The notes beneath the pieces are model-generated. The model did not search any database. It was given only the letters and a program-made list of their open reading frames with translations, and was not told the origin of the DNA. A program made the translations under genes and the position numbers. Positions 1-40,756 of a stretch of DNA of 40,756 nt are shown here, piece after piece; the first letter of the stretch is position 1; each line of letters starts with the position of its first letter. This DNA is from a virus. The stretch covers positions 1 to 40,756 of IMG/VR virus record IMGVR_UViG_3300044613_000335; one strand, 5' to 3'.

Positions 1-122
1 CAAACTCTAATGATGATTTAGCAGAACTTTGGGATAAGTTTGTTACCCAACTTGGTGCTGAGTCACCTGAATTTAGCGACTTCTATAACCGATACTTTCC
101 AAACGACCCGGTGGTGATTTAA
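1..122 (+). CDS. C-terminal tail of the giant polyvalent virion protein (second copy of the 34570-40746 gene end)
   Basis: These bases encode the last 40 or so residues of the 2058-residue protein found at the right end of the window. The reading frame, the stop codon (120-122) and all bases from 7 onward are identical to 40631-40746. Only bases 5 and 6 differ, changing the local residues from Asn-Thr to Asn-Ser. This is the circle or overlap junction, not a separate gene. Confidence 0.95.
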   Translation, partial: NSNDDLAELWDKFVTQLGAESPEFSDFYNRYFPNDPVVI

Positions 123-132
123 ATGGCAGATG
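7..132 (+). repeat. Terminal direct repeat, left copy
   Basis: This 126-bp stretch is identical to 40631-40756. It most likely reflects assembly overlap of a circular or circularly permuted phage genome, giving a unit length near 40,624 bp. It falls inside coding sequence, as expected for an arbitrary opening point rather than a physical cohesive end. Confidence 0.95.
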
Positions 133-755
133 AAAAAGATAAGAAAGCAGTAGAAACTACTGCATCTAATAAGACTGGTTCAACCAGTTCTATGGACATT
201 TTCAACCAAGCCTTAGCATCAGGTGGTGTCTATCAAGGTAAAGGTGCAGACGGTAAAGATAAGACTGTTGGTTTAGACGAGTGGACCAAAAGATGGTTTT
301 CTATGTCTGAAACCGAACGCCAAAACTGGGTAAATAAATTTAACGCCCTTGGCAAAAAGGTCAATGTTGTTACTGGTATTGATGAGTGGGTTGCTTATGG
401 TCGCAAGTCTATTCAGTATTACCAACAGGGTGGCAAGTTCACACCTGATGAGTTACTTGCAATGGATGCCAAGCAAGGTGTTGGAAGCGGTGTTTCTTAC
501 ACATCTCAGGATGCAAAGGCTTTAGTTCAAAGCACATACCAATCATTACTTGGTCGTGATGCTACTGGTGGAGAATACGAAAAGGCTTTCCAAAAGGCTA
601 TGACCCAATCAGGGTCAACTGGTGCTGCTGGTCGCCAACAGGCTGTTGTTGATTTTATTAAGTCAACTGATGAGTATGACTCTCGCCAAGAAAACAAATA
701 CTTAGATGCTATCTATAACGAATTAGCAGGAGAGATGCGTGAGGTGAAGGCATAA
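123..755 (+). CDS. Putative virion protein with a DUF4214-like segment
   Basis: A 210-residue protein with no signal peptide or membrane segment. Residues about 138-165 carry a motif of the type LLGRDATGGEYEKA, resembling the short helical repeat of DUF4214 and related phage structural proteins; the match is by eye. The start overlaps the stop of the giant virion protein gene (TAAATG), and its own stop overlaps the next start (TAATG), so the three genes are translationally coupled in the late operon. It is probably an internal or ejection-associated protein, inferred from position only. Confidence 0.7.
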   Translation: MADEKDKKAVETTASNKTGSTSSMDIFNQALASGGVYQGKGADGKDKTVGLDEWTKRWFSMSETERQNWVNKFNALGKKVNVVTGIDEWVAYGRKSIQYYQQGGKFTPDELLAMDAKQGVGSGVSYTSQDAKALVQSTYQSLLGRDATGGEYEKAFQKAMTQSGSTGAAGRQQAVVDFIKSTDEYDSRQENKYLDAIYNELAGEMREVKA

Positions 756-2251
756 TGGCAGGTCCAGCAAGCCCACGCGGTGGCGGTAGAGGGGAAGTAC
801 CTTTAACCCCTAGAGAACAATTATACCAACTTGGTGTTGCTCTTTATCAGGCTGAACAGGCTTTAAATAGGGCTAAGTATCCATCTGCTGCTTATACAAA
901 GGCTAAAACCGCTTATCAAAACATTAAAAAACAATTTGATGAGGCAAATGCTAAAGCAAATGTAGAGGTTAAAAGCGCTCAGAAAAAGAAAAATGATGCT
1001 GAGATTATTCGCTTGCAAGGCGAGCGCGATAAGGCTATTACTTTAGGTGCTAAACCTACTGACCAAAAAATTAAAGACATTGATGCCAAGATTAAAGCAC
1101 TAGGCGGTACTACTGCTGCTGGTGTCGGTGGACAATCGCAAGGTGGCGGTGGCTATACAGAGGATGCTGATGGAGATGGTATTCCAAATGCTATTGACCC
1201 TGAGCCATACACAGCCAAAGGCTCAGCATCACAAGGTGCTGGTCGTGGCGCAGGTGCTACTGGCGGTGCTACTGGCGGTGCAACAGGTGGTTCTACTGGC
1301 GGTACAGGAACTGGTACAGGTGCTAAAGATAAAGTTGTTATTGATAAGACTGTATGGGTTTCATACATGCGACAGACTTTCAAGACACTTGATGATGCCA
1401 AGATGCGTGACCAAATTGAGAAACTTCTTGATACTGCTAAGAAGCAAAATTGGGATGAAGCAACTTTCATGGAGTCACTTAAAGGCACAACTTGGTGGCA
1501 AACAGAGTATCCAACTTTCCGTAACTTTTTCTTAGAGTCCAATGACCCACGCAATGCTGCTACTTTTGGACAAAAGATAAACAATAAAACAGATGCAGTC
1601 CGTCAACGCCTTGAAGCCTTGGGTATTCGTTTAAACCAAATTGACCCAACTACTGGCAAGATGATGACTCCTGAGGAATACAACAAGCGTGTAAACGGTA
1701 TCATTTTAGAAACCGTTAAGAACGATTGGACTGATGCTCAGTTAGATAACTACTTGGCTACTAAGTCAGACATTATCTTTTCAGGTGGTGGAAGTATTGG
1801 TAGTTCAGTTCGCCGTATTACAGATACTGCTTGGAAGTATGGAATTGACCTTGATGATACATACAAGAAGTCAATTAACCAGTCATTGTTAGACACAATG
1901 GATGGTCGTGATGAGTCATTTTGGTATGAGGAAATGAAGCGACAATCTGCTGACCTTTACTCACCATTTGCCGAAGGTTTAAACCAAGGCAGAACTCTTT
2001 ACGACATGACTCGTAACTATCGTACTCAAATGGCTTCGTTGCTTGAAATGGATGAGTCGTCTATTAAATGGAACGACCTTATGAAGTATGCAACTAAAAC
2101 TGGTGTAGATGGTAAACCATCAAAGTCAACATTTGCTGAGTTTACTAAATCTATTAAGAACGACCCATTATGGCAATACACAAAGAACGCTAAAGAAACT
2201 TACACCAATCAGGCACTAAGCCTGCTTCGTGACTTCGGAATTGTAGGTTAA
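755..2251 (+). CDS. Putative virion protein with coiled coil, calcium-binding-like loop and Gly/Thr linker
   Basis: A 498-residue protein. Residues 25-117 are Lys/Ala/Glu/Gln-rich and should form a coiled coil. Residues 137-150 (DADGDGIPNAIDPE) match the Asp-rich loop of thrombospondin type 3 repeats and usually bind calcium. Residues 156-190 are a flexible Gly/Thr/Ala linker with repeated TGGA units, and 190-498 form a helical C-terminal domain without recognised catalytic residues. It is coupled to its upstream neighbour by TAATG. The build suggests an elongated virion component; no specific role can be assigned. Confidence 0.7.
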   Translation: MAGPASPRGGGRGEVPLTPREQLYQLGVALYQAEQALNRAKYPSAAYTKAKTAYQNIKKQFDEANAKANVEVKSAQKKKNDAEIIRLQGERDKAITLGAKPTDQKIKDIDAKIKALGGTTAAGVGGQSQGGGGYTEDADGDGIPNAIDPEPYTAKGSASQGAGRGAGATGGATGGATGGSTGGTGTGTGAKDKVVIDKTVWVSYMRQTFKTLDDAKMRDQIEKLLDTAKKQNWDEATFMESLKGTTWWQTEYPTFRNFFLESNDPRNAATFGQKINNKTDAVRQRLEALGIRLNQIDPTTGKMMTPEEYNKRVNGIILETVKNDWTDAQLDNYLATKSDIIFSGGGSIGSSVRRITDTAWKYGIDLDDTYKKSINQSLLDTMDGRDESFWYEEMKRQSADLYSPFAEGLNQGRTLYDMTRNYRTQMASLLEMDESSIKWNDLMKYATKTGVDGKPSKSTFAEFTKSIKNDPLWQYTKNAKETYTNQALSLLRDFGIVG

Positions 2252-2253
2252 TC

Positions 2254-3759
2254 ATGGCTGCCCCTAAACCAACTCCTTCACCAAAGCCGGGAACTAAGCC
2301 AACACCTGTTGTTGCTAAGACCGCTGACCAAGCACGCGCACAAGCAACTGCCCCAAAGCCAACTACTACGCCAAAGCCAACTTTTACGCCACCTTCTAGG
2401 ACCACTCCTACTCCTACTAAGACTCCTACTAAGACTCCTACTAAAACTACTGGTACAACAGGAACTAAGGGTGCAGGTGCAACGGTAGAGTTTACTGGTC
2501 CTTCAAAGTATTCTCCTATTGACCCTAAAATTCAGGCTGAACTTGATAAAGCAGCAGCATCTAAAAAGTTAGCAGATGAAAAAATTGCTATTGCTAAGGC
2601 TAAGTCAGATGCTGCCAAAAAGAAAATTGCTGATGCCAAGAAAAAAGCAGATGATGCTAAGAAAAAACTTGGTGACGGTAAAAAGATTGATGACGGTACT
2701 GATGATGATGGTACTGATGATGATGGTGCTACTGGTGGCGATTTTGCTGGTAAATTCATCTCAACTAAATCAGTAAAAATTAGTGGCGGAACAAATCTTT
2801 TTAATGTTTTCTCCAACGGTAAAGGTGGAACATACGAGGAATTTGTTGCCTTTATTCCTGATGATGAAGGCGGGGATGATGGTGCTGATGCTGCTGCTGT
2901 TGCTGAAATGCGTGCAGAGGATAAGCGTGATAAACAACGCACAGCCTTAGAGGAATTTGTATCTATTCTTTCAGGTGCTGGTCTTAGCGAATTGGCTGAT
3001 GAAGTCAATAAAATGATTTTAGAGGATAAGACTGCTGCACAAATTAAACTTGAAATTCGTAAGACTAAATCTTATGAGGCACGCTTTCCGGGTATGAAGG
3101 CTCTTAGCGATAAGAACCGTGCTATTACCGAAGGTGAATACATTGACTTAGAGCGTGGTTATTCTCAGACCCTTCGTGCTTATGGTCTTGATGAAAAGAT
3201 TTATGGTGACCGTGGTGACCTTGGAACTTACATCTCTAACGAAGTTAGCGCCCGTGAGTTTGAGGAACGCGTATCACTTGCTAAAGACCGCGTATCATCT
3301 CAGGCAGATGTTATGAAGGCTCTTGGTGAAATGTATGTAACAGAAGCAGATGCTATCGGATACCTTCTTAACCCATTGAAAGCAATGGATGTTATTAAGA
3401 AGCAGGTTCGTTCTGCTGAAATTGGTGCTGCTGCTGCTAGTGCTAGATTTACACTAGGCGCAGATGCTGCTAACCGTGCTAGGGAAGCAGAAGCATTGAT
3501 TGGTGCTACTGGTACAACAGATGTAGCCACATTGAAACAAGAATTTGGTAAGGCAAGAATACTTGCTGATACTCAATCACAACTATCTAAACTTGAAGGC
3601 GAAACCTACAACGAACTAGAAGCAGTACAAGCCGTTGTTGGTGGCGAACAAGAAAAGTTGTTAAAGTCAAAGCGCAGAGCAGAGCGTGAAGCAATGTTCC
3701 GCTTTGGTGGTCAGTCAGGCGTAGGTGCTTATTCACTACGCAGTACGACTAACCAATAA
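2254..3759 (+). CDS. Putative virion protein with Pro/Thr/Lys-rich N-terminus and Lys/Ala coiled coil
   Basis: A 501-residue protein. The first 75 residues are low complexity (TPTKTPTKTPTKT and similar), followed by a charged Lys/Ala/Asp coiled coil to about residue 140 and an acidic DDGTDDDG stretch. The rest is mainly helical and ends in a basic, Arg-rich segment. It starts 2 nt after the previous stop and closes the three-gene block that follows the giant virion protein. The low-complexity lysine repeats could contact packaged DNA, but that is inference. No known family was recognised. Confidence 0.65.
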   Translation: MAAPKPTPSPKPGTKPTPVVAKTADQARAQATAPKPTTTPKPTFTPPSRTTPTPTKTPTKTPTKTTGTTGTKGAGATVEFTGPSKYSPIDPKIQAELDKAAASKKLADEKIAIAKAKSDAAKKKIADAKKKADDAKKKLGDGKKIDDGTDDDGTDDDGATGGDFAGKFISTKSVKISGGTNLFNVFSNGKGGTYEEFVAFIPDDEGGDDGADAAAVAEMRAEDKRDKQRTALEEFVSILSGAGLSELADEVNKMILEDKTAAQIKLEIRKTKSYEARFPGMKALSDKNRAITEGEYIDLERGYSQTLRAYGLDEKIYGDRGDLGTYISNEVSAREFEERVSLAKDRVSSQADVMKALGEMYVTEADAIGYLLNPLKAMDVIKKQVRSAEIGAAAASARFTLGADAANRAREAEALIGATGTTDVATLKQEFGKARILADTQSQLSKLEGETYNELEAVQAVVGGEQEKLLKSKRRAEREAMFRFGGQSGVGAYSLRSTTNQ

Positions 3760-3884
3760 TTAGGTTCCTTATCTGACCGACCAGCCCGGATAAGTGTAAG
3801 AAGTCTGGTAGCAATAGCCAACTTATGTTCCCCTACATAAAGTTGTGGATTGCGAATACAACAACGAGAAAAGGGAGATGGCTA
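3760..3884 (+). other. Leader between virion genes and the scaffold/capsid pair
   Basis: This 125-bp gap holds two short inverted repeats: CTTATC pairing with GATAAG around 3769-3796, and GTTGT pairing with ACAAC around 3841-3863. Neither is followed by a U-tract. It may be a structured leader or a weak promoter region boosting capsid expression; no convincing -35/-10 pair was seen. Confidence 0.3.
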
Positions 3885-4349
3885 ATGAGCCAAAATAACG
3901 AGTATGATGACGAGTTTGATGACTTCGGTGACGAAGGCACAGATGTAGTTAAGCAACTCCGTAAAGTAAACCGCACACTAGAAAAGCGTGCTAAAGAACT
4001 GGAACAGGAGTTGAAAGGACTGCAATCGCAGACCCGCCAGCGTACTGTAAAGGATGTGTTGCAAGCCAAGGGTATTAACCCAAAGATTGCTGCTTTCATA
4101 CCGCAAGACATTGATACATCTGAGGATGCAATCAATGGCTGGCTTAGTGAATACGGTGATGTCTTTGGTGTTAACTCAAATGCTAATTCAGAGCAGGCTT
4201 CAAATAATTCAGTTGATGTTTCCGCAAATGCAAGAATTAACCAAGTGGTTTCAACAGGGCAAGTTCCCGAAGTTGACTCAGATGCTATGGCTAAAATCCT
4301 TGCAGCAGGTAACGCAGATGAATTAAACCGCATCCTTGGATTAAATTAA
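3885..4349 (+). CDS. Putative capsid scaffolding protein
   Basis: A 154-residue, strongly acidic protein (EYDDEFDDFGDEG near the N-terminus) with a predicted coiled coil at about residues 22-50, directly upstream of the major capsid gene, the usual place and composition for a phage scaffold. The start was set at the ATG preceded by AAGGGAG at 8-nt spacing. An upstream in-frame ATG at 3825 lacks a ribosome site and would add 20 hydrophobic/basic residues unlike a scaffold. The assignment rests on synteny and composition. Confidence 0.65.
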   Translation: MSQNNEYDDEFDDFGDEGTDVVKQLRKVNRTLEKRAKELEQELKGLQSQTRQRTVKDVLQAKGINPKIAAFIPQDIDTSEDAINGWLSEYGDVFGVNSNANSEQASNNSVDVSANARINQVVSTGQVPEVDSDAMAKILAAGNADELNRILGLN

Positions 4350-4377
4350 CCAACTACCAATCTAAGGAGTATGACTC

Positions 4378-5523
4378 ATGGCAGACACAAATACATCAGC
4401 CCTTGCGGGTTTGGTGAAAACTGCGTATGACCGCTATGTTGAGTTCGCTCTCCGTTCGCAACCGCTAGTTCGTAGCGTTGCAGACAAGCGCCCAGCACAG
4501 CAAGCAATGCCGGGGTCAAGCGTTGTATTCTCACTTTACAACGATTTGGCTGCCGCAACTTCTGCACTTTCAGAGGCAACAGACCCTGATGCAGTAGCAC
4601 TATCTGATGTATCTACCACTTCTGTAACACTTGCAGAATACGGTAATGCATCACTTGTAACTCGTAAGTTACAACTATTCTCTCTATCAGATGTGGACCC
4701 AGCAGTTGCAGACATTATTGCCTACAACATGGCTGACTCACTTGATAAGATTGCAATGGAAAGCCTACGCCAAGGAACAAATGTTCTTTACGGTGGCTCT
4801 GTAACTTCAACAGCAACCGTTTCATCCGCAGATGTACTAACATCAGCAAAAATCCGCCGTGCAGTAGCCAAGTTGCGTGCCAACAAGGCTGTTCCACGCC
4901 AAGGTTCTTTGTACTGGTGCGGTATTCACCCTGAGGTTTCACACGACCTTCGTGCTGAAACAGGCTCAGTCGGATGGCGCGACATCCACGCTCAGACAGA
5001 CTCTGCACAGGGTAACCTATGGGCTGGAACAATCGGAACATACGAAGGTGCTTTCTTTGTTGAAACACCACGCATGTACGAAAAGGCAGAAGGTGCTAAT
5101 CAGTCAACCTTCACAACTACAACCACAGCAACATCTGCATCAGGTGCAACAACAATTACTGTTGCATCAACATCAGGTATTGATGTCGGTGATGGTCTTG
5201 CAATTTCTGCAACAACTGGCGCAAGCACACTTGTTTCAGCAATCAATGGCGCAGTTATCACCCTTTCAGTAGCAACTACTGCTGCTGTTACATCAGGTGC
5301 AACTGTAACCATCACACCTAAGACAAATGTATTCCGCACAATCCTTGCTGGAAAGCAGGCTTTGGCAGAAGCAGTTGCACAGGAACCGGGCGTAGTTATC
5401 GGACCTGTTACTGATAAGTTGATGCGTTTCCGCCCAATCGGTTGGTACGGCGTACTTGGTTTCGCCCGCTACCGTGAGGATGCGTTGTTCCGCATTGAAA
5501 CTTCATCTAGCATCTCTGACTAA
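4378..5523 (+). CDS. Major capsid protein, N4 gp56-like, with inserted beta domain
   Basis: A 381-residue protein with the layout of HK97-fold capsid proteins of the N4 gp56-like type: a helical N-terminal part, a pattern such as TSVTLAEYGNASLVTRKL near residues 81-98, and a C-terminal P-domain ending in a GVLGFARYREDA segment. Residues about 243-315 are Thr/Ser/Val-rich and contain STSGIDVGDGLAISA, an apparent surface-exposed insertion resembling modules in the adaptor and fibre genes of this genome. An AAGGAG ribosome site precedes the ATG. Family assignment is by eye; position after the scaffold supports it. Confidence 0.8.
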   Translation: MADTNTSALAGLVKTAYDRYVEFALRSQPLVRSVADKRPAQQAMPGSSVVFSLYNDLAAATSALSEATDPDAVALSDVSTTSVTLAEYGNASLVTRKLQLFSLSDVDPAVADIIAYNMADSLDKIAMESLRQGTNVLYGGSVTSTATVSSADVLTSAKIRRAVAKLRANKAVPRQGSLYWCGIHPEVSHDLRAETGSVGWRDIHAQTDSAQGNLWAGTIGTYEGAFFVETPRMYEKAEGANQSTFTTTTTATSASGATTITVASTSGIDVGDGLAISATTGASTLVSAINGAVITLSVATTAAVTSGATVTITPKTNVFRTILAGKQALAEAVAQEPGVVIGPVTDKLMRFRPIGWYGVLGFARYREDALFRIETSSSISD

Positions 5524-5541
5524 TTTCGGAGATTAGTACCG

Positions 5542-5571
5542 GGGTGGCGGGTGTTTAAACGCCCGCTACCC
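5542..5571 (+). terminator. Stem-loop after the capsid gene with GTTTAAAC in the loop
   Basis: A 10-bp stem, GGGTGGCGGG pairing with CCCGCTACCC with one G-U pair, encloses a 10-nt loop that contains GTTTAAAC. No U-tract follows, so it may be an attenuator or an mRNA 3-prime protector that raises capsid mRNA levels rather than a full terminator. Confidence 0.55.
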
Positions 5572-5590
5572 TGTTACACTAAGGAGAGTT

Positions 5591-5848
5591 ATGGCATACC
5601 AATTCACACCACCCACCGTCAAGGAAACCCCTGCTGGCGGTCACACGCTATTTGAGCGTATGGGTATCCACCGTGGTATTAGTGTTCTACGGGTAAACGG
5701 GGTGTATTCATCATACCGTTATCCAAGCCAAACTCAAACCCTAGAAGCAGACGAAGTTTATTTAGGTGGACATGTGTACGACATTGATGACCAAACAAGA
5801 ACACTACTCATAGCAGCAGGCTATGGAGATTACATAACAACGGTTTAA
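5591..5848 (+). CDS. Small conserved-type head protein, function unknown
   Basis: An 85-residue soluble protein immediately after the capsid gene, with an AAGGAG ribosome site (5581-5586). No known domain was recognised. Position between capsid and connector genes suggests a head-decoration or completion role, which is inference. Its stop codon TAA lies inside a GTTTAAAC site and the next ATG follows two bases later. Confidence 0.6.
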   Translation: MAYQFTPPTVKETPAGGHTLFERMGIHRGISVLRVNGVYSSYRYPSQTQTLEADEVYLGGHVYDIDDQTRTLLIAAGYGDYITTV

Positions 5849-5850
5849 AC

Positions 5851-6123
5851 ATGGCATGTAGAACTGGTTGCCCAACACAGGACCACGAAAACTGGGGCGA
5901 GTGTCTAAAAGCATCTAACTTAGAGTTCAGCACAGGTGATGCTAATAGTGCTAAGGGTATGACCGAAAAGAAATGGAACGCTGAACTTAATGCCTATGCT
6001 GCTGCAAGAGCGCAAGGTATTCAACCTGCTGGAACTTCAATGGCAAAGATTAAAGATGCTGTTGAAAAATCAGACAAGGCTGGTAAAGCCTTTGATGCAA
6101 ATACGGGAACTTTTAAGGGGTAA
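5851..6123 (+). CDS. Small Cys-containing protein, unknown
   Basis: A 90-residue protein with cysteines at positions 3, 7 and 18 (MACRTGCPTQDHENWGEC) and a helical, Lys/Ala-rich C-terminal half. The cysteine pattern could bind a metal, but the fourth ligand is unclear. The start codon directly follows GTTTAAAC, which supplies the preceding stop codon. It is co-oriented and nearly overlapping with the proteasome-like gene downstream (2-nt gap). Confidence 0.6.
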   Translation: MACRTGCPTQDHENWGECLKASNLEFSTGDANSAKGMTEKKWNAELNAYAAARAQGIQPAGTSMAKIKDAVEKSDKAGKAFDANTGTFKG

Positions 6124-6125
6124 CA

Positions 6126-6689
6126 ATGACTGCCATTGTAGGTATTCAGGGAAAAGGCTGGGCGTTAGTCGCAGCAGACTCCATGACTACCTATGACGAC
6201 AAACCATACTATGCAAAAGGTGTGGATAAAGTTACTAAAAAAGGTGACTATGTATTTGGTTTTTCAGGTGATGCCATTGCTGGCAACATAGCAACATACC
6301 TTTGGAACCCACCTAAAGTTATTAAGACAATAGCAACAGATGTATTTATGCAGACAAAAGTTCTGCCTTCCCTACGGGAAGTAATGGTTGAGCATGGGTA
6401 TAACCCTGATACAGCCAAAGATAAAGATGCCGGATTTGATGCACTTATCTGTTTAAACGGTGTTATCTATGAAGTTGACCAAGATTACTTATGGTCAAGA
6501 GATGACCGTGGTTTGTATGCGGTAGGCAGCGGTGGCGATTTAGCCCTTGGTGCGCTCGCAGCAGCAGGCATGAGCAAGAACTCTATTAAGAGCGTTGAGG
6601 CTGTGGCTCGTAGAGCAATCAAGATTTCCGCTGATTACAACATAAGTGTTGGCGGAGATGTAAAAGTAATTACCCAAAGGAGTAAGTAA
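6126..6689 (+). CDS. Proteasome beta/HslV-like Ntn hydrolase; candidate capsid maturation protease
   Basis: A 187-residue protein with the hallmarks of T1-family Ntn peptidases. After removal of Met, Thr1 starts the chain (TAIVGI), Asp17 falls at the classical position (ALVAADS), a Lys sits at 34 near the expected Lys33, and a GSGGDLALGAL segment matches the Ser-Gly-Gly oxyanion region of HslV and proteasome beta subunits. These residues are directly visible; protease activity follows from family knowledge. Length matches HslV (about 175). No HslU or other ATPase partner is near. Because it sits between capsid and connector genes, and no standard prohead protease is visible, it could process head proteins. 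An alternative is an intracellular protease acting on host targets. Confidence 0.75.
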   Translation: MTAIVGIQGKGWALVAADSMTTYDDKPYYAKGVDKVTKKGDYVFGFSGDAIAGNIATYLWNPPKVIKTIATDVFMQTKVLPSLREVMVEHGYNPDTAKDKDAGFDALICLNGVIYEVDQDYLWSRDDRGLYAVGSGGDLALGALAAAGMSKNSIKSVEAVARRAIKISADYNISVGGDVKVITQRSK

Positions 6690-6842
6690 ATGTGTGCTGA
6701 GTGCGGATGCTACGGCTCTGTTAACCCTTACGGCGTAGGCGGTAGGGAAGTAAGCAGCAAGCCAACAGAGGCAAGTTTAAAGAAAGTCACAGTTCAACCC
6801 GGTATGTATCACAAGAACGATACCGAAATTGAGGATGACTAA
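6690..6842 (+). CDS. Tiny Cys-rich protein, unknown
   Basis: A 50-residue protein beginning MCAECGCYGS, with a CxxCxC cluster at the N-terminus, a Lys-rich middle and an acidic tail (TEIEDD). The ATG overlaps the end of the peptidase gene region (AAAGGAGTAAGTAAATG, with a good ribosome site), and its stop overlaps the next start (TAATG). The cysteines may coordinate metal. This opens the cassette of very small genes between head and connector functions. Confidence 0.6.
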   Translation: MCAECGCYGSVNPYGVGGREVSSKPTEASLKKVTVQPGMYHKNDTEIEDD

Positions 6843-7009
6843 TGCCTAAGAACAAAGTTCAAAAGGTAATGGGTGAGTTTAAACGCGGAACCCTACATAG
6901 TGGAAAAGACCCAAAAGGTCCTAAGAAAGCAGCAGTTGTAAAAAATCGTAAACAAGCCGTTGCTATTGCTTTATCGGTAGCGGGTAAATCTAAAAAAAAG
7001 GGGAAATAA
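6842..7009 (+). CDS. DUF6496-like small basic protein
   Basis: A 55-residue basic protein. The segment VMGEFKRGTLHSG and the C-terminal NRKQAVAIALSVAGKS match the DUF6496 pattern (conserved GEFK..TL..G and S/N-RKQA.AIALS.AG) by eye. Members are common in phages and bacteria but uncharacterised. It is coupled to its neighbours by TAATG overlaps. The charge suggests nucleic-acid contact, possibly packaged or condensing DNA, which is inference. It contains one GTTTAAAC read as Phe-Lys. Confidence 0.7.
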   Translation: MPKNKVQKVMGEFKRGTLHSGKDPKGPKKAAVVKNRKQAVAIALSVAGKSKKKGK

Positions 7010-7012
7010 CTA

Positions 7013-7246
7013 ATGCCAATGTACGGACAAAAGAAAGTAAAAATTACTGGCACAGCAACATCTAAGCCAGCAGCAAAGAAAACAGCAATGCCTGCTAAGC
7101 CATCTGCAAGCATGACTAAGATGAACAAGTCAGCAGCAGCAAAACCAAAATCAAAAATTGGTGGCGCAGGTAACCCTAATTATGTTAAAGACATGGTTAA
7201 AACAGGTAAGTCAAAGCCAAAGCCGGGCATGCTAAAGCCAAGATAA
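7013..7246 (+). CDS. Lys/Ala/Pro-rich basic protein, unknown
   Basis: A 77-residue protein dominated by Lys, Ala, Pro, Ser and Met (AKKTAMPAKPSASMTK), with a composition like histone H1 tails or DNA-condensing peptides. No domain is recognised. It is the third in a run of five tiny basic genes with overlapping ends, which argues for co-translation. A DNA-binding role in the head is possible but not shown. Confidence 0.6.
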   Translation: MPMYGQKKVKITGTATSKPAAKKTAMPAKPSASMTKMNKSAAAKPKSKIGGAGNPNYVKDMVKTGKSKPKPGMLKPR

Positions 7247-7395
7247 TGTCGTCAGGCAAGCGCAAGAACCATCACAAATTTAATAAAACTCAAATTAAAG
7301 ATGGGATGGTAGTAATACTTAGGAAAGACGGCAGGATTAAATCTGTCTTAGGAAAGTATGGAGAGTATGGAAAACAAAAGCAAACGCGACCCTAG
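7246..7395 (+). CDS. Tiny basic protein, unknown
   Basis: A 49-residue protein starting MSSGKRKNHHKFNK with a short beta-prone centre (MVVILRKDGRI). The start overlaps the previous stop (TAATG) and its end overlaps the start of the next gene by 38 nt in a different frame. A coding call is supported by this tight packing; no homology was recognised. Confidence 0.5.
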   Translation: MSSGKRKNHHKFNKTQIKDGMVVILRKDGRIKSVLGKYGEYGKQKQTRP

Positions 7396-7639
7396 ATTAG
7401 CAAGAGCAGGCGTATCAGGCTTTAACAAACCCAAGCGCACTCCAAGTCATCCTACTAAGTCGCATGTTGTTGTGGCTAAAGATGGCTCACAAGTAAAGAC
7501 AATTCGTTTCGGACAGCAAGGCGTGACTGGTGATAGACAACCAACTGCACGCCAAGCATCCTTCAAGGCTCGTCATGCTAAGAACATTGCCAAAGGCAAA
7601 ATGTCCGCAGCATACTGGGCAGACAAGGTGAAGTGGTGA
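7358..7639 (+). CDS. DUF5872-like protein
   Basis: A 93-residue basic protein. Segments such as DPRLARAGVSGFNKPKRTP, TIRFGQQGV and ARHAKNIAKGKMSAAYWAD match the DUF5872 pattern found in phages and giant viruses; function is unknown in the family. The chosen ATG follows an AGGAAAG ribosome site; an in-frame ATG at 7367 is also possible. Its TGA overlaps the GTG start of the next gene. It belongs to the basic-protein cassette of the head module. Confidence 0.7.
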   Translation: MESMENKSKRDPRLARAGVSGFNKPKRTPSHPTKSHVVVAKDGSQVKTIRFGQQGVTGDRQPTARQASFKARHAKNIAKGKMSAAYWADKVKW

Positions 7640-7794
7640 AAAAGAAAGCATTTTGGGATACAAAGAACCCTAATAAAAAATCTACACCTTTAACACCAGC
7701 ACAAAAAGCCAAGGCTAAGGCTATGGCTAAGAAGGCTGGTCGCCCTTATCCAAACTTAGTAGATAACGCAGCAGCAAAAAGAAAGGCTAAGTAA
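7636..7794 (+). CDS. Tiny Lys/Ala-rich protein with GTG start
   Basis: A 52-residue protein starting at GTG within GTGGTGA, overlapping the preceding stop. It is rich in Lys/Ala, with a helical middle (AQKAKAKAMAKKAG) and a C-terminal RPYPNLVDNAAAKRKAK segment of a type seen in other phage small basic proteins. Its stop overlaps the next ATG (TAATG). A DNA- or RNA-binding role is plausible from charge alone. Confidence 0.6.
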   Translation: MKKKAFWDTKNPNKKSTPLTPAQKAKAKAMAKKAGRPYPNLVDNAAAKRKAK

Positions 7795-8060
7795 TGGCAC
7801 TAGGAACAGCAGGAAGCACATTAACAGGTGAACTTAATCGCCTTGCAGGTATTACTAGCGTGGCATCTTACAAAGCACCACAAGGTGCTGCCAATGCCTA
7901 TGCAGGAACAACAGGCTTAGGTCTTATTGCTGCTCTTAATTACAAGGCTAGTACATCCCGACAACCTAATGACTACAAAGGTTTAAACGCAATTTGTAAT
8001 GAACTTGCTAGTACAACTGGAAAGTCTGCCGTAGAAGCATTGAGGGCTATTGACCTATGA
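7794..8060 (+). CDS. Small protein upstream of the adaptor, unknown
   Basis: An 88-residue, mostly helical protein (MALGTAGSTLTGELNRLAG at the start). It overlaps the adaptor gene by 4 nt (ATGA), so the pair is translationally coupled. Size and place suggest a connector or tail-completion component. No domain was recognised. It carries one GTTTAAAC read as Leu-Asn. Confidence 0.6.
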   Translation: MALGTAGSTLTGELNRLAGITSVASYKAPQGAANAYAGTTGLGLIAALNYKASTSRQPNDYKGLNAICNELASTTGKSAVEALRAIDL

Positions 8061-8962
8061 GTACATTTGACCAATTAACTGAGCGTGTTGATACGCTACT
8101 GCATGGCTACACGGTTAACTCCGAAGCCAGCACATGGCTAACAACCAGCGCAACCACATCTACAACTTCTATTACTGTGTTTGATACATCAGTAATTGGT
8201 CGTGGTTACATACAAGTAGGTGACGAAATGATGTATGTAAACACCGTTAACCCAGCATCAAGCACATTAACACTAGCCCCTTGGGGTCGTGGACAACGCG
8301 GTACTACCGCTGCTACTCATGCTGCTAACGATAGAGTAACTGTTTCACCATTGTTCCCACGCAATGAAATTAAGCGTGCCATCAACGATACTATCAATGC
8401 TGTTTACCCAGCCATCTTTGGCGTAGGTCAAACAGAGTTTAGTTTTGTTGCTGCTAAGACAACTTATGATTTACCTGATGAAGCAGAAAACATTTTAAAC
8501 CTTACTCACTCAGTCATAGGTCCAAGCAACGAGTGGCTTCCAGTTCGTGCATGGCAACTAGACCGATTGGCTAACCCAACAACATTTGGCACAGGCGGTA
8601 ACCTAGGAAAGAGTATTAGCGTTTACTCTCCTATTGTTCCGGGGCGCAAAGTCAATGTTGTTTATTCAAAGCGCCCAACACTATTGTCGGCAGCAGCAGA
8701 TGACTTTGTTACAGTTACTGGTTTGCCGTCATACGCTGAGGATGTAATCATTTATGGCGCAGCCTTTAGGATGATTTCGTTCTTAGACCCTTCTCGCCTT
8801 GGTCCGCAACACGCAGCAGCAGACTTGCTTGACTCACAACAAACTGCTCGTTCAGGCGAAACTGCATCACGCTTCTTGTTTGGTATCTACCAACAGCGTT
8901 TAAACGAGTGTGCAGAAAATCAACGCAGACAATTCCCAGTCCGCAGTCACTATCAGAGGTAG
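8057..8962 (+). CDS. Putative head-tail adaptor protein
   Basis: A 301-residue protein. Residues about 25-95 form a Thr-rich beta module (TSITVFDTSVIGRGYIQVGD, then APWGRGQRGTTAATHA). The remainder resembles adaptor proteins of SU10/P22-like podoviruses, with a helix at NEIKRAINDTINAVYPAIFG and a C-terminal helical bundle rich in Gln/Arg. It is placed between head genes and fibres. An adaptor binds the portal and builds the short-tail connector. Assignment is moderate and by synteny plus pattern recognition. Confidence 0.6.
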   Translation: MSTFDQLTERVDTLLHGYTVNSEASTWLTTSATTSTTSITVFDTSVIGRGYIQVGDEMMYVNTVNPASSTLTLAPWGRGQRGTTAATHAANDRVTVSPLFPRNEIKRAINDTINAVYPAIFGVGQTEFSFVAAKTTYDLPDEAENILNLTHSVIGPSNEWLPVRAWQLDRLANPTTFGTGGNLGKSISVYSPIVPGRKVNVVYSKRPTLLSAAADDFVTVTGLPSYAEDVIIYGAAFRMISFLDPSRLGPQHAAADLLDSQQTARSGETASRFLFGIYQQRLNECAENQRRQFPVRSHYQR

Positions 8963-8970
8963 GTAAATAA

Positions 8971-10785
8971 ATGGCAGCAGGAGATGCAGGCTCACCAAAA
9001 CGGTACTATTCAGCAACAGCGGTAGAAACAACGCTTAGTGCTGCTATCCCTTCGGCTTCACAGGGCGATAGTTACACTTCATTTGTTGTCGCTTCTACTA
9101 GCGGATTTGCTGCTTCTTTCCCTTATACCCTTCTTGTTAATCCCGATACAAACAAAGAGGAAGTAATCACAGTTACCGCTGGTACTGGTACAACTCTTAC
9201 TGTTACCCGTGGTCAAGATAGCACTCAGGCAGTAGCACACTCTGCTGGTGCAACAGTTCGCCATGCTGTATCTGCCCGTGACTTCCGTGAATTACAGACT
9301 CACATTGCTGCCCGTGGTTATGATGCTGACTCAGCCATTATGACTAACATTGAAACACATGTTCACGGTCTTGGTTCAGGTGATGGTTCAGTAGTCGGTA
9401 CTGCAAAGGCTCAAACCCTTAGCAATAAAACTCTTTCAGGAACTGTAACTTCTAGCGCTGCAACATTTACTGGCGGTACTTTCTCTAGCGGTACTATTAC
9501 AAGCGCTACAATTACATCAGCAACTATTACTTCATCTACTATCCGTAGCACTACTTTTACATCAGGAACCGTTACATCATCTACCATTGCATCAGGAACT
9601 CTTGGAACTGACCTTGCTGCTGGTGGATTTAAAGTAACTGGACTTGCAACACCATCTGCTAACTCAGATGCTGCAACTAAGGCTTATGTAGATACACAAG
9701 TTGCCAACCTTGTTGACTCAGCACCGGGAACGCTAGATACTCTTAATGAACTTGCTGCTGCTTTGGGTGATGACCCTAACTATGCAACAACAATGACCAA
9801 TGCTCTAGCAGCCAAACTATCCCTAAGTGGTGGCACTATGACTGGTGCTATTGCTATGGGTTCAAACAAAATTACTGGTCTTGGAACTCCTACGGCATCA
9901 ACAGATGCAACAACTAAGGCTTACATTGATGATGTTTTTGGAAGCACAACTTCCGCTGCTGCTAGCGCTACTGCTGCTGCAACAAGTGCTACAAGCGCAG
10001 CAAACTCTGCTAGCGCTGCTGCAACATCTGCAACAAGCGCTTCTAACTCAGCAAGTGCTGCTGCTACTAGCGCATCAAGTGCTTCTGACTCCGCAAGTGC
10101 TGCCGTAACTAGCGCTACATCTGCTTCAAACAGCGCAACCGCAGCAGCCACAAGTGCTACAAGTGCTGCTAACTCAGCAACGGCTGCTGCATCAAGTGCA
10201 ACTGCTGCTGCGACAAGTGCAACAAGTTCTGCTTCATCTGCAACCGCTTCTGCTAACTCTGCTAATAGTGCTTCTGCTAGCGCAGTTCTTGCAAATGATT
10301 GGGCTACATTAACTAGCGGTCCAGTAGCAGGTGGCGAATACTCAGCAAAGTATCATGCTCAGGCTGCTGCTACTTCTGCAACCAGCGCAGCAACAAGTGC
10401 AACAAGTGCTGCAAATAGCGCAAGCGCTGCTGCTACATCAGCATCAAGTGCTGCAACAACTTATGATAACTTTGATGACCGTTATCTTGGTGCTAAGGGT
10501 TCAGCGCCTACATTAGATAATGATGGTGATGCACTTATTACTGGTGCGCTTTATTTCAACTCATCTACTGGAATTATGTCGGTATGGTCAGGCTCTGCAT
10601 GGGTTGCTATTAACTCAGCCAGCGCTTACTCAGCACCTACTCTTGGTAGCACGCTTATTGCATCAGGTACTACCATTACAACCCTTGAAGGTTTTACAAA
10701 GTTAGTATCAGCAACATACGCATCACTAGATGCAAACTCAAAAGAAATAGACAATACACTCATGGGCATCATGGGTGCGTACTAA
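8971..10785 (+). CDS. Tail fibre with Ala/Ser/Thr heptad-like repeats
   Basis: A 604-residue protein. The N-terminal 15-100 residues form a beta module (VVASTSGFAASFPYTLLVN). Residues about 145-215 are short TSATIT-type beta repeats, followed by two copies of a segment like TPSANSDAATKAYVDTQV, typical of phage tail fibres. A long SATSAANSASAAATSA repeat (about 328-425 and 463-495) should make a trimeric stalk, and the C-terminal part is a small beta domain (LYFNSSTGIMSVWSGSAW). No chaperone domain is visible. It likely mediates host recognition or connects the adhesin to the tail. Confidence 0.85.
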   Translation: MAAGDAGSPKRYYSATAVETTLSAAIPSASQGDSYTSFVVASTSGFAASFPYTLLVNPDTNKEEVITVTAGTGTTLTVTRGQDSTQAVAHSAGATVRHAVSARDFRELQTHIAARGYDADSAIMTNIETHVHGLGSGDGSVVGTAKAQTLSNKTLSGTVTSSAATFTGGTFSSGTITSATITSATITSSTIRSTTFTSGTVTSSTIASGTLGTDLAAGGFKVTGLATPSANSDAATKAYVDTQVANLVDSAPGTLDTLNELAAALGDDPNYATTMTNALAAKLSLSGGTMTGAIAMGSNKITGLGTPTASTDATTKAYIDDVFGSTTSAAASATAAATSATSAANSASAAATSATSASNSASAAATSASSASDSASAAVTSATSASNSATAAATSATSAANSATAAASSATAAATSATSSASSATASANSANSASASAVLANDWATLTSGPVAGGEYSAKYHAQAAATSATSAATSATSAANSASAAATSASSAATTYDNFDDRYLGAKGSAPTLDNDGDALITGALYFNSSTGIMSVWSGSAWVAINSASAYSAPTLGSTLIASGTTITTLEGFTKLVSATYASLDANSKEIDNTLMGIMGAY

Positions 10786-10800
10786 GGAAGGTAGTAACTA

Positions 10801-11115
10801 ATGGCTACAACAACTAAAGTACTTGCTAGAACGGCAGCAGCCACTTCAAGTACAACTCTCTACACAGCACCAAACACATCTACGCTAGCAATCGTTACCA
10901 ACATTGTGTTGGCTAATGCTGCTACAAGCGCATCAACTGCAACTGTTGCTATTGATGGTGTGGTAATTGTTCCAGCGGTTTCAATCGCTGCTAACACTTT
11001 AATTGGGTTTGACCTTAAACAAGTTATCCCTGCTAACAACCCAGCAAAGACCATTACTGGTTTTGCTTCAACTTCTGCTGTAACAATTCACATTAGCGGA
11101 GTGGAGATTAACTAA
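10801..11115 (+). CDS. Small beta-rich fibre-associated protein
   Basis: A 104-residue protein of alternating hydrophobic/Thr residues (TSSTTLYTAPNTSTLAIVTN), as in small phage beta-sandwich proteins that decorate or cap fibres. It lies between the fibre and adhesin genes and overlaps the adhesin start (TAATG). No catalytic residues. The role is inferred from composition and neighbours. Confidence 0.6.
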   Translation: MATTTKVLARTAAATSSTTLYTAPNTSTLAIVTNIVLANAATSASTATVAIDGVVIVPAVSIAANTLIGFDLKQVIPANNPAKTITGFASTSAVTIHISGVEIN

Positions 11116-12791
11116 TGACCTTCCAACAATACCCCTCTAAACTTGGCATACCATCAGGTAATACTGCTGCTAGACCAACTAACCCAGTAATTGGTGATAC
11201 CTATTACAATGGGCAACTAGAAATTCTTGAAATTTGGAATGGAACTGTTTGGGTTGCAGTATCTGCACCACCATCTACTCCACAGATTATTTCTGTAACA
11301 GATGCATCTACTGGTGATGCTTACACATCTACTGCTGGAAAACTTGCAGTAGTTTTTCAAGCAGGTAGCGGTGGTGGAACACCATCTCAATACAATGCTT
11401 TTACTGTTTCAGGCGGTGGTGCTGCAAATAGTTCAGGCACAACGGTAACAATTACTGGTTTAACCCCCGGAACTTCTTATGAAGTTTATGGTAATGGTCA
11501 GAATAACTTTGGAACTACTGTTAACACTCCAAATCAAGCAGCAATAACTCCAACAACTCTACCCGAAGTAAGAACTATTGGAACTGCTACTACATCTAGC
11601 ACATCTACTGATGTAACAGTAACTTGGACAAATGGAAACAATGGCGGTAAAAATCTTACTGCTATTACTATTACTCCTTACTTAAATGGAACAACTGCTC
11701 AAACATCAAGAACTGCTGCAACAACAAGTTCTACTTCCTATGTTTTTACTGGGGCTACTGCTTTGACTTCAGGAAATTCATACACATTTAAGGTTACGGC
11801 AACTAACGCTAATGGAACTTCTGCACCATCTACTGCTACAAATTCAATAACAGTACCTACTTTTGTTTCAATAGAAGCCTTTTTAGTTGGCGGTGGTGGA
11901 CCGGGTGCTTGGGTTCTAGCAGGTGGCGGTGGCGGTGGCGCAGTAATGAAAACAAATTCATTTAATGTTGCGGGTGGTACTGCTCATACAATAACTATTG
12001 GTGGTGGCGGTACAACAGGAATTGATGCAGGCGCACCCGGAACACAGGGTGTATCAACAGTATTTCAAGGTATAACTTGTACTGGTGGTGGTTCTGGTAT
12101 TTCTAGAAATTCAACCAGTACTCAAATTACCAATACACCTGCTGGGGCAAATGGTGGTGGTGGTGCATCTGATAATGCTAATACCGGCGGTACGACCGGA
12201 AAAACTGGAACTGCACCTACTTTCCCTTCGGGAATAACTGGAAATGTTTATGCTGGATTTAAAGGTGGTGATGGTGGCGGTACTGGTAATAACTATCCGG
12301 GCGGTGGCGGTGCTGGTTCAAATCAAAATGGAACAACGCCCAGTTCTAATACCAGTTCAGGCGGTGCTGGTGGAAATGGCATACAGATAAACTTTGATGG
12401 CAATAACTGGTACTGGGCAGGTGGCGGTGGCGGTAGCGCTTATACTAGTGGTAACCCCGGCGGTGCTGGTGGTCTAGGTGGTGGCGGTGGTGGTGCTTCT
12501 GCTAACTCAGGCGGTGCTGGTGGTGGTTCATCTATTAACACAGGTGCAACTCCGGGAAGTGGTGGTGGTAACGGTAGCGCATCCGTACCCGGCGGTGCTG
12601 GTGGTGCAAATACTGGCGGTGGCGGTGGTTCCGGTGCGCACGGTGACGGTCCCGGCGGACAAGGTGGAAGCGGAATTTGTATTATTAAATCTGCAACAGC
12701 AGCCACAGCAACAACTGGTTCTCCAACAACATCCAGTTCAGGCGGGTTTAATTACTATCGCTTTACTGGCACAGGCTCAATTACTTTCTAA
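11115..12791 (+). CDS. Polyglycine-rich receptor-binding adhesin with two fibronectin III-like domains
   Basis: A 558-residue protein. Residues about 55-150 and 150-245 look like fibronectin type III domains (TITGLTPGTSYEVYGNGQ and TFKVTATNANGTSAPS). From about 250 to 530 it is a glycine-rich domain of the type often called Gly_rich_2 (EAFLVGGGGPGAWVLAGG), with many GGGG runs, ending in a short beta segment (YYRFTGTGSITF). Polyglycine sandwiches form receptor-binding tips in other phages (for example the S16 gp38 adhesin). It is the best candidate for host-range determinant and should vary between relatives. Confidence 0.75.
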   Translation: MTFQQYPSKLGIPSGNTAARPTNPVIGDTYYNGQLEILEIWNGTVWVAVSAPPSTPQIISVTDASTGDAYTSTAGKLAVVFQAGSGGGTPSQYNAFTVSGGGAANSSGTTVTITGLTPGTSYEVYGNGQNNFGTTVNTPNQAAITPTTLPEVRTIGTATTSSTSTDVTVTWTNGNNGGKNLTAITITPYLNGTTAQTSRTAATTSSTSYVFTGATALTSGNSYTFKVTATNANGTSAPSTATNSITVPTFVSIEAFLVGGGGPGAWVLAGGGGGGAVMKTNSFNVAGGTAHTITIGGGGTTGIDAGAPGTQGVSTVFQGITCTGGGSGISRNSTSTQITNTPAGANGGGGASDNANTGGTTGKTGTAPTFPSGITGNVYAGFKGGDGGGTGNNYPGGGGAGSNQNGTTPSSNTSSGGAGGNGIQINFDGNNWYWAGGGGGSAYTSGNPGGAGGLGGGGGGASANSGGAGGGSSINTGATPGSGGGNGSASVPGGAGGANTGGGGGSGAHGDGPGGQGGSGICIIKSATAATATTGSPTTSSSGGFNYYRFTGTGSITF

Positions 12792-12800
12792 GGAGATAAC

Positions 12801-13175
12801 ATGGCACATTTTGCACAACTAGATGAAAATAACATAGTTACACAAGTTATTGTTGTAAACAATAGCGAGTTATTAGAAAATGGAGTTGAGTCAGAGGCTA
12901 AAGGCATTGCTTTTTGCCAATCACTACTTGGTGGAATTTGGAAACAAACTTCATACAATGGAAACATCCGTGCAAATTACGCAGGAATTGGATACAAATA
13001 CGACCAAGACTTTGATGTATTTATTGCACCACAACCATACCCATCTTGGAAATTAAATTACACAACTTACAAATGGGAAGCGCCAGTTGTTAAACCCAAT
13101 AATGGTGAAGGTTATGTATGGCAATGGTCTGAAATAAACAAAGAGTGGATTAAAATAGAACTACCTTCTGTTTAA
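12801..13175 (+). CDS. Conserved-type phage tail-associated protein
   Basis: A 124-residue protein beginning MAHFAQLDENNIVTQVIVV, with QTSYNGNIRANYAGIGYKYD and a Trp/Pro-rich end. This pattern recalls a small protein widespread in cyanophages and other aquatic phages, usually found beside tail fibre genes; its function is not known to me. It is preceded by AAGGAG and followed at once by a terminator, so it closes the fibre sub-operon. Confidence 0.7.
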   Translation: MAHFAQLDENNIVTQVIVVNNSELLENGVESEAKGIAFCQSLLGGIWKQTSYNGNIRANYAGIGYKYDQDFDVFIAPQPYPSWKLNYTTYKWEAPVVKPNNGEGYVWQWSEINKEWIKIELPSV

Positions 13176-13184
13176 CAAAACACC

Positions 13185-13217
13185 TGAGCATGTGTTTAAA
13201 CTGCTCATTTATTTTTT
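13185..13217 (+). terminator. Rho-independent terminator with GTTTAAAC loop
   Basis: The stem TGAGCA/TGCTCA (13185-13190 and 13202-13207) encloses an 11-nt loop whose last eight bases are GTTTAAAC. A TTTATTTTTT tract follows. It separates the fibre genes from the nozzle candidate. Confidence 0.8.
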
Positions 13218-13244
13218 GGCGAACCCAGTAAAGGAAGTGTTTAA

Positions 13245-15221
13245 ATGGCAATAACTAGCCGTGCGCCCCACATTACCGAACGCCCGCAGATTGACTTATC
13301 GGGTTCCGTATCTCAATACTATGAGATTACTGGTAATGCTTTTGATGTGGCTATTGCAGGCTTGCCTTTTATCCTTGGCGTAACGGATGCTACACCTTAC
13401 CGCCGACAGACCGCAGAGTTTCGTACTCAACGCGTTGACCAAGAGCGTGACCCCGGTGAGCAGTCACTTGCTGGTTCAGGTTACTGGATTAGGTCACAGT
13501 CATCCTTGCATCTAGGTCAAGGAATTAACTATCAGGAACCACTTGAAGGCGACCCTGACCAAACTAAGTTTCGTTACAAGACTGGTGAGGGTATTGACCC
13601 TTGGAATACTGGAGAAATTAAACTTCTAAAGAAAACTACACTTCAAGAAGCAACAACTGCTAAGTCATTTGTTTTTTCTACAACTATTAACGGTGCAGAC
13701 TTTCTTATCCAAGTTAACCAGTCAGCATCAGATACTGTTCGTATTCTAAGGATTTCTACAACTGGTAGTGAAACTACTATTGCAAACAATACTGCAATTA
13801 CTGAAATCATTTTGGCTGCATGTATGGGTGGTAATGACCTTATGGTTGTTACACCAACTAAAGTTTTCCGTTATTCATTTGATGATACTAGCCCAGCGCT
13901 ACATCAAGATTATGCTATCAATTCAACTAACGCTGCTACTGGCAAGGTTGCAATTAACTATGTTAAGAGTCGTTTTATTATTGCCTATTCTGATGTTAAC
14001 GGCGGAACTCAGGCTTACTCTATTGCTAAAAATACTGGCTCATCAATTAACTTTAGCACTTTAACCGCTATCAATGGTTCAACAACACTACCTTCCGGTT
14101 TTACTTTTACTGCTGTAACTGAGTCGTCTAACGCTATTTATGTTGGCGGATACTCAGGTGATGAAGGTTCTGCATTTAAGATTACCGTAGATAATACAGG
14201 TGCTTTATCCACAATGGTTCGTGTAATTCTTTTGCCAAAGAGTGAACAGTTAGAACAGATGTATGGCTACCTTGGTTCTTATTTAATGCTTGGAACTAGC
14301 CGTGGTGTGCGTGTTGCTGTTGTTGATAGTGATGGCAATGTTACTTATGGTCCACTTGTATTTGAAGCAAGCGGTGGTATTTATGGATTTACTGCTCGCA
14401 ATTCATTTATTTGGTGTGGCGTAAACGCAGGCATTGGTGGTCAATCAGGTTTAATCCGCATCAATCTTGGTGCGCCATTGGCTAATAATGGCTATGCCTA
14501 TGCAACAGACTTAGTTGCAACTAGCGTTACTGGGGACATACACTCTGTTGCAACTTTTGATAATGGTCGCAAAGCATTTACCGTTGAAGGCTCAGGTCTT
14601 TGGGTTGAACATGCTACCGACCTTGTTGAGTCAGGTTCATTTACTACTGGACTAATCCGTTTTGATACTTTAGAAAATAAAGCGTGGAAGCGACTTCGTT
14701 TGCGTACACCTGATGAATTAAAAGGAAACATTGAAATTGCAAGAGTTAAAGAAACTTCTTTTGATACGCTTACTACTGTTGCAGAAGGTGCAACCGAACA
14801 ATACGACTATGACCTTGCGGTTGTATTTCCGGAAGTTTCAACAGATGCTTCCTTCCGTTTCACCCTTTACCGCAACACTTCTGATGCCACTACTGGCGCT
14901 GTTATTTATGGTTATTCTGCTAAAGCGCTTCCTACTCCTACCCGCGCTCGCGTTATTCAAATTCCTTTATTCTGTTTTGATAGAGAAACCGATAAACTTG
15001 GTAACCTATTGGGTTACGAAGGTTATGCAAGACAAAGATTAAGTGCGTTAGAAGCGGTTGAAGGCGTAGGCGAAACCGTTGTTATTCAAGATTTCACCGC
15101 AGGCGGAGAGCCTATTGAAGCGGTGATAGAGCAGATAACTTTTATTCGCTCAACTCCACCCAACCGTAACTTCTCAGGCTTTGGCGGTATTGTCCAAGTC
15201 GTTGCGAGAACTGTCGTATAA
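13245..15221 (+). CDS. Putative tail nozzle/hub protein (beta-propeller-like)
   Basis: A 658-residue protein. The middle (about 150-480) is made of repeating beta units with patterns like AIYVGGYSGDEGSAFKI and YLMLGTSRGVRVAVVDSDG, as expected for propeller blades. The N-terminus (TERPQIDLSGSVSQYYEI) and C-terminal domain flank it. Short-tailed phages such as P22 and SU10 have a beta-propeller nozzle below the adaptor, and this is the only candidate of suitable size. The start ATG follows AAAGGAAG and a GTTTAAAT near-motif. Moderate confidence, as no tail-tube or tape-measure gene is visible to exclude by comparison. Confidence 0.5.
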   Translation: MAITSRAPHITERPQIDLSGSVSQYYEITGNAFDVAIAGLPFILGVTDATPYRRQTAEFRTQRVDQERDPGEQSLAGSGYWIRSQSSLHLGQGINYQEPLEGDPDQTKFRYKTGEGIDPWNTGEIKLLKKTTLQEATTAKSFVFSTTINGADFLIQVNQSASDTVRILRISTTGSETTIANNTAITEIILAACMGGNDLMVVTPTKVFRYSFDDTSPALHQDYAINSTNAATGKVAINYVKSRFIIAYSDVNGGTQAYSIAKNTGSSINFSTLTAINGSTTLPSGFTFTAVTESSNAIYVGGYSGDEGSAFKITVDNTGALSTMVRVILLPKSEQLEQMYGYLGSYLMLGTSRGVRVAVVDSDGNVTYGPLVFEASGGIYGFTARNSFIWCGVNAGIGGQSGLIRINLGAPLANNGYAYATDLVATSVTGDIHSVATFDNGRKAFTVEGSGLWVEHATDLVESGSFTTGLIRFDTLENKAWKRLRLRTPDELKGNIEIARVKETSFDTLTTVAEGATEQYDYDLAVVFPEVSTDASFRFTLYRNTSDATTGAVIYGYSAKALPTPTRARVIQIPLFCFDRETDKLGNLLGYEGYARQRLSALEAVEGVGETVVIQDFTAGGEPIEAVIEQITFIRSTPPNRNFSGFGGIVQVVARTVV

Positions 15222-15233
15222 GGAATAGAACAA

Positions 15234-15440
15234 ATGACTCCTGCAAACTGGGCTGCACTAGCCGTATCCATAATGACCCTTCTAGTTGGTTTTACCGCTG
15301 CTATTAGATTTTTGGTCAAACATTATCTAAGCGAACTTAAACCAAATGGGGGCAGTAGTGTGGCTGACCGTTTAAACAGGGTAGAAAGACGGGTTGATGA
15401 AATTTATTCTTTGCTTGTTAACCGCAATAACTCTCAGTAG
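15234..15440 (+). CDS. Small membrane protein with coiled coil; holin-like candidate
   Basis: A 68-residue protein with one transmembrane helix at about residues 6-28 (WAALAVSIMTLLVGFTAAI) and a charged coiled-coil tail (DRLNRVERRVDEIYSLLV), a layout seen in XhlA-like and other lysis-accessory membrane proteins. It starts the lysis cassette and its end overlaps the lipoprotein gene by 44 nt in another frame. One GTTTAAAC occurs inside, read as Leu-Asn. Confidence 0.6.
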   Translation: MTPANWAALAVSIMTLLVGFTAAIRFLVKHYLSELKPNGGSSVADRLNRVERRVDEIYSLLVNRNNSQ

Positions 15441-15600
15441 TTGTGCTTATGATGGCACAGTAAGATACCCGTGCCAAGAGTTTGAAAATTGGAAAAAGCC
15501 TGAGTGCAATCCCCCGCAATGTGAAGTAACTGGAACATGTACTAAAGACCTACTACCCCCTGAGGTATTTACAGATGGCGAAACCGCGACTAACCCCTGA
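15397..15600 (+). CDS. Small lipoprotein of the lysis cassette
   Basis: A 67-residue protein with a lipoprotein signal: a hydrophobic MKFILCLLTAITLSSC segment ending in lipobox LSSC (Cys16). The mature part has paired Cys/Pro motifs (YPCQEFENWKKPEC, PPQCEVTGTC), a pattern that recalls small proteins in lysis regions of marine phages. ATG 15397 is preferred; a TTG lies one codon upstream. It overlaps both neighbours in other frames. Outer-membrane spanins are lipoproteins, but an actinobacterial host has no classical outer membrane, so another role such as surface exclusion is possible. Confidence 0.6.
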   Translation: MKFILCLLTAITLSSCAYDGTVRYPCQEFENWKKPECNPPQCEVTGTCTKDLLPPEVFTDGETATNP

Positions 15601-15841
15601 GGAACTACACGCAAGACTCATAGTAAGTATTGGAATTATTTTAGCCATTGTATTTGCTGGCTCTGTATTTTCTTTACTTTATGCGCTTGTGTTTGTTACT
15701 CAGCCTATGAAGCAAGCACCTAATGATGCTGCATTTATTGATTTAGTTAGTACATTGTGTGTATTTTTAACAGGCACATTGGCAGGAATTGTTAGTGCCA
15801 ATGGTTTAAAATCAAGAAAAAAAGATGAGGAAACTAAGTGA
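15575..15841 (+). CDS. Two-helix membrane protein; holin candidate
   Basis: An 88-residue protein with two transmembrane helices at about residues 14-42 and 53-77, separated by a short polar loop, with a Lys-rich cytoplasmic tail (LKSRKKDEETK). This is the size and topology of class II holins. It overlaps the upstream lipoprotein by 26 nt and the downstream lysin by 4 nt (GTGA). It is the best holin candidate in the window by position and topology. Confidence 0.65.
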   Translation: MAKPRLTPEELHARLIVSIGIILAIVFAGSVFSLLYALVFVTQPMKQAPNDAAFIDLVSTLCVFLTGTLAGIVSANGLKSRKKDEETK

Positions 15842-16380
15842 GTAAAATAGCAAAGAAACCAACACCAGCAGCGCTTGCTGTATTACGCCAAGCAACTGCT
15901 GTTAAACCAAAGCGTAAGAAGTTATCTGATGGACTACTTCCATCCGCTGCTCACATAAAGCAAAGCCCAACTAGCGACCACAATACTGGCTACGCTGTTG
16001 ACTTAACACATGACCCTGATAATGGGATTGATTGTGCAGAGATTTTTCAGAAACTAAAAACAGACAGTCGTGTGAAATACCTAATCTTTAACAAAAAGAT
16101 TTGGTCTAAAGAAAAAGCCAAGTTAGGTGACCGCAAGTACACAGGCTCAAATCCACACACGAAACACTTGCACATTTCCATCAATGATGGATGCGGTGAT
16201 GATGTCCGCCCATGGTTCCCATGGATGGCAGCACCTAAGTTAGTAAACCAAATAAGGGCAACCATTGCGGTTGTTCCCCAAAAGAAGGTGGTAACAAATG
16301 AACCAAAAGTTAGTAGCAATACTAGGCAGTTATGCGCGTGCAGCGGTTGCTGCTGTAATCGCCCTGTATCTCGCAGGTGA
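15838..16380 (+). CDS. Peptidase M15-like endolysin
   Basis: A 180-residue protein starting at GTG within GTGA. Residues 46-58 (SDHNTGYAVDLTH) match the SxHxxGxAxD zinc-binding signature of the M15 D-Ala-D-Ala peptidase fold, and HTKHLHISI at 107-115 supplies the second histidine motif. The predicted reaction is cleavage of peptide cross-links in peptidoglycan. The C-terminal 30 residues are basic and Cys-rich (LCACSGCCCNRP) and are encoded in a region overlapped by the next gene, so they may be under dual constraint. No signal peptide; release would depend on the holin. Confidence 0.8.
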   Translation: MSKIAKKPTPAALAVLRQATAVKPKRKKLSDGLLPSAAHIKQSPTSDHNTGYAVDLTHDPDNGIDCAEIFQKLKTDSRVKYLIFNKKIWSKEKAKLGDRKYTGSNPHTKHLHISINDGCGDDVRPWFPWMAAPKLVNQIRATIAVVPQKKVVTNEPKVSSNTRQLCACSGCCCNRPVSRR

Positions 16381-16486
16381 AACTAATCCAAAGACTTTGG
16401 CTCTTGCAGCACTAACAGGTGTAGCAGGTCCATTGCTTAAAGCACTTGATGCATCAGACTCAGCCTACGGCAGAGGCTCTGAATAA
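16298..16486 (+). CDS. Small membrane protein after the lysin
   Basis: A 62-residue protein with a hydrophobic Ala-rich segment (residues about 5-26) and a second Ala/Leu-rich stretch (about 31-50). It overlaps the last 83 nt of the lysin in another frame and has an AAGGTGG ribosome site. It could be a second holin, an antiholin or an accessory lysis protein. It ends the late operon. Confidence 0.55.
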   Translation: MNQKLVAILGSYARAAVAAVIALYLAGETNPKTLALAALTGVAGPLLKALDASDSAYGRGSE

Positions 16487-16506
16487 TTTAATAGTTTAAA
16501 CATAAG

Positions 16507-16570
16507 AAAGCCCCGCTTTCACTTCGTACACTTCCCCTATGTACGCGGTGATTGCGGGGCTTTTTTTATT
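16507..16570 (+). terminator. Strong late-operon terminator
   Basis: A 10-bp stem AAAGCCCCGC/GCGGGGCTTT (16507-16516 and 16554-16563) encloses a second stem CGTACA/TGTACG (16525-16530 and 16540-16545). A TTTTTTT run follows. A GTTTAAAC copy (16494-16501) lies just upstream. On the opposite strand the same element could stop leftward transcripts of the zinc-ribbon genes. Confidence 0.9.
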
Positions 16571-16573
16571 TTA

Positions 16574-16753
16574 TTAACTTGTCCGATTATCAGTTGAGTA
16601 AAAACCGCTAGCGTTAAACTTAACTGACGGGACAGACCATACCCTACTCATCTGCTGCCCGCAACAGTTAGGTGCGCTGATTTCATTGTGTATAGAAAAT
16701 TCTGTTTCATACTGGATGCCACATTGTTCACATTTAAATTCATAAATCGCCAT
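16574..16753 (-). CDS. FmdB-like zinc-ribbon protein
   Basis: A 59-residue protein of the FmdB type. It begins MAIYEFKCEQCGIQYE, with CxxC at residues 8-11 and a second pair (CC at 30-31), and ends with SVKFNASGFYSTDNRTS, matching the usual pattern of a hydrophobic residue, GSGFY and TD. FmdB-like ribbons are described as putative regulators with little functional data. It overlaps the upstream gene by 14 nt. The usual second CxxC is here CC, so metal binding could be altered. Confidence 0.8.
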   Translation of the reverse strand: MAIYEFKCEQCGIQYETEFSIHNEISAPNCCGQQMSRVWSVPSVKFNASGFYSTDNRTS

Positions 16754-16973
16754 TTGGCTGCCTATCTGCTGGGGTAGGTGCTGTTAATTTTGTGCCACAA
16801 TTTGCACACTCAGCATCAGTAAACCATACTGCTATGTCGTAATCAAAAAAAATACATTTAACATTTAAAACTTCACAACCACAAATACAACTATGGCTTG
16901 GCTCGCCACGCAAGTCGCCGAAGGATTTGCCATAGTCAGGCTTCCACTCGCCAACTGGCGTTGGCTCAGGCAC
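16740..16973 (-). CDS. Putative zinc-ribbon protein, unknown function
   Basis: A 77-residue protein beginning at GTG with an AAGGAT ribosome site. Cysteines occur as SCICGCEVLNVKC and ECANCG, enough for a zinc ribbon. The N-terminus MPEPTPVGEWKPDYG is Pro-rich. It is the first gene of a two-gene leftward unit with the FmdB-like gene and faces the control region shared with the rightward replication operon. Both products being zinc ribbons suggests regulatory roles, which is inference. Confidence 0.65.
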   Translation of the reverse strand: MPEPTPVGEWKPDYGKSFGDLRGEPSHSCICGCEVLNVKCIFFDYDIAVWFTDAECANCGTKLTAPTPADRQPNGDL

Positions 16974-17116
16974 ACTTATCCTTACGCTGCACGAACAGCA
17001 GTCTAATTACATTTGTGTAATTTTGCTTGAAACGACACGGCGTGTCGCCGAATAGGGGAGAGATTGCACATGTATCCTAGCGGGGAAATCAACTACACAT
17101 AGAAAGGACTGGATAA
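16974..17116 (+). promoter_or_regulatory. Divergent control region with two inverted repeats
   Basis: The gap between divergent genes contains AATTACA-TTTG-TGTAATT (17005-17022) and CGACAC-GGC-GTGTCG (17033-17047). A possible rightward -35 TTGAAA (17027-17032) is followed by a 17-nt spacer that is almost exactly the second palindrome and then GAATAG as a weak -10. This arrangement fits an operator placed between promoter elements; the binding protein is unknown. Confidence 0.5.
17102..17113 (+). promoter_or_regulatory. Repeated ribosome-binding leader GAAAGGACTGGA
   Basis: This 12-nt sequence contains the Shine-Dalgarno core AAAGGA and lies just before the TTG start of the Cas4-like nuclease. 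The same 12 nt occur before the amidotransferase and a small unknown gene on the opposite strand. Confidence 0.6.
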
Positions 17117-17962
17117 TTGACCCTTGAAATTAAGACGGGTAAATCCTATGTTAGCCATAGTGGTATTTCAACTTGGCTAAACTGTGGGTGGCAATTCTAT
17201 CTATCCCGAATACAAAAAGTTCCTGAGAACCCATCCTACTGGTTAGTAGGTGGTTCGTCTGTGCATGAAGCAACAGAAGTTTATGATGTTACAGGCACAG
17301 AGAACTTTGACCCTACCGTTGCTTTTAACGAAGCATGGAAACGCAACTATGATAGAAGCAACAACGGCATGGAGTTCCGTGCTGGTGGTCGCTCTAGCAA
17401 GGCGTATCCAAATGGTGAGGATGCAACTTGGTGGTTAACCGAAGGACCTAAAATGGTTGACCGCTGGGTACAGTTCCGCAATGACTCAGGCTACCAACTG
17501 TTTAAACTACCTGATGGTCGCCCTGCCATTGAAGTTGAGATGAACCAAGATGTTAATGGAGTGCCAGTAAAGGCAGTTCTTGACCGCTTGTTTGTTACTC
17601 CCAACGGGGAACTAATTGTTGTGGACATCAAGACAGGAAGCAGAGAGCCAGCAAGCAAAACTCAAATGGGTATCTACGCAATCATGGTAGAGAAAACATT
17701 TGGTGTTCGCCCTGTTGGTGGTGCTTACTGGATGTCCCGCACAGGTGAACTGACGGACACGGTAAACCTAGATAATTTCACAGAAGCACGCCTAGGCTCA
17801 TGGGTTAAAAACTTTGAGAAGGCGGTAATGAACGACATCTACATCCCAGCACCCGGATTTATGTGCGGGACATGTGGCGTAAACGCTGCATGCTATGTCG
17901 TAAACGGTAAGGACTCACACAAATACCCCGAAATAACAGAAGGAGAAGCAAGTGATGAGTAA
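17117..17962 (+). CDS. Cas4/AddB-like PD-(D/E)XK nuclease with Fe-S cysteines
   Basis: A 281-residue PDDEXK_1-type nuclease starting at TTG. Visible motifs: HSGISTWLNCGWQFYLS with Cys23; GGSSVHEATE with His50; AVLDRLF with Asp156; VVDIKTG with Asp170 and Lys172; QMGIY with Gln183. Cysteines 23, 250, 253 and 259 (CGTCGVNAAC) match the four-cysteine iron-sulfur arrangement of Cas4 and AddB. It likely resects DNA ends in phage recombination and replication. First gene of the early rightward operon, followed within an overlap by a zinc-finger protein and a RecA-like ATPase, which supports a recombination role. No CRISPR genes are near. Confidence 0.85.
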   Translation: MTLEIKTGKSYVSHSGISTWLNCGWQFYLSRIQKVPENPSYWLVGGSSVHEATEVYDVTGTENFDPTVAFNEAWKRNYDRSNNGMEFRAGGRSSKAYPNGEDATWWLTEGPKMVDRWVQFRNDSGYQLFKLPDGRPAIEVEMNQDVNGVPVKAVLDRLFVTPNGELIVVDIKTGSREPASKTQMGIYAIMVEKTFGVRPVGGAYWMSRTGELTDTVNLDNFTEARLGSWVKNFEKAVMNDIYIPAPGFMCGTCGVNAACYVVNGKDSHKYPEITEGEASDE

Positions 17963-18401
17963 TGAAGCACCATACCAAGTGAACTTAAAGACACCAAAAG
18001 GTTCACTACTCAATCTCAGAGCATGGGATGAGCAACAGTTAGACACAATCCTTGACGGATTGGAAGTGCGTATGCAACGCATTTTACAACTAGAGGAAAC
18101 AGTTGAGGAACTGCATAAGTTGAGTAGCAATCCTGCTGCCCAAGCAATTCAGACCCTACAAAATGCTGGACTAAATCCAGTTCCAGTTACACCAGCACAA
18201 CCTATTGGAAATCAATGGGGCGCTGGCACACAAGGTGCAGCAGCACAAGCACCAGCCCCAGCAGGTTCACCTGTTTGCGACCACGGATTGCCTATGCGAT
18301 TTGTAGCAGCAGGTATCAGCAAGGCTGGTAAACCATACAAGGCGTTCTATGCATGCCCTAACGCCCGCGAAAGTGCATGCAATAAGAAGGTCGCTGCGTA
18401 A
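17955..18401 (+). CDS. Coiled-coil and zinc-finger protein of the recombination module
   Basis: A 148-residue protein. The N-terminal half is helical (LDGLEVRMQRILQLEETVEE), residues about 58-105 are a Pro/Ala/Gln linker, and the C-terminus has one zinc-binding knuckle (CDHGLPMRFV, then YACPNARESACNKK). The fold recalls short finger domains that bind ssDNA in phage replication proteins. ATG 17955 is preferred over an adjacent GTG. It overlaps the nuclease end and precedes the ATPase by 2 nt, suggesting a helper or loader for either. Confidence 0.6.
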   Translation: MSNEAPYQVNLKTPKGSLLNLRAWDEQQLDTILDGLEVRMQRILQLEETVEELHKLSSNPAAQAIQTLQNAGLNPVPVTPAQPIGNQWGAGTQGAAAQAPAPAGSPVCDHGLPMRFVAAGISKAGKPYKAFYACPNARESACNKKVAA

Positions 18402-18403
18402 CA

Positions 18404-19213
18404 ATGAGATTACTTAGCCGTGCCATAAAGACTGCTTCACAAGGTGGGGCAACCATCCCCACAGTTTGGCAGTCTTTAGCAGCCCAACAAATAATGTTTA
18501 GACACGGCGAAGTATCAATGATTGCGGGTCCGCCGGGGGCGGGTAAAAGCACATTGGCTTTATCTTTAGCCGTGCAAGCACAAGTGCCTACCCTTTACAT
18601 CTCGGCGGACACGCACTCACACACAATGTCCCTTCGTATGCTTGCAATGCTTACGGGTAAACCACAAGGTGAAGTTGAACCATTGATGGAACATGATAGG
18701 GATTGGGCAGCACAGATGTTAAAACCTGCTGACCATGTGATGTGGGAGTTTGATAGCGCACCAAGTCTTAAAGACATTGAGGACTCAGTTCTTGCTGCCC
18801 GTGAAAGACTTGGTGATGATGTTCGTTTAATCGTGCTTGATAACGCCGTTGATGTAACGCTTGAAGGTCAAGACGAGTGGGGCGGTTTGCGTTCTTTGAT
18901 GCGTGAACTTAAATGGTGGGCGCGTGAAACAGGCGCTGCTGTTGTTGTATGCCACCACACTAGCGAAGGTGTGCAAGGTAATCCTTGTCCACCTAGACAC
19001 GCACTACATGGCAAGGTCGCTCAGACCCCAAGTTTAATACTTACAGTACAAAGCCAACAAGGTGTAATGGGTGTATGTGCTGTTAAGAACCGTTATGGTC
19101 CTGCTGATGCTACTGGTGGAACACCTATTTGGTTGTCCTACGACCCTGCCAGCATGCAAATTGCTGACTTATCACAACACCAAGTACAGATGGGACAACC
19201 ACAACTATTATGA
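18404..19213 (+). CDS. RecA-superfamily ATPase (RepA/DnaB-like or Sak4-like)
   Basis: A 269-residue protein with Walker A GPPGAGKST (42-50), Walker B RLIVLDN (141-147), and a VVCHHTSEG motif (182-190) placed like the sensing motif of RepA/DnaB-type and AAA_25 ATPases. No separate N-terminal helicase domain is present. It could be the replicative helicase or a Sak4-type recombinase; the neighbouring Cas4-like nuclease favours recombination, while the split primase downstream favours helicase. Its stop overlaps the next start (ATGA). Confidence 0.8.
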   Translation: MRLLSRAIKTASQGGATIPTVWQSLAAQQIMFRHGEVSMIAGPPGAGKSTLALSLAVQAQVPTLYISADTHSHTMSLRMLAMLTGKPQGEVEPLMEHDRDWAAQMLKPADHVMWEFDSAPSLKDIEDSVLAARERLGDDVRLIVLDNAVDVTLEGQDEWGGLRSLMRELKWWARETGAAVVVCHHTSEGVQGNPCPPRHALHGKVAQTPSLILTVQSQQGVMGVCAVKNRYGPADATGGTPIWLSYDPASMQIADLSQHQVQMGQPQLL

Positions 19214-19641
19214 GTGATGATAGTTTAAACGACAAGTTTGCACCTAAAATAAAAGTTTCACAAGAACTGTTAAAGCAAATGATTGATAGCGCACCTATCT
19301 CAGATGAAATGCGTGCCAAGATTTCTCAACAACTACCAATGATTGCGGAGAACTTAGATGATGCAACCCGCAGAATTTATGACCCACAAAAGATTTGGTT
19401 TGAGTCTGTTCAGTATGCAGATTATGTTGACCAACTAGCAACACACCTAAGAGATGCGGTTGTTGAGGAACATCCTGACGATTGCAAGATGGAGATAGCC
19501 GTTGGCTTACATACTATGTCGGGTATTTGGAAAGCCATGGCAGAAAATGCAATGACCATACTAGACGACATGAAAATTAAATCCGAAATGTATGACTTTG
19601 ATGAAGTCATTATTGGAATAAAGGAAAAAGATGCACAGTAA
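19210..19641 (+). CDS. Acidic helical protein, unknown
   Basis: A 143-residue acidic protein, almost entirely helical, with no recognised motif. It overlaps the ATPase by 4 nt and the glycosyltransferase-like gene by 11 nt. A GTTTAAAC copy lies within the first codons (Leu-Asn at residues 6-7). Tight coupling to the ATPase suggests a partner protein, but this is inference. Confidence 0.6.
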   Translation: MSDDSLNDKFAPKIKVSQELLKQMIDSAPISDEMRAKISQQLPMIAENLDDATRRIYDPQKIWFESVQYADYVDQLATHLRDAVVEEHPDDCKMEIAVGLHTMSGIWKAMAENAMTILDDMKIKSEMYDFDEVIIGIKEKDAQ

Positions 19642-20377
19642 AAATGAAACTTTATCTCTCGGTTGGTGCGACAATGGTATGACTGACGGTAAGTTTACCG
19701 AAGGACTTGTCTATACAACTATCATGGGTCAAGACCCTAAGCACATACAAGTACATAATGCTATCCGTGTGCAAGGTAATCAGATTGGCAGGCAAAGACA
19801 AAACTTATTTGACCTATGGGCTGACCAAGTAAAGACTGATTGGTTGCTATGGGTTGACTCAGACATTGTTCTTAATCAAGAAGTATTAAAGAAACTATGG
19901 GACACAGCAGATAAGTTAGTGCGCCCAGTAGTTACTGGTGTTTATTTTATTTCTAAAGAAAACGAACAAGCATTGATGCAACCTATGCCATGTATCTTTA
20001 ATGAAAGTGGACAAGAATTTACAATTCAATACATACATCCACTACCTGAGAACGAAGTGATTAAGGTGGATTGCGCTGGCTTAGGACTTACCCTTATGCA
20101 TAAGAGCGTGGTTCCAAGGTTAAGAGAAGTCTGCCCTGATTATTCTTTGTTTGCAGAAAAGGAAGGTTTAAACAATCAGTTTGTAAGTGAGGACATTGTT
20201 TTCTTTAGATACTTAAAGAAGGCAGGGGTTCCTGTTCATACCCATACTGGCGCTCGCGTTAAACACATGAAGCGTTTTTCTTTGGATGAGAATTATTACA
20301 AATTGTATTGGGGTTCTGTTTACGAAGCCGAAGCGAGAAAGGCAAAAGCCAATGAACAACCAAGCGAACAAGCGTAG
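19631..20377 (+). CDS. GT-A-type glycosyltransferase-like protein
   Basis: A 248-residue protein with a DxD-type motif in LLWVDSDIVL (Asp76-Ser-Asp78), as in metal-dependent nucleotide-sugar transferases, preceded by a helical Gln/Arg region (RQRQNLFDLWADQVK). Later parts include HTHTGARVKHMK. Sugar donor and acceptor are unknown. In phages such enzymes may glycosylate modified DNA bases, virion proteins or host surface glycans. Location among replication genes rather than structural genes hints at DNA or early host modification, but no base-modifying enzyme was recognised. Confidence 0.7.
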   Translation: MHSKNETLSLGWCDNGMTDGKFTEGLVYTTIMGQDPKHIQVHNAIRVQGNQIGRQRQNLFDLWADQVKTDWLLWVDSDIVLNQEVLKKLWDTADKLVRPVVTGVYFISKENEQALMQPMPCIFNESGQEFTIQYIHPLPENEVIKVDCAGLGLTLMHKSVVPRLREVCPDYSLFAEKEGLNNQFVSEDIVFFRYLKKAGVPVHTHTGARVKHMKRFSLDENYYKLYWGSVYEAEARKAKANEQPSEQA

Positions 20378-20711
20378 AGGTGCAGCCTTTGAGATTGAAC
20401 TTGCTGACTGGCTGATGACTCAGGGTTTAAACGCACAGCGTTTACCCCGCGCCGGAAGGAACGACATAGGTGATGTGTTCTTACCTACGGCAAATGATTT
20501 CTATGTAATAGAAGCCAAAGCACCTAGAAGGGATGGTCGCATTGACCTGAGTGGGTGGCTAAGGGAAGCCTACATAGAAGCCGAGAACTATCGGATAGCC
20601 AAGAAACAAGCATTAGCACCAACCCCATTGGTAATAATTAAGGCTGCCAACAAGGGTATTGGTGATGCTTATGTCGTTCAAAAGTTGAGTGATGCCCTTG
20701 CAAAACTCTGA
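20352..20711 (+). CDS. Hjc-like resolvase or PD-(D/E)XK endonuclease
   Basis: A 119-residue protein. KRRGAAFEIELADWL with Glu14, RAGRNDIGDVFL with Asp38/Asp41, and FYVIEAKAPRR with Glu54 and Lys56 reproduce the PD-(D/E)XK active site of archaeal-type Holliday junction resolvases and related endonucleases. It likely resolves recombination intermediates or trims DNA before packaging. The start was placed at ATG 20352, inside the end of the glycosyltransferase gene (26-nt overlap), because the conserved region begins there. It overlaps the primase gene by 20 nt. Confidence 0.75.
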   Translation: MNNQANKRRGAAFEIELADWLMTQGLNAQRLPRAGRNDIGDVFLPTANDFYVIEAKAPRRDGRIDLSGWLREAYIEAENYRIAKKQALAPTPLVIIKAANKGIGDAYVVQKLSDALAKL

Positions 20712-21072
20712 TAAAAAGCACGACATTGTTACTGTATTAGAACATTATGGGTTTGAAATACCTGTCCGACATGGGTGGATTACCGTGCGTTGCGCCTTCC
20801 ATGGTGATAGAGTTAAGTCAGCGCGTTTAAACATAGACAATGGTGGGTTCAGATGCTTCGGCTGCGAGATGGCTGGGGATGTGTACTCAATCATAATGAA
20901 AAAAGAAGGAGTTGCATTTCGTGAGGCTATCAAAATCGCAGAGAGAATTACTGGACTTAGCGAGTCGGAAGTACGCGGAAAACCTAAGCGAAGTGATGCC
21001 GTATCTGAGTCAGAGAGGTATCACAGAACAGACGGCGAGTATGTTCCGCCTAGGCTTCGTAAAAGAGCCTGA
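20692..21072 (+). CDS. DnaG-type primase, CHC2 zinc-finger part
   Basis: A 126-residue protein equal to the N-terminal zinc domain of DnaG primases. The ligands are visible in VRCAFHGD (Cys, His) and FRCFGCEMAGD (two Cys), followed by the conserved VYSIIMKKEGVAFREAIK segment. The domain ends near residue 90 and the remainder (SESEVRGKPKRSD onward) looks like a frame-shifted tail. It overlaps the catalytic Toprim gene by 161 nt in the +1 frame. Either the two act as separate subunits or a frameshift fuses them. ATG 20692 is preferred; a GTG lies one codon upstream. Confidence 0.8.
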   Translation: MPLQNSDKKHDIVTVLEHYGFEIPVRHGWITVRCAFHGDRVKSARLNIDNGGFRCFGCEMAGDVYSIIMKKEGVAFREAIKIAERITGLSESEVRGKPKRSDAVSESERYHRTDGEYVPPRLRKRA

Positions 21073-21535
21073 GATTGGACACGAACCATACCGTGAGAAG
21101 TTATCAATTCCTTATCTAACACCAACAGGAGTTGTGGACATCCGTTTCCGTAGTTTAAACGGAGATGGACCGAAGTATCTTTCAAGACCGGGGGCTACTA
21201 CACACATCTTTAACATTGCTGCATTGTTCCAAGAGAGTGACTGTCTAGTTGTATGTGAAGGCGAGATAGACACAATCATTGCAACACAAGCAGGCTTTAG
21301 TGCTGTTGGTTTGCCGGGGGCAAATAACTGGAAACCATTTTACGGCAGAGTATTAGCAGACTGGTCAAGGATTTTGTTATTTTGTGATGGCGATAATGCT
21401 GGTCGTGAGATGGCAAAGAATTTATCCCGTGAACTAGACAATGTATTTCCCGTGTTCATGCCTGAGGGGTGTGATGTTAATGATGTGTTCTTAAACGAGG
21501 GCGCTGACGGGCTACGAAAACGAGCAGGAGTTTAA
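20912..21535 (+). CDS. DnaG-type primase, Toprim catalytic part
   Basis: A 207-residue protein with DnaG core features: the MPYLSQRGITEQTASMFRLG segment, IRFRSLNGDGPKYLS, and the Toprim motifs VVCEGEIDTIIA and LLFCDGDNAGREMA (Glu, then DxD). It makes RNA primers on ssDNA. The frame has a TTG start at 20912 and alternative in-frame starts at 20993 (GTG) and 20996 (ATG), none with a clear ribosome site, so a frameshift from the CHC2 reading frame is plausible. The stop codon lies inside GTTTAAAC, just before the next ATG. Confidence 0.8.
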   Translation: MHFVRLSKSQRELLDLASRKYAENLSEVMPYLSQRGITEQTASMFRLGFVKEPEIGHEPYREKLSIPYLTPTGVVDIRFRSLNGDGPKYLSRPGATTHIFNIAALFQESDCLVVCEGEIDTIIATQAGFSAVGLPGANNWKPFYGRVLADWSRILLFCDGDNAGREMAKNLSRELDNVFPVFMPEGCDVNDVFLNEGADGLRKRAGV

Positions 21536-21539
21536 ACAC

Positions 21540-22295
21540 ATGATTAAAAAAGTCGTGGTACTGAGTGACTATCAAGTACCTTATCAAGATAGAAAGGCAG
21601 TTGCTCTACTCCACGATTTCATTTGGGATTACAAACCCAATGAACTATGGATAGTTGGTGACTGGATTGACCAGCCTGAACCTAGCCGTTGGTCAAGGGG
21701 TAATGCTGGTGAGTATGCAAGAACATTGCAGGCTTCCGTTAATGAAGCAACAGATTTACTAGCAGACTTACGCCACATCATGGGTCGCAGACCTATACAT
21801 TTTAAGACTGGTAATCACGACATAAGAGTTGAGAAGTATGTATCGCAGTATGCACCAGCACTACGCAGTCTTAGTAGTTTAAGCCTAGAGGAAATGCTTG
21901 ACCTTGACCGTTTAAACATTACTCTGCACCGCAAGCCCGTAGAACTAGCACCGAACTGGTTGCTTGCTCATGGTGACGAAGGTGCAATGAGTCGTATTGC
22001 TGGCGGAACCGCAATGAATTTAGCAAAACGCTTTGGCAAAAGTGTCGTCTGTGGACACACGCACCGTTTGGGTTTACAAGCGTTTACTACATCAGTTAAT
22101 GGCAGAGTGACGGAACAGTTGTATGGATTTGAGGTGGGAAACATGATGCGTTTAAACGCTGCCCACTATGTGGGTGGGTCTGCTAACTGGCAGCAAGGAT
22201 TTGGTTTGCTAACAATTAAAGACCGTCAAGTATTTCCTACTCCTGTGTATCTACACAAGGGTCAATTCATAGTAAACAACAAGCATTATGCCTGA
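21540..22295 (+). CDS. Calcineurin-like metallophosphoesterase
   Basis: A 251-residue protein with the five metal-binding blocks of the family: VVLSDYQVP (Asp10, the usual His replaced by Gln12), VGDWID (Asp41), GNHD (91-94), LLAHGDEG, and GHTHR. The Gln in block one resembles variants in phage Mre11/SbcD-like and nucleotide phosphoesterases. The substrate is unknown; DNA-end processing alongside the recombination genes is one option, nucleotide dephosphorylation another. The ATG follows the GTTTAAAC that ends the primase gene, and its end overlaps the next gene by 8 nt. Confidence 0.8.
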   Translation: MIKKVVVLSDYQVPYQDRKAVALLHDFIWDYKPNELWIVGDWIDQPEPSRWSRGNAGEYARTLQASVNEATDLLADLRHIMGRRPIHFKTGNHDIRVEKYVSQYAPALRSLSSLSLEEMLDLDRLNITLHRKPVELAPNWLLAHGDEGAMSRIAGGTAMNLAKRFGKSVVCGHTHRLGLQAFTTSVNGRVTEQLYGFEVGNMMRLNAAHYVGGSANWQQGFGLLTIKDRQVFPTPVYLHKGQFIVNNKHYA

Positions 22296-22755
22296 GTTTT
22301 TGGAACCTATCCGTCAGGTGGGCGGTGACGGCAAGCGGGAAACCGCTGCCGTTCACGCTTTATCTAGGCTCTATCCGAACTGGCGCTTCTACCCTACGCC
22401 TAGGTTTTACTTTACTGATTTTCATTTGACTTGGTTGCACGACAACGGCAGAGAGAACTATTTAGGGGACATAGAGATTAAGTGGCTATCAATAGATAGC
22501 AGTATCCCAGCAATCTTTCCTTTCAATAAGTTGCAGCAGATGCTGATTAGTCCACCATACCTAGACAACCCTGATACTTTCCACCGTATTTGTTTTAGAT
22601 TTACTGATGGCACTTTGCTGATACCAGTTAAAGAACTTGCTGGTTTGATGCCTGAGTTTAATGTTCGCCACGACACCAACGAGCGTGACCTTGTAGTGCG
22701 AGTTAATGCTATGATGTTTAAACGCTACTGGATAGATGTAGTCATAAAGGAGTAA
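22288..22755 (+). CDS. Unknown protein, possible PD-(D/E)XK fold
   Basis: A 155-residue protein. YLGDIEIKWL supplies an Asp...Glu-x-Lys pattern compatible with a PD-(D/E)XK nuclease, with helical and beta predictions around it, but no second motif confirms the family. It lies in the recombination/primase operon, overlapping the phosphoesterase by 8 nt. It may be a structure-specific or homing-type endonuclease, or an unrelated DNA-binding protein. Confidence 0.45.
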   Translation: MPEFLEPIRQVGGDGKRETAAVHALSRLYPNWRFYPTPRFYFTDFHLTWLHDNGRENYLGDIEIKWLSIDSSIPAIFPFNKLQQMLISPPYLDNPDTFHRICFRFTDGTLLIPVKELAGLMPEFNVRHDTNERDLVVRVNAMMFKRYWIDVVIKE

Positions 22756-22757
22756 GA

Positions 22758-23444
22758 GTGGAATTGCAGGATGTTGAGAAGTCCCCGCTTTGGGATACCG
22801 TTTACAAACTAGCGAGGACTGCATCTCGGTATTCAGCCAAGATAAATAAGAACGCTGTGTCTGTTGACGACATTTTCCAGCATCTAGTTTTATGGGCGCT
22901 AGAACATTGGCACAAGATTGACGAGTGGAACGAGCAAGAGTCTTTGCCGTTTAAACTACGCCGCACCTTCGCCAATGAAGCACAGAAGTTCGTGACTAAA
23001 GAGCGTGCCTATAAGTCCCGTGTATCTACTAATGATTTCTTTTACTACACGCCCGCTATCTTGCATGAATTACTACGAGATGTATGGGATTACGAAGGCT
23101 GGTTAGATGCGCCTGATTTAAGTAGTGAGTTCGTAAGTACAAGTGGTAAACCAAGCGAAGGTAATAATCGTATGGCTTTGCTATCTGATGTAGCCAACGC
23201 ATTGCATGGTTTAAACGAACAAGATAAGAACTTACTCCGGCAACGATACGCCAATGGTGGCATGGACTTTGATGTGTTGGCTGTCGTGTATGAGATGAGC
23301 GAGGAAGCCTTACGCAAGAGAGTGCATAGGGCTACCAAAAAACTACAAGATAGATTAGGTGGAGAGCCACCGATTTGGACAAACCGTAGGAGAACAGTTA
23401 AGTCCAACGCTCAGGCAAGAGCAGAAACACAGAGGCAAGAGTGA
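22758..23444 (+). CDS. Sigma-70/ECF-like regulator
   Basis: A 228-residue protein starting at GTG with an AAGGAG site. Residues 35-60 (SVDDIFQHLVLWALEHWHK) resemble sigma region 2 and residues 145-200 (ALHGLNEQDKNLLRQRYANG, then SEEALRKRVHRATKKL) resemble the region 4 helix-turn-helix. The linker is long and the C-terminus is Arg/Gln-rich. It could redirect host RNA polymerase to phage promoters or act as an anti-sigma-like decoy. It contains two GTTTAAAC copies in different codon phases (Phe-Lys and Leu-Asn). Confidence 0.6.
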   Translation: MELQDVEKSPLWDTVYKLARTASRYSAKINKNAVSVDDIFQHLVLWALEHWHKIDEWNEQESLPFKLRRTFANEAQKFVTKERAYKSRVSTNDFFYYTPAILHELLRDVWDYEGWLDAPDLSSEFVSTSGKPSEGNNRMALLSDVANALHGLNEQDKNLLRQRYANGGMDFDVLAVVYEMSEEALRKRVHRATKKLQDRLGGEPPIWTNRRRTVKSNAQARAETQRQE

Positions 23445-23638
23445 AAGATTTTGGCAGATTAACTATCAATGTAAGTTTAAACAATCGTCATGCCTTTGGA
23501 TTAGGCTTTGATTTCTACCCAGTTGTAGAATTTATAGACGGAACCAATGATGCAAGAGTGCTTGCTCGCTGTTTACATTTAGATTTTCTTGTATTCTTTA
23601 TTCACATAACTCTCTATCCGAAAGTGAGATGGCAATGA
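23441..23638 (+). CDS. Small hydrophobic protein, unknown
   Basis: A 65-residue protein starting at GTG overlapping the upstream stop (GTGA). It has aromatic beta-like segments (HAFGLGFDFYPVVEF and FLVFFIHITLYP). The C-terminal stretch is hydrophobic enough to associate with membrane. It overlaps the dNMP kinase start. No family was recognised. Confidence 0.5.
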   Translation: MKDFGRLTINVSLNNRHAFGLGFDFYPVVEFIDGTNDARVLARCLHLDFLVFFIHITLYPKVRWQ

Positions 23639-24168
23639 TAATCGGACTATCGGGCTACGCCCAATCAGGTAAAGATACAGTTGCAGAACTGTTGTGTTTA
23701 AACTATGGGTTCAAGCGCATTTCATTTGCGCTACCTATGCGTGATGCTGTCTATACATTGAACCCTTTTCTTGAAGGTGGCAATCGTGTTGCAGATTTAG
23801 TTGATGAGTATGGCTGGGATGTAGCCAAGGGTAATGCCGAAGTCCGTAGGTTGCTACAAGTATTTGGAACTGATGTTGGTCGTGAATTATTTGGTGAAAC
23901 ATTTTGGATTGACCAAGCGTTTAAACGAGCAGCCGAATACCAGCGAGTAGTATTTTCTGATGTGCGCTTTCCTAATGAAGCCAAGGCTATTCAGGATAAA
24001 GGTGGTGATGTATGGCGTATCAATCGTCATAACCACGCACCAGTTAATCATCACATCTCAGAGCATGCAATGGATAATCATTTGTTTAAACATGTAATCT
24101 ATAATGATGGAACTCTTGATGAATTAAGTGATGAAGTCTTTATGCTTGCTAAAGAACTAGGTCTATAA
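23629..24168 (+). CDS. Deoxynucleoside monophosphate kinase
   Basis: A 179-residue P-loop kinase. GYAQSGKDT (9-17) is the phosphate-binding loop typical of phage dNMP kinases (T4 gp1-like group), followed by ELLCLNYGFKRISFALPMRD and VVFSDVRFPNEAKAI, the conserved Arg/Asp region. It converts dNMPs to dNDPs to feed DNA synthesis. It is the last gene of the rightward early operon and is followed by a shared terminator. Two GTTTAAAC copies lie in the Phe-Lys phase and one in the Leu-Asn phase. Confidence 0.8.
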   Translation: MAMIIGLSGYAQSGKDTVAELLCLNYGFKRISFALPMRDAVYTLNPFLEGGNRVADLVDEYGWDVAKGNAEVRRLLQVFGTDVGRELFGETFWIDQAFKRAAEYQRVVFSDVRFPNEAKAIQDKGGDVWRINRHNHAPVNHHISEHAMDNHLFKHVIYNDGTLDELSDEVFMLAKELGL

Positions 24169-24172
24169 AAAG

Positions 24173-24212
24173 GAACAACACCCGCTGGGACTGGAACCAT
24201 TGGGTGTTGTTC
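24173..24212 (-). terminator. Terminator at convergent operon ends
   Basis: An 11-bp perfect stem, GAACAACACCC/GGGTGTTGTTC (24173-24183 and 24202-24212), separates the rightward early operon from the leftward WhiB operon. On the leftward strand the stem is followed by CCTTTTTAT, a proper U-tract. On the rightward strand there is none, so termination there should be weaker. Confidence 0.8.
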
Positions 24213-24224
24213 AGGTGTAGCGTA

Positions 24225-24572
24225 TCAGATAATAAACTTACCTGCAAGGGCTGGGTCAGACAAACCTATGCGTGCCTTTTCACGCATCACACGCCTGTCG
24301 TGTGGTCTTGTGCCAGCCCAAATCCCTTCTCGCTCATGGCATAACGCCCACTCCAAGCACATGGCTTGCACCGGACAGTTGCCACAGATGCGTTTAAACA
24401 TAGTGTGCTGCTCTGCTGTGAGTTCTGCATTTTCAGGGAAAAATAATTCCGTATCAATTCCAATGCAATTACCCTTTGCAAACTCGGTTGAGTTATACGA
24501 AAGGTAATTGTATGTAATGTCCCCAACTTGCTTAACTCCTATGACTCTGTGGTGTTGTGGTTTAAACGACAT
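24225..24572 (-). CDS. WhiB-family Fe-S transcriptional regulator
   Basis: A 115-residue protein with the WhiB signature: Cys36, then CGNCPVQAMC supplying Cys63, Cys66 and Cys72, and the GIWAG turn at 83-87 followed by a basic RPHDRRVMREKAR tail. WhiB-like proteins bind a 4Fe-4S cluster and act with the principal sigma factor. Phage copies can repress host whiB genes and alter septation or lysogeny-like states. The start overlaps the upstream stop (TGATG). This gene is the main reason to infer an actinobacterial host. Last gene of the leftward operon. Confidence 0.9.
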   Translation of the reverse strand: MSFKPQHHRVIGVKQVGDITYNYLSYNSTEFAKGNCIGIDTELFFPENAELTAEQHTMFKRICGNCPVQAMCLEWALCHEREGIWAGTRPHDRRVMREKARIGLSDPALAGKFII

Positions 24573-25081
24573 CAATACCACCGCTTGGCAAGGAAGTGTG
24601 CGTATGCTTTGCACGGGGAACCTGCGTAGCGGTGGTCAATGTAAGCAAGCCCTGCTTGGACTTGGATGAAACCGTCAGATGTTTTTTCGTATCCAACATT
24701 TTTCCATGTGGCTGGCATAAACTGTGCGATACCGTATGCGCCACTAGATTTGTTCTCTGCTTTATTTCGCCAATTACTTTCGGCAGTCCACAACGCCCAC
24801 AAACAAGACCATTGTTCTACTTGATTGCGTTGCATTAGCAGATTGATTGCATGTAATTGGTAGTCGTTAGTGTGGTAGGCAACCAACCCCACCGCTGGCT
24901 GCGGTGGCTTGGCTGATGTGGTTGCCTTGCTTGGTGATGCTGTGTATCCGATAAGTAATCCGAATACAAACGCTGTTGCTGCTACCGTCTTAACTCCACG
25001 GGTAGTCAAGGTGCTGCGTTTAAACTTACGCTTTCTCATCTGTCGCGTGGGCTTTTCTGTTTCTTTTAGTATTGGCTTCAT
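24572..25081 (-). CDS. Membrane-anchored lysozyme-like transglycosylase
   Basis: A 169-residue protein with a basic N-terminus (TRQMRKRKFKRSTLTTR), one transmembrane or signal-anchor helix at 32-49, and a C-terminal lysozyme-fold domain (residues 85-169): WSCLWALWTAESNW with a likely catalytic Glu101, then SSGAYGIAQFMPATW. This pattern matches Rpf/aggregation-promoting-factor-type cell-wall hydrolases. Its place among early genes beside WhiB suggests a role in wall remodelling during infection or exclusion, distinct from the M15 lysin. The ATG overlaps the upstream stop (ATGA); a GTG five codons upstream is less likely. Confidence 0.75.
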   Translation of the reverse strand: MKPILKETEKPTRQMRKRKFKRSTLTTRGVKTVAATAFVFGLLIGYTASPSKATTSAKPPQPAVGLVAYHTNDYQLHAINLLMQRNQVEQWSCLWALWTAESNWRNKAENKSSGAYGIAQFMPATWKNVGYEKTSDGFIQVQAGLAYIDHRYAGSPCKAYAHFLAKRWY

Positions 25082-25449
25082 GCTGATTTCTCCCACTCAT
25101 GTAGTTCTCTCGGTGTCCAAAAGTTCTCTACTGTTTCAAGCCAATGAGCAGAGATGTCTGTGTCGTAGCCTTCGCCATCATCTGTGCCAACAACAATCAT
25201 GTTGCCTTTGATGTTGTCCCAGTATGTGATGTTGCCAGCCAGTAGGCATAGCAAGGTTGCGTTATTGTTGAAGTCAAGGTCGTGTATCTTGCCTTCCTCA
25301 TTTATGTATGCAGTTGCGTTGGGCAAACGCATGATTTCAATGAGTCCGCCTACGCTCTCTTGCATTTTTTCTAGTGAGTCAAATACCCTGCGTGCGTATG
25401 TGCCATCAGGATAAAGGACAACACCCTTGGTTGCTGGATGACTACCCAT
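25078..25449 (-). CDS. DUF3846-like protein
   Basis: A 123-residue acidic protein. Segments GGLIEIMRLPNATAYINEEG and NIKGNMIVVGTDDGEGYDTD match the general DUF3846 pattern (a Gly-hydrophobic-Glu strand, then a bound-loop GN-hydrophobic-V). The family is common in phages and mobile elements and uncharacterised. The start was set at ATG 25449, which directly follows GTTTAAAC with GAAGGG upstream; an in-frame ATG at 25485 would overlap the upstream gene by 34 nt. Confidence 0.65.
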   Translation of the reverse strand: MGSHPATKGVVLYPDGTYARRVFDSLEKMQESVGGLIEIMRLPNATAYINEEGKIHDLDFNNNATLLCLLAGNITYWDNIKGNMIVVGTDDGEGYDTDISAHWLETVENFWTPRELHEWEKSA

Positions 25450-25451
25450 GT

Positions 25452-25667
25452 TTAAACCCTTCCCTTCGTATGCATCTTTGACCATTGACCTTCAACGGCT
25501 GTGTTGATTTCTGTTCTTATCGCTTTTGCCTGTGCTGCAACGATTGCGATTGCATTATCTTGCGGATGGAAGTAAGCAAGATTGCTGACTGTGCTTAGCA
25601 CTCCATCTAACTTATTAGCGGTGTCGTACCAAATCAACACGCCATTTTCAAATACTTGAACGGTCAT
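25452..25667 (-). CDS. Small protein, unknown
   Basis: A 71-residue protein with a GGAG ribosome site. It is mostly helical and has no recognised motif. The stop codon falls inside GTTTAAAC, whose last two bases precede the next ATG. It is part of a run of five small early leftward genes joined by similar stop-AC-ATG junctions. Confidence 0.5.
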   Translation of the reverse strand: MTVQVFENGVLIWYDTANKLDGVLSTVSNLAYFHPQDNAIAIVAAQAKAIRTEINTAVEGQWSKMHTKGRV

Positions 25668-25669
25668 GT

Positions 25670-26008
25670 TTACTCCAGTTCCATTGCGTTTAAACGGTCA
25701 TGTTCATCTAACATGTCCTGTATGTGGTTAACAACCCTGCCTTCGCCCTTGTCTATACATAGGGCATCTAGTTGGATTGCTAAGTTATAGCGCCCATCAT
25801 CCCCTTCTTTGGGTTGATAAGTTGGAACCCACTCAGGTTCAAGATTGTATTCAGCATGGTTCTCATCTTTAAACCACCACATTTTGTAGCCTTCTCGTTC
25901 ATCCCATAGGAGATGAACATAGTATTCCTCACCTTCGTATGTAAAGGTGATGTCCTTTGTCCATACTCGGTCAATGTGGTTGTGCTTTTGCACTTTTATT
26001 TTAGCCAT
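25670..26008 (-). CDS. Small acidic protein, unknown
   Basis: A 112-residue acidic protein, rich in Trp, Tyr, Asp and Glu (YVHLLWDEREGYKMWWFKDE). No domain was recognised. The charge and aromatic content resemble DNA-mimic inhibitors, but this is only compositional. The start directly follows GTTTAAAC that contains the upstream stop; the end junction is GAG TAA AC ATG. One internal GTTTAAAC copy reads Leu-Asn. Confidence 0.5.
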   Translation of the reverse strand: MAKIKVQKHNHIDRVWTKDITFTYEGEEYYVHLLWDEREGYKMWWFKDENHAEYNLEPEWVPTYQPKEGDDGRYNLAIQLDALCIDKGEGRVVNHIQDMLDEHDRLNAMELE

Positions 26009-26010
26009 GT

Positions 26011-26175
26011 TTAAACACCTACCTTTGCTTGGTCAAGCATAGCCAGCACCTCTTTGTATGCTTCTGCTTTGTTCTTGTGATAACTGACTGTGCCTTGCTT
26101 CCATGTTCTGCCTGCTTGTTCCATGCGTAGGTGGTAAGCAATCTTTGCAATAACTTGGTTCCTAATTTCCAGCAT
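26011..26175 (-). CDS. Small basic helical protein, unknown
   Basis: A 54-residue protein (starting MLEIRNQVIAKIAYHLRME). The start at 26175 was chosen because it follows the upstream stop TAA by two bases, the same junction used by its neighbours; a longer frame would overlap the upstream gene by 61 nt. Its stop codon lies inside GTTTAAAC. No function can be assigned. Confidence 0.5.
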   Translation of the reverse strand: MLEIRNQVIAKIAYHLRMEQAGRTWKQGTVSYHKNKAEAYKEVLAMLDQAKVGV

Positions 26176-26177
26176 GA

Positions 26178-26393
26178 TTAACTCACCGCACTTACTGTTT
26201 GCACTCGCATTTGCTGCCCACAAAAACGCACTTGCCACTCAATGGCTAGCGCCTTTGCCTGCTTTAAACTTTCTGCATAGAAAGTCTGCGGTTCCCACTC
26301 TTTCTTTGTTGCCTTGTTGTAAAGGACTAGCAGATAGGGCTTCTTGTTCTCGCCCTGTTTCCACATGCCTTCAACCTGTTCATCTGTAAACAT
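26178..26393 (-). CDS. Small protein, unknown; first gene of the second leftward operon
   Basis: A 71-residue protein with an aromatic, Lys-rich sequence (PYLLVLYNKATKKEWEPQT). It is the first gene downstream of the 26.4-26.75 kb control region, so it should be expressed from that region. No homology was recognised. Its stop is two bases before the next start. Confidence 0.5.
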   Translation of the reverse strand: MFTDEQVEGMWKQGENKKPYLLVLYNKATKKEWEPQTFYAESLKQAKALAIEWQVRFCGQQMRVQTVSAVS

Positions 26394-26700
26394 GTCCAGC
26401 CTTTCTGTTAGGTGTGTTGGTGATTACGCTGGTTAGACCTGCATCTCTCACCAACACAAGACCTATCATCTCATGCCCTATTCATGCGTAGTCAAGGACA
26501 TTTTAAAAAAATTTCATAACAATTTTGTTATTTTTGTTTAAACATTATTAGCACTCTCACTCCGGCTCTGCTAACCGACACGCGTTTAAACACTTGGCTT
26601 GTGCCATGTGCTAGACTCACTTTTGTTTGCTAAAGCAAACAAAAGCAGGGCAAATAGGACATCTGTTTAAACACTTTAGTTATCTACAATAAATTAAAAC
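26394..26700 (-). promoter_or_regulatory. AT-rich control hub with palindromes and three GTTTAAAC copies
   Basis: No gene is visible here. It contains an inverted repeat ATAACAA-TT-TTGTTAT (26516-26531), three GTTTAAAC copies (26536, 26584, 26665), a 12-bp-arm palindrome CTTTTGTTTGCT-AA-AGCAAACAAAAG (26620-26645) and A/T runs such as 26502-26513. A weak leftward -35 TTGACT (complement of 26490-26495) is present, with no good -10. The layout would suit a promoter-operator hub or a replication origin. Confidence 0.5.
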
Positions 26701-26730
26701 AAAAAAATAACCCCGCCATTTCTGACGGGG
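26700..26730 (-). terminator. Leftward terminator after the amidotransferase
   Basis: On the leftward strand, CCCCGTC pairs with GGCGGGG (26730-26724 and 26717-26711, one G-U pair) and is followed by TTATTTTTTTG. It terminates the first leftward operon just after the amidotransferase stop. Confidence 0.8.
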
Positions 26731-26748
26731 CTATCTTTGTGTCGCTGT

Positions 26749-27549
26749 TTAGTAGTTCAGCATGCTGTGTTCAGTCATGTCGTTCCACTCATCATCATCA
26801 TCAAACGCCATGTTGCGCCAATCGTAGGTGAAAGAGTTTCGGTATGGTTTAAACATCTCCCACTCCACAATCACGCCATCTTTAACTTTAAAATACTCGC
26901 CTTCGTTGGCTTCGTATGTCCAGTCAAGGCGTGTATCTAACATGGTGGCTGCATTTTCTACGGTGTCTAAGGTTGAACCGTAAACCAATGAGCCACGCTT
27001 GGTCTGACCAATCCACAATGGGGATGAGTTAACCCGTGCAAGGTGCAGCAGATTAGATGCGCCTTGTTCAATCCATGCCAGCGCTGCTGTGCCTTGGATA
27101 GTGGGCAGCAATTCGGTTGGATGCTGGGCAGATAATCCCAGCAATGCAGCCACCGCTTCTGAGTCAACCTTGCCGTTGCGTGCAACCTTCAACTGTTTAA
27201 ACAACTCCCTGTCGTTGCTGATGTGTCCGTTGTGAGTTAACACAATCTTGCCACGGGGGATGGGATGGTTGTTGTTGTTATCCTTTGGGTCGCCTTGGGT
27301 AGCCCAGCGGGTATGCAGAATTGCGGTCTGTGCATTTCGGCATAGGTCTTTGTTGTATTGCACGAACTTGGTCGCTGGGATGGCAGCCTTTAGGATTACA
27401 CGGTTGCCGTTGGCAGGGTTAATCCATGCGCTGCCCGTGGCATGTTGTCCACGGTGTTCAATGTCCAGCAGCATCTGACCTGCAAGGTCAGCAACGCTGG
27501 CGCGTTGATGTTCTTTAGGGTTAAGGCAATAGCCTGCAATTCCACACAT
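26749..27549 (-). CDS. Class II (Ntn) glutamine amidotransferase
   Basis: A 266-residue protein with GATase class II motifs: N-terminal nucleophile Cys2 (MCGIAGY), DIEHRGQHATGSAW, LHTRWATQGDP, LTHNGHISND and KVDSEAVAAL. These residues bind and hydrolyse glutamine in the GlmS/PurF family. The enzyme releases ammonia, so a partner synthase or ligase should use it; no synthase domain is fused. An amidoligase gene lies upstream in the same operon, with three small genes between. The end is acidic (DDDDEWND). A GAAAGGACTGGA leader precedes the ATG. Length fits a stand-alone amidotransferase domain with a short tail. Confidence 0.85.
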   Translation of the reverse strand: MCGIAGYCLNPKEHQRASVADLAGQMLLDIEHRGQHATGSAWINPANGNRVILKAAIPATKFVQYNKDLCRNAQTAILHTRWATQGDPKDNNNNHPIPRGKIVLTHNGHISNDRELFKQLKVARNGKVDSEAVAALLGLSAQHPTELLPTIQGTAALAWIEQGASNLLHLARVNSSPLWIGQTKRGSLVYGSTLDTVENAATMLDTRLDWTYEANEGEYFKVKDGVIVEWEMFKPYRNSFTYDWRNMAFDDDDEWNDMTEHSMLNY

Positions 27550-27556
27550 AAGTTTT

Positions 27557-27568
27557 TCCAGTCCTTTC
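27557..27568 (-). promoter_or_regulatory. Repeated ribosome-binding leader GAAAGGACTGGA
   Basis: The same 12-nt sequence as before the Cas4-like gene, here 7 nt upstream of the amidotransferase ATG. The AAAGGA core is the likely Shine-Dalgarno site. Confidence 0.6.
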
Positions 27569-27578
27569 GTAGATGTTA

Positions 27579-27764
27579 TTAGGTGAAGTTTACCACGCGA
27601 CCCGTTGTTCGTTCAAACACCTTGTTTAAACATGGGTCTAGTTGGTTTAAGTATCGGGCATCTTGTTCGGTGTATAGCCCAGCGAACTTGCGCCCGCTGG
27701 GGTCAACACCATGCACGATAAATAATGGGGCTGTCTTTGTGTCGCTGTCGCGGTGTTCACTCAT
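27579..27764 (-). CDS. Small protein, unknown
   Basis: A 61-residue protein (starting MSEHRDSDTKTAPLFIVHG) with a short beta-like core and one GTTTAAAC copy read as Leu-Asn. The start overlaps the end of the small membrane protein gene (ATGAGTGA). Nothing links it to a known family. Position inside the amidoligase operon suggests a linked function. Confidence 0.5.
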   Translation of the reverse strand: MSEHRDSDTKTAPLFIVHGVDPSGRKFAGLYTEQDARYLNQLDPCLNKVFERTTGRVVNFT

Positions 27765-27903
27765 TGTTTAAACACTCCAACATTTCTCCCCAGCAGTATC
27801 CGTTTTGTGTCCACCATAAGTTAGTTGAAATTTCAATTAAACCCATGAGCAGCAGGGCAGATACGAACCCAGCCACGAACCATCCGCGGTTAGTTAGTTT
27901 CAT
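27757..27903 (-). CDS. Small single-pass membrane protein
   Basis: A 48-residue protein with one hydrophobic helix at about residues 8-24 (WFVAGFVSALLLMGLIE) and a short Cys-containing tail (NGYCWGEMLECLNNE). The ATG directly follows a GTTTAAAC that supplies the upstream stop; a second copy lies near its own end. It may anchor a complex of the operon at the membrane, which is inference. Confidence 0.6.
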   Translation of the reverse strand: MKLTNRGWFVAGFVSALLLMGLIEISTNLWWTQNGYCWGEMLECLNNE

Positions 27904-27905
27904 GT

Positions 27906-28061
27906 TTAAACACCAGCCTTCATGCCTGCTTGGTAAATTTCAACAAGCCGTGCGGTTATTAACTTTTGGGCTTGGCTTTCGCTAGCCATTGATGCTTCAA
28001 AATAAAGTATCTGATTTGCTTGGTCGCGCAATTCAGCCATTATTTTTTTTGATAGTGCCAT
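27906..28061 (-). CDS. Small helical protein, unknown
   Basis: A 51-residue protein (starting MALSKKIMAELRDQANQIL) predicted as one or two amphipathic helices. It has a strong ribosome site inside GAAAGGACTGGA, which is directly adjacent to a GTTTAAAC copy (28077). Its stop lies in another GTTTAAAC. It begins the three-gene group between the amidoligase and amidotransferase. Confidence 0.6.
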   Translation of the reverse strand: MALSKKIMAELRDQANQILYFEASMASESQAQKLITARLVEIYQAGMKAGV

Positions 28062-28064
28062 GGT

Positions 28065-28076
28065 TCCAGTCCTTTC
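28065..28076 (-). promoter_or_regulatory. Repeated ribosome-binding leader GAAAGGACTGGA, abutting GTTTAAAC
   Basis: Third copy of the 12-nt leader, 3 nt before an ATG on the leftward strand. GTTTAAAC (28077-28084) abuts it directly, so both elements may act as one start-associated unit. Confidence 0.6.
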
Positions 28077-28111
28077 GTTTAAACGGTCAGCAGATTTTGC
28101 TAACCGTTAGT

Positions 28112-28156
28112 GGGCTGCTGGGAATTGCACCCAGTCAACGGCTAACCCGTCAGCCC
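28112..28156 (-). other. Possible three-way-junction RNA between amidoligase and the next gene
   Basis: A 45-nt segment folds as GGGCTG...CAGCCC closing two hairpins: ACGG-N5-CCGT and CTGGG-N7-CCCAG. A further hairpin (GCCCGCC-aata-GGCGGGC) spans the amidoligase stop codon. It could be an mRNA stability element, an attenuator or a small RNA. It is not a tRNA: no anticodon arm or 7-bp acceptor is present. Confidence 0.4.
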
Positions 28157-28163
28157 TGCCCGC

Positions 28164-28889
28164 CTATTGGCGGGCTGCTAGTTCCTCAGCCCTGCCGTTA
28201 AGGTAGGTTGCGGTTTTCTCGGTTAGATAACCGTTGCCAACCATGCCACGCAGCAACGCAGCAAGATTGTTTAAACGGTTATCGGATGGCAGGTCAACTG
28301 GGTCAAGCATGATGCCTGCCTTGCTGAGTTCTGCCATGGCGTTGCAAAATTCTGCCCACGCCTTGATTTTGCTGCCGTTAAGTGTGCCGTGGTGTAGTCG
28401 GATTTCAACCGTGCCGTGGCGGTCATAACTGGCTAGATTGAGTGAGTAGTAGCGACCACCGTTCAGATTGTGAACCTGACCGTTGCGAACCATCTCAGCG
28501 TTGCGCTCAGCATCTTGCAGGCTGATTGGTCGGCAGAACCCGTTGTTTAAACGGGATGGCGCAACCAGCGCTGCGATTGTGTCGTGAGCCATTGACCAGT
28601 TCACAACAAGGTTGGCAATACCGTTTAAACCGTAATGCTCAACGCCTAGGTGGACATGGTAGCCAGTTTGCTTGTTGACCGTAGCGCCAGCAGCAGCCAG
28701 CGCACGGGCAGCGGTTGTGCATTGGTTCAGGGTATCTGAACCTAGGATTGGGCTAACCGCCTCAGCAGATACGCCACGGGTTCCATCAGGCTTAACCGAC
28801 CAGTTTAAACCAGCGCGGTTGAGCAGGGTTTGAGCGCTGCCGATTGAAAGGCTGCTCATTTCTAGTTCTATGCCGTAGGTGGTAGCCAT
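28164..28889 (-). CDS. Amidoligase (Amidoligase_2 / COOH-NH2 ligase family)
   Basis: A 241-residue protein with the family motifs in order: YGIELE (5-10), AEAVSPILG (42-50), TGYHVHLG (75-82), RYYSLN (146-151), and GTVEIRLHHGTLN (159-171). These residues form the ATP-grasp-like or glutamine-synthetase-like active site described for amidoligases, which join a carboxylate to an amine with ATP. The substrate is unknown. The co-operonic glutamine amidotransferase could supply ammonia or transfer an amide group. Family members in phages have been proposed to modify cell-wall peptides or proteins. Start set at ATG 28889, two bases after the previous stop. Six GTTTAAAC sites lie within or near this gene. 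Confidence 0.8.
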   Translation of the reverse strand: MATTYGIELEMSSLSIGSAQTLLNRAGLNWSVKPDGTRGVSAEAVSPILGSDTLNQCTTAARALAAAGATVNKQTGYHVHLGVEHYGLNGIANLVVNWSMAHDTIAALVAPSRLNNGFCRPISLQDAERNAEMVRNGQVHNLNGGRYYSLNLASYDRHGTVEIRLHHGTLNGSKIKAWAEFCNAMAELSKAGIMLDPVDLPSDNRLNNLAALLRGMVGNGYLTEKTATYLNGRAEELAARQ

Positions 28890-28891
28890 GA

Positions 28892-29434
28892 TTAGCACAC
28901 CACCATTTCTGCGTTGCATGCTGGGCAGATTGGGCAGCCGTGATTGTCCACGGTTGCACGGCTAACACGGCAGATGTAGTTGTCGTTTAAACAAGCAACC
29001 TTAATCAAGCGGGTTGTTTGTTTTTTGCGGTCAGGAATTGTGATTGCAGCGTGTGGATAATCAGGCATGCGGTCAGCGATTGTCGCTGCCCATTGTGGCA
29101 GCGTTGAGCCGTTTAAACCGACACGGCTTAGGGCTGATTTGTAATCCCGACCTTGCTTGAAATCACCAGTTGCAGCAGCAACCAGCAACGGCATAACCAA
29201 CCCGATAACCGCTGATTTCTCAGCGATTGTTGGGGACACAAAAATTTCTGCATTGAACTCATCAGATGCAGCAGGTGGGATGAGTTGCGCCCCGACCTGA
29301 TTTCTTTTGCCCTGCTGGGCTGGGAACCCACAAGATAATTTCACGGCAGGTTCCTCATCTGCCATGTCTAATCTTGATGAGATTTTTGGCAACGCTGATG
29401 CTGCCAGTTTTTGCAACCATTGTTCACGGTTCAT
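28892..29434 (-). CDS. SprT-like protein lacking the HExxH metal motif
   Basis: A 180-residue protein resembling actinophage SprT-like proteins. KLSCGFPAQQ, AEIFVSPTI, SRVGLNG and YPHAAITIPDRKKQTTRLIKV occupy the expected places, and a C-terminal zinc ribbon is present (CLNDNYIC, then CPICPAC). Where the family has HExxH, this sequence reads VMPLLVAAATG (residues 80-90), and the third His position is also missing. It should therefore be catalytically inactive but may still bind DNA or a partner. It is the first gene of the leftward operon, so it is probably made early and in quantity. Confidence 0.7.
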   Translation of the reverse strand: MNREQWLQKLAASALPKISSRLDMADEEPAVKLSCGFPAQQGKRNQVGAQLIPPAASDEFNAEIFVSPTIAEKSAVIGLVMPLLVAAATGDFKQGRDYKSALSRVGLNGSTLPQWAATIADRMPDYPHAAITIPDRKKQTTRLIKVACLNDNYICRVSRATVDNHGCPICPACNAEMVVC

Positions 29435-29488
29435 TTGTTTTGCCTTTCCAGTCTGAGGCTTAAACCCAGTTGTTTAAACCACTATCCG

Positions 29489-29518
29489 ATTATAGGCACA
29501 CAATTTTTGAAAGGTCAA
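29489..29518 (-). promoter_or_regulatory. Sigma-70-like leftward promoter
   Basis: On the leftward strand, TTGACC (29518-29513), an 18-nt spacer and TATAAT (29494-29489) make a near-consensus promoter. The predicted start falls near 29482, and GTTTAAAC (29472-29479) lies immediately downstream, in an operator-like position. It drives the SprT-like/amidoligase/amidotransferase operon. Confidence 0.75.
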
Positions 29519-29626
29519 CACCATTTCGCAAAAAACTTTAAATTTTTTTTTGAGACAAAACATCTCACTATTTGAGATGCCATTGCCTGCGGTTCCTGAG
29601 CCTGCCTTGCTGCCCGATTGCCAGCG

Positions 29627-29656
29627 CCTGCCCTGCCCTGCCCTGCCTGCCCTGCC
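29627..29656 (+). repeat. CCTGC tandem repeat
   Basis: An array of CCTGC and CCTGCC units lies in the noncoding C-rich island upstream of the leftward promoter. Related CCTGC, GCCAGC and GCTGC words extend over about 150 bp. Such tracts can bind replication or recombination proteins, but none is known for this one. Confidence 0.6.
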
Positions 29657-29750
29657 TTGTTGTGTGCAGCGTGTTAGTAGCAGCCAGCCCGCGTGCCAGC
29701 GCTGCTGCACACCTAGCGCTGCCAGCCCGCTGCGTGTGCCGTGTCGCTGC

Positions 29751-30111
29751 GTTTAAACGATAAGTGATTGAGTGCGGGGTCATTTGACCCCAGCATTGTT
29801 AAAATCGCTGCGTGTGTGTATGTGTGTATCCACACACATAACTTTGCTAGCCCTGAAAAACCGGGGCTGACCAGCACTTTTGCCCCATTTGGGGGCAATT
29901 ACGCTGCCTACGGAAAAAAAGTTTAAACATTTGTGTCCAATTACATGCCATTGGACACCTATTAGTAAGTGAAAGGCGTAATCTATGCAGCCTTTCACGC
30001 GTAAGCAGGAAACCCCAGTAGGGTTTCCCTAGGCATACCCCTAACCTACGGCTTACGCCTTCGGTTAGGTATGTGAGTTCTTAGCCCAAGACTCACCACA
30101 ATCGGTCTTGG
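29751..30111 (+). promoter_or_regulatory. Run of about nine inverted repeats before the terminase gene
   Basis: Perfect or nearly perfect stems occur back to back: GGGGTCA/TGACCCC (29776-29791), TATGTGTGT/ACACACATA (29819-29840), AGCCC/GGGCT (29849-29868), TTGCCCC/GGGGCAA (29880-29898), GTGTCCAAT/ATTGGACAC (29933-29958), GTGAAAGGC/GCCTTTCAC (29969-29998), GGAAACCC/GGGTTTCC (30008-30028), CCTAACC/GGTTAGG with an inner GGC/GCC (30040-30069), and CCAAGAC/GTCTTGG (30086-30111). GTTTAAAC copies at 29751 and 29921 are within or at the border. It could be a structured leader RNA, a packaging site or an origin. Confidence 0.65.
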
Positions 30112-30120
30112 AGAAACGCT

Positions 30121-31986
30121 ATGGAACGAAAACGCACGACTTCTGCTTCGCATGTTTCAGATGCTGTAAAGAAGCAAATCATTGATTTTTTAATGCAGGG
30201 ATACTCAGTCCAAAAGGCATGTGATGCAGTAGGTAGAAGTATCAAAACCTATGAGTATTACCGTAAGACTGACCCCGACTTTGCCCTAGCAATAGACAAG
30301 ATACGGTCTATGACCGCAAGGGGTGAAATGGGTGGTCCGACCCAAGAGGTCCCGCCCTTTCCTGAATTTTCCAAGAAGTATCTTGGCACAGAGGTCTTTA
30401 CGCACCAGCGACATTGGATTGACTTACTAGAGGGTCGAGTTCCGCAGGAAGTCCACCCATCTATAATTTATGAACCGGGTGCGCCTGATTTACTTATTGT
30501 AAATACCCCACCTGAGCATGCCAAGAGTACGACCATTACGGTCAACTATGCGGTTTATCGTATTTGCCAAAATCCGAACATCCGTATAATGATTGTTTCT
30601 AAGACTCAGGCAATGGCTCAGAAGTTCCTTTTATCTATTAAGAACCGTTTGACTCACCCTAGGTATCAAGACCTTCATCTAGCCTTTGGACCTGCTGGTG
30701 GTTTTGAAAAGAACTCAGACTCTTGGAAACAAGACTTGATTTATCTTTCTGCTGATGCCCGTGACTCAGGTGAAAAAGACCCTACCGTTCAGGCTATCGG
30801 TATCCGTGGTCACATCTACGGTTCCCGTGCAGATTTAATTATCATGGATGACTGTGTTGACCACACCAACGCCCATGAATACGAAAAACAAATTGACTGG
30901 ATACAGTCCGAAGTTATGTCCCGTATTGATAATGACGGGGGTAAACTTCTAGTTGTAGGCACTCGCCTTAGACCTAAGGACTTGTATTCAGAACTCAGGG
31001 ACCCTATGAGATACCCTGATGAAACTTCTCCTTGGACTTACTTTGCTCAGCCTGCGGTATTGGAATTTGCCGATAACTCAAAGGACTGGGTAACTCTATG
31101 GGCAAAGACAAACATGCCCCCAGTATCAGGTAAAGGCGTACCTGATGAAAATGGATTTTACGATAAATGGACTGGTGAAGCCTTATCCAAAAAGCGTGGG
31201 CGTATGTCCCCAAATCTTTGGGCAATGGTTTACCAACAACAGCAAGTACATGAGGACTCAGCCTTTCCTTCGGATGCTGTTAAAGGTGTAATTAACGCAG
31301 GTCGCAACATTGGCAGAATACCTAAGGGTATGCCAAATGTTAGACCCCACGGTATGGATGGCTTAATTGTCGTTGCAGGTTTTGACCCAGCAGGTGCTGG
31401 ATACTCTGCTGCCGTTGCTATTGGTTTAGACATCTCAACCCAAAAGAGATACTTACTAGATGTATCCAATGTGGCAGGTATGTTACCTGATGAGATTAGA
31501 AGTTTGATTAAAGACTGGACAGATAAGTACAACATCTCCGAGTGGCGAATTGAAAAGAACGCTTTTCAAACAATGCTTACTCAGGACCGTGAAGTACGAG
31601 AATACCTTTCGTCAAGGGGTGCGGTTCTACGGGAACATCACACAGGACAAAATAAATGGGACACCGATTTCGGAGTCGCTTCTTTGACGACCTTATTCCA
31701 CGGACACGCAGAGGGTAATGCTCTTATTGAGTTTCCTTCTACTCACGCTTCTGAGGGATTAAAGGCTTTGATAGAGCAGTTGGTTACTTGGTATCCCGAC
31801 TCTCCTAAGTCACAAAAGAAAGACTGCGTGATGGCATTTTGGTTTGCAGAACTTGCATGCCGTGACCGCCTTGCATCAGCAAATAACTTTGCTCGTTCGC
31901 ATAGTCGGCAAAACATGTTCCACACACGATACGACCAAAGTAACCAAATAAACATTTCACTAGATGAACTGCTTTATACAAACTAA
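30121..31986 (+). CDS. terL: Terminase large subunit with N-terminal HTH domain
   Basis: A 621-residue packaging motor. Residues about 10-55 form a helix-turn-helix-like segment (QGYSVQKACDAVGRSIKTYE) resembling small-terminase or resolvase HTH domains. Walker A is TPPEHAKSTT (129-138), Walker B ADLIIMDD (237-244), and VVGTRLRPKD (278-287) fits the coupling motif. The nuclease domain has AGFDPAGAG with Asp422 and WRIEKNAF with Glu478. No separate small terminase was found near, so the fused HTH may recognise the packaging site. The gene follows the hairpin array at 10 nt and has a GGAG ribosome site. Confidence 0.9.
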   Translation: MERKRTTSASHVSDAVKKQIIDFLMQGYSVQKACDAVGRSIKTYEYYRKTDPDFALAIDKIRSMTARGEMGGPTQEVPPFPEFSKKYLGTEVFTHQRHWIDLLEGRVPQEVHPSIIYEPGAPDLLIVNTPPEHAKSTTITVNYAVYRICQNPNIRIMIVSKTQAMAQKFLLSIKNRLTHPRYQDLHLAFGPAGGFEKNSDSWKQDLIYLSADARDSGEKDPTVQAIGIRGHIYGSRADLIIMDDCVDHTNAHEYEKQIDWIQSEVMSRIDNDGGKLLVVGTRLRPKDLYSELRDPMRYPDETSPWTYFAQPAVLEFADNSKDWVTLWAKTNMPPVSGKGVPDENGFYDKWTGEALSKKRGRMSPNLWAMVYQQQQVHEDSAFPSDAVKGVINAGRNIGRIPKGMPNVRPHGMDGLIVVAGFDPAGAGYSAAVAIGLDISTQKRYLLDVSNVAGMLPDEIRSLIKDWTDKYNISEWRIEKNAFQTMLTQDREVREYLSSRGAVLREHHTGQNKWDTDFGVASLTTLFHGHAEGNALIEFPSTHASEGLKALIEQLVTWYPDSPKSQKKDCVMAFWFAELACRDRLASANNFARSHSRQNMFHTRYDQSNQINISLDELLYTN

Positions 31987-32001
31987 ACGAAAGAGGTGAG
32001 C

Positions 32002-33816
32002 ATGGCGCTTTCCATTGAGGAAATCACTAGCGGGTTTGACCGTTATCGCCGTGCATACGCCGAACGCGATACACGCATGTACAATGTGCTTCTTGTACGC
32101 CAAGGCAAGATGCGAGATGTTTTCCCTGACCTATTTCCTGACGGTCCATTTGAAAACCCTATTGTTGCAAACATGGTGGACATTGCAGCCCGTGACTTAT
32201 CAGAAGTCATTGCACCACTACCAGCATTTAATTGTAATTCAACAACAATGGTTTCAGAGGCAGCACGCAAGAAGGCTGATAAGCGTGGAGAAATTGTTAA
32301 CGGTTATGTTGACTTCTCTAACCTACAAGCACAGATGTTTACCGCTGCTGACCGTTATGTAACTTATGGATTTGTTCCGGCACAGGTAGAGATTGATGAA
32401 AAGAACAAGATGCCACGCATCCGTTTCTTTGACTCTATTGGTTCATACCCAGTCATTGACCGTTTTGGTCGGGTAGTTAAGTTCTACCAACGCATTATGA
32501 AGCCAACTACTGAACTTATGGGTCAATACCCTGAGTTGGCTAACTTGATTTATTCTAAAGATAATCCGTCAGACATAACAGAGATTGTCCGTTATCACGA
32601 CAAAGACCAAGATGTTTTATTTATTCCAAACCGTAGCAACTTAATCCTTGACCGTGCAGTAAATCCAATCGGTGAAGTAATGATTAGGATTGTTCAACGA
32701 CCATCTATTGACGAACAATCCCGTGGTCAATTTGATGATGTGCTAGCAGTTCAAGTTGCTAAAGCACGCTACGCCTTGCTTTCCCTAGAGGCAGCAACCA
32801 AGGCGGTTCAAGCACCTATTGCTATGCCTACGGATGTACAGGAGTTGGCTCTTGGACCTGATGCAATTATGCGCTCACAGAAGCCTAATGAAATTCGTAG
32901 AGTCCCACTTGAAATACCAGCAGGCGCTTTTGCTCAGCAGGGAGTTCTTGAACAAGAACTGCGTTTAGGTTCTCGTTATCCTGAAAGCCGTACAGGCAAC
33001 CTTGATGCTTCAATCGTTACAGGTCGTGGAGTTCAGGCTCTTATGTCGGGCTTTGATACACAAATCAAGACTGCACACTCTATGTTTGCCCGCGCTTTTG
33101 TTGAACTTGTTGGCATTTGCTTCAAGGTTGACGAAGTTGTTTTTGGTAATGTTGAAAAAGAATTAAAGGGTAACTACCACGGAACCCCTTACTCAATTAA
33201 GTACAAGCCACTCCGCGACATTGATGGTGACCACACCGTAGATGTTCAATACGGATTGATGGCAGGACTTGACCCTAACCGTGCTTTGGTATTTGGTTTG
33301 CAGGCTCGCGGTGATAAATTGATTTCACGCGACTTCCTTCGCAGACAAATGCCATTTTCATTTAATGCTACCCAAGAGGAAGCAAAGGTTGATACTGAGG
33401 AATTGCGTGATGCAATGAAGCAAGCGATTGCTTCTTATGCACAAGCAATCCCAGCACTTGCATCCCAAGGTCAAGACCCTAGTGAAATTTTAGTTGCTTT
33501 ATCAGCGGTGATTAACGCTCGTCAAAAGGGAACTTCTATTGAAGTTGCTGTGGCTGATGCGTTTAAACAACCTGAGGTTCCCACACCTGCGGGCGTAACT
33601 CCTGAAACAGTAAGTCCTGATGGCATGCCAGTTGAGGGTCCCGCAGGTGCTGGGCAACTCCCTGCTGGATTAAGTCCAACTGGTCGGATGGTAGGCACGG
33701 CTGCGGGTCAAATCGCACCGGGTGGTCGCCCTGATGTTCAGTCACTTTTAGCAAGTCTAACTCAACAAGGAGAGCCTAATTTACAGGCTAGCCTAATTCG
33801 GCGAGTACCAGCGTAA
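32002..33816 (+). CDS. Portal protein
   Basis: A 604-residue protein directly after the terminase. It has the typical layout of long portal proteins: helical N-terminal clip region (residues 1-110), a beta-rich wing (about 140-270), and stem helices with PIAMPTDVQELALGPDAIM, EIPAGAFAQQGVLEQEL and GNLDASIVTGRGVQALMSG. The C-terminal 80 residues are Pro/Gly/Ala-rich and likely disordered. It forms the dodecameric DNA channel at one capsid vertex. The ATG at 32002 is preferred to a GTG two codons upstream that overlaps the ribosome site. One GTTTAAAC copy lies in the Phe-Lys phase. Confidence 0.85.
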   Translation: MALSIEEITSGFDRYRRAYAERDTRMYNVLLVRQGKMRDVFPDLFPDGPFENPIVANMVDIAARDLSEVIAPLPAFNCNSTTMVSEAARKKADKRGEIVNGYVDFSNLQAQMFTAADRYVTYGFVPAQVEIDEKNKMPRIRFFDSIGSYPVIDRFGRVVKFYQRIMKPTTELMGQYPELANLIYSKDNPSDITEIVRYHDKDQDVLFIPNRSNLILDRAVNPIGEVMIRIVQRPSIDEQSRGQFDDVLAVQVAKARYALLSLEAATKAVQAPIAMPTDVQELALGPDAIMRSQKPNEIRRVPLEIPAGAFAQQGVLEQELRLGSRYPESRTGNLDASIVTGRGVQALMSGFDTQIKTAHSMFARAFVELVGICFKVDEVVFGNVEKELKGNYHGTPYSIKYKPLRDIDGDHTVDVQYGLMAGLDPNRALVFGLQARGDKLISRDFLRRQMPFSFNATQEEAKVDTEELRDAMKQAIASYAQAIPALASQGQDPSEILVALSAVINARQKGTSIEVAVADAFKQPEVPTPAGVTPETVSPDGMPVEGPAGAGQLPAGLSPTGRMVGTAAGQIAPGGRPDVQSLLASLTQQGEPNLQASLIRRVPA

Positions 33817-33829
33817 AGGGGGTGAATAA

Positions 33830-33991
33830 ATGAAGGGATACAGCAAGAAGCCAGCGAACCAAGGTTCAGCAGGTAAGGCTAATGTACAAAAGCCACGCGT
33901 AGATGGCACTCCAAAAAAGGGCAATCCTAAAGGCGGTATGGTTTTTCTTAGCAAGCAACCAAAGGGAACCCGCGGTTCCAAGAACAAGTAA
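33830..33991 (+). CDS. Tiny basic protein, unknown
   Basis: A 53-residue Lys/Gly-rich protein (MKGYSKKPANQGSAGKANVQ at the start) preceded by AAAGGGGGTG. It resembles the basic small proteins of the head module by composition. It lies between portal and the next gene. A role in DNA condensation or packaging is inference. Confidence 0.6.
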   Translation: MKGYSKKPANQGSAGKANVQKPRVDGTPKKGNPKGGMVFLSKQPKGTRGSKNK

Positions 33992-34096
33992 GAACTTCAT
34001 TGATGCAGCCTGAGTACGCTGTTTAAAAAAAACTACTCATAAATTTAAAAGATGCACTTTAGATACGCTCTTAAAGCGAAATGAAAGCAGGATAAA

Positions 34097-34570
34097 ATGG
34101 CAGACCAGCGCGGTGGATACAGGAAACCGACCAACCCTGCACCAGTTTCAGGACCCGGTGCGCTCTCTCAAAGAACGGATGGACAACCTGCGCGATACGC
34201 AGCAGGCATGGCTTATGGTGAGGGACAAGATTTCTATGAACTTCAAACCCAAGCACCCATGAGTAATGGACAGTCCGCCCCTGCATCTTTACCATTAAAT
34301 CAAGGTTCTGCCTTAGCAGGTTATGCTAAACCAGTTACACCTTTAGACCAACCAACTCAATACCCTGAGGAACCAGTTACTACTGGTATCCCATCAGGTG
34401 CTGGTGCAGGTCCGGAAGTATTAACTTCCCCAGCAATGATTGCTGCTCAGAACTCTGAGGATGTTGCAAGACTTATGGCTGTGTTGCCAGTCTATGCACG
34501 CATTGCTGAGTCACCAAACGCATCAAACGCTATGCGTAACTTCTATCGCTATTTACGGAGTCAAGTTTAA
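34097..34570 (+). CDS. Phage protein of the portal region, function unknown
   Basis: A 157-residue protein beginning MADQRGGYRKPTNPAPVSGPG, with Gly/Pro/Gln/Ala-rich central sequence and a helical C-terminus (EDVARLMAVLPVYARIAESP). Its opening pattern is common in small proteins next to portals of aquatic and actinobacterial phages. It overlaps the giant protein's start by one base. It might be a chaperone or internal head component. Confidence 0.65.
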   Translation: MADQRGGYRKPTNPAPVSGPGALSQRTDGQPARYAAGMAYGEGQDFYELQTQAPMSNGQSAPASLPLNQGSALAGYAKPVTPLDQPTQYPEEPVTTGIPSGAGAGPEVLTSPAMIAAQNSEDVARLMAVLPVYARIAESPNASNAMRNFYRYLRSQV

Positions 34571-37500
34571 TGGCTTGGTATAACCGTATTGGCGACATTG
34601 CCAAAGGCGTTGTTAATTTTACAGGCATACCGGGCTTAGTTCACGACATTGCTACATCAGGGTCAAATGATGACCCATGGTATGTAGATGCCGTTAATGT
34701 TGCCAAAGGTGTTGTTAAAGTCGGAACTACGCCAGTTCGTGGTGCAGTTAAGGGACTCTTTGCGCTTGGCGAAGCATCTTATGAATTAGGTGGTCAAGCC
34801 CGTGAAGCAGTTGTACAAAAAGGACTTGAACTTCCTTTTATGTATAACCGATACAAAAATCCCGGTGAAACATACGAACAATACCAACAGCGCGTAGCCG
34901 AAAACAAAGATGAAATTTCTATGGGTCAAGTTGCCCTATCTTTGTTTGGTCAGGGCAAGAACGCAGCAGAAAACTCAGGTTGGTTCCATGATTTTACTGA
35001 CCGTAATTTAAAATTTTTAGCAGCAGGATTTGATTTATTTAATCCTGAGGACAGAGAAGCAGCATTTAACGACCAGTTCATTGGTAAGTTTGCTAGCGGT
35101 TCTGTTGACTTTACTTCATCTATGACTATTGACCCATTGTTCTTTGCTGGGTTTGCAGGTAAAGGTTTAACTATTGCAGCCCGTGCGCCAATGGTAACCG
35201 CACTAGAAGGTGCAGGCAGAACAGGTGTTGCAGCACTTCCGGGTTCTTTAACTCGTAAAGTTTTTGGTAATTTTGCAATGACTAAAGAAGGCATGGATGA
35301 CCTATTAGGTCGTGCGCTTCAAGGCGAAGGTCGTGCAGTTGAGGACATTAAGTTCCTTGCACAAACTGATGCTAAAGGTCAGTATGGATACTGGTCTAAA
35401 AAGCGTGTTACACATCCTGACGCTATGGCTTATTTATTTGGTCGTGCAACTACTGACCAAGAAGTTGTTGATACCTTCCGTGCAGTAATGGGATTAGACA
35501 AGCAAGCAATGGCATCAATCGCAAAGGTTGATGATGAAGCAGCACTTGTTCTTGATAATCTAACAGATGTCCCAAAGCCTTATCGTGAAGCACTAAACGG
35601 ACAACTTGATGGTGATTTAATTGTTAACCCTGAATACAACCGTGCAGTTGGAACTTATTTAGATACTCTTGTTAAAGAGGATGACCGTTTCCGTATTGCA
35701 CTAGAAAAAGTTTCTACTGGTGGTAATGAGTTCCGTGGTGGAACTTTTGCCCGTGGACCACTTTCAGGTTATGCAAGAAAGCAAGCAGAGAAGTTAGCAA
35801 AGACTTTTGCTGACCCTGAAATTACAATGATACAAAAGACAAGCCTTCATCCAGCCGTTATGGTTGTTAATTACATGAAGGGCAAATCAGAATTTTTTAC
35901 TAAGTTTCGCCCAAGCGGTGTATTCCAAGTCAATGATGCTGACTCCTATGTGGAGATGAACGCATTTTTGCGTGAAGCCGTTGAACTATCAGGTGGAACA
36001 TTTGCAACTAAGGCTGGCGTTTATGCTGACCAGTATCTTGCAGCAGCCACCGAAGGTGAGCGTTTAAACATTATTAAGTTGGCAGAAAAAGATGCTTTGG
36101 GAATTATTGCCCCAAACATGAGCCAACAGCAGATTGAAAAACTTTATGCAATTTTTGATTACCGCCGTGCTAAGACATTAAAAGAACACAAAGACCGTGG
36201 CTTCTTGTCTATCTTTACAGAGAACGGTCCAGTAATTGCTAAGTTTCCACAGTTAGAGCGTGAGTCTGCAAACATTGTTATTGCAATGGACTTACGCCGA
36301 CTAAAGAACGGTATTGACTCATACGAAAGAGTGCTACCAAGCATCCTTTCAGGTATTGACCCAACGGAAATTGCCGTTCGTGGACAAAAGTTTATGAACA
36401 CCCTTGATAATGTTAACGACATTTTCAAGACATCTGTTCTTATGCGCTTAGGTTATACAGTTCGTAACCTTACAGAAGCACAACTATCTATGATGGCTAA
36501 GGCTTTTGCTCTACCATCCGCTGCTGCGGTTGGTGGACCTGAGGCTGTAAAGAGATTTTTAAACAATCGTAAGGCAGGATTTACTCGCCTTATTGATAAT
36601 GTTGAAGTTTTAGCAGGTCGTAAAGACGACATCAATGTTTTGCGTAATGAAGTTGCAAAACTTCAAGACATGCTTCGTGGTCTTGACCTTTCTCGTAAGG
36701 GTCTTGCAGGAGAAATCCGTACACGCATGGCAGACATTGAGCGTGGTGGCGAGCGCCTAATTGCTAATTACATTGCTGCTGAAAAGGCTAAAGGCAATCT
36801 AGTTGGTGTTGAGGAAGCAGCAGCGATTGTGCTACCTAAAGAACTTACAAGACTTCGTTCAGCCTTGGCAGAAGCAGAAGCAGTTACTTTGTATCATGGT
36901 TCAGCAGCAGATGAGTTTGCTTTTGACCCAACAAGACCGTTATCTGCTACACCATCAGCAGGAATTGCTGACCGTTATGCATCACAAGAATTTACTTTTG
37001 GGCTAGAACGCTACATCTCAGAAACTGGTCGCCCAGTTCCACTAAGAGTTGTAACTCGTAAAGGTCCACAGCGCCATCCGCAGTCAACATTTACCGCTGG
37101 ATACCGTGGCGCACACACAGCACCTGACCGCGAATTTGGTGCATCACTAGATAACATGGCTCGGATTTACCCTGAGGATGTTTATTCTCCTGATGCTGTT
37201 CGTATTTACGGTGTTGGTGGTCCTGATTGGCGTAACCTTGATAAAAAGGTTGCAGCACTTATTCAAGATTTTAAGGGTAATCCAAATCGTACAATTACGA
37301 TTTATCGTGCAGTACCAAAGGATGCACCCGCTGGCATCAATGTTGGTGACTGGGTAACACCACTTCGTGAATACGCTGACCTTCATGGTAAGGGTCGTTT
37401 TGGTGATGAGGCTTTTCGCATTGACGAAATGAAAGTCCGTGCAGGCGACATTTTTACTGATGGTAACTCTTGGTTTGAGTGGGGTTATGACCCACGCCCT

Positions 37501-40500
37501 GTTCGTAAGCCATACCCTGAAAAGTTAATTACAGCAGCAGCGCGTATGAAGTCAGACATGATTGGCGCATCCCGTGCTGGAAACATTGTTGAACTTCGTA
37601 AAGGCACAAGTAAAGGTTTTGTTAAGGTTGATGAGGATAGAATACGCAACCTTAATCCTAAAGAATTAGAGCGTGCAGTATTCCGTGTTCGCCGTGATGG
37701 TGGAAGCGTAGTTCCTGTTCGTGCTTATGGCGAAGCACTTTATCTCACTAAATGGTCAGACATCCCATTGGATGTTCGTAAAGAAGTATTTGGTGGAGAT
37801 GTAAAGGTTTGGCGTGCTTGGGTAAAGAGTAAGGGTTGGCAAGACCAAAACTCACCTTTATACAAATACCTTCGTGAAAACAATTTTGGTCGTGCAGTTG
37901 TAGGAGATGACCGCCGTGCAGGTGGAGTTTCACACATTATTCTACCTGAGGCAGTTGGTGAAGCAGGTCGTGGTCGTGAAGTTACTAAGTTAACTCGCGC
38001 TCAAATTGAAGCAGCACAAGCAGAAGCAGATGCTGCATTAGACATTGCCCAACCATTACAAGATACTAAAGAACGCCGTCTTGCTCGCACAATGTTACGC
38101 CGTAAAGAAAAGTCACGCCGTACTCGCCCAGCAGTTTCTCCTTACTATGATGATGAGAGCCTGCTTGCCATGATTAACAATGGCGTAGAGGATGCTGCTG
38201 CAAACATTGGTCGTTCATACGCAGAAGTAAATGCTCAACTTGATGACCTTATGGGTCGTTTAAACGCTCGTATTGGTCAAGCAGAACAAATGTCTGTTAA
38301 ATCAAAAGTTGGCTATGGAACATTTACTCACGAAGCAGGTGGACACTCTTACGAAGTTGATGAAGTATTTGAGAACGCATCATGGATGCTTGCTCGTACA
38401 TCATCTGAACAAACTTGGGGTAGCATCATTGGAAGCCAGCAAATGGCGTTCCTTGCAGGTCCGGGTTCTAGGTCAATGCGACCAGTTAAACCGGGCGACC
38501 CACGATACTTTGAAGCATGGGCTGGTGTATTAAACCTACACTTCCGCGACCCTGAAACGGGTGCTATGGACCCAGTAGTGCGCCGTGTTCTTGATGGCGA
38601 CAGCAATGATGAAATTTTAGGTTGGATGACTAGAAGCCTTGAAGGTCGTAAGTGGGCAAATAACACTTACACAGTTCCGGGCAAAGGTCTTGGATTTGGC
38701 GAACTAAAGCGTGGTGAACTAAACGACTATCTACTAACAAGAATTAGTGATACTCGTAATGCAGTTAAGACTTACATCCCTGATGAGGATACAGCGCTTA
38801 TGCTTAGTGCTGCTAAAGAGGATGGCAAGCCATTAACTGGTGGAGATGTAGAAGTCTTTTTACTTAACCGTTTTGGCGCACAACCTGAGAACTTACCTGA
38901 GATTAACGGTTTGCTTGTAACTACAAGTAAGGAATACCGTGACCAAGAGCGTGTGGTTGACTTGATTAACCGCCGTGTAATGCGTTTCTTGGGTTCACTT
39001 CCTGAGGATACTTTTGCTCGTCACCCATTGGTAAATGTTGTTTATCAAGAAAATGTTAAAAAGAACATTGATGGGATTGCACAGGCTAGAGGAACAGACA
39101 AACTTACAGGTGATGAAATTCGCCGTGCTGAGCGTGCTGCCCGTGAGGAAGCCCGCCGTGAAGTAGAGCGCACTTTGTTTACAATCGTTCGTAGAACTGG
39201 TGCATCATCAAGCCAAGTAATGCGCTTGTTATTCCCGTTCTATGCAGCCTATGAGAATACTCTTATGCGTTGGGGTGGCATTGTTGCCGAAAACCCACAA
39301 GTTGTAACTACCGCTGCTAGAACTATTGCCCAAATTGTTAATGGACAATTAGTGGTTGACCAAGAAGGTAACCGTGTTACTGATGCTAAACAACTTAGCG
39401 GAGATGGCATGGCTAATCTTGTAGTTCAAGTTCCTGATGCTTTTATCAAAGCATTGCCGGGTGAGTGGCAAGAAGTTGCTGAGAACGCGTTTAAACAAGT
39501 TCGTATTCCTCTATCAAGCCTTGATGTTATTACACAAGGTCAAGCAGGAAATCCGGGCTTTGGTCCTTACGCAGTATTCCCAACTTATTTAATCTTGCGC
39601 CAACGCCCTGAATTTGAGGAAGCGTTTAAACCGCTATTCCCAGCAGGTATGCCTACTAACGCAAGCGACATTTTCTTACCTAGCACAGTACGCCGTCTTA
39701 AAACCTTATGGTCTAAAGATGAGATGTATGTTCGTACCTTTAATCAAATGTTGCGTTATGAAACATACAACTACAACACAGGTAAGCGACAAGAACCACC
39801 AACAGTAGAGGAAGTTACCAGCAAGGTAAACAAGTTCTACATGCTTCGTTCTTTGTCTGCCATCTCTGCACCATTTGCTATTTCACCTGATGTAGATTTC
39901 TACCAACAGACTTTCCGCCAGTTCCAAAATCAATACACAGAACCCGGCGAAGCAGAGGCTAAGTTCTTTGAGATGTATCCTGACTTCTTTGAAGCCACAG
40001 TATCTCTTTCTAAGAACCCCGGTGGACTTGAAGCCAACCTAGATACCGTTCGTAACCTTCGTAAATTCAGCGGTCTAATGGCAACAGCAGAAGCAAAGGG
40101 TGAGCCTGAACTTATGGGATGGCTTGCTAATGACTTTGATGGTCAGTATGACTTCTCACAGGCTGCTTACCAATGGCAATACCGCACAGGTTCATACCCC
40201 GGTTCGGCTAACACCTACCGTCAGAACCGTAACCCAGCAGAACTTATTAGAGATGCTAACCTAAAGCGTGGCTGGACTGAGTATCGCAAAATACAAGATG
40301 TTATTGATGCCTTCAAAATTCAGAACGGTATCGGTAGTAATCGTGACCCATTGCTAGAGCAGTACAATAATGCTAAGCGCCAATGGCTTGATTACATGGG
40401 GCAAAACAACCCTGACTGGTATGCAGCGTACATGTCGCCTGACCGTGGCAAGTACATGAAGCGTGCTGATGTTCTTGAACAAGCGCTTCAAAACAAAGCA

Positions 40501-40746
40501 TGGATGACCCAAAATGGTGACCGACCAGTTGTAAAGGCTGTTGCTTTGTATTTAGATGCTCGTAAAAAGATTGGTCAAGCATTGTTACAGCGCGACCAAA
40601 TGGGCGGTTCACGCTCATTAGATGCAAATACTAATGATGATTTAGCAGAACTTTGGGATAAGTTTGTTACCCAACTTGGTGCTGAGTCACCTGAATTTAG
40701 CGACTTCTATAACCGATACTTTCCAAACGACCCGGTGGTGATTTAA
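34570..40746 (+). CDS. Giant polyvalent virion protein with ADP-ribosyltransferase-like segments
   Basis: A 2058-residue protein. Residues about 770-880 begin with VTLYHGSAADEFAFDP and contain GIADRYASQE, and residues about 905-975 begin ITIYRAVPKDAPAG, continue GDWVTPLREYADLHG and end SWFEWGYDPRP. These two blocks resemble the ART-like modules of phage polyvalent proteins (Arg, Ser/Thr and Glu positions visible in the second). Helical regions flank them: FKTSVLMRLGYTVRNLTEAQ (about 618-637) and LLFPFYAAYENTLMRWGG (about 1553-1570). It is the largest late gene, after the portal and before head genes, the usual place of ejected internal proteins. It likely enters the host with the DNA and could modify targets. 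No Walker, polymerase or lysozyme motif was seen. Confidence 0.7.
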   Translation: MAWYNRIGDIAKGVVNFTGIPGLVHDIATSGSNDDPWYVDAVNVAKGVVKVGTTPVRGAVKGLFALGEASYELGGQAREAVVQKGLELPFMYNRYKNPGETYEQYQQRVAENKDEISMGQVALSLFGQGKNAAENSGWFHDFTDRNLKFLAAGFDLFNPEDREAAFNDQFIGKFASGSVDFTSSMTIDPLFFAGFAGKGLTIAARAPMVTALEGAGRTGVAALPGSLTRKVFGNFAMTKEGMDDLLGRALQGEGRAVEDIKFLAQTDAKGQYGYWSKKRVTHPDAMAYLFGRATTDQEVVDTFRAVMGLDKQAMASIAKVDDEAALVLDNLTDVPKPYREALNGQLDGDLIVNPEYNRAVGTYLDTLVKEDDRFRIALEKVSTGGNEFRGGTFARGPLSGYARKQAEKLAKTFADPEITMIQKTSLHPAVMVVNYMKGKSEFFTKFRPSGVFQVNDADSYVEMNAFLREAVELSGGTFATKAGVYADQYLAAATEGERLNIIKLAEKDALGIIAPNMSQQQIEKLYAIFDYRRAKTLKEHKDRGFLSIFTENGPVIAKFPQLERESANIVIAMDLRRLKNGIDSYERVLPSILSGIDPTEIAVRGQKFMNTLDNVNDIFKTSVLMRLGYTVRNLTEAQLSMMAKAFALPSAAAVGGPEAVKRFLNNRKAGFTRLIDNVEVLAGRKDDINVLRNEVAKLQDMLRGLDLSRKGLAGEIRTRMADIERGGERLIANYIAAEKAKGNLVGVEEAAAIVLPKELTRLRSALAEAEAVTLYHGSAADEFAFDPTRPLSATPSAGIADRYASQEFTFGLERYISETGRPVPLRVVTRKGPQRHPQSTFTAGYRGAHTAPDREFGASLDNMARIYPEDVYSPDAVRIYGVGGPDWRNLDKKVAALIQDFKGNPNRTITIYRAVPKDAPAGINVGDWVTPLREYADLHGKGRFGDEAFRIDEMKVRAGDIFTDGNSWFEWGYDPRPVRKPYPEKLITAAARMKSDMIGASRAGNIVELRKGTSKGFVKVDEDRIRNLNPKELERAVFRVRRDGGSVVPVRAYGEALYLTKWSDIPLDVRKEVFGGDVKVWRAWVKSKGWQDQNSPLYKYLRENNFGRAVVGDDRRAGGVSHIILPEAVGEAGRGREVTKLTRAQIEAAQAEADAALDIAQPLQDTKERRLARTMLRRKEKSRRTRPAVSPYYDDESLLAMINNGVEDAAANIGRSYAEVNAQLDDLMGRLNARIGQAEQMSVKSKVGYGTFTHEAGGHSYEVDEVFENASWMLARTSSEQTWGSIIGSQQMAFLAGPGSRSMRPVKPGDPRYFEAWAGVLNLHFRDPETGAMDPVVRRVLDGDSNDEILGWMTRSLEGRKWANNTYTVPGKGLGFGELKRGELNDYLLTRISDTRNAVKTYIPDEDTALMLSAAKEDGKPLTGGDVEVFLLNRFGAQPENLPEINGLLVTTSKEYRDQERVVDLINRRVMRFLGSLPEDTFARHPLVNVVYQENVKKNIDGIAQARGTDKLTGDEIRRAERAAREEARREVERTLFTIVRRTGASSSQVMRLLFPFYAAYENTLMRWGGIVAENPQVVTTAARTIAQIVNGQLVVDQEGNRVTDAKQLSGDGMANLVVQVPDAFIKALPGEWQEVAENAFKQVRIPLSSLDVITQGQAGNPGFGPYAVFPTYLILRQRPEFEEAFKPLFPAGMPTNASDIFLPSTVRRLKTLWSKDEMYVRTFNQMLRYETYNYNTGKRQEPPTVEEVTSKVNKFYMLRSLSAISAPFAISPDVDFYQQTFRQFQNQYTEPGEAEAKFFEMYPDFFEATVSLSKNPGGLEANLDTVRNLRKFSGLMATAEAKGEPELMGWLANDFDGQYDFSQAAYQWQYRTGSYPGSANTYRQNRNPAELIRDANLKRGWTEYRKIQDVIDAFKIQNGIGSNRDPLLEQYNNAKRQWLDYMGQNNPDWYAAYMSPDRGKYMKRADVLEQALQNKAWMTQNGDRPVVKAVALYLDARKKIGQALLQRDQMGGSRSLDANTNDDLAELWDKFVTQLGAESPEFSDFYNRYFPNDPVVI

Positions 40747-40756
40747 ATGGCAGATG
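40631..40756 (+). repeat. Terminal direct repeat, right copy
   Basis: Identical to bases 7-132. It contains the end of the giant virion gene, its stop, and the first 10 nt of the next gene. It marks where the window would close into a circle. Confidence 0.95.

Follow-up and report, generated by a model that had tools for sequence, protein, structure and literature searches.

What do an Amidoligase_2 enzyme and a class II glutaminase without an acceptor domain do when a phage encodes them together in one short transcription unit? Phage amidoligase/amidotransferase pairs are widespread and were described in 2009; the searchable papers contained no biochemistry of the phage amidoligase/GAT family. 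We addressed the question with the pair found in a viral DNA of 40,756 nucleotides (IMG/VR record IMGVR_UViG_3300044613_000335, positions 1 to 40,756), the whole of which is called the window here.

Organisation of the locus

The minus strand from position 29434 to 26749 of the window forms one transcription unit, which is closed by an intrinsic terminator and encodes a protease-dead SprT-derived ribbon protein, the Amidoligase_2 enzyme, small peptides and the stand-alone class II glutaminase (GATase_6; GAT below). The first-pass annotation had placed the amidoligase and the amidotransferase in a shared operon, in agreement with this single minus-strand unit and its single terminator. The features are, in the direction of transcription:

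29489..29518, minus strand: sigma70-like promoter, TTGACC-18-TATAAT, 11/12 consensus matches
28892..29434, minus strand: SprT-derived protein without HExxH, with a C-terminal Cys ribbon (KQTTRLIKVxC...GxPICPxC)
28164..28889, minus strand: Amidoligase_2 enzyme, 241 aa; likely start ATG 28889, initial ORF start 28919
28062..28166, minus strand: region of structured RNA that follows the amidoligase stop
28108-28159, minus strand: tRNA-like element with an acceptor-like stem, a small hairpin and a T-arm with loop UGCAAUU
27906..28061, minus strand: weak 51-aa ORF, in the closest relatives only (3 loci, one of them in the window)
27757..27903, minus strand: single-pass transmembrane peptide, 48 aa
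27579..27764, minus strand: 61-aa protein
26749..27549, minus strand: stand-alone class II glutamine amidotransferase without synthetase domain, 266 aa
26703..26738, minus strand: intrinsic terminator, directly 3' of GAT

The terminator right behind GAT is kept in all relatives tested. Genes for a lytic transglycosylase (SLT) and a WhiB protein lie past it, and were set aside as members of the unit because the terminator stands between. The promoter consensus is present in the window and in the close relatives L003 and L005, and is missing from the distant ones among the relatives compared. The early, high expression that had been read from a strong promoter is thus not supported, since the promoter amounts to a match to the consensus, confined to the window and its close relatives. 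Searched at nucleotide level, the phage collection contained no match to the region.

The amidoligase and the glutaminase

Profile searches agree with the first-pass assignment of both enzymes. The amidoligase matches Pfam Amidoligase_2 (PF12224) with E = 1e-24 and 88 bits, against a cut-off of 22, as well as PHROG_2443 (E = 3e-29), and alignment with relatives places its likely start at ATG 28889, just past the stop of the upstream gene. The motifs GIELE, GYHVHLG and TVEIRLHHGTLN are invariant or nearly so, and the ExE, HxH and ExR motifs are intact. Since a PDB sequence search with the amidoligase profile found nothing, we relied on fold comparison. The AF2 model (pLDDT 90.5) has a GS/GCS fold and is nearest to the YbdK/GCS folds, with Z scores of about 15 for YbdK, 13.6 for glutamine synthetase and 12.5 for Dop. 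With this fold and the catalytic motifs retained, the protein is predicted to be an ATP-dependent ligase. It is under purifying selection, with dN/dS of 0.11-0.25 against close relatives. A genome scan with the same profile for a cellular source returned only three weak relatives, and thus no informative bacterial neighbourhood.

GAT scores 69.7 bits against Pfam GATase_6 (E = 3e-19, cut-off 27) and matches PHROG_14519, "glutamine amidotransferase", with E = 4e-52. Residues C2, R81, N107, G108 and D129 are invariant in 22 sequences; C2 is presumably the N-terminal Cys nucleophile, and we take R81, N107-G108 and D129 to be the characteristic class II residues. The nearest solved folds are GlmS (Z 19.7) and PurF (19.5), and GAT carries the GlmS-type HTRWATxG loop. 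It corresponds to the GlmS/PurF-type glutaminase domain only, and the protein ends there, without an acceptor domain, so that it needs a partner. In line with the missing synthetase/acceptor domain, identification as GlmS (60.3 bits against a cut-off of 418), PurF (42.9 against 350) or AsnB (32.8 against 267) was rejected. GAT is also under purifying selection (dN/dS 0.08-0.18 against close relatives).

Conservation of the pair

An amidoligase is present at 64 of the 76 GAT loci of the lineage; at the remaining 12 the sequence upstream of GAT extends for no more than 1158 bp, and every relative with enough flanking sequence keeps the pair. Among 15 sampled phages with a GAT-II match, 14 have Amidoligase_2 within about 3.4 kb, the one exception being a real GlmS beside GlmU, while none of 14 control cellular genomes has Amidoligase_2. 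The pairing is not due to chance. The first-pass annotation had tied phage amidoligases to amidotransferases and named as a refuting condition that relatives never have the two genes together; the tie holds, as relatives nearly always carry both. The dependence is one-way, as three phages have an amidoligase without GATase_6, two of them with a gamma-glutamyl cyclotransferase nearby. Two further phages have an amidoligase stop that overlaps the GAT start. Amidoligase and GAT distances correlate with r = 0.80, compared with 0.26 for amidoligase and terminase; GAT distances also follow those of the neighbouring dNMP kinase (r = 0.73), so that part of the correlation reflects shared regional history. 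Two independent genes that travel together, with GAT a plain glutaminase shifting nitrogen metabolism, would fit the variable genes between them and a complex that is putative only, but the linkage persists in many phage groups that are unrelated to one another, which makes this explanation very improbable.

The suggestion that the system is new for this host group was wrong, as the adjacent pair occurs in mycobacteriophage Marvin and in no fewer than 14 records of Arthrobacter phages; OM43, LUZ24-like and Zobellviridae phages provide further examples. The Arthrobacter phages Laroye, Edmundo, Ottawa and their relatives share with the window the adjacent pair and actinobacterial hosts, with GAT about 39-41% identical, but they have in addition a gamma-glutamyl cyclotransferase, and they have neither the ribbon protein directly upstream nor a match to the RNA model. 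In the actinobacteriophage Marvin the amidoligase (gp105) and GAT-II (gp106) are adjacent as well, but very divergent, and contain Cys-rich segments inside the enzyme chains, whereas the window has separate small proteins. A fused amidoligase-GAT protein, suggested by a BFVD match named glutamine amidotransferase (Mycobacterium phage Tesla), was discarded. Marvin gp105, which is similar to the Tesla match in size and annotation, is an amidoligase without a GAT match, and the amidotransferase name of the Tesla protein looks like a misannotation.

Phage modules of amidoligase and GAT-II are known from phiEco32, LUZ24/PaP3 and Zobellviridae (Iyer et al. 2009, as cited in PMC10580990). These modules resemble the window in having Amidoligase_2 and a class II GAT near each other on one strand, but they add a COOH-NH2 ligase, an ATP-grasp protein and often a gamma-glutamyl cyclotransferase, and they encode longer GAT proteins (open frames of about 400-690 aa, compared with 266 aa in the window lineage). 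Such a larger, pathway-like set in LUZ24-like and related phages would suit the synthesis of a small molecule, with an amidated or glutamyl metabolite as the product that changes the host's metabolism or acts against a defence. Against this, no match to a COOH-NH2 ligase, a gamma-glutamyl cyclotransferase or a RimK-type ATP-grasp protein was found in the window and five relatives of about 40 kb, although these records may be incomplete and RimK stays below its cut-off even in the positive phages; PADLOC gave no match to a known defence system. We regard this possibility as improbable.

A candidate amidating system

Our tentative reading, to which we give a probability of about 0.45, is that the pair forms an amidating system of two subunits that depends on glutamine. 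Here GAT-II would hydrolyse glutamine by means of its N-terminal cysteine and release ammonia, while the amidoligase, with its GS/GCS fold, would spend ATP to activate a carboxylate as acyl phosphate and join the ammonia to it, giving an amide. A GAT without acceptor domain beside an ATP-ligase fold with intact motifs, the conserved pairing and the single terminator all point in this direction, and from them we infer the chemical coupling of GAT to the amidoligase. As for the substrate, our guess is a peptide carboxylate, perhaps one in the envelope of the host or in an envelope precursor, which would be changed early in infection; the benefit, equally a guess, could be a block of superinfection or an adjusted sensitivity to lysin. 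Should the pair turn out to produce an amide of the wall or of a peptide, this would account for the way in which some phages alter the surface of their host while infecting it. Cell-wall modification against superinfection has already been proposed for phage amidoligase modules (Iyer 2009, as cited in PMC10580990). No direct tie between the pair and the wall emerged, and the lytic transglycosylase and WhiB genes are past the terminator; both points count against the amidating reading.

GatD is a class I amidotransferase and MurT belongs to the Mur ligase type, both with folds unrelated to those of the window pair. In operation, the amidating system would nevertheless be comparable to MurT-GatD, whose ligase and glutaminase are also separate genes in one operon and serve peptidoglycan amidation (PMC3267633). 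The window lineage may offer the smallest version of the phage amidoligase/amidotransferase pair: the two enzymes measure 241 and 266 residues, a few micropeptides and a single terminator go with them, and no further ligases were found. This compactness makes reconstitution practical.

GAT-II folds also serve as gamma-glutamyl hydrolases, as in EgtC, which argues against the amidating reading; in ergothioneine synthesis a GCS-type ligase (EgtA) and this GAT-II-fold enzyme belong to one pathway. The main rival is a gamma-glutamyl cycle of the same kind, in which the amidoligase would glutamylate an amine and the glutamyl group would later be taken off by the GAT-fold enzyme, acting as a gamma-glutamyl amidase, a removal that the gamma-glutamyl cyclotransferase would perform similarly in relatives. 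The combination of a GCS-type ligase with a GAT-II fold is indeed shared, EgtC is among the fold matches of GAT (Z 16.0) with a weak match to TIGR03442 (29.3 bits), the amidoligase is closest to YbdK/GCS folds, and the cyclotransferase adjoins amidoligases that have no GAT. However, GAT is closer to GlmS than to EgtC in sequence and loop, its score is far under the EgtC family cut-off of 218.65 bits, for which identification as EgtC was rejected, and the cyclotransferase and GAT occur together in the Arthrobacter phages and are therefore not simple substitutes. We consider such a cycle unlikely.

The ribbon protein, micropeptides and RNA element

The protein at 28892-29434 had been called SprT-like, which is correct by descent, as it has full-length homology to "SprT-like protease" annotations of Arthrobacter and Microbacterium phages. 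The protease motif is lost: the HExxH zinc site, which reads HELVH in gp49 of Arthrobacter phage Maureen, is absent from the window protein and from the ORFs of all 72 relatives, and we reject a role as SprT protease. In a sister clade nothing but the ribbon is left, some 45-60 aa long and encoded immediately upstream of the amidoligase.

The genes between the amidoligase and GAT differ among relatives, with a single-pass membrane peptide recurring there. In the window this is the 48-aa peptide, whose one strong hydrophobic segment agrees with the membrane peptide of the first reading, and which is under purifying selection (dN/dS 0.07-0.10 against close relatives). At the position of the 61-aa protein, many relatives encode a Cys-rich peptide (CGDCLRPxCxGC).

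These small proteins raise the possibility of protein or peptide tagging, in which the amidoligase would attach a peptide or a single amino acid to a protein, with the Cys ribbon and the Cys-rich micropeptides as putative adaptors or substrate. The retention of the ribbon as the sole remnant of the SprT protein in the sister clade, the Cys-rich segments within the chains of Marvin gp105 and gp106, and the GS fold shared with PafA/Dop are consistent with it. That fold is common to many enzymes, however, Dop is not the best match, and the micropeptides have no C-terminal motif that is common to the different clades; we hold tagging to be unlikely, ranking it below the gamma-glutamyl cycle and slightly above small-molecule synthesis.

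As the enzyme pair is known from other phages, what the locus adds are the transmembrane and Cys-rich micropeptides that recur between the two genes, together with the tRNA-like RNA that directly follows the amidoligase gene. These tiny companion proteins and the RNA have no description in the databases searched. ARAGORN made no tRNA call in the RNA element, and its Rfam scores are under every threshold (Tymo_tRNA-like, 17.9 against 40 bits; mascRNA-menRNA, 17.9 against 42.5 bits); the literature, searched for a tRNA-like intergenic motif in phages, returned nothing relevant. Covariation supports the tRNA-like structure, so the element adds a covariation-supported RNA without an Rfam family match at threshold. 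A long shot, below even small-molecule synthesis in our estimate, is that the enzymes act on or through a conserved micropeptide (Cys ribbon, transmembrane or Cys-rich) and that the RNA is a working part rather than a mere mRNA spacer; it may then serve, for example, as a cofactor or sensor, or as a processing signal, in connection with the amide chemistry. A second hairpin follows the tRNA-like element within the structured region.

Operon boundaries and gene content

The operon is read leftward from a SprT-derived protein, through the amidoligase, approximately 100 nt of non-coding sequence and ORFs of 51, 48 and 61 aa, to a 266-aa stand-alone class II glutamine amidotransferase (GAT).

Features of the operon
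29518-29489 (-): promoter-like site, before the operon
leftward from 29434 (-): SprT-derived protein, 180 aa, first gene
28164-28889 (-): amidoligase
28062-28166 (-): tRNA-like structured RNA
26749-27549 (-): GAT
26738-26703 (-): intrinsic terminator, after GAT

The first-pass annotation had placed a single operon at 26749-29434, and the terminator pattern across relatives establishes this interval as a real transcription unit. With a single scoring scheme, all 31 relatives were found to have a terminator at most 100 nt from the GAT stop, and with the same scoring it was found after neither the SprT-like gene (0/32) nor the amidoligase (0/32), the SLT gene (0/29) or the DUF3846 gene (0/28). 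Since the terminator directly follows GAT in the relatives, the downstream SLT and WhiB genes lie outside the unit. At 24225-25096, the WhiB regulator overlaps the SLT transglycosylase, an enzyme with a hydrophobic segment at its N-terminus and a C-terminal domain of the aggregation-promoting-factor type. This adjacency is kept across relatives, and is also present in L186, an unrelated phage with amidoligase and GAT. The promoter scan may be limited by a phage-encoded sigma factor-like protein (22758-23444, PHROG_354), since this may target promoters of a non-sigma70 type.

The HExxH motif is gone from the SprT-like protein in all relatives examined, while it is retained by gp49 of Arthrobacter phage Maureen. 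In a sister clade just 45-60 residues are left, with the ribbon KQTTRLRKVxC..DxYIARISRST...GxPICPxC, always directly upstream of the amidoligase. A tiny single-pass membrane peptide lies between amidoligase and GAT in most loci (31/43 by a strict hydrophobicity cut, with others barely under it), and a Cys-rich peptide directly precedes GAT in many. Some CLN and MFK motifs of the small peptides were rejected as protein conservation, because they are encoded by the repeated DNA word GTTTAAAC. This palindrome has 56 exact copies in the window (1.4 expected; reached in 0/100 shuffles), spanning 1629-39631 and densest at 20000-30000. They lie chiefly in the early/replication region, coding sequence included, with flanks that are not conserved. 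The excess is common to most relatives, and in one subclade (loci L050-L053 and L057-L061) GTTTAGAC replaces GTTTAAAC, a pattern suggestive of an altered binding specificity.

Pairing of amidoligase and amidotransferase

Amidoligase_2 and GATase_6 scores are well above the Pfam cut-offs. The nearest fold to the amidoligase model (pLDDT 90.5) is that of YbdK (Z about 15), followed by glutamine synthetases (13.6) and Dop (12.5). The GAT model, which is less certain (pLDDT 71.7), matches the glutaminase domains of GlmS (Z 19.7) and PurF (19.5), and then AsnB (16.6) and EgtC (16.0). The catalytic residues of both families are invariant across the window lineage, and dN/dS is well below 1 for every gene tested. 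The amidoligase occurs as two types at one locus, at least 51% different; terminases of the same lineage are mostly about 80% identical or more.

In IMG/VR, 64 of 76 GAT loci have a same-strand upstream amidoligase, and in the 12 where none is visible the sequence upstream of the GAT ORF is just 53-1158 bp long. For other phage groups, whole records were searched in a sample of 15 GAT-II records hand-picked to span the match list, of which 14 carry Amidoligase_2 at most ~3.4 kb from GAT (in two of the 15, the annotation was noticed only once the record was opened). In the sole exception, a contig bearing a phage label, the match is a genuine glmS with glmU as its neighbour. The pairing thus exceeds chance. 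Conversely, a GATase_6 match is absent from the amidoligase carriers Geobacillus GR1, Bacillus 031MP004 and Porphyromonas 018a, the first two of which have a gamma-glutamyl cyclotransferase near the amidoligase. This one-way dependence of GAT on amidoligase is consistent with GAT requiring the amidoligase as acceptor. Record CAKLQH020000008.1, a contig that carries glmU-glmS under the label Acinetobacter phage MD-2021a, appears to be bacterial.

The most likely, and simplest, use of both enzymes is ammonia transfer. GAT, which has no acceptor domain of its own, would act as the glutaminase, and the amidoligase, with a fold for ATP-dependent carboxylate activation, would receive the ammonia and yield an amide on a carboxylate. 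The same two folds might instead work as in EgtA/EgtC, attaching a glutamyl group and then removing it, a less probable alternative that the sequences also allow. For the ammonia-transfer reaction, the recurring membrane peptide and a published superinfection proposal weakly favour the envelope as the site of the substrate.

Iyer et al. 2009 reported this combination from phages and, according to the account in PMC10580990, proposed wall modification against superinfection for phiEco32; PMC10580990 also gives Marvin as a further example. Other published examples are LUZ24-like phages (PMC3890496), OM43 phages (PMC10580990) and Arthrobacter cluster AL (PMC5513430), and the window operon is therefore a variant of a known combination.

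A structured RNA after the amidoligase

Every relative inspected carries a conserved fold directly past the amidoligase stop. Its parts are an acceptor-like stem; a small hairpin, which one clade has lost; a T-arm whose loop is UGCAAUC or close to it; and then a second hairpin of variable sequence. In 38 sequences, 98.4% of cells pair and 10 of 12 pairs have two-sided changes. None of 500 shuffles matches the observed pairing, covariation score or two-sided-change count, although these controls overstate significance where sequences are related. Shifting the partner by 1-3 columns lowers pairing to 34-58%, and a second alignment of 33 sequences agrees. The count of independent pair types would be hard to explain without the fold.

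A search with a covariance model gave a single copy in each genome of the window lineage, except for one record with two copies, one near each end and each together with an amidoligase, as a terminal repeat would give. The model finds none in the Arthrobacter, PaP3 or Marvin amidoligase phages. A pattern scan covering all contigs in IMG/VR gave 65 stretches, of which 59 start 13-17 nt past an amidoligase ORF. The RNA is thus linked with the amidoligase, though not exclusively, because the other six (loci L126, L129, L136, L147, L150 and L166, from other phages) follow the stop of another gene. One of these is in an otherwise unrelated record, where a highly divergent amidoligase, a GAT, WhiB and SLT lie at most 5 kb downstream; the other five are in fragments, after a gene in an apparent structural region, and the four fragments searched yielded no amidoligase. 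The best Rfam matches are tRNA-like families, far under threshold, and we speculate that the RNA serves in processing or stability, in the manner of an RNase P substrate.

Phage and host

The 40,756-bp IMG/VR viral record belongs to a tailed phage and encodes a terminase, a portal and a major head protein. The host is probably actinobacterial, given the WhiB genes, one of them in the window, and the Arthrobacter/Microbacterium-type neighbours. Among the replication genes is a glycosyltransferase family 2-like gene (19631-20377; PHROG_34859 moron, Pfam Glyco_tranf_2_3), which could modify DNA or the envelope. An HslV/proteasome-like Ntn hydrolase (6126-6689) lies within the structural genes, directly 3' of the major head protein. 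A 2058-aa protein (34570-40746) without a Pfam match carries PHROG_10618 at its C-terminus and, mid-chain, matches a ParB C-terminal domain.
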